25,545 bases of DNA from a virus, in IMG/VR virus record IMGVR_UViG_3300045999_007416, positions 1 through 25,545 of that record; one strand, given 5' to 3'. The notes below the pieces were generated by a model, which saw nothing but the letters and a program-made list of their open reading frames with translations, did not search any database and had not been told where the DNA came from. How positions within the stretch are numbered: the first letter of the stretch is position 1; each line of letters begins with the position of its first letter. The translations under genes were made by a program, and so were the position numbers. Of the stretch, positions 1-25,545 are shown one piece after another.

Positions 1-1
1 A

Positions 2-325
2 GACATCGAAGTTGCCGTTCTGCCCGTGGGCGCAACGCCGTTGCCGGAACTCTGGCGCGTCTCCAACGAGGCGAGCATGGGCGGTTCCGTTATCGCCATC
101 CCCACCATTGGGGATGCCTCTGACGCCGACCGCTACAGCGCGACAAGCATCAGTGTCAACAGCAGCACCGCGGGTTCCACGGCGGTTACCCCCGCCATCG
201 CGACCAGCGTGTTGCCCCGTTACACTGTGACGGCTGACACCCAGCGTGTGGTCGCCGCGATCACCCGCACCAATGCGGTGACCGCAGGGAAGAAAATCAG
301 CTTCCTCATTGCCTACAAGCTGTAA
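2..325 (+). CDS. C-terminal part of a phage structural protein (5'-truncated)
   Basis: The reading frame is open from the first complete codon of the window and gives 107 residues before TAA, so the start lies upstream. The residues are rich in Ser, Thr, Ala and Val, with repeated short beta-type stretches and no cysteine or membrane segment, as in capsid-associated or decoration proteins. It ends just before a strong terminator and the gp11-like gene. In T7-type phages that place is taken by the major capsid gene or a small protein next to it, so a head protein is likely. I do not recognise the family. An in-frame ATG at 26 exists, but the open frame continues upstream of it without a stop. 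Confidence 0.6.
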   Translation, partial: DIEVAVLPVGATPLPELWRVSNEASMGGSVIAIPTIGDASDADRYSATSISVNSSTAGSTAVTPAIATSVLPRYTVTADTQRVVAAITRTNAVTAGKKISFLIAYKL

Positions 326-338
326 CTGATTAACGCGC

Positions 339-372
339 TGGCAGGCCGCGAATAAACGCCTGCCACCTTTTT
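339..372 (+). terminator. Rho-independent terminator after the head gene
   Basis: A perfect 8-bp stem, TGGCAGGC (339-346) with GCCTGCCA (358-365), encloses an 11-nt loop. It is followed by CC and TTTTT (368-372). It lies 14 nt after the stop of the partial structural gene and 9 nt before the gp11-like start. This is the same place as the T-phi terminator of T7, between gene 10 and gene 11. It would separate abundant head transcription from the tail genes. Confidence 0.8.
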
Positions 373-381
373 CTAACTTTC

Positions 382-987
382 ATGGCCGACGAAACCTCCA
401 TCTGCAACTTGGCTTTGGCCAAGCTGGGCATCAGCCCAATCATGGCGCTGACCGACCAGTCCAAGCAGGCCCAGTTTTGCAGTCGTTTCTACGCCCAAAC
501 ACGCGACGAAGTCCTGCAAGGGCATCGCTGGAACTTCGCCATGCGCCGCGCCGCGTTGAACAAGCTGGCCGACGCCCCGCAAAGCGAGTGGGCCAGCGCC
601 TACCAACTTCCGACCGATTGCTTGCGCGTTGTCCAACTCAACGGCTACGAACCCACCGAAAGGCTGGGCGAGTTCAGCGTGGAGGCCGACCAGCTTCTGA
701 CCAACGCCGAGGAGGCCAACATCCGCTATGTGGCCCGCGTGGAAGACGGGGCGTTTTACCACCCGCTCTTTGTTCATGCCTTGGCCACCATGCTGGCCTC
801 GCGCTTGGCAGGCCCGCTGACAGGAAGCCGCAACATGCCGCAGGAGTTGCTGCAAGAATACGAAGCCATCACCGGCCCCAAAGCCCGATTGGCCGACGCC
901 TTTGAGCAGCGTCTTTCCCGCAAAATGCCGTGGGTCAACAGCGACCTTGTCGCCGCCCGCTACACCAAATTCCCCTCCAGCCAATAG
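382..987 (+). CDS. Tail tubular protein A / head-tail adaptor (T7 gp11-like)
   Basis: A 201-aa protein, close to the usual size of the gp11 family (about 200 aa). The N-terminus carries the family hallmarks: S-I-C-N-L-A-L-A-K-L-G at residues 5-15, a T-D pair soon after, and the block R-D-E-V-L-x-x-H-R-W-N-F-A near residues 42-54. In T7-type phages this protein forms the ring joining portal to tail nozzle. The start is ATG at 382 after the upstream terminator, with no clear Shine-Dalgarno. The next gene begins 3 nt after its stop. The long open frame on the opposite strand here is a GC-driven shadow. Confidence 0.88.
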   Translation: MADETSICNLALAKLGISPIMALTDQSKQAQFCSRFYAQTRDEVLQGHRWNFAMRRAALNKLADAPQSEWASAYQLPTDCLRVVQLNGYEPTERLGEFSVEADQLLTNAEEANIRYVARVEDGAFYHPLFVHALATMLASRLAGPLTGSRNMPQELLQEYEAITGPKARLADAFEQRLSRKMPWVNSDLVAARYTKFPSSQ

Positions 988-990
988 GTC

Positions 991-3699
991 ATGGCCAATC
1001 TCCTCGTCACCGCCTTGAACGCTGGCGAGCTATCGCCCTACATGGACGCCCGCACGGACGTCGAGAAATACCGCAGCGGGTGCCGAACCTTGGAGAACAT
1101 GGTCGTCCTGCCCTACGGGGGCGTCTACCGCCGCGCCGGAACCGAATACTTGGGTGAGGCCAAAAACACCGACCGGCGCTGCCGCTTGATCGGGTTTAAT
1201 TTTTCGACGACCACGCGCTTTGTCTTGGAATTTGGCCACCAATACATCCGCGTCTGGGGCAACGACTCGCCGGTCGCGCACCCTGCCGGATCGGCGTGGG
1301 CCACCACGACCGCGTATGCCATTGGCGACATCGTGACCAACGGCGGCACGACCTACTACGCGGTCAGCGCCCACACCAGCGCCGCCTCGTTCTCGACCGA
1401 CCTCACCGCCGGTCGCTGGTATGCCCAGCCCGCCAGCGGCGTCTTGGAATTTCCGTCGCCCTACCAAGAGAGCGAACTGCGCGAAATTCAATACGTCCAA
1501 GTGAACGACATCATGTATCTGGCGCACGCCAACCACGCGCCGCGCAAGCTGGCCCGCTTGGCCAACGACGATTGGACGCTGACCGCCGTTGATTTCAAAT
1601 GGCCCCCGCTTCTCGACCAAAACATCACTGGCGACACGCTGTCGGCGGCAAGGTTTATTGGAGACACAACGGTAACGGCGCGCACCAAAGGCGGCGACTT
1701 GCGCGACAACATGTTTACGAGCGGACATGTCGGATCTCACTGGGCCATCGAATACGCACGCAGCAGCAGCAGTTTGACGCTGGCCGTTGACGGCAACTTT
1801 GTCAGCGAAACGGAGTTGGACATTTCGGGACAGTGGACGGTGACCACGGTGGGAACATGGCAGGGAACCATCCGCCTGTTGCGAATGTCCGACGATTTGG
1901 TCAACGAGGTTGGTTATTATCAGTCTGGATCAGCAACCCGCAGCGGAACCACCGCCACCGTCGTCTTGACCGATCATGGAGTCTCTACCGGAGACGGTCT
2001 TTTCATATACTACTCAAGCAACACGGCTCCATTTGGCGTGACAACCAGAGATCTTGTCACCGCCACGCGAGTAGACAAAAACACCTTTACCTTTGCCGTG
2101 GCCAACAGCGGGGCGACTTCGCTTGCTAATTTTACATTTCAAAACGTCAGCCGCATGGAAGTCGTCCGCGAGTTCCGCAGCGAAACGACCGCCCGCAACT
2201 TTATCGCCACGGGGGAGGAACTGACCCGCGGCGTCTACAAGCTGCAAGTGGTCAACTACATTTCCAACACCAGCGCCCGCGTTTTTCTGGAATCCACCGA
2301 CTTTACCAACGGGGGAACTTTTGTCGTTAATTCTATCGGCACCGCCGGACGCACGGCCAACGTGACCATCAAAAACTTTTTGGGACTCCGCACCGGCAAC
2401 ACCATCCGCTGGAGTGAGGCCGCATTTTCCGGTGTGCGCGGTTACCCGCGGGCTGTGGCCATCCACGAACAGCGCCTGTGCTTCGGCGGCACCAGCCACC
2501 AGCCTAACACCGTTTGGTGCAGCAAGGTCGATGACTTTGAAAACTTCCAATTGGGGAGCAGCGCCGACGACGGGTTGCAATTCACCGTGGCCTCTTCCGA
2601 GGGAAACCGGATTGAATGGATGTTCAGCCAGAAGCGCCTCATGCTGGGAACCAGCGGCGACGAGTGGACAATCGGCGGGGCCGACAGCGGGCAAGCGTTC
2701 AGCGCGACCAACGTGCAGGCCCAGAAGCAAAGCAGCTTCGGGTCGAAGACCATGCGGGCCATCCTGCTCAACGACGTCCTGCTTTTCGTCCAGCGCCGCG
2801 GGCGCAAGGTGCGCGAACTGACCTATAACTTTGAGCGAGACGGGTGGGTTGCACCGGATCTGACTGTTCTGTCCGAGCATGTGACCCAAGGCGAACTGGT
2901 CGAACTGGCTTTCCAGCAGCAGCCCGACGCCATCCTCTGGGCGGTGCGCGGCGATGGGCAACTGGTGGGCATGTCCTACGAGCGCGACCAAGAAGTCGTC
3001 GCATGGCACCGGCACACGACCGACGGCGAATTTGAGTCTGTCGCCACCGTCTACGGACTCTCCGGCGCGGACGACGAGGTTTGGCTGGTGGTCAAGCGCA
3101 CGATTAACGGGCAGACCAAACGCTACATCGAACGCTTTAAGGCCGACAACCGCGCCAAGTTTGAGGCCCAGACCAAGGACGACTGGTGGTATCTGGACTG
3201 CGCCAAACGCTATTCCGGCACCGCCACGGACACCATTACCGGACTGTCCCACTTGGAAGGAAGGGCGGTCAGCGTCTTGGCCAATGGGGCCGTCCAGCCC
3301 GACGAGACGGTCGCCAGCGGTCAGATCACCCTCGACAAGACCTACACCAAGGCGCTGGCCGGTCTGCCCTACACCTCGACCATCCTGCCCATGAAGTTCG
3401 ACTTTGATCTGCGCGACGGCCCGACCCGCGGACGCAAGAAGCGCATCAACCGCGTGGAGGTCAGCCTGTTCAAGTCCTTGGCAGGGGAGGCCAGCACCAA
3501 CGGCACCGAGTGGCTTTGGATCTACCCGCGGGACTTTACCGACCCTATGGACGCCAGCCCGCCGCCCTTCTCCGGCGATGCCGAGGTCGTCGTCGCGGGC
3601 GACTACTCCGACGACAGCGACATCTACCTCCGTCAGCGCCTGCCTTACCCGTTTACTGTCCGCGCCCTTGTCGTAAAGCTCGACGCATACGGGGATTGA
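991..3699 (+). CDS. Tail tubular protein B / tail nozzle (T7 gp12-like)
   Basis: A 902-aa protein whose first 55 residues show the nozzle family pattern: L-x-A-G-E-L-S-P near residues 10-16, R-x-D-V-x-K-Y-x-x-G-C at 21-31, N-M-V-V-L-P-Y-G-G at 36-44, and R-R-A-G-T at 47-51. In T7-type virions it forms the hexameric nozzle beneath the adaptor ring and binds fibres. It is somewhat longer than T7 gp12 (794 aa). Part of the extra length is an insert at about residues 102-144 with the spacing W..T..Y..GD.V..GG..Y.A......W, resembling a small carbohydrate-binding (chitin-binding type 3 / CBM5/12-like) module. The rest is beta-rich. It is preceded by the gp11-like gene, and a GNAT gene follows after 24 nt. 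Confidence 0.88.
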   Translation: MANLLVTALNAGELSPYMDARTDVEKYRSGCRTLENMVVLPYGGVYRRAGTEYLGEAKNTDRRCRLIGFNFSTTTRFVLEFGHQYIRVWGNDSPVAHPAGSAWATTTAYAIGDIVTNGGTTYYAVSAHTSAASFSTDLTAGRWYAQPASGVLEFPSPYQESELREIQYVQVNDIMYLAHANHAPRKLARLANDDWTLTAVDFKWPPLLDQNITGDTLSAARFIGDTTVTARTKGGDLRDNMFTSGHVGSHWAIEYARSSSSLTLAVDGNFVSETELDISGQWTVTTVGTWQGTIRLLRMSDDLVNEVGYYQSGSATRSGTTATVVLTDHGVSTGDGLFIYYSSNTAPFGVTTRDLVTATRVDKNTFTFAVANSGATSLANFTFQNVSRMEVVREFRSETTARNFIATGEELTRGVYKLQVVNYISNTSARVFLESTDFTNGGTFVVNSIGTAGRTANVTIKNFLGLRTGNTIRWSEAAFSGVRGYPRAVAIHEQRLCFGGTSHQPNTVWCSKVDDFENFQLGSSADDGLQFTVASSEGNRIEWMFSQKRLMLGTSGDEWTIGGADSGQAFSATNVQAQKQSSFGSKTMRAILLNDVLLFVQRRGRKVRELTYNFERDGWVAPDLTVLSEHVTQGELVELAFQQQPDAILWAVRGDGQLVGMSYERDQEVVAWHRHTTDGEFESVATVYGLSGADDEVWLVVKRTINGQTKRYIERFKADNRAKFEAQTKDDWWYLDCAKRYSGTATDTITGLSHLEGRAVSVLANGAVQPDETVASGQITLDKTYTKALAGLPYTSTILPMKFDFDLRDGPTRGRKKRINRVEVSLFKSLAGEASTNGTEWLWIYPRDFTDPMDASPPPFSGDAEVVVAGDYSDDSDIYLRQRLPYPFTVRALVVKLDAYGD

Positions 3700-3706
3700 C
3701 AATAGT

Positions 3707-3722
3707 GTGATTTGACTAAACC
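3707..3722 (-). repeat. Copy 1 of GGTTTAGTCAAA word (inverted, 16-bp form)
   Basis: The minus strand here reads GGTTTAGTCAAATCAC, identical over 16 bp to the plus-strand sequence at 14632-14647. It fills most of the short gap between the nozzle gene and the ATG at 3724, ending one base before that start codon. Its function is unknown. Candidate roles are a regulatory or transcription site or an RNA element at gene starts. Confidence 0.7.
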
Positions 3723-3723
3723 C

Positions 3724-4149
3724 ATGAGCCAGCCCGTTCTTCAACTTCGCATGTTCGATCCGTCCAAGGACTATGACATGGTCGCCGGATGGTGGAAGGG
3801 CCACGGATGGAATCCGGTGCCGCCGTTCTTTTTGCCCAAGCTGGGTGTGGTCGCCTGCTGGGCCGAGGGAGAGAAGACCGAGGACGCCGCCGCGGCGTGG
3901 CTCTACATGGACAACTCCGCTCCGGTTTGCTGGCTGGAATACATGGTCAGCAATCCCGAAGCCAACGCGGGACGCGCTGTCAAAGCCCTCCGTCACTTGG
4001 ATGCCTTTTTGACCGGCGAGGCCAAGGCCACCGGCTACGTCGTGATGATGACCACATGCAGGCAGGATTCGCTGGTCAAGTTCCACGAAAAGAACGGCTT
4101 TAAGAAAACCGACGAGGACGTCACCCACCTCGTCAAAGTCATCGAATAA
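3724..4149 (+). CDS. GNAT-like N-acetyltransferase encoded in the tail module
   Basis: A 141-aa protein with a GNAT-type layout: a beta strand with the substrate-side block A-W-L-Y-M-D near residues 58-63, a long central helix (A-V-K-A-L-R-H-L-D), then a strand V-V-M-M-T-T followed by S-L-V-K-F-H-E-K-N-G-F-K-K near residues 116-128. That last block is the usual C-terminal GNAT signature, in which a helix packs against 'xxGF'. Acetyltransferase-like genes between nozzle and internal core genes occur in other T7-type phages, where their target is not known. An in-frame TTG start at 3712 would lie inside the repeated word, so ATG 3724 is preferred. No Shine-Dalgarno is visible. Confidence 0.72.
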   Translation: MSQPVLQLRMFDPSKDYDMVAGWWKGHGWNPVPPFFLPKLGVVACWAEGEKTEDAAAAWLYMDNSAPVCWLEYMVSNPEANAGRAVKALRHLDAFLTGEAKATGYVVMMTTCRQDSLVKFHEKNGFKKTDEDVTHLVKVIE

Positions 4150-4150
4150 T

Positions 4151-4816
4151 ATGGCTGGAGTTACCGCATCAGTTTTGGCCGGTGTGGCTATTGTTGGAAG
4201 CCTTGCTTCCGCGGGCATGTCGTTTTACGGCCAGCAGCAGCAAGCTGCCTCTGCCGAGCGCCTCGCCAACTACAACTACCAAGTGCAACTGCAACAAATG
4301 CAGATGCAGGCGCAGATGCAAAAAGTCGCCGCCGAGCAGCAATACCAAGCGGGTATGCAGAACGCCACCGCGATGCAGAACGAAGGACTGCGCGTGGAAC
4401 AGGAGGCCCGCGAACGCGCCAAGCGCATGCGGGCCGAAAACGAGCGCCTCTTGGGCCAGCAGCGGGCGCAGTTTGGTAAGGCGGGCGTGACAAGCGCCGG
4501 TTCGCCCTTGGCTATTATGGCCGAGTCTGCCGGACTCATGGAACTGGCCGTTGGCGACGAACTCTACAAGGCCGATCTGGAACGCACCGCGCTCTACCGC
4601 AAGGCCGAGGTCGAGAAGTGGCAGGCCGGATACTCTTTGGTCGATAAAGCCGCCGCGGACTACAACGCGGCCAGCGCGTCCTTCCGCGCCCAGCCGATCC
4701 TCTTGGAAGGCCAGAACACCGCGAGCGCCCTGCGCGTCAACAGCTATGGGTCGCTGATCTCCGGCGTCTCTCAAGCGGCGAGCATTGGCGGCAGCTACAA
4801 CTTTAAGGGACGCTGA
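4151..4816 (+). CDS. Internal virion protein (T7 gp14-like)
   Basis: A 221-aa protein. It has one hydrophobic segment at about residues 4-25, then a long Gln/Ala/Met-rich helical region at about 27-125 with coiled-coil character (many QQ and QMQ repeats and E-R-A-K-R-M-R blocks), and a Ser/Gly/Ala-rich tail. This arrangement is typical of gp14-type ejection proteins, which leave the head first and form a pore in the outer membrane. It lies 1 nt after the GNAT stop and 2 nt before the transglycosylase gene, matching the order gp14-gp15-gp16. Assignment rests on architecture and position more than on specific residues. Confidence 0.72.
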   Translation: MAGVTASVLAGVAIVGSLASAGMSFYGQQQQAASAERLANYNYQVQLQQMQMQAQMQKVAAEQQYQAGMQNATAMQNEGLRVEQEARERAKRMRAENERLLGQQRAQFGKAGVTSAGSPLAIMAESAGLMELAVGDELYKADLERTALYRKAEVEKWQAGYSLVDKAAADYNAASASFRAQPILLEGQNTASALRVNSYGSLISGVSQAASIGGSYNFKGR

Positions 4817-4818
4817 TC

Positions 4819-7032
4819 ATGGCCAACATCCCGCTCGTCCAAATCCCCAACGCCCCGCAGACCGGATCGACCGCCGTGCCGCTGCCGGTGGGGGCCATCC
4901 GCACGCCCGACGTCGAACTAATGGGCATGATCGACGACGCCAGCTACATGGCGGTGGGTCGCGCCTACGAGAATCTGGGCAACGCCGGTCAGCAAGCGGC
5001 CAATGTGCTGGGCGACTTTTCGCTGTCAATGGCCCGCGCCAGCGACGAGGCCAACCTTGCCGCCGCCGACCGGATCAAGACCGATATGGTTGCCAAGTTT
5101 GACGTCGAGGTCGCCACCAAGCCGGAGAGCGAATGGAACAGCATCTGGGAAAACAACTACGCGCCCAAGCTGCGCGACCAAGTGTCGTCCCTCAAAATGA
5201 CCACCCGCGACGGACTTAACCGGCGCGACACATGGCTGGCCAACACCGAGAACGGGATCAAGGCGCAAGTCTATACCAGCGCCAACAAGGCCATGATCGG
5301 ACGCGCCACGCAGGAGCAAAAAAATTACATCGAGCGGGCCAAGGTGGAGGGTCGCTGGGAGGACGCGATGGCCGGATGGAGGCGCGGGGCAGAAGTTGGC
5401 TTGTGGACAGGAGAATACGCGGAGTCCGAAATTATTGGCATCGAAGAAGAACAGCGCGTCAACACCATGACCAACGTCATCCAGCAGAACCCCGCCCAGT
5501 GGCGCAAGGAACTGGCTAAGTATCAGAAGGAGGGCAAGAACCCCCACAAGCTACGCCCCGAACAAGTCCTGCAATTCCGCCGAATGGCCGAGGGAACCCA
5601 CGCCCAGCTTCTCGACGACCTGAACAACCAGATGCTCACCAGTCTGGAAACCGAGAGCGCCGCCATCACCAACGAAGACATCGAAAAGTTTTACACCCGT
5701 CCCGACGTCGATGCGCCGCGGGAACTCATCAACAAGATGAAGGAATACCGCGACTTCAAGTATGCCGACACACCGGAAGGGCAAGCCGAGCAGGCCACGA
5801 AGTTCAGCGACCTATGGCAGAAAATCTTTTCCTACGACGCGGAGAAGGACATCAGCATGGCTGATCCCGACACGCACAAGCGCGAATACCAGCGCCTCAT
5901 CAGCGAGATCGTGACGACCGCGCCGGAAGGTCAGCGCAAGCCATTCATGGACACGCTCGACGGCATGGTATCGCAGGCCAACCAAGGGCAAAAATCGCGC
6001 ACCGACGAAATCACCAGAAACCTCATCAACCAAACCAGCAAGTTGGCCGAGTGGGGCCAGTTTGGCGATGCGGGCAAATGGAAGAAGGAGCAGCGCGGCG
6101 ACGTCACTGTGACCAAGCCGCAGGACGTCAATGCGTGGCTCAACGTGCAAACCAAGCGCGAGAAGGCCATCAACGAGATCCGCAGCATGATGCGCGAAAA
6201 TCCCGACCTCACCATTGAGCAGGCGCAGGAGCGATTCAAAGGCATCGTCGAGCCATACCTTGATCCGGCGGCTTCGTTTATGAACAAGCCCGAAGAAGAG
6301 GATGGTTGGTGGAAGTCCATCATGGACGTTGCCACTTGGGCCGACTTCGCCATGAACCCGACGGCCAACAACCCCAACGTGATGACCGCCGGTCTGGGTT
6401 TCCGCGGCTTCGGCGGGTCGCCTACGGACGGACTGCAAGACGCCGACGAGCCGCTTCCTCCGGTGCAAGGCATGCCGCCCGCGCCCTCCTCCGAGAATTT
6501 CAGCGTGTCGAACCTCCCTCCGGCCAAGCAACCCATCGCGGGCCAGATTGCCAGCATGGCCGAGGCCGAGGGCTTGGGCCAATACACGCCGCACCTTATG
6601 CTCTTGGTCGCGCAGGAATCCAACTTCAACCCCGACCAGACGATCAGCACCTCTTCGGCCCGCGGACTCTTCCAGCTACTCAACGCCGACCGCAAACGCT
6701 TTGGCAGCGACAGCAGTCTCGACGGTCAGATCCGCGCCGGTTTAGCCAAAACCAAGGAGAACATCAACGCCGCCCGCCGCGCTCTTGGCCGCGACCCCGA
6801 TCCCTTTGAACTCTATGTCGTCCACTACCAAGGCATCGGCGCTGGGCCTGCCATCCTCAAAAATCCCGACGGCGACTTCCGCCAAACGCTCGACGCCACC
6901 GGAGGCAAGGGCCACGCCGCCCGCGTGATCCGCGCCAACAAGTGGCTGGCTGATATTCAAACCAACCAAGACTTCATGGACTGGGTGCGCGAGCGCCTGT
7001 CCAAGAAAGCCGCGGCCCTTGGCATGGCATGA
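4819..7032 (+). CDS. Internal virion protein with C-terminal lytic transglycosylase domain
   Basis: A 737-aa protein. Residues 1 to about 560 are largely helical and charged, without transmembrane segments, as in gp15/gp16-type ejection proteins. The C-terminal part (about 570-700) is an SLT-type lysozyme-like domain. The catalytic glutamate is E600 in Q-E-S-N-F-N-P, followed by S-S-A-R-G-L-F-Q-L and later V-V-H-Y-Q-G-I-G-A-G, all in the family order. It would cut peptidoglycan locally during genome ejection. In T7 the transglycosylase sits at the N-terminus of gp16; here it is at the C-terminus of the preceding protein. It overlaps the next gene by ATGA. Confidence 0.85.
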   Translation: MANIPLVQIPNAPQTGSTAVPLPVGAIRTPDVELMGMIDDASYMAVGRAYENLGNAGQQAANVLGDFSLSMARASDEANLAAADRIKTDMVAKFDVEVATKPESEWNSIWENNYAPKLRDQVSSLKMTTRDGLNRRDTWLANTENGIKAQVYTSANKAMIGRATQEQKNYIERAKVEGRWEDAMAGWRRGAEVGLWTGEYAESEIIGIEEEQRVNTMTNVIQQNPAQWRKELAKYQKEGKNPHKLRPEQVLQFRRMAEGTHAQLLDDLNNQMLTSLETESAAITNEDIEKFYTRPDVDAPRELINKMKEYRDFKYADTPEGQAEQATKFSDLWQKIFSYDAEKDISMADPDTHKREYQRLISEIVTTAPEGQRKPFMDTLDGMVSQANQGQKSRTDEITRNLINQTSKLAEWGQFGDAGKWKKEQRGDVTVTKPQDVNAWLNVQTKREKAINEIRSMMRENPDLTIEQAQERFKGIVEPYLDPAASFMNKPEEEDGWWKSIMDVATWADFAMNPTANNPNVMTAGLGFRGFGGSPTDGLQDADEPLPPVQGMPPAPSSENFSVSNLPPAKQPIAGQIASMAEAEGLGQYTPHLMLLVAQESNFNPDQTISTSSARGLFQLLNADRKRFGSDSSLDGQIRAGLAKTKENINAARRALGRDPDPFELYVVHYQGIGAGPAILKNPDGDFRQTLDATGGKGHAARVIRANKWLADIQTNQDFMDWVRERLSKKAAALGMA

Positions 7033-10000
7033 GTATTTCCTTCGCCGCCACCCCGCAGTCCAAGGAAGCCCAGCAGGCGCGGACTTACACCGACCCCAGC
7101 GCCGGAGCGCCTCCGAGCCGCCGCAGCGGCTACAACGCGCCCTACGTCGATCTGGGCCATTGGAACAAGGTCTTCACCGACCAGAACTACTTCGACTCCA
7201 TCGCCAAGCAGAAAGGCATGACCGAGGGCGCGAAGGTCAGCCTGCATGGCGACGACTACGTCTACCGGCAGGCGATGATCGGCTACTTGGCCGACACCCG
7301 CAAGGTGCCGCTCGACGACATGCGGTCGATCTTCGATGCGGAGAAAGACGGCTTTGCCAAGACGGTTTTGGGCAAGCAGACGGCCAGCGCCCGCGAAATG
7401 TTCGACTGGCAGAAGGGGCAATTTGAGCGCAGCAACGAGAAGAAAGCCGCCGCCGACCAGATCCTGCAAGGCGTCATCCGCCGCAGCTTGGAGGACGCGC
7501 TCTCCGGCGGCGACACGCCCTTTGTCGAAAGCGTCGGCAAGGACATCGATGCCGCCGCGGAAATGTTCGACGACGAGGAAAAGTCCCGCCTGTGGGAAAA
7601 GGCCGAGGAACTCGACATGAAGATCCGCGCCTCGCAGGCCAAGTTTGCGCCGGAGGCCCGCTTCATCTTTGACGCCCTCCAGCAGTCCACCGGACAAAAG
7701 ACCGGCTTCGGAGCGCCCGACATGCGCGAGATGGCCTCCCGCTTTGCCCAGTTGCCCGACAACCAGCGCAAGGCCATCTACGAACTTGCCGGAGGGTTTG
7801 CCCAGATCACCCAGACCAACAAGGGCTTTTGGTATCAGATGGCCGAATCCCTTGGCCGCGGGGCCAGCGACATCGTCGAGCGCGTGCCGCGCAACTTCCG
7901 CGAGCAGACGCTCCGAGGCCAGTTGCGGCTCTTGAATAGCGACCAGCCCGTCTTTCGCGCCACAGGCGTGGCCGGTGCCGAGTTCAGCGCCGCAGGCAGC
8001 ACGCCGGTCTTCGGAGCGACCCAAGGCCAGATGCTGACGCCGGAAGAACGCGAGGAGGCCAAGGCCAAGATCCAGTCCGACCTTGGCGTCTTGAAGGTCG
8101 AGCGCGAACTGCGCGACTTGGCCGAGCGCGTCGTCGATCCCATCAAGACCATTGGCGTCCTGCCGGAGATTATCGAGGAAGGTCTTTACGGTGCCGCCCG
8201 CAGCATCCCTTACACCGCTGTCGCCGCGGTGCCGATTGCAGGCGTTCCCGCCGTGGCCTCCGCGCTGTTCAGCAGCAACTACGACCGCATCATGCTGGAG
8301 TATCCCGACCTTGATCCCGACAAGGCCGCGCTCATTGCCGCCATCTCCGCGCCCATCGAAGCCGGTCTGGAGCGCATGAAGGTCAACACGATCACCGGAC
8401 GCCTGCCCGTCTTTGGCGGTTTAGTCAAACGCCTGCAACACCCCAACCAGCGAAACATCACCCGCATCGCCATCGGTGGGGCCGGAATCGTGGCCGAGCA
8501 AAACGTGCAGGAGATCGTGCAAAACGCCACCTTCCCGTTTGTCCAGACCATCGCCGCGGCGCTCGACGCCGACATGCCCGACTACGACTGGGAGGAGCGC
8601 CTCGCCGGTATGCCGCGGGAACTGGCGGTGCAATTCGTCGCCCTCCTTCCGCTTTCCCTTATGGGTGTGGGCGCACTGTCCTACCGCGAAATCAGCCGCG
8701 GCGAGAACTACCTCAAGAGCAAGGCCGACTTGGAGAAGGCCGGATACAACGAGGAGCAGATCGACCGCATCACCGGAGCCGAGAGCGCCGAAGCCGCCCA
8801 AGCCGCGCTGGTCGAGGAACACGCCAAGCGCGACCCCAAGCTGGTCAAAGCCGCCGCCCAGCGCATCGTGGACGAGTCCATCGCCCTGCGCGAGAAGGCC
8901 AATCCCGCCGCGTTGCCGCGTCTGGAGAAACAGGGGGCCGACTACGTTGTCCTCTCGCCGGAGGGCAAGGAATTGGCCCGCACGACCGACCAGACCGCCG
9001 CGGAGCAGGCACTGGTTTCCGCCCGCCGCGAGACGGTTCAGCGCGAAATGCGCGACGTCCATACCGGCATCAACGAAGCTGTCGCCTTTATTCAGAAAGT
9101 CAACGAGGCCCGCCAGCGCGGGGAGGACATTGCCGAGGTCATCCGCGAGGAAGCGCCGCGCACGCTGCTCACCGACTACGAGGCCAACCCGACGCAAGAA
9201 AACCTCGACCGACTCTTTGAAACTGTCCGCGCCTTCGGGCAGGACATCAACGAACCCGCCGAACTGGCCAACTTCCCCGTCACCGGCAGCAACCAAGGCG
9301 CACTGCGCGAGGGCATCTGGCGCTCCATCATCCGCATCAATGAGGGCGCGGACGGCACCATCGTCATGCGCGAGTTCGCCCAAGACAACCTCAAGCGGGC
9401 CATTTCCGAGGGGCGCACCACGATGGACTTCGTCCGTCAGCAACTTAACGACATCCTGCCGCAGATCGATAGCGACCGCATCCAGCGCCGCCTTCGCACC
9501 GAGACAGATACCGACGTCATCGAAGCCTTCTCCGACGTCGCCTTGGCTTACTTCCGCGGCCAGATCCGCGAGGAGCAAATCCCCGCGGGCTTGCGCGGCA
9601 TCATGCGCCGGTTGGCCATCTTCACCCGCGACATCTTCCGCCGCGCCTACAACCTCGCCCGCCTCCGCGCCGAGGGGAAACTCGACCGCGACTTTGAGGC
9701 ACTTTTGGCCGAAGCGGTGGGCGTTGACCAGCAGGCACTGGTAGACCGCTCCCGCGAAAAGACCGCGCAGGAGGTTGCGCCGGAGATGGCGAATTATTCG
9801 ATTGGCGTCACTTCACAGCAAGACGCCGACTACCTCGCAGCAGTCGAGCGCGGCGACATGGAGACGGCGCAGCGGATAGTGGATGAGGCGGCGCAACAAG
9901 CTGGAGATATTCGCCTCATTCAAGCGATTGCCGGTGACATCGAAGAGGTTCTTGGCGAAGGCACAAATGCCGAATCTATTGCGGTCATCAAGCAGACAAT

Positions 10001-13000
10001 TGACGACGTTCTGCGCTTTTTGAACGCGCCTCAAATTGTGGCGTCCATTAACACAGACGACAAAACGTCTGCCAGCGGAGAAGTGTTTTCCGTCTACGAA
10101 GAAAGCACAACAGACGACAGAGCAGAGCGGGTCACGCCGCGTTCCTCTATTGCGTTCAATAACTATTTGCTTCGGTTTCCGCCGCACGACGTCTCCAAAG
10201 TCTTGGACTCATGGGCCACTGATATCGGAACGCTGGAAGGCGGTGGTCTTCGCGGATTGGTTGCCCACGAAATGGCGCACGTTGTGCATAATTATTTGCG
10301 GACGGGAAGAACCGACGAGGCCAAAGAAAAGCTGTGGTCTGCAATTAAGGAACTGTCTCAAGGCCCAGCGGTATCTCAATACGCCAGCACCAGTCCGTCG
10401 GAGTTTTTGGCAGAGCAGTTTGCGAGCGAGTTTCTCAATCAAACAATTGGCCCAGCGACCAGATTGTTTCTTGACGAGTTACAAGCCGCCCCTCCTGTCA
10501 AGTCGTCTGCGCCCGTAACCCGCGACTCCCAAGGCAACGTCATCCCGCTCTCGCAGCGTTTCGATGCGACGACGGCGGATATCAACTACTCCATCGTCCG
10601 CTCCGTCGATCACTACAGGAACGACACGCGCTTCGACAAGTTGGTCAAGGACGGACGAGTGTTCACTGGAGTGGACGTCAACGACTTTACCGACATGCAC
10701 ATCCTGCTGCACTCGCCGGATAACGCCTTTGCTGGAACGATCCAGTTAACCGACGGCGGCGAGATCAAAGGCAAGGGTGGCGTCTACTATCCGGCGCTCT
10801 ATGCCGACAAAAACTACTTCTGGGCGTCCACCGAAGCAATGGTCATGCGGACGGCCAACCACCTCAACGAGATCGGGGCGAAGAACGGCGGCAGGATTCT
10901 CATGGGCCTTGTCTCCGCGCCGGTCGAGAAGCTGTTCTCCTCGACATCGATGGCCACGGGCGTCGTCAAGTTTCTTAACGCGCTGACCACGGACTCCAAG
11001 GCGGGTCTACTTAAAAGCGAACTTAACGCCATGCTGGTCGCCGCCAGCAAGGTGGAGGTCATCGTCCCGACCAAGACCAAGGAGACAAAGAAGACCTTCC
11101 GCACCAAACTCAAAGCCAGCGACAGCTACGCGACAAACTTTGCCAAGATCGACGCACTGCTGGAACCGACCGGCTCCATCTTCCAAGTCCGCAAAGCGTT
11201 TGTGGAATCGCTGGCCGAGCAGATCGCCAAGCACCTCAACGCCAAGCCGGAGAGCGCCAAGTATGTCGCGGGCATTCTGGCCAACGCCGAGAACAAGCAC
11301 GCGAAGAACACCATCAAGCGCGGCACGCTATCCAAGGCGTCCGTTTTGCAAGGGCTGGGCAACATGCTCACCGAGCCATTCCTGCGCGACTTTCAAGAGC
11401 ATGGCAGCGGCAAGATTTACGCCATCGTCGAAGTTCAAGGCGAGGTCAAGGGCATCGCTACAACGGAGCATGAATCATATCCGGCGACCATCGTGCCGGT
11501 AGACAAAAAGTCCAAGGTCAAGCTGCACGTTCTGAAAGAAGCGGTCGATTGGCAGGACGTCGTCGGCAAGGAGACGGGCCAATACGCCACGCCGCAGGAG
11601 CGCCTCAACTTGCTGCCTACCTCCGGCATGTCCTCCACCTCGCTCAAGGTGCTGGGCGTCAAAGCGGGCAGTAGCGCGAATTTGCTAAACTACTCCATCT
11701 CCACCCAACGCGAAATTGACCGCGTGCAGGCGGCGATGGATCGTCTCGCCCGCAGTCCTCTCGACTCGCTGGGCTACACCGAAAAGATCCGCGAGCGGTT
11801 CGCGCAGATCATGGCCGAGAACATGGCCGAGTTGCAGGCCATGCAGCAAGGTGGGGTAGCCGAGCGCACCGTTCTCGACGAAGAAGGAAACCCCATCGGC
11901 CCGCAACCGGATGCCGCAAAGACCAAGGCGACCGGAGCCGAGATGCGCCGCACCAAGTTTTTGCAGGCGCTGGGCGAACTCGACGGCCTGCTTTCGGTGC
12001 TACCGCCGCAAGTCGCCGCCAAGGTGGGCGGATATACGGTGCTGACCAACATCGGCACCGGAGACAGGGCGCTTTCCAACTTCTTCATCAAGCGTCTGGA
12101 GATGATCGACAAGGAACTGGAACGCTATCTCAAAGACCGCTACACCACGGCGCTCAAAGAGCTATTTAAGCGGGCGAAGCCGAAGCGTGACGACGCGGGC
12201 AAGGTTCCCAAGGGCAAGCTGGGCGGGGGAGTTCACACGCTGTTTGAGCGTTTGGAGGAGGCCGTCGAAATGTCGTCGGTCGAGATCGACGGCGAGATTG
12301 CCAGCTTGGAGCAGCAGATCGCATCCGGCGAACTGGAGCCGGAGCAGGAAGCGGCCAGCATTTTGCTCTCCGACTCACTGCCGCTGTTTGGCGAGTGGAA
12401 GACCGCGGACGCTTCACGCATGGCGCAGGCCGTCCAGATGGGCTACGACATTTACCGCATCGCCTACAAAAAGCAGCAGGCCAAGGCGCTGCTCCGCAAG
12501 AATGTTCGCGACCAAGAACGCATTGACGGCAAGGAAGCCTCCGGTGCGCCAGACGACACCGCGCCGGTTCGCCAGCAAAACAAAAACGAGGCCGAACAAC
12601 TAAAGTCCAAGACCAAGGGCATTGTTACCAATCTGTTGAGCTTCGACCAGTTGATGTCTCTGGTTTTCGGGCGAGACAGCGCGTTCACCAAGAAATGGGT
12701 CAACTGGCAGCGCAAGTCCGACAATGCCAAGGACGACGAGTTCAACGCGGTCTACGATCAGTGGTCAAAGTTTCTTGCCACGCTGACCAAGCACGAAAAG
12801 CCCTACAGCATGAAGGCGACCTACGCGGGGCAAGACTTGGCGTTTTCGATAGGCGAGCCAAAGCACAAAATTAAACACACCAACGTGTTTGGCGAAAAAG
12901 TGGAGTTTGAGTTTAGCCAAGCCGACCTTCTCGACATCACCATGATGTGGATGCAGCCCAAAGGGCGGGCGCACATGATCGGCAGGCTCGACGACTACGG

Positions 13001-14606
13001 TGATCCGATTAGCGATTGGAGCTACGATCAGACTTTTGTCAACAAGGCCGAAGCCCTGCTCACCGACGAGGCCAAAGCCATCCGCGACTTTTTGCTCAAC
13101 GACTACGCCGAGCAATGGAGCGAACTCAATGAGGTCTTTGTCAAACTCAACGACATCAATCTGCCGCAGGAGCAATTCTACTCGCCGCTGTCGGTCAACC
13201 CCGTTCAGACGACGCAGAACCAAACCGTCGATCCGTTGACCGGATTCGCTGTCGCCGTCCCAAACCGCACGCCGCCATCACTGCGCTCCCGCGGTGCCGC
13301 CGTGGCCGAGCCGGTCTTCAGCAACGCCATCAACAAGTGGTTCGCGCACCGCCTGCAAATGGCTCACTGGAAAGCGTATGCCGAGTTCAACAACGAGGCG
13401 CTGTCGGTGCTGGGCCACCGCAACGTCCGCAACGCCATCGAAGCCAAGGTGGGGCAGGCCGGTCTGACCTCGCTCCAGCACTATCTGACTTACTTCCAGC
13501 AGGGCGGCAACCGCGCCGCGGACGCCAACTTGGAACTAACCAAGGCGCTGCGCGGAATCTTGGGCCGCGCCATCACGATGTCGCTGTTTGGTCGCATTGG
13601 CACCGTTCTTATCCAGTTTACCCAGCTTGGCGCTGCCGCGGCGAAAATGCCCTTGCACGCCTATCTGCGCCGGTTTTCCAAGCTGATGACCGGACAGATG
13701 GGCTGGGGCGAGGCGCTCAAGTCGCCCTACATCCAGCGCCGCATCGCGCAGATGCCTCCGCAAGTCCAAGTGGGAATGGCCGGATTGCAGGCCAACAAGC
13801 CCAGCCAGATCCGCGAAGCCGCCCGCAGGGTGGGCTGGCTCTTGAGCGGCAACGACGGTCTGTCCACCGCGGGAACCTACGCGATGGTCTACGACTACCA
13901 ACTGGAGCAGATGAAAAAAGCGGGCATGACCGGCGCACAGGCCGAAGCCGCCGCCCGCGAAGAGGCCGAACGAACAACCGACGAGATCGCCCAGCCAACC
14001 AGAGCCGGTGCCAGATCCTCTTTTGAGTTAAGCCAAACCAGCCCGCTCCAGACCGTCGCGTGGGCGTTTGCTTCCGAGCCGCGCAAAAATGTGGCGCTCC
14101 TTGCCTACTTGCAGCGGGCCAAGCGACCACTGTCCGAAAAAAGCCGCGCCATGCTCTACGTCTTTATCATCAACGGCGTCTTCGCCGCGCTAATGCGGAC
14201 AATGCTCCGCGACCTTCGCGACGACGAGGATGATGAAATCTTTGACTGGGACGACACATGGAACCCCAAGCGCCTTGCCCTTATGGTGATGACTGAACCG
14301 CTCTACGGTGTGCCAGTATTGGGCGAAATGGCCGAGGAAGCCATCTTCCGCGCCTTCCGCGAGTATCGCCCAGAGGGTTCGCTTTACAGCGTGGCCGACC
14401 CCGCCTTCAGCTTGTCTCGCGTGCCGGAGCATTTCAGCAACTTGCTGGAGGGTGAGGTTGACGGGCGGCGTTTGGTCAAGGACATCAACAACATCCTGCG
14501 CGGATTCGGCTACGCCTTCCCGACCGCAGCCGGTGCCGCGGCGCTCTCCAATCTTGGCAAGGAAGTGTACGAGATGGCCGACACCCTCTTTGGTGACGAC
14601 GAATAA
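7029..14606 (+). CDS. Giant ejection/polyvalent protein with zinc metalloprotease module
   Basis: At 2525 aa this is nearly twice the size of T7 gp16 (about 1318 aa), and it sits in the gp16 position. Visible parts are: hydrophobic segments near residues 392-413, 532-552, 2182-2200 and 2372-2392; long helical regions; a zincin-type module around residues 920-1160 with H1080-E-M-A-H1084 and a possible Glu ligand at E1125 or E1129 in S-E-F-L-A-E-Q-F-A; and three N-Y-S-I junctions at residues 922, 1186 and 1554. The block G-N-V-I-P-L-S-Q-R-F before the second junction resembles linkers common in large phage polyvalent proteins. Residues 1190-1550 are a domain I do not recognise. The likely role is DNA ejection, with extra enzymatic domains entering the host. 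Confidence 0.8.
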   Translation: MSISFAATPQSKEAQQARTYTDPSAGAPPSRRSGYNAPYVDLGHWNKVFTDQNYFDSIAKQKGMTEGAKVSLHGDDYVYRQAMIGYLADTRKVPLDDMRSIFDAEKDGFAKTVLGKQTASAREMFDWQKGQFERSNEKKAAADQILQGVIRRSLEDALSGGDTPFVESVGKDIDAAAEMFDDEEKSRLWEKAEELDMKIRASQAKFAPEARFIFDALQQSTGQKTGFGAPDMREMASRFAQLPDNQRKAIYELAGGFAQITQTNKGFWYQMAESLGRGASDIVERVPRNFREQTLRGQLRLLNSDQPVFRATGVAGAEFSAAGSTPVFGATQGQMLTPEEREEAKAKIQSDLGVLKVERELRDLAERVVDPIKTIGVLPEIIEEGLYGAARSIPYTAVAAVPIAGVPAVASALFSSNYDRIMLEYPDLDPDKAALIAAISAPIEAGLERMKVNTITGRLPVFGGLVKRLQHPNQRNITRIAIGGAGIVAEQNVQEIVQNATFPFVQTIAAALDADMPDYDWEERLAGMPRELAVQFVALLPLSLMGVGALSYREISRGENYLKSKADLEKAGYNEEQIDRITGAESAEAAQAALVEEHAKRDPKLVKAAAQRIVDESIALREKANPAALPRLEKQGADYVVLSPEGKELARTTDQTAAEQALVSARRETVQREMRDVHTGINEAVAFIQKVNEARQRGEDIAEVIREEAPRTLLTDYEANPTQENLDRLFETVRAFGQDINEPAELANFPVTGSNQGALREGIWRSIIRINEGADGTIVMREFAQDNLKRAISEGRTTMDFVRQQLNDILPQIDSDRIQRRLRTETDTDVIEAFSDVALAYFRGQIREEQIPAGLRGIMRRLAIFTRDIFRRAYNLARLRAEGKLDRDFEALLAEAVGVDQQALVDRSREKTAQEVAPEMANYSIGVTSQQDADYLAAVERGDMETAQRIVDEAAQQAGDIRLIQAIAGDIEEVLGEGTNAESIAVIKQTIDDVLRFLNAPQIVASINTDDKTSASGEVFSVYEESTTDDRAERVTPRSSIAFNNYLLRFPPHDVSKVLDSWATDIGTLEGGGLRGLVAHEMAHVVHNYLRTGRTDEAKEKLWSAIKELSQGPAVSQYASTSPSEFLAEQFASEFLNQTIGPATRLFLDELQAAPPVKSSAPVTRDSQGNVIPLSQRFDATTADINYSIVRSVDHYRNDTRFDKLVKDGRVFTGVDVNDFTDMHILLHSPDNAFAGTIQLTDGGEIKGKGGVYYPALYADKNYFWASTEAMVMRTANHLNEIGAKNGGRILMGLVSAPVEKLFSSTSMATGVVKFLNALTTDSKAGLLKSELNAMLVAASKVEVIVPTKTKETKKTFRTKLKASDSYATNFAKIDALLEPTGSIFQVRKAFVESLAEQIAKHLNAKPESAKYVAGILANAENKHAKNTIKRGTLSKASVLQGLGNMLTEPFLRDFQEHGSGKIYAIVEVQGEVKGIATTEHESYPATIVPVDKKSKVKLHVLKEAVDWQDVVGKETGQYATPQERLNLLPTSGMSSTSLKVLGVKAGSSANLLNYSISTQREIDRVQAAMDRLARSPLDSLGYTEKIRERFAQIMAENMAELQAMQQGGVAERTVLDEEGNPIGPQPDAAKTKATGAEMRRTKFLQALGELDGLLSVLPPQVAAKVGGYTVLTNIGTGDRALSNFFIKRLEMIDKELERYLKDRYTTALKELFKRAKPKRDDAGKVPKGKLGGGVHTLFERLEEAVEMSSVEIDGEIASLEQQIASGELEPEQEAASILLSDSLPLFGEWKTADASRMAQAVQMGYDIYRIAYKKQQAKALLRKNVRDQERIDGKEASGAPDDTAPVRQQNKNEAEQLKSKTKGIVTNLLSFDQLMSLVFGRDSAFTKKWVNWQRKSDNAKDDEFNAVYDQWSKFLATLTKHEKPYSMKATYAGQDLAFSIGEPKHKIKHTNVFGEKVEFEFSQADLLDITMMWMQPKGRAHMIGRLDDYGDPISDWSYDQTFVNKAEALLTDEAKAIRDFLLNDYAEQWSELNEVFVKLNDINLPQEQFYSPLSVNPVQTTQNQTVDPLTGFAVAVPNRTPPSLRSRGAAVAEPVFSNAINKWFAHRLQMAHWKAYAEFNNEALSVLGHRNVRNAIEAKVGQAGLTSLQHYLTYFQQGGNRAADANLELTKALRGILGRAITMSLFGRIGTVLIQFTQLGAAAAKMPLHAYLRRFSKLMTGQMGWGEALKSPYIQRRIAQMPPQVQVGMAGLQANKPSQIREAARRVGWLLSGNDGLSTAGTYAMVYDYQLEQMKKAGMTGAQAEAAAREEAERTTDEIAQPTRAGARSSFELSQTSPLQTVAWAFASEPRKNVALLAYLQRAKRPLSEKSRAMLYVFIINGVFAALMRTMLRDLRDDEDDEIFDWDDTWNPKRLALMVMTEPLYGVPVLGEMAEEAIFRAFREYRPEGSLYSVADPAFSLSRVPEHFSNLLEGEVDGRRLVKDINNILRGFGYAFPTAAGAAALSNLGKEVYEMADTLFGDDE
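8418..8429 (+). repeat. Copy 2 of GGTTTAGTCAAA word (inside a gene)
   Basis: An exact 12-bp copy of the word, here within the giant ejection gene and read as Gly-Leu-Val-Lys with a TTA leucine codon, which is uncommon among its neighbours. It is the only copy of the four that is not beside a start codon, so it could be coincidental. Confidence 0.5.
9785..10505 (+). other. Lower-GC cassette carrying the metalloprotease module
   Basis: Within the 2525-aa gene this stretch is visibly less GC-rich than the sequence on either side. It uses codons ending in A or T far more often (AAT, TAT, TTG, GAA, ACA). It begins at the first N-Y-S-I junction and ends near the linker before the second, so the composition boundaries match domain boundaries. 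This suggests a module acquired more recently than the rest of the gene. The boundaries are estimated by eye. Confidence 0.55.
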
Positions 14607-14631
14607 ACTATTGCGCCACCATGACCACGAA

Positions 14632-14647
14632 GGTTTAGTCAAATCAC
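14632..14647 (+). repeat. Copy 3 of GGTTTAGTCAAA word (16-bp form)
   Basis: Reads GGTTTAGTCAAATCAC and is the 16-bp inverted partner of 3707-3722. It lies in the 45-nt gap between the giant ejection gene and the first tail fibre gene, ending 4 nt before the ATG at 14652. No Shine-Dalgarno is seen at the usual distance from that ATG, so the word occupies the place where one would be. Confidence 0.7.
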
Positions 14648-14651
14648 TAAC

Positions 14652-16010
14652 ATGGCCGTTCAGTCCGACACATCTTCCATTAGCTACACCGGCAATAACT
14701 CGACCTCTACGAGTTACGCCGTCCCGTTCGTGTTTTTGGAGAACAGCCACCTTTCGGCGTTTTCCAAGGTGACGGAAACCGGCGTGGAAACCCTTGTCAC
14801 GCTGACCAACCACACCGGAGCCGGAGATGTCAACGGCGGCACTGTCCGCACCGCGGTTGCTGTTCCCGCAACATCCACGCTGACCATTTACCGCACCGTT
14901 CCAGCGACCCAAACGACCACCTACCAAGAGGGCGGCGACTTTCCCGCGGCGTCCCATGAGCGGGCGCTGGATAAGCTGACTTTTCTTGCCCAGCAAAACA
15001 AACGCGCCGCAGACCGCAGCTTCCGCGTGACCGAGGGCAGCGGCGTCAAAAACGAAGTTGTCGCCGTCCCTAACACGCTTTTGGGCCTTGATGCCGCCAA
15101 CCAACCCAAAGCGCTGACCGTCGATCAAGTCAAAAGCCTGCTGTCGATAACCGGCGTTACGCTTGACGTCGATGCAGGCATGAAGACCTTTGCCGACGCC
15201 GGAGAGCGTTCGCTCGCAGTACCAGACTTTACTGGTCAGCTTGGCACCCAGCGCGACACCAACGACATCTACATTTCAACAGGAACCGCCGCGGGCAACT
15301 GGTCGCTGGTGGACGAAAATATGTCGTTGGCGGATTTCTCCTCCGGCTTTTTTACCGCGGACGCAACGGGCCGCGGAAAGTTTGGCAGCGGGTTCGTTAA
15401 TGAGTCGCTCATTGAAAACAGCGCGGTCACCAACGCAAAAATTGCCAGCGGCGTCGATGCATCCAAGTTGACAACCGGAACGCTTCCGATTGCGCGAATT
15501 GCCGACGGGTCAGTCACTCCGGCAAAACTGTCTCAACCATTCACGCTTGTAACCGCGGTTGGAGCCGGAAGCGGCACCGCAATCGATTTCACCGGCATAC
15601 CGTCTTGGGTGCGGAGGATTACGGTAATGTTTCAAGCGGTCAGCACAAGCGGCACCTCGCGCAAGCAAGTGCAATTTGGAACAAGCGCAGGGTTTGTCGC
15701 GACTGGTTATTCCGGCGGACTTGCAACTACGGCATCAACAACAGTAGCCGGAACAAGCAGCACAACGGGCATTGCCCTTGGAGCAAGCAACGTGGCTGCT
15801 GACGTTATCAGCGGAATTATGACAATCAGATTGTGTAACACAAACGCATGGGTTGCTTCATTTGTTGGCGGATCATCGTCGGGCAACTTTATGAACTACT
15901 CCGGTGGCTCTATTACATTATCCGGCACACTTGATCGCATACGAGTAACGACAGAAAACGGAAGCGACACCTTTGACTCTGGAGTGATTAACATCAGTTA
16001 CGAGGGCTAA
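14652..16010 (+). CDS. Tail fibre with T7 gp17-like N-terminal domain
   Basis: A 452-aa protein. Residues 1 to about 130 follow the T7-type fibre attachment domain: an early S-Y-T-G-N block, then V-P-F-V-F-L, L-T-I-Y-R-T near 80, T-T-T-Y-Q-E-G-G-D-F-P-A, and E-R-A-L-D-K-L-T. This domain docks the fibre on the nozzle. A middle region (about 180-290) is Ala/Thr/Ser-rich and probably a trimeric shaft. Residues from about 295 to the end are Gly/Ser/Thr-rich and probably receptor binding; the DNA there is lower in GC (from about 15540), as is common for exchanged fibre tips. The start is ATG 14652, after the repeated word. Confidence 0.85.
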   Translation: MAVQSDTSSISYTGNNSTSTSYAVPFVFLENSHLSAFSKVTETGVETLVTLTNHTGAGDVNGGTVRTAVAVPATSTLTIYRTVPATQTTTYQEGGDFPAASHERALDKLTFLAQQNKRAADRSFRVTEGSGVKNEVVAVPNTLLGLDAANQPKALTVDQVKSLLSITGVTLDVDAGMKTFADAGERSLAVPDFTGQLGTQRDTNDIYISTGTAAGNWSLVDENMSLADFSSGFFTADATGRGKFGSGFVNESLIENSAVTNAKIASGVDASKLTTGTLPIARIADGSVTPAKLSQPFTLVTAVGAGSGTAIDFTGIPSWVRRITVMFQAVSTSGTSRKQVQFGTSAGFVATGYSGGLATTASTTVAGTSSTTGIALGASNVAADVISGIMTIRLCNTNAWVASFVGGSSSGNFMNYSGGSITLSGTLDRIRVTTENGSDTFDSGVINISYEG

Positions 16011-16012
16011 TT

Positions 16013-16369
16013 ATGAACCGCATCGAAGTCAACGTCATCACCGGAGAGCAACAAGTTATTCCGCTCACGCCGGAGGAAATCGCGGAAATCGAAAGCCGTC
16101 CGCAGCCGGAGGTTTCTGTGGTCAATCCGCTTGATCTCGCGGAAGCCCACATCGCGTCCCACTTCAGCACCGCCCGCCTGTTGCAAATGAAGGACTGGCG
16201 CGACACGTTTCCAGAGGAAGACGCGCCCATGCTGGAAGCGGTCTACGATTGGCTCAACGGCATCACGATTGCCGCAGCACAAGGTCAGACGACATTTGCC
16301 GCGCCGCCGCACACGTTTGAAGAACTCGTCGCGGAGGCCATGTTCATTCTTGGAGTGGAGCAGCCATGA
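16013..16369 (+). CDS. Small fibre-associated protein, possible assembly chaperone
   Basis: A 118-aa acidic protein. The opening (E-V-N-V-I-T-G-E, then L-T-P-E-E-I-A-E-I) and the W-R-D-T-F-P-E-E motif in the middle resemble small genes that commonly follow tail fibre genes in temperate phages and are thought to help fibre assembly. It begins 2 nt after the fibre stop and overlaps the next gene by ATGA. No catalytic residues or membrane segments are visible. The function is inferred from position and weak motif likeness. Confidence 0.6.
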   Translation: MNRIEVNVITGEQQVIPLTPEEIAEIESRPQPEVSVVNPLDLAEAHIASHFSTARLLQMKDWRDTFPEEDAPMLEAVYDWLNGITIAAAQGQTTFAAPPHTFEELVAEAMFILGVEQP

Positions 16370-16701
16370 TCTTGGAACTCAAAACCAGCGCCGCCATGCT
16401 CACAGCCGGAACATTCGGCGTGTTTGCTACCGCCGCGCCGGTCATGGAGTCCTTCGGCTGGCTTCGCACTGTGGCCGAACTGGGCAGCTTTGGGCTGGTC
16501 GCGTTCAGCGCCATCATGCTGCTGGTCAAGGTCGCTCCGGCTTTCATTAACCACTTGGACAAGGCGCGTGATTCTTTCCTTGTCGAACTTTCCAAAGAGC
16601 GCGAGCAGCGCCACGCGAACGCGGAGAAACTCAACCAGTCGCTGCACCAGATCGATCAGTCGATCCGCGATGTCCATCACACTTTGAAGGGGGTCAAGTA
16701 A
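16366..16701 (+). CDS. Membrane protein with C-terminal coiled coil (holin- or spanin-like)
   Basis: A 111-aa protein. A weakly hydrophobic N-terminal stretch (about 8-28) is followed by a clear transmembrane segment (about 38-56), then a charged helix to the end with E-L-S-K-E-R-E-Q-R and regularly spaced Leu and Ile, typical of a coiled coil. Phage proteins of this shape include holins and inner-membrane spanin partners. It lies in the fibre region, about 2.3 kb from the endolysin, so either role is possible, as is a structural role. It starts within the ATGA overlap with the previous gene. Confidence 0.6.
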   Translation: MILELKTSAAMLTAGTFGVFATAAPVMESFGWLRTVAELGSFGLVAFSAIMLLVKVAPAFINHLDKARDSFLVELSKEREQRHANAEKLNQSLHQIDQSIRDVHHTLKGVK

Positions 16702-16962
16702 ATGAGCGTCAAAATTCAAGACTGGAACAAGATTGCCTCCAACGTCGTCCTTGTCGCGCAAGGGCCAGATGGTAAGCCTGCGCTTCTTTCCGCGGATAAG
16801 CCCGCCGGAGCCACCGCGGAGAAGTTCACCTACACCAGCGGCAAGGTGACCAAAATCGAATACTTTTCGACCTACAATCCCGCGACCGAAACCGGCACGC
16901 TCATCGCCACGAAGAACATTCGCCACAACGGCGACGAAGTTAAGGACACTTACTGGACATAA
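16702..16962 (+). CDS. Small hypothetical structural protein
   Basis: An 86-aa protein, mostly beta-type with alternating polar and hydrophobic residues and no cysteine or membrane segment. It starts immediately after the previous stop with a good Shine-Dalgarno (GAAGGGGG, about 9 nt upstream of ATG), and the second fibre gene begins 3 nt after its stop. I do not recognise the family. Its place between a membrane gene and a fibre gene suggests a virion or fibre accessory protein. Confidence 0.65.
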   Translation: MSVKIQDWNKIASNVVLVAQGPDGKPALLSADKPAGATAEKFTYTSGKVTKIEYFSTYNPATETGTLIATKNIRHNGDEVKDTYWT

Positions 16963-16965
16963 TCA

Positions 16966-18489
16966 GTGGCGACCTTTGACTACAATCCGATCACCGGCCA
17001 ACTCGACCTCGTCGGATCTGGTGCGAGTTACATTAACGGCGTAGTGGCCGACCCGACGGCATTGCCCGTTACGCTTGGAACACCGCCACTCGACTCTGTC
17101 TATCTTGCCAAAGCCGGAAGCGGCGTGTGGCTAATCAACAGACGGCCCGCGGGACTGTATGTGCGTGTGGCCAACAATGGCGTGGCAGCGGATTGGACTT
17201 ATCTTGGCGCGTTTCCAGAGGTGAATGCAGACGCCAATTGGGAACTGTATAACTCAACTGACCCAACGAAAGAATTGAAGTTTGATTTGTCCAGCATCAC
17301 CACCGGCACGACCCGCACGCTGACCGCGCCGAATGCCTCTGGCCGCATCCAGATCGAAGGCCAGCCCATCGGCAACACCACGCCAGCGGCAGGCACATTC
17401 ACCACGCTCACCGCCAACAACGGCACGCTCACGGCGTCCGCGCCTGTGCTTGATCTGGCGCAGACTTGGGACGCCAGCGGGACGACTTTTACTGGGCTAA
17501 ACCTTGCGTTGACCAATACGGCAAGCGCCAGTGCAAGCTCTTACTTCAATATCAGTCTTGACGGCAATGAAGCGTTCTCCATTCGTCGTGGCGAATCAAC
17601 CGTCAGCGCCACGCTAATTAGGTGCGGCGGAACTGGAGGACTAACATGGACGGCTCGCACTCGCACAGGCGGGGGCGTTGGATTAAATTTTCAGCACACA
17701 TTAGGTATTGGTGCATCGTTAGAGTTTTTGGCTACCGCATCGGGAACAACAGGAGGAGATGTTGCTTTGGTGCGTGATGGTGATGGCGCCCTCGGTCAAC
17801 GCCGAGGCGCCAACGCCCAAACCTTCAACATCTACAGCACCTTCACCTCCGCGACGAACCACGAGCGCGGCTTCCTCAAGTGGAGCAGCAACGTGTTTCA
17901 GATCGGGACGGAGAAGGGATCGGGCGGCGGGACGGCGAGGGCGCTGGCGCTTCAAACAGACGGCACTACGCGAATGACCGTAGGCACCGATGGGTTCGTC
18001 GGAATTGGTGTCACCGCAGAAAGGCCGCTACACATCCAAGGTTCCGCTGCTTTTGGTCGCATGGATCGTCAAGGAGCTAACGGCCCTGCGTGGCTAATGA
18101 TTCGGATGGCGACAGGCACAACTGTAAGTAGTTCTTGGTTGTTTGGCCCAGCAACAGGAGTTGCATCTGTGGCAAACGATGATTTTGCCATCATTGACTA
18201 CGGAACTTCTACGAGTGGCACAAGCGGCACTCAACGCCTCACTATTGCCAAGTCAGACGGCCAACTCACCGTCAACGGCAACCTCAATCTTTCGACCAAG
18301 GATCTCGTCACCGACACCACGACCGGCACCAAAATCGGCACCGGCACCACGCAGAAGCTTGGATTCTTCAACGCGACACCCGCAGTGCAACCCGCCGCCG
18401 TAGCCGACGCCACCGACGCTGCCAGCACGCAAGCCCGCCTCAACGATCTGCTCGCCCGCCTCCGCACCATCGGAATCATCGCCACCTAA
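16966..18489 (+). CDS. Second tail fibre / adhesin protein
   Basis: A 507-aa protein starting with GTG. The opening, F-D-Y-N-P-I-T-G-Q-L-D-L-V, is a common start for phage baseplate or fibre proteins. The rest is Gly/Thr/Ser/Ala-rich. A block around residues 275-335 (N-A-Q-T-F-N-I-Y followed by E-R-G-F-L-K-W and Q-I-G-T-E-K-G-S-G) and a C-terminal block (K-I-G-T-G-T-T-Q-K-L-G-F-F) are recurrent modules of phage adhesins, recognised from memory. GC content alternates: lower at about 17560-17770 and 18030-18240, higher elsewhere, suggesting mosaic assembly. It probably makes a second receptor-binding structure. Confidence 0.75.
   Translation: MATFDYNPITGQLDLVGSGASYINGVVADPTALPVTLGTPPLDSVYLAKAGSGVWLINRRPAGLYVRVANNGVAADWTYLGAFPEVNADANWELYNSTDPTKELKFDLSSITTGTTRTLTAPNASGRIQIEGQPIGNTTPAAGTFTTLTANNGTLTASAPVLDLAQTWDASGTTFTGLNLALTNTASASASSYFNISLDGNEAFSIRRGESTVSATLIRCGGTGGLTWTARTRTGGGVGLNFQHTLGIGASLEFLATASGTTGGDVALVRDGDGALGQRRGANAQTFNIYSTFTSATNHERGFLKWSSNVFQIGTEKGSGGGTARALALQTDGTTRMTVGTDGFVGIGVTAERPLHIQGSAAFGRMDRQGANGPAWLMIRMATGTTVSSSWLFGPATGVASVANDDFAIIDYGTSTSGTSGTQRLTIAKSDGQLTVNGNLNLSTKDLVTDTTTGTKIGTGTTQKLGFFNATPAVQPAAVADATDAASTQARLNDLLARLRTIGIIAT
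17785..17811. repeat. GC-rich inverted repeat at an adhesin module boundary
   Basis: CCTCGG (17790-17795) and CCGAGG (17802-17807) pair perfectly around a 6-nt loop. Allowing a one-base bulge, the arms extend to GGCGCC(C)TCGG and CCGAGGCGCC. It lies in the second fibre gene where a lower-GC stretch changes to a GC-rich, recurrent module. Confidence 0.5.
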
Positions 18490-18493
18490 TCTT

Positions 18494-18802
18494 ATGCTAA
18501 CCAACCCTAATCCCATCGAAACGCCCGCCGTAGCCGCCAAAGTCTACGACCGCCTGCACGTTTACAGTCTGTCCGCGATCCAGCCGACCACCGATTCCGG
18601 CAGCATCACGGTCGAACTCTTGCCCGCCACCGCAGACGGCGAACTGGCCAACGGAAGCCTCGTCCAAAAGATGACCGCGCCGTTGACGCCCGAAATTATG
18701 GCAGCGGTTCCCGAACTCGCCGCCGCGTTCGCCGCAGTCCTCGCCGCGATTCCCGCGACCCAAGCCTACTTGGCCAGCCAGCAGGAGCAGCCCAATGAAT
18801 AA
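18494..18802 (+). CDS. Small hypothetical phage protein following the fibre gene
   Basis: A 102-aa protein with a short beta-type N-terminal part (Y-D-R-L-H-V-Y-S-L, later S-I-T-V-E-L-L-P) and an Ala-rich helical C-terminal part (about 68-95). It begins 4 nt after the fibre stop and overlaps the next gene by 8 nt. No known catalytic motif is visible. Such proteins follow fibre genes in several phages and may be fibre accessory proteins, but the role is not established here. Confidence 0.65.
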   Translation: MLTNPNPIETPAVAAKVYDRLHVYSLSAIQPTTDSGSITVELLPATADGELANGSLVQKMTAPLTPEIMAAVPELAAAFAAVLAAIPATQAYLASQQEQPNE

Positions 18803-18956
18803 GCAAGTCACACTCACCGAGGCAGAGGCCAAGATCGTCATGCAGTGCTTGGATCTCGCCGTCAAAACTGGCGGATTGAACGCAGCAGCGCAAATACTGC
18901 CGGTCGCAACCAACATCGAAAAGCAATTGACCGAGGTCGAACCCGCAAACCCTTGA
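18795..18956 (+). CDS. Small helical phage protein (53 aa)
   Basis: A 53-aa frame, ATG at 18795 to TGA at 18956, overlaps the preceding gene by 8 nt. The pattern L-T-E-A-E-A-K-I-V-M-Q-C-L-D-L-A-V-K-T-G-G-L is amphipathic and resembles small helical proteins often found near phage lysis or tail genes. The translational coupling, codon use like its neighbours, and lack of any other gene in the interval support it. Its function is unknown. Confidence 0.65.
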   Translation: MNKQVTLTEAEAKIVMQCLDLAVKTGGLNAAAQILPVATNIEKQLTEVEPANP

Positions 18957-18973
18957 CCCCCATCCGGCGTGCC

Positions 18974-18985
18974 GGTTTAGTCAAA
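18974..18985 (+). repeat. Copy 4 of GGTTTAGTCAAA word
   Basis: An exact 12-bp copy lying in the 31-nt gap before the lipoprotein gene, 2 nt upstream of its ATG at 18988. As with the copies at 3711 and 14632, it occupies the ribosome-binding position and no Shine-Dalgarno is present. Confidence 0.7.
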
Positions 18986-18987
18986 AC

Positions 18988-19125
18988 ATGCGCCTCTTTC
19001 TTATCCTCGCCGCCTTTGCGCTGACAGGCTGCGCGAATCTTTCCGAAGTCCGGCTTGGCTGGGACTTCGCCAAAAACACTTTGCACGTTTCTGTGCCTCT
19101 CCAAAAACCAACCTCGTCCAAATAA
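18988..19125 (+). CDS. Small phage lipoprotein in the lysis cassette
   Basis: A 45-aa protein. The N-terminus, M-R-L-F-L-I-L-A-A-F-A-L-T-G-C, is a short lipoprotein signal peptide with lipobox L-T-G-C, so Cys15 would be lipidated and the mature part only about 31 residues. It lies directly before the holin-like and endolysin genes. Small outer-membrane lipoproteins in this place are often o-spanins (Rz1-type). However, it lacks the proline-rich composition usual in Rz1, so another envelope or superinfection role is possible. It starts 2 nt after a copy of the repeated word. Confidence 0.75.
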   Translation: MRLFLILAAFALTGCANLSEVRLGWDFAKNTLHVSVPLQKPTSSK

Positions 19126-19126
19126 C

Positions 19127-19297
19127 ATGATCGACTACATCCTCGCCCGACTCAAAGAACCTTCCACCTATGCCGGAGCGGCCACCTTGCTGGCTCTCGT
19201 CGGCTGGAAACTTTCGCCGGAGTTGATGGGCGCGATTGCCTCTGCTGGCATCGCCGTCATCGCTTTGATCGAAATTGTTCGCCGCGAAAAGAAGTGA
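19127..19297 (+). CDS. Holin-like small membrane protein
   Basis: A 56-aa protein: an amphipathic N-terminus (I-D-Y-I-L-A-R-L-K-E-P-S-T-Y), two hydrophobic stretches (about 16-28 and 33-50) and a basic C-terminus (R-R-E-K-K). The arrangement L-K-E-P-S-T followed by two short membrane segments is common in small phage holins encoded just before an endolysin. It starts 1 nt after the lipoprotein stop and overlaps the endolysin by GTGA, so the three are translationally coupled. ATG 19127 is chosen; the longer in-frame extension would overlap the lipoprotein gene. Confidence 0.72.
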   Translation: MIDYILARLKEPSTYAGAATLLALVGWKLSPELMGAIASAGIAVIALIEIVRREKK

Positions 19298-19722
19298 GCA
19301 ACGAGCAAAAGTTCCAGCGGGTTCTCGACCGCTGGGGCGTGAAGCATTTCGCCGCTAAAGAGTTCTTCTACCGCGGAGCCAGCGACGAGAAACTCAACCT
19401 TAACACCGACCCTCCGGCGGAACTCTGGCCAAACATGGAGCGCACCGCCAAGGTGCTGGACGAGGCCCGCAAGCGACTGGGCGCGTCGATCCGTATCACC
19501 AGCGCCTATCGGTCACCGGCCTACAACAAGCGCATCGGCGGCGTGAGCAACTCGACGCATGTGCGCTTCAACGCGACCGATCTTGTGACGGCGCAACCGG
19601 CCTCGCTTTACCTCGTCCTGCTCGACCTCCGGCGCGAGGGCATGTTCAAGGGCGGGCTGGGATTGTATCGCAGCTTCGTCCATCTGGACACCCGCGGCCA
19701 CAACGCTACTTGGCGAGGTTAG
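19294..19722 (+). CDS. Endolysin, M15-type D,D- or L,D-peptidase
   Basis: A 142-aa protein starting with GTG in a GTGA overlap with the holin-like gene. The metal site of peptidase family M15 is visible: H89 in S-N-S-T-H, D96 in N-A-T-D, and H130 in F-V-H-L-D-T-R-G. Also typical are I-T-S-A-Y-R-S-P-A-Y-N at residues 68-78 and the N-terminal K-H-F-A-A-K-E-F. It would cleave peptide cross-links of peptidoglycan. There is no signal peptide, so release depends on a holin. Its 3' end overlaps the convergent integrase by 17 bp. Confidence 0.88.
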   Translation: MSNEQKFQRVLDRWGVKHFAAKEFFYRGASDEKLNLNTDPPAELWPNMERTAKVLDEARKRLGASIRITSAYRSPAYNKRIGGVSNSTHVRFNATDLVTAQPASLYLVLLDLRREGMFKGGLGLYRSFVHLDTRGHNATWRG

Positions 19723-20848
19723 CCAGCGGCTCCAGCGCCTTGGCCATCGTTTCGATGCTGGCGTGGGTGTAGTTGTTCGACACCTTGGTCGAGTCATGGT
19801 CGCAGATTAGCTGTCGGACGCGCTGATCCACACCGGCATCGACAAGCAGGCTGTTGGTGGTGTGACGCCATGAGTGGAATGTCTTGTCCGTAATGCCGCG
19901 GCCAGCGCCTTTGCGCTTGGTCTTTTCGCGGGCGATACCGGCGCGGTCGAGTAATGCGCTGAACTGGCGAGAAGCGACAGATGCCGACAACTTGGCCAAA
20001 GACGGCGTGATCGGCCCCTTGCCGGAGAGGCCGGTCAACTCGCCCATGAGCGGCACCGAGACGACGACGCCCTTGCGGCTTTTCTTCTCCGGCACAAAGT
20101 GCAGGACGCCGTCCTTGATTTCTTCGTAGCTCCGGCGCGTGGCGTCCCCGATCCGCATGCCGTAGAGCAACCCGAACAAACAAGCGGTGCGCCACTCCGG
20201 CTCCGCGGCGGCGAGGATGGCGGTGATCTCGTCTTTGGTAAAAGCCTTCCGGCTGGTGCCTCCGGTGCGGTGCAGTGACACAAGCTCCGCGACATTGGTG
20301 TCCAGTTGCCGGAGCAGGACGGCCCGCCGGAGGACGGAGCGTACGGCTTTGACAATGTAGACGGCGGTGGATTCGGCCAGACCGCTATCGGCCAGCGACT
20401 GGCGAAACTCCGCGATGTCGTCCGCGGTGATGCCGCGCAGATCGTGACCGGCGCGGACGCCCAGCCAGCGGGTGAAGTGGGCGACGTCGTTCCGGTATTT
20501 CTCCAGCGACCGCGGCTTGGACGCCTTGGCGGCAAGCCAGCCCTCCGCGGCCTTGTTCCATGTGACCGTCTTTTTGGGACTGGCAACATTGGCCAGTCTG
20601 ACCAGCGCATCCACGCGGGAGGCATACCAATGCTCGTCTGGCACCACAGAGCGTAGCTCACGCGCTGTCCGCTCCATTTCGTCGGCAAACGCTTTAGCTG
20701 CCCGTTTAGGCGTTGTTTTGTGCGGTAGCTTGGTGCTACGCATAGTGAGTCGCCAAAAGCCGCCACGGGCGTATTCCGGCGAAGCAACCCACACGCGCAT
20801 GCGACCGATCCAATATGGTGAAGACGGGATGATGATTACGGATGCCAT
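19706..20848 (-). CDS. int: Tyrosine recombinase / phage integrase
   Basis: A 380-aa protein. It has an N-terminal arm-binding region (S-P-Y-W-I-G-R-M), a SAM-like core-binding domain at about residues 95-190, and a catalytic domain at about 200-380. The catalytic set is visible: R232 in Y-G-M-R-I-G-D, a Lys around 255-259, H325 and R328 in H-S-W-R-H, H351 in C-D-H-D, and the nucleophile Y360 in N-N-Y-T-H. It would integrate and excise the phage at the adjacent tRNA-Gly-derived site. The start at 20848 gives a natural N-terminus, with GGTAGG as a possible Shine-Dalgarno about 9 nt upstream on the minus strand. Confidence 0.93.
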   Translation of the reverse strand: MASVIIIPSSPYWIGRMRVWVASPEYARGGFWRLTMRSTKLPHKTTPKRAAKAFADEMERTARELRSVVPDEHWYASRVDALVRLANVASPKKTVTWNKAAEGWLAAKASKPRSLEKYRNDVAHFTRWLGVRAGHDLRGITADDIAEFRQSLADSGLAESTAVYIVKAVRSVLRRAVLLRQLDTNVAELVSLHRTGGTSRKAFTKDEITAILAAAEPEWRTACLFGLLYGMRIGDATRRSYEEIKDGVLHFVPEKKSRKGVVVSVPLMGELTGLSGKGPITPSLAKLSASVASRQFSALLDRAGIAREKTKRKGAGRGITDKTFHSWRHTTNSLLVDAGVDQRVRQLICDHDSTKVSNNYTHASIETMAKALEPLANLAK

Positions 20849-20872
20849 GAGCCAAACCTACCACAGCCAGAT

Positions 20873-20901
20873 ATACAATAAAACCCCTAAAATGCCTGCA
20901 A
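20873..20901 (-). promoter_or_regulatory. Candidate integrase promoter
   Basis: On the minus strand, TTGCAG (20901-20896) and TTGTAT (20878-20873) are separated by 17 nt, giving a start near 20866 and a short leader before the integrase ATG at 20848. The spacer is exactly the sequence 20879-20895, one copy of an imperfect direct repeat. Integrase binding there could therefore control its own expression. This is a consensus match only. Confidence 0.45.
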
Positions 20902-21042
20902 AAAATCGGCGTTTTACTCTGTAACAGAAGGACTTATACGAAACGAGGGTTCGATTCCCTTCACCCGCTTTTATTCTGTAAAACCCTCTAAAAGCACCCG
21001 ATTTAGCACACCCAGTTAGCACTCATTTTAGATATTGCAGGC
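20879..21042. other. Phage attachment site region (attP) with arm-type repeats
   Basis: This AT-rich noncoding stretch next to the integrase start holds a tRNA-Gly 3' end (20945-20969) flanked by repeats. TTTTA(C/T)TCTGTAA occurs at 20912-20924 and 20969-20981. TAAAACCC..CTAAAA-type 17-mers occur at 20879-20895 and 20979-20995. TTAGCAC occurs at 21003-21009 and 21016-21022. An inverted pair, GCCTGCAA (about 20895-20901) and TTGCAGGC (21035-21042), spans the region. These are plausible integrase arm and core sites. Phage genes lie on both sides, which fits attP better than attL or attR. Confidence 0.72.
20945..20969 (+). other. tRNA-Gly 3'-end fragment, likely att core
   Basis: The T-arm GAGGG-TTCGATT-CCCTT is followed by CACCCGC, the 3' acceptor strand, and discriminator T. 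This is the 3' end of a glycine tRNA whose 5' end would be GCGGGTG. No GCGGGTG, D-arm or anticodon arm is found upstream, so it is a fragment and not a tRNA gene. It would restore the host tRNA on integration. Confidence 0.78.
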
Positions 21043-21050
21043 TCTTTAGA

Positions 21051-21072
21051 ACTGGTTTTGACTCATACCAGT
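21051..21072. promoter_or_regulatory. Inverted repeat directly before the small basic gene
   Basis: ACTGGT (21051-21056) and ACCAGT (21067-21072) form a 6-bp inverted repeat around TTTGACTCAT, ending 1 nt before the ATG at 21074. As DNA it could be an operator; as RNA it could mask the start. Confidence 0.4.
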
Positions 21073-21073
21073 C

Positions 21074-21280
21074 ATGCCATACGCAGATCCCGACCGGCAG
21101 AAGGAATACATGCGGCAACGCTACCGCGACCGCTACGCTGACCCGAAGTTCGCCGCCAAGGAGCGCAAGCGTAAGGCAGCGTTCTACGAGGATAACCCCA
21201 GCTACAAAGAAAGGCTGATCCGCGGGGTCTACAAGCGGCGGGGCAAGGCGTTTCACAAGCGGACGCCCAAAGCCGCGTGA
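21074..21280 (+). CDS. Small basic protein, unknown function
   Basis: A 68-aa protein, very rich in Lys and Arg, beginning M-P-Y-A-D-P-D-R-Q-K-E-Y and continuing with R-Q-R-Y-R-D-R-Y. Small proteins with this opening are common in phage early regions and are usually uncharacterised; the charge suggests nucleic-acid binding. No zinc-binding cysteines or clear HTH are present. It is the first rightward gene after attP, preceded by an inverted repeat ending 1 nt before its ATG. Confidence 0.65.
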   Translation: MPYADPDRQKEYMRQRYRDRYADPKFAAKERKRKAAFYEDNPSYKERLIRGVYKRRGKAFHKRTPKAA

Positions 21281-21345
21281 TGTTAAAAAAATGAGACGGG
21301 TCGGACAGCGGATGTCCTATGCCCGCCGGTAGTGTGGTGGGTGAT

Positions 21346-21582
21346 ATGGAAAACCGCGCTATTGAACTGATATTACAAATCGCACGGAGGCAGGGTTTTA
21401 CCCCATCCGAATTGTTGGCCAATGCCATTGACAACTGGCAGACAGTGCATGACAGTTGCCAGCATGAAAAAGAAAACGACGAAGGACGGGAGGGCGGCGG
21501 ATCGTGTCCGCAAGACGCTCTCCTTGCCGCAGGATCTGACGGCCCGCATCCAAGAGGTGGCCGACGACAAGTATGCCGGTGA
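21346..21582 (+). CDS. Possible small protein overlapping the RHH repressor gene
   Basis: This frame gives 78 aa from ATG 21346 (a longer start at 21319 is possible). Its first 45 or so residues look natural (I-A-R-R-Q-G-F-T-P-S-E-L-L-A-N-A-I), resembling part of a small DNA-binding helical protein. Its last third overlaps the RHH gene in another frame and has the Gly/Pro/Arg-rich look of a shadow. It may be a real upstream gene, a degraded one, or spurious. A frameshift would be needed to join it to the RHH protein, and I see no evidence of that. Confidence 0.35.
   Translation: MENRAIELILQIARRQGFTPSELLANAIDNWQTVHDSCQHEKENDEGREGGGSCPQDALLAAGSDGPHPRGGRRQVCR
21434..21446. promoter_or_regulatory. 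Near-match operator before the RHH gene
   Basis: ACTGGCAGACAGT matches ACTGTCAGACAGT at 12 of 13 positions and lies 17 nt upstream of the RHH start at 21464. TTGACA (21428-21433) abuts it like a -35 box, but no good -10 follows. A further GACAGT half-site lies at 21451-21456. This fits autoregulation of the RHH gene. Confidence 0.55.
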
Positions 21583-21682
21583 CTTCACACGGGCGACGTT
21601 GGAAATTCTCGCCACGCGCTATCCCGAAGCGCGGCAGTTCCTGCGCGAGAACACGACCTACAAGCACAGCCGGAAAAAATAA
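21464..21682 (+). CDS. Ribbon-helix-helix DNA-binding protein, candidate phage repressor
   Basis: A 72-aa protein with a basic N-terminus (M-K-K-K-T-T-K-D). A ribbon strand V-R-K-T-L-S-L-P (about residues 15-22) is followed by two helices, Q-D-L-T-A-R-I-Q-E-V-A and D-F-T-R-A-T-L-E-I-L-A. This is the MetJ/Arc fold pattern, in which the paired strands read DNA. The gene has an operator-like palindrome just upstream, ends at a terminator, and faces the main early promoter with two matching operators. I infer that it binds ACTGTC-N-GACAGT and controls the early operon, as Arc and Mnt do in P22. ATG 21464 is chosen because the domain begins soon after. Confidence 0.72.
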   Translation: MKKKTTKDGRAADRVRKTLSLPQDLTARIQEVADDKYAGDFTRATLEILATRYPEARQFLRENTTYKHSRKK

Positions 21683-21683
21683 T

Positions 21684-21711
21684 TTCGGCCCCCCGAACTT
21701 TTTTTATTTTT
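21684..21711 (+). terminator. Rho-independent terminator after the RHH gene
   Basis: TTCGG (21684-21688) pairs with CCGAA (21693-21697) around a CCCC loop and is followed by C, then TTTTTTTATTTTT. It begins 1 nt after the RHH stop codon and ends 5 nt before the early promoter, isolating the repressor unit from the early operon. Confidence 0.72.
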
Positions 21712-21716
21712 GCCTA

Positions 21717-21745
21717 TTGACTGTCCGACAGTGCGGGCTTATAAG
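21717..21745 (+). promoter_or_regulatory. Sigma70-like early promoter
   Basis: TTGACT (21717-21722), a 17-nt spacer and TATAAG (21740-21745) make a near-consensus promoter with a start expected near 21752, about 38 nt before the first gene at 21790. Two 13-bp palindromes overlap the -35 end and the start point. It would drive the rightward operon to RecT and beyond. Confidence 0.75.
21720..21732. promoter_or_regulatory. Operator 1, ACTGTCCGACAGT
   Basis: A perfect palindrome, ACTGTC-C-GACAGT, overlapping the last three bases of the -35 box. Bound repressor would block RNA polymerase. Its centre is 26 bp from that of operator 2, roughly two and a half DNA turns. Confidence 0.75.
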
Positions 21746-21758
21746 ACTGTCAGACAGT
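21746..21758. promoter_or_regulatory. Operator 2, ACTGTCAGACAGT
   Basis: A perfect palindrome, ACTGTC-A-GACAGT, beginning at the base after the -10 box and covering the expected start point. It is identical to the copy at 22431-22443. Confidence 0.75.
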
Positions 21759-21789
21759 TGATGAATCAATCGTCTACTACCTACACACA

Positions 21790-22029
21790 ATGAACAAAGA
21801 AACCACAGCAACGGGCGCGGGGACTTCCGCCGCGCAAATCGTCCGCTACAACTATTCGCCTCGCGTTGTGCGCGAAGGCACAGTCATTGAAGAAACCGAG
21901 ACTCGCGCTCGCGTGCATTGGGTGCGCGAGTTTTTTGTGGGCGATGGCGACATTCGCGCATGCAAGGTATATCCGCTCAACGTCAGAACGTGGGTCGCCA
22001 AGTCGCGCCTAACTTCAGTCAACGCCTAA
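21790..22029 (+). CDS. First early-operon gene, small hypothetical protein
   Basis: A 79-aa protein. After a Thr/Gly/Ala-rich start it has a beta-type pattern (V-V-R-E-G-T-V-I-E-E-T-E-T-R-A-R-V-H-W) and a C-terminal T-W-V-A-K-S-R-L, suggesting a small SH3-like barrel, but no family is recognised. It is the first gene after the operator-controlled promoter, a place where phages often keep anti-repressor, anti-host or regulatory proteins. No Shine-Dalgarno precedes ATG 21790. Confidence 0.65.
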   Translation: MNKETTATGAGTSAAQIVRYNYSPRVVREGTVIEETETRARVHWVREFFVGDGDIRACKVYPLNVRTWVAKSRLTSVNA

Positions 22030-22033
22030 CGCC

Positions 22034-22243
22034 ATGACAAACACCACCGCGCTGATTAAGTCCGTTAACGAGTCTCACTGGGCCGAGGATTACAACGATG
22101 CCGCTTTGCCGTCGGACAAGTTTTTACGCCGCCGCTTGGCCCGCCGCGCCGAGGAAGCTGGCTTAAATGTTGCCAATCTTGTCATGGGCGAATTTGGCCC
22201 CGCTGGGGCATACGCCTACAAAATTCACAACGAGCAACAATGA
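22034..22243 (+). CDS. Small hypothetical early protein
   Basis: A 69-aa protein, mainly helical, with a basic patch L-R-R-R-L-A-R-R-A-E-E-A near residues 31-42 and an aromatic, Gly-containing C-terminus (F-G-P-A-G-A-Y-A-Y-K-I). It starts 4 nt after the preceding stop. Codon use matches neighbouring genes. The family is not recognised. Confidence 0.6.
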   Translation: MTNTTALIKSVNESHWAEDYNDAALPSDKFLRRRLARRAEEAGLNVANLVMGEFGPAGAYAYKIHNEQQ

Positions 22244-22289
22244 CCGCCGCCAGTAAGAGACGCGGCTGCGTAGCCAGACAATTAAGCCC

Positions 22290-22463
22290 ATGCCCACCGA
22301 ACCTACCATCCGAAAAACCATATCGTTCCCGCGCAGCCTCGCCTTGAGGTTGGCCGCGGATGCGAAGTCCGAGCGCCGCCGGTTCTCGCCGCAAGTAGTC
22401 AAAGCCCTTGAGGACTTTTTTGCGCCCGCAACTGTCAGACAGTCCAAGGGAGGCCAGCGATGA
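22290..22463 (+). CDS. Second ribbon-helix-helix protein (57 aa)
   Basis: The frame from ATG 22290 to TGA 22463 gives 57 residues. T-I-R-K-T-I-S-F-P (about 6-14) is a ribbon strand. The helices R-S-L-A-L-R-L-A-A-D-A and S-P-Q-V-V-K-A-L-E-D-F-F follow. It resembles the first RHH protein (R-K-T-[IL]-S-[FL]-P), so the two could be related regulators that compete for or share sites. The operator ACTGTCAGACAGT lies inside its 3' end, coding T-V-R-Q. It overlaps the next gene by ATGA. Confidence 0.7.
   Translation: MPTEPTIRKTISFPRSLALRLAADAKSERRRFSPQVVKALEDFFAPATVRQSKGGQR
22431..22443. promoter_or_regulatory. Operator 3, ACTGTCAGACAGT (inside a gene)
   Basis: An exact copy of operator 2 within the 3' end of the second RHH gene, 16 nt before the next start codon. 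No -10 box is evident nearby, so it could act as a roadblock, a looping partner for the promoter operators about 0.7 kb upstream, or a decoy. Confidence 0.68.
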
Positions 22464-22678
22464 CGCTTGTTGATAAAGCCCGCAACGCCGTCCCGCGGAA
22501 CGGTCGCCACAACTACGACCAACTCGTCGAGCCAGTCGCCATCCTCCGGCGCAAGGGATGGAGCTACGCCGACATCCATTACTGGCTGCTTGAGGAGGGC
22601 GAACACATCAACCCGAACCCCGCCACTTTCGCCTCTGCCATGTCGCAGCGGCTTAAACACAAAGCAAAAACACAATGA
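22460..22678 (+). CDS. Small helical early protein, possible DNA-binding
   Basis: A 72-aa protein with the pattern I-L-R-R-K-G-W-S-Y-A-D-I-H-Y-W-L-L-E-E-G (about residues 28-47) then A-T-F-A-S-A-M-S-Q-R-L-K. This looks like a compact helix-turn-helix in which a short domain matches the rhythm of small resolvase- or plasmid-type regulators. Specific function is not recognised. It overlaps the RHH gene by ATGA and has a strong Shine-Dalgarno (AAGGGAGG), so it is translationally coupled. Confidence 0.6.
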   Translation: MTLVDKARNAVPRNGRHNYDQLVEPVAILRRKGWSYADIHYWLLEEGEHINPNPATFASAMSQRLKHKAKTQ

Positions 22679-22863
22679 ACACACCCGAACCCCAATACCA
22701 AATCGCCCCGCTGACGATGATGGAACTCGTCGCCATCCGCGTGGCTCTCAAGCAGGACATCTGCCGTTTCTTTAAGTGGCGGCACGACGCCAAGTGGCGT
22801 CAAACGATCCGCGAGTGCATCGCGGCTTACCGCAAAACGGAGCGCATGGAGGTGACGATCTAA
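22675..22863 (+). CDS. Small hypothetical early protein
   Basis: A 62-aa helical protein with M-M-E-L-V-A-I-R-V-A-L-K-Q-D-I near residues 15-29 and basic Trp-containing segments (F-K-W-R-H-D-A-K-W-R). It overlaps its neighbours by ATGA upstream and TAATG downstream. The family is not recognised; coupling and codon use support a real gene. Confidence 0.6.
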   Translation: MNTPEPQYQIAPLTMMELVAIRVALKQDICRFFKWRHDAKWRQTIRECIAAYRKTERMEVTI

Positions 22864-23024
22864 TGGACTACCTCCTCGTCGCCCTGCTCGCGGCCATGTG
22901 GCTTTGCACCGTCATCGGTGCTTACAGCGCCGGATGGATGTCCGGCTGGGACAAGTCTCAAGCGCAAACCAAGTGGAACCGCTGGCTGCTCCGCAAATAC
23001 GAAAACCGCTCCGTCCGATTTTAG
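22863..23024 (+). CDS. Small single-span membrane protein
   Basis: A 53-aa protein: M-D-Y-L-L-V-A-L-L-A-A-M-W-L-C-T-V-I-G-A-Y forms one transmembrane segment (about 3-26), with a G-W-M-S-G-W turn and a basic C-terminal tail (W-N-R-W-L-L-R-K). It starts in a TAATG overlap with GGAGGT upstream. Early membrane proteins in temperate phages often act in superinfection exclusion, but nothing specific shows this here. Confidence 0.65.
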   Translation: MDYLLVALLAAMWLCTVIGAYSAGWMSGWDKSQAQTKWNRWLLRKYENRSVRF

Positions 23025-23049
23025 GCATGCACCAACCCACAAAACAAAA

Positions 23050-23079
23050 CCCGCCGACGCAGCATGCCGCGCCGACGGG
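23050..23079. repeat. Imperfect 30-bp palindrome before the RecT gene
   Basis: The sequence from CCCGCCGACG to GCCGACGGG is a 30-bp palindrome with 12 of 15 pairs matched and three C/A mismatches on the plus strand. On a minus-strand transcript all three become G-U pairs. It lies in the 83-nt gap before the RecT ATG. The role is unknown: a protein-binding site or RNA structure. Confidence 0.45.
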
Positions 23080-23107
23080 TCAGAACACAATGAAGGGAAC
23101 TAATACA

Positions 23108-23833
23108 ATGACAGCAGAAAATGGTCAACTGGCTCTCCAGAAGACCCAACCCGTCGAGATCCAACTCGACCAACACGGAGTGCAACTTCGCAGCTTCGAT
23201 GAAATGGCGAGGTTCTGCCGCGCCATCACCAACTCCGGCCTCGCGCCGAAGGGATTCAACACACCGGAGGCCGTCATGGTCGCCGTCCAGCATGGCTTGG
23301 AACTGGGCCTCGCGCCTATGCAGGCGCTCCAGTCCATCGCCATCATCAACGGCAAGCCCTGCATCTACGGTGATGCGGCGCTGGCCCTCTGCACCGCCCA
23401 CCCGTCGTTTCTCGACATCGAAGAAACGGTTGGCCGCGACAAAACGGCTGAAGGTCACGTTGCCACATGCATCGTGAAGCGCCGCGACCGCAGTGCCGTC
23501 GTCCGCACGTTCAGCGAGGCTGACGCGAAGAAGGCGCAACTCTGGGGCAAGAGTGGGCCTTGGCAGCAATACCCCAGCCGCATGCTCCAGATGCGGGCAA
23601 GATCGTGGGCCTTGCGCGACGCCTTCCCCGACGCGCTGCGCGGTCTGGGCATCCGCGAAGAGGTGGCCGACTACCAAGTGAAGGTGGCCCGCGGGCGCGA
23701 AGTCGCGTCCAGCGTAGTGCTACCGGAGCCGACAACCGCCGCGGAGTTCTTCGACACCGCCGCGGAGCCAAGTCAACGCGCCGCGCTCAACGACAAGGCG
23801 ACCGGCGAACTGTTTGCGGAGGTGCTGAAATGA
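23108..23833 (+). CDS. recT: RecT-family single-strand annealing protein
   Basis: A 241-aa protein. The core pattern is that of RecT-like recombinases found in phages: A-V-M-V-A-V-Q-H-G-L-E-L-G-L-A-P-M-Q-A-L-Q-S-I near residues 55-77, I-I-N-G-K-P-C-I-Y-G-D, then W-x-x-Y-P-S-R-M-L-Q-M-R-A-R-S-W-A-L-R-D near 152-171. It would anneal single strands made by the neighbouring exonuclease. The start is ATG 23108 with AAGGGA upstream; ATG 23090 or 23027 are in frame but less supported. It overlaps the next gene by ATGA. Confidence 0.8.
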   Translation: MTAENGQLALQKTQPVEIQLDQHGVQLRSFDEMARFCRAITNSGLAPKGFNTPEAVMVAVQHGLELGLAPMQALQSIAIINGKPCIYGDAALALCTAHPSFLDIEETVGRDKTAEGHVATCIVKRRDRSAVVRTFSEADAKKAQLWGKSGPWQQYPSRMLQMRARSWALRDAFPDALRGLGIREEVADYQVKVARGREVASSVVLPEPTTAAEFFDTAAEPSQRAALNDKATGELFAEVLK

Positions 23834-24045
23834 AGGCTGAAACTTCCCTACAGCCCGCGCTGGTCAAGGCGCTTGTCCTTCATGGACAGGCGACTCTCGA
23901 CCTTGTTTGGGCGCTGCAATGGCTCGACACGCTGACCGACCGGCTGACCGGCGACCACATGGTGGCCGAGTTCATGGCCGAGTTGGAACATCGGCGCACG
24001 ACGAGCGACACGCTCCACGCCGCAGCAAAGGAGGCCGGAATATGA
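23830..24045 (+). CDS. Small hypothetical protein between RecT and exonuclease
   Basis: A 71-aa helical protein with L-V-K-A-L-V-L-H-G-Q-A-T-L-D-L-V-W-A-L-Q-W-L-D-T-L and H-M-V-A-E-F-M-A-E-L-E-H. It has ATGA overlaps at both ends and a GGAGGT Shine-Dalgarno, so it is coupled to both recombination genes. It is not recognised; a partner or modulator of the annealing-exonuclease pair is a reasonable guess from position only. Confidence 0.6.
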   Translation: MKAETSLQPALVKALVLHGQATLDLVWALQWLDTLTDRLTGDHMVAEFMAELEHRRTTSDTLHAAAKEAGI

Positions 24046-24854
24046 ACAGCGGCATCCTTTCGCTGCCGGAGGCGCAATACCGCGCTGCCGAGGGCATATC
24101 GAAGTCCGCTCTGGACTACATCGCGCCGCCGCGGACGCCCGCTCACTTCAAGGCATACATCGATGGTTTGCTCCGCATCGAAACCACACCGGCCATGCGA
24201 CTTGGCCAGATGATCCATCGCTCGATCCTTGAGCCGGAGACGGTTTCCGGCGCTTGGGTCATCAAACCCGCGGGCATGAACTTTGCCACTAAAGAGGGCA
24301 AGGAATGGAAGGCCGCGCAAACCCAGCCGATCATCACGCAGGAAGAGGCCGACCAGATCGTCGGCATGCGTGACAGCGTCTGGTCGCACCCCGCGGTCAA
24401 GCGCGTCTTGTCCAACGCGAAGACCGAGTGTTCGCTATTCGCAAGTGGCGAAGACGGCGTCCTTCGCAAAGCTCGCGTCGATGCGCTGCCGGAATCCGGC
24501 AACGTCATCGTGGACATCAAAAGCTGTCAGTCAGCGGACGCGGACATGATGGCCAAGTCAGTGGTCAGCTACCGCTACGATGTGCAGGCCGCGTATTACC
24601 TCGACCTCTGCCAACTGCTGGGGATCGACAAGACGGAGTTCTTGTTCGTCTGCGTGGAGAAGCAGCCGCCGTTTGCGGTTGCCGTCTACGCGCTCGACCA
24701 GCAGGCCATTGAGTGGGGCCGCAAGCAGTATCAGCGTGACCTCGCGCTGGTGAAGAACTGCATGGCCGAGGATCACTGGCCGTCGTTCACGACCGACATC
24801 ACCACACTGGGCCTTCCGGCGTGGGCGGCAAAGCAAGCGGAGGCGGCGCTATGA
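24042..24854 (+). CDS. RecE-like PD-(D/E)XK exonuclease
   Basis: A 270-aa protein. The nuclease core is visible: R-L-G-Q-M-I-H-R (H59) at the end of the first helix, R-V-D-A-L-P with D147, V-I-V-D-I-K-S with D158 and K160, and Y-D-V-Q-A-A-Y-Y-L-D with Q182 and the following Tyr pair. This order matches the C-terminal domain of RecE and related phage exonucleases (DUF3799 type). It would resect double-strand ends for RecT. AAGGAGG lies just before its start, and it is coupled by ATGA on both sides. Confidence 0.82.
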   Translation: MNSGILSLPEAQYRAAEGISKSALDYIAPPRTPAHFKAYIDGLLRIETTPAMRLGQMIHRSILEPETVSGAWVIKPAGMNFATKEGKEWKAAQTQPIITQEEADQIVGMRDSVWSHPAVKRVLSNAKTECSLFASGEDGVLRKARVDALPESGNVIVDIKSCQSADADMMAKSVVSYRYDVQAAYYLDLCQLLGIDKTEFLFVCVEKQPPFAVAVYALDQQAIEWGRKQYQRDLALVKNCMAEDHWPSFTTDITTLGLPAWAAKQAEAAL

Positions 24855-25072
24855 ACATTGACAAAAACATTCCGCTTCCGCGGCGCAATAGCGACGTCGA
24901 ATACGCCGACGTCTTGGAGCGCATGGATGTCGGAGACAGCATCCTTGCCCCAAGCCAACAAGAGGCTCTGCGCGTCTATCACTGGTTCCGTTGCCGCAAT
25001 CAAAAGGTCGCAACGAGGGCGCAGTGGAGCGGAGGGGTCTACCAAGGTCATCGCGTTTGGAGAGTGCAATGA
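24851..25072 (+). CDS. Small hypothetical protein in the recombination operon
   Basis: A 73-aa protein. The pattern R-M-D-V-G-D-S-I-L-A-P-S-Q-Q-E-A-L-R-V-Y-H-W-F-R near residues 25-47, then V-A-T-R-A-Q-W and Y-Q-G-H-R-V-W-R-V, resembles small phage proteins found beside replication genes. No function is known to me. It has GGAGG upstream, an ATGA overlap with the exonuclease gene, and a 4-nt overlap with the next. Confidence 0.62.
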   Translation: MNIDKNIPLPRRNSDVEYADVLERMDVGDSILAPSQQEALRVYHWFRCRNQKVATRAQWSGGVYQGHRVWRVQ

Positions 25073-25380
25073 GCGAAAAATCCTTTGTTCCCAGATGGAG
25101 CAAGGGCGTCACGCCCGCCGAGTGGCGTCAGCGACTTTTGTCGCTGGCGCTGCCGGTGCGGCACGCCGCGGCGCGGATCATTTGGTGGGAGACATTGTCT
25201 CTCCGCATGTATGGCGACCGCTGCGATGTCCTCGACGACATGCTCAAGCACGGCCCAGAGGTTCCCGACCAAGACCTTCAAGCCGCTCTCATCGAAATCG
25301 GTCTGCCGGAAGGCTTTGTTCGCCGCCGGATCACCACGCCCAAACCGCGCCCACCGCGGCGCAAGAAACCCACTACATGA
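25069..25380 (+). CDS. Hypothetical protein with basic proline-rich tail
   Basis: A 103-aa protein. The N-terminal W-R-Q-R-L-L-S-L-A-L-P and helical middle part are followed by a C-terminal tail with R-R-R-I-T-T-P-K-P-R-P-P-R-R-K, likely nucleic-acid binding. GGAGAG precedes the ATG. It overlaps the RusA start by 4 nt. Family not recognised; it is in the usual place of a small replication or DNA-maintenance accessory protein. Confidence 0.6.
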   Translation: MSEKSFVPRWSKGVTPAEWRQRLLSLALPVRHAAARIIWWETLSLRMYGDRCDVLDDMLKHGPEVPDQDLQAALIEIGLPEGFVRRRITTPKPRPPRRKKPTT

Positions 25381-25545
25381 TTACCGCAATTATTAACGGC
25401 GACCCACCAACCGTCACCGCCCAGCAGAAGGGCGTGATGGTTCGCGCCGGTCGCCCCATGTTCTTCACAAAGAAAAAGGTCAAGGACGCGCAGGACGCGC
25501 TGGTCTTACAGCTTCGGCAATTTAAGCCGCGGCAACCAGTGGAGT
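25377..25545 (+). CDS. RusA-like Holliday junction resolvase (3'-truncated)
   Basis: Fifty-six residues before the window ends. The start, M-I-T-A-I-I-N-G-D-P-P-T-V-T-A-Q, and the following F-F-T-K-K-K-V-K-D-A-Q match the N-terminal strand and early region of RusA-type phage nucleases. The catalytic aspartates lie beyond the cut, so activity cannot be judged. It follows RecT and the exonuclease, which suits a recombination module. It starts inside the previous gene. Confidence 0.65.
   Translation, partial: MITAIINGDPPTVTAQQKGVMVRAGRPMFFTKKKVKDAQDALVLQLRQFKPRQPVE

Follow-up and report, generated by a model that had tools for sequence, protein, structure and literature searches.

An attP site copying the 3′ end of tRNA-Gly in what is very probably the free genome of a temperate phage

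A metagenomic virus record of IMG/VR contains what is very probably (probability about 0.9) a temperate-phage attP that lies in a non-integrated genome and has a core reproducing the 3′ end of tRNA-Gly from the host. The window analysed here is the complete IMG/VR record, 25,545 bases long. The core (20945–20969, + strand) reads GAGGGTTCGATTCCCTTCACCCGCT and consists of the two T-stem strands GAGGG (20945–20949) and CCCTT (20957–20961), the loop TTCGATT between them (20950–20956), the 7-nt 3′ strand of the acceptor stem, CACCCGC (20962–20968), and the discriminator T (20969). Folding of the 17-nt T-arm gives a 5-bp stem and a 7-nt loop, as expected. Comparison with host tRNA-Gly genes revealed identity over 27 bp (20943–20969, ACGAGGG...CGCT), which spans the T-arm to the discriminator and does not reach the anticodon. 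Because ARAGORN called no tRNA in the window and Rfam neither a tRNA nor any other RNA, we take the rest of the tRNA to be absent from it; the D-arm, the anticodon arm and the 5′ strand of the acceptor stem are all missing. Simple arithmetic gives an expectation of approximately 5e-11 for an exact 25-mer match in 25.5 kb on both strands, and the probability of a chance origin is negligible. Among 120 genomic copies of the 21-nt core that we examined, 8 lay outside any tRNA and 2 at a contig edge, and all 110 that ARAGORN assigned belonged to tRNA-Gly (60 CCC, 49 TCC and 1 GCC anticodons). The proposal in a preliminary description of this DNA, that attP derives from the 3′ end of tRNA-Gly and retains the T-arm, CACCCGC and the discriminator T with no other tRNA part, is thus confirmed. 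Since the 25-mer occurs in tRNA-Gly across many phyla, it does not by itself identify the host.

The core is set in a frame of short repeats. Direct repeats of TCTGTA, proposed protein-binding sites, lie on either side of it (20918–20923 and 20975–20980, + strand), and the 57-bp spacing between them in the window recurs in 14/14 aligned relatives. Further to the right, two proposed P′ arm-type sites follow on the same strand, TTTAGCACA at 21002–21010 and, 13 bp past it, GTTAGCACT at 21015–21023; both were recognized by conservation, correspond to GTTAGCACA in the relatives and fit the consensus (T/G)TTAGCAC(A/T). The TCTGTA-pair and TTAGCAC tandem arrangements each occur once in the window. 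In an alignment of 15 sites, the core was bracketed by TCTGT(A/T) repeats with a spacing of exactly 57 bp, the GTTAGCACA-like pair stood at +84 and +97, and these distances of 57, 84 and 97 bp were invariant in all aligned relatives, whether the core derived from tRNA-Gly or from tRNA-Cys. The flanking sites and the 57-bp frame are kept across integrases down to 58% identity. Judged from their conserved distances around the core, the flanking repeats are candidate arm-type sites; the span first marked in the preliminary description (20879–21042) includes these conserved repeats besides the core.

The genes around the site are those of a temperate phage with podovirus-type tail genes; GC content here is 60%. 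To the left of the core lie the virion genes (382–18802, + strand; gene calls and family matches), among them tail proteins, an internal virion protein, a transglycosylase-domain protein, a tail fibre and others, and including one ORF of 2525 aa (7029–14606). They are followed by an M15-family peptidase that is probably the endolysin (19294–19722, +; PF08291, E 1.2e-16; phrog_894) and by a tyrosine integrase of 380 aa (19706–20848, −; PF00589, E 3.5e-11; PF02899, E 9.5e-7; phrog_1, E 1.5e-36). The integrase gene is divergent and transcribed away from attP, with 96 bp between its start codon and the core. The early module to the right, all on the + strand, begins with small ORFs, one of which (21422–21682, 86 aa, no family match) is, by eye only, a possible regulator, and continues with genes for a RecT-like single-stranded DNA annealing protein (22898–23833; phrog_561, E 1.1e-35), a RecE/exonuclease VIII-like protein (23907–24854; phrog_412, E 9.6e-75) and a RusA-like Holliday junction resolvase truncated by the contig end (24858–25545; phrog_140, E 7e-5). 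The arrangement noted at the outset, with the integrase on one side of the core and the phage early module on the other, is therefore borne out by the genes at 22898–25545. Terminase, portal and capsid or major head genes were not found in the window; in the relative G003 they occupy a block of approximately 13.4 kb that separates RusA from the position matching window base 1. Measured against G003, approximately 13 kb is missing, and the window represents roughly two thirds (25.5 kb) of a genome of approximately 39 kb.

To place the site among its relatives, IMG/VR was searched with the integrase, which yielded 34 loci at 58–91% identity, and with a pattern of the T-arm plus the right scaffold, which yielded 34 contigs. 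One of these contigs, L345, was rejected as a family member because its tRNA-like sequence is unrelated. The remaining 33 share the family scaffold, into which the end of either tRNA-Gly or tRNA-Cys is set in register. A tRNA-Gly core is present in the window and in L242–L245, L259 and L353, and most others have a tRNA-Cys core. Among phage records, the sole relative of the integrase was that of an Akkermansia phage (22% identity). Not every family member has a tRNA core, since L246 and L258 have the scaffold and lack the core; a separate pattern for further non-tRNA cores, which was too strict, returned none from IMG/VR. In L258 (IMGVR_UViG_3300042480_000846), whose integrase lies at 6001, the upstream site has GTAGTGTATACGGGCTA in place of the 17 nt past GAGGGTT, with the spacing unchanged; a search of IMG/VR returned this sequence from L258 alone, and it may represent a new target, a dead site or an assembly error. 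In L246, also upstream of an integrase at 6001 (70% identical to that of the window), the 57-bp frame is kept around a core that is not tRNA-like.

The same relatives bear on the state of the genome. Phage sequence flanks the core on both sides in 32/33 of them, the exception being L346, in which the available stretch stops just left of the core, and on the early-gene side the conserved phage scaffold is present in 33/33; neither an attL with a whole tRNA nor an attR with a host flank was found among the 33. Complete genomes point the same way: G019 has an exact terminal repeat of 127 bp, terminal overlaps measure 256 bp (99.2% identity) in G003 and 195 bp (96.4%) in G013, and attP lies inside each of these three genomes. 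Compared with one another, the relatives are circular permutations, with attP within the phage genome, and the flanks of the window are collinear with G003 across the core. Because the uncut core of the window has phage genes on either side, the window would be a free form, whether circular, permuted or concatemeric, and the terminal repeats and overlaps, permutation and internal attP of the relatives, together with the collinearity with G003, make the non-integrated reading well supported. The claim that the genome is not integrated accordingly holds up. As to the further suggestion of a circular or circularly permuted assembly, the window itself has no direct terminal repeat of at least 10 bp, and its circularity is deduced from the relatives. 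The evidence thus supports the window being an incomplete fragment of a free phage genome.

In tRNA-targeting tyrosine integrases, the phage core takes the place of the displaced 3′ end of the tRNA. Here the integrase, bound to the repeats on either side of the core, would bring attP together with the T-arm of tRNA-Gly in the host, and strand exchange would occur inside the T-loop, as has been deduced for Ms6 and other class II phages that target tRNA genes. By analogy with that phage (PMC1762012), we propose the T-loop TTCGATT (20950–20956, +) as the 7-bp strand-exchange (overlap) region, and the inverted repeat GAGGG/CCCTT that brackets it would be a natural candidate for the core-type binding sites flanking the overlap. 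In the integrated state, one junction would carry a tRNA-Gly made whole again by the copied 3′ end, with the early genes next to it, the expected attL being an intact tRNA-Gly followed by TTTTAYTCTGTAAAAC, and the other junction would hold the displaced host 3′ end beside the integrase.

The host is likely to belong to the Verrucomicrobiota, an assignment made at the phylum level and not lower. First, integrase matches at E ≤ 1e-30 were obtained in 12/388 Verrucomicrobiota genomes versus 0/399 control genomes (0/199 Planctomycetota and 0/200 from the phylum to which the gammaproteobacterial MAG G042 belongs). Second, two of these matches, the integrases of L280 and L284 (approximately 28–33% identity), have an isolated tRNA-Gly 3′ end approximately 100–150 bp away in the orientation of the window; past the core of L280/L084 lie Kelch/Ig genes, NHL-repeat genes and a transposase fragment, which fits a host flank. 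These displaced ends beside distant Verrucomicrobiota integrases support a contrasting, integrated layout. Third, requiring the Cys core besides the Gly core narrowed 25 genomes to two: one has the title Pedosphaera (Verrucomicrobiota), and the other is a lake MAG whose Akkermansia label is doubtful. The lake MAGs that contain L046 and L084 (4.6 and 6.4 Mb) are labelled Akkermansia muciniphila, a naming that looks loose. Displaced tRNA-Gly 3′ ends were also present in the Verrucomicrobiota MAGs G029 (four) and G037 (three), the source of loci L358–L365, with one intact tRNA-Gly of the same 3′ end in each genome, and because each holds several, this tRNA-Gly gene looks like a repeated target, or integration hot spot, in Verrucomicrobiota. 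A lysogen of the window phage or of a close relative was not found in the 388 Verrucomicrobiota genomes, in which the best integrase reached approximately 34–38% identity, and no integrase match at E ≤ 1e-40 was obtained in the order(s) to which G037 (320 genomes) and G033 (293 genomes) belong, a weak negative as it had no positive control. Use of tRNA-Gly as attB is therefore predicted rather than observed. Of the earlier expectation of a bacterial tRNA-Gly target, the identity of the core upholds the type of target, and the suggested search for host tRNA-Gly genes adjoining phage sequence returned two distant integrases beside a displaced tRNA-Gly end in place of a close lysogen.

Stacked integration raises the alternative that survives best, in which two prophages stand in tandem at the same tRNA-Gly and the window comprises the integrase of one, the core as the inner junction and the early genes of the next. 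Such a junction would be locally indistinguishable from attP, stacking is plausible in view of the multiple displaced ends in G029 and G037, and the window does not close on itself; yet host DNA adjoins the core in 0/33 relatives, complete genomes of unit length with terminal overlaps share the gene order, and the genes flanking the core are collinear across it with one relative, G003. We therefore consider a tandem prophage quite improbable and retain the free phage genome as the preferred reading.

Within the family, the tRNA type of the core appears to track the core-binding domain of the integrase. Comparison of the domains of 25 distinct integrases whose core is of the Gly or Cys type, with L247 set aside for the column split, revealed 19 alignment columns that separate Gly from Cys integrases cleanly, all of them in residues 25–192, the N-terminal and core-binding part. 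The catalytic part has no splitting column despite 106 variable ones (Fisher P = 1e-5, an optimistic value as the sequences are related). L247 (integrase at 1427–2563) is a natural chimera, with a Cys core: its core-binding domain is of the Cys type (73–86% identity to Cys-type versus 44–50% to Gly-type integrases) and its catalytic domain of the Gly type (75–90% to Gly-type versus 64–78% to Cys-type). The column split and this chimera together suggest that the tRNA target follows the core-binding domain. Tentatively, and with rather less than even confidence, we propose a rigid attP frame with an exchangeable core cassette (tRNA-Gly, tRNA-Cys and two non-tRNA sequences), in which the target moves with the core-binding and not with the catalytic domain; L258 may have been caught mid-retargeting. 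The early genes to the right of attP are 94–100% identical between the window and L254, whereas the integrase and core are approximately 40–78% identical (50-bp blocks), and this disparity suggests that the integration module is exchanged as a unit, with a junction near 21000–21050. Over window positions 21000–21280, L254 and L257 both have near-identical early genes, yet their integrase differs strongly and their core is of the Cys type.

Tracking of this kind also weighs on whether the site still works. Were the tRNA fragment left over from earlier integration, or a scrap present by chance, cases such as L258, in which the integrase is 97% identical to that of L242 (a Gly core) and the right-hand portion of the tRNA core is gone, and L246, likewise without a tRNA core, would be readily accommodated. 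The core of the window, however, is exact and sits in the invariant 57-bp frame, with flanking sites kept to 58% integrase identity, and because both this order and the match between core type and core-binding domain would decay without function, a relic is more improbable still than tandem prophages. An ordinary prophage ending at the core as attR, with host genes to the right, would place just such a displaced tRNA 3′ end on its integrase side, as beside L280/L084, but here the right flank carries the RecT/RecE/RusA phage genes and is collinear with complete relatives, and this reading has next to no probability; like the other two, it was rejected as less likely. The absence of host genes directly beside the core also answers one of the findings that the preliminary description had said would overturn a free genome. 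A working attP in a free genome remains the reading that we adopt.

The phage target site and the free state of the genome could here be confirmed from sequence alone, for a phage whose indicated host phylum has few known phages. In kind the site is ordinary, a class II tRNA T-loop attP in a free temperate-phage genome, and the class is well known and often described, also for a Verrucomicrobia phage (PMC3861242). Its additional value lies in the comparative series of relatives, with the relation of core type to core-binding domain a modest extra: they form a natural series of tRNA target versus integrase domain in one conserved frame, which bears on how class II integrases select their tRNA, and L247, if the cassette reading is true, would be a natural test of which domain sets the target.

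Islander-type tRNA-targeted islands, in which sites in the T-stem region are common (1836/3919; PMC4383910), likewise have an attP with a gene-restoring tRNA 3′ fragment, the displaced fragment marking the opposite end, but they are integrated in chromosomes, whereas the form described here is free. Mizuno et al. (2013) linked marine metagenomic phages, one of them a Verrucomicrobia phage, to hosts through attP–tRNA matches (PMC3861242); as here, uncultured phage contigs carried an integrase and a tRNA-identical attP, and the host was inferred at a broad level only. Their matches, at 36–46 bp, are longer than ours, and their Verrucomicrobia phage has a GC content of 43.8% versus 60% here. The closest parallel is the class II attP of mycobacteriophage Ms6 at tRNA-Ala, for which the T-loop has been indicated as the site of exchange (PMC1762012): both systems have a tyrosine integrase, an attP core of approximately 26 bp that matches the tRNA 3′ end over the T-loop without reaching the variable region or anticodon, and a 7-base T-loop as the likely exchange site. 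Ms6 differs in using tRNA-Ala rather than tRNA-Gly and in its unrelated host, and it was retargeted among tRNA-Ala genes by mutation, whereas in the present family tRNA-Cys cores occur naturally within one and the same frame.
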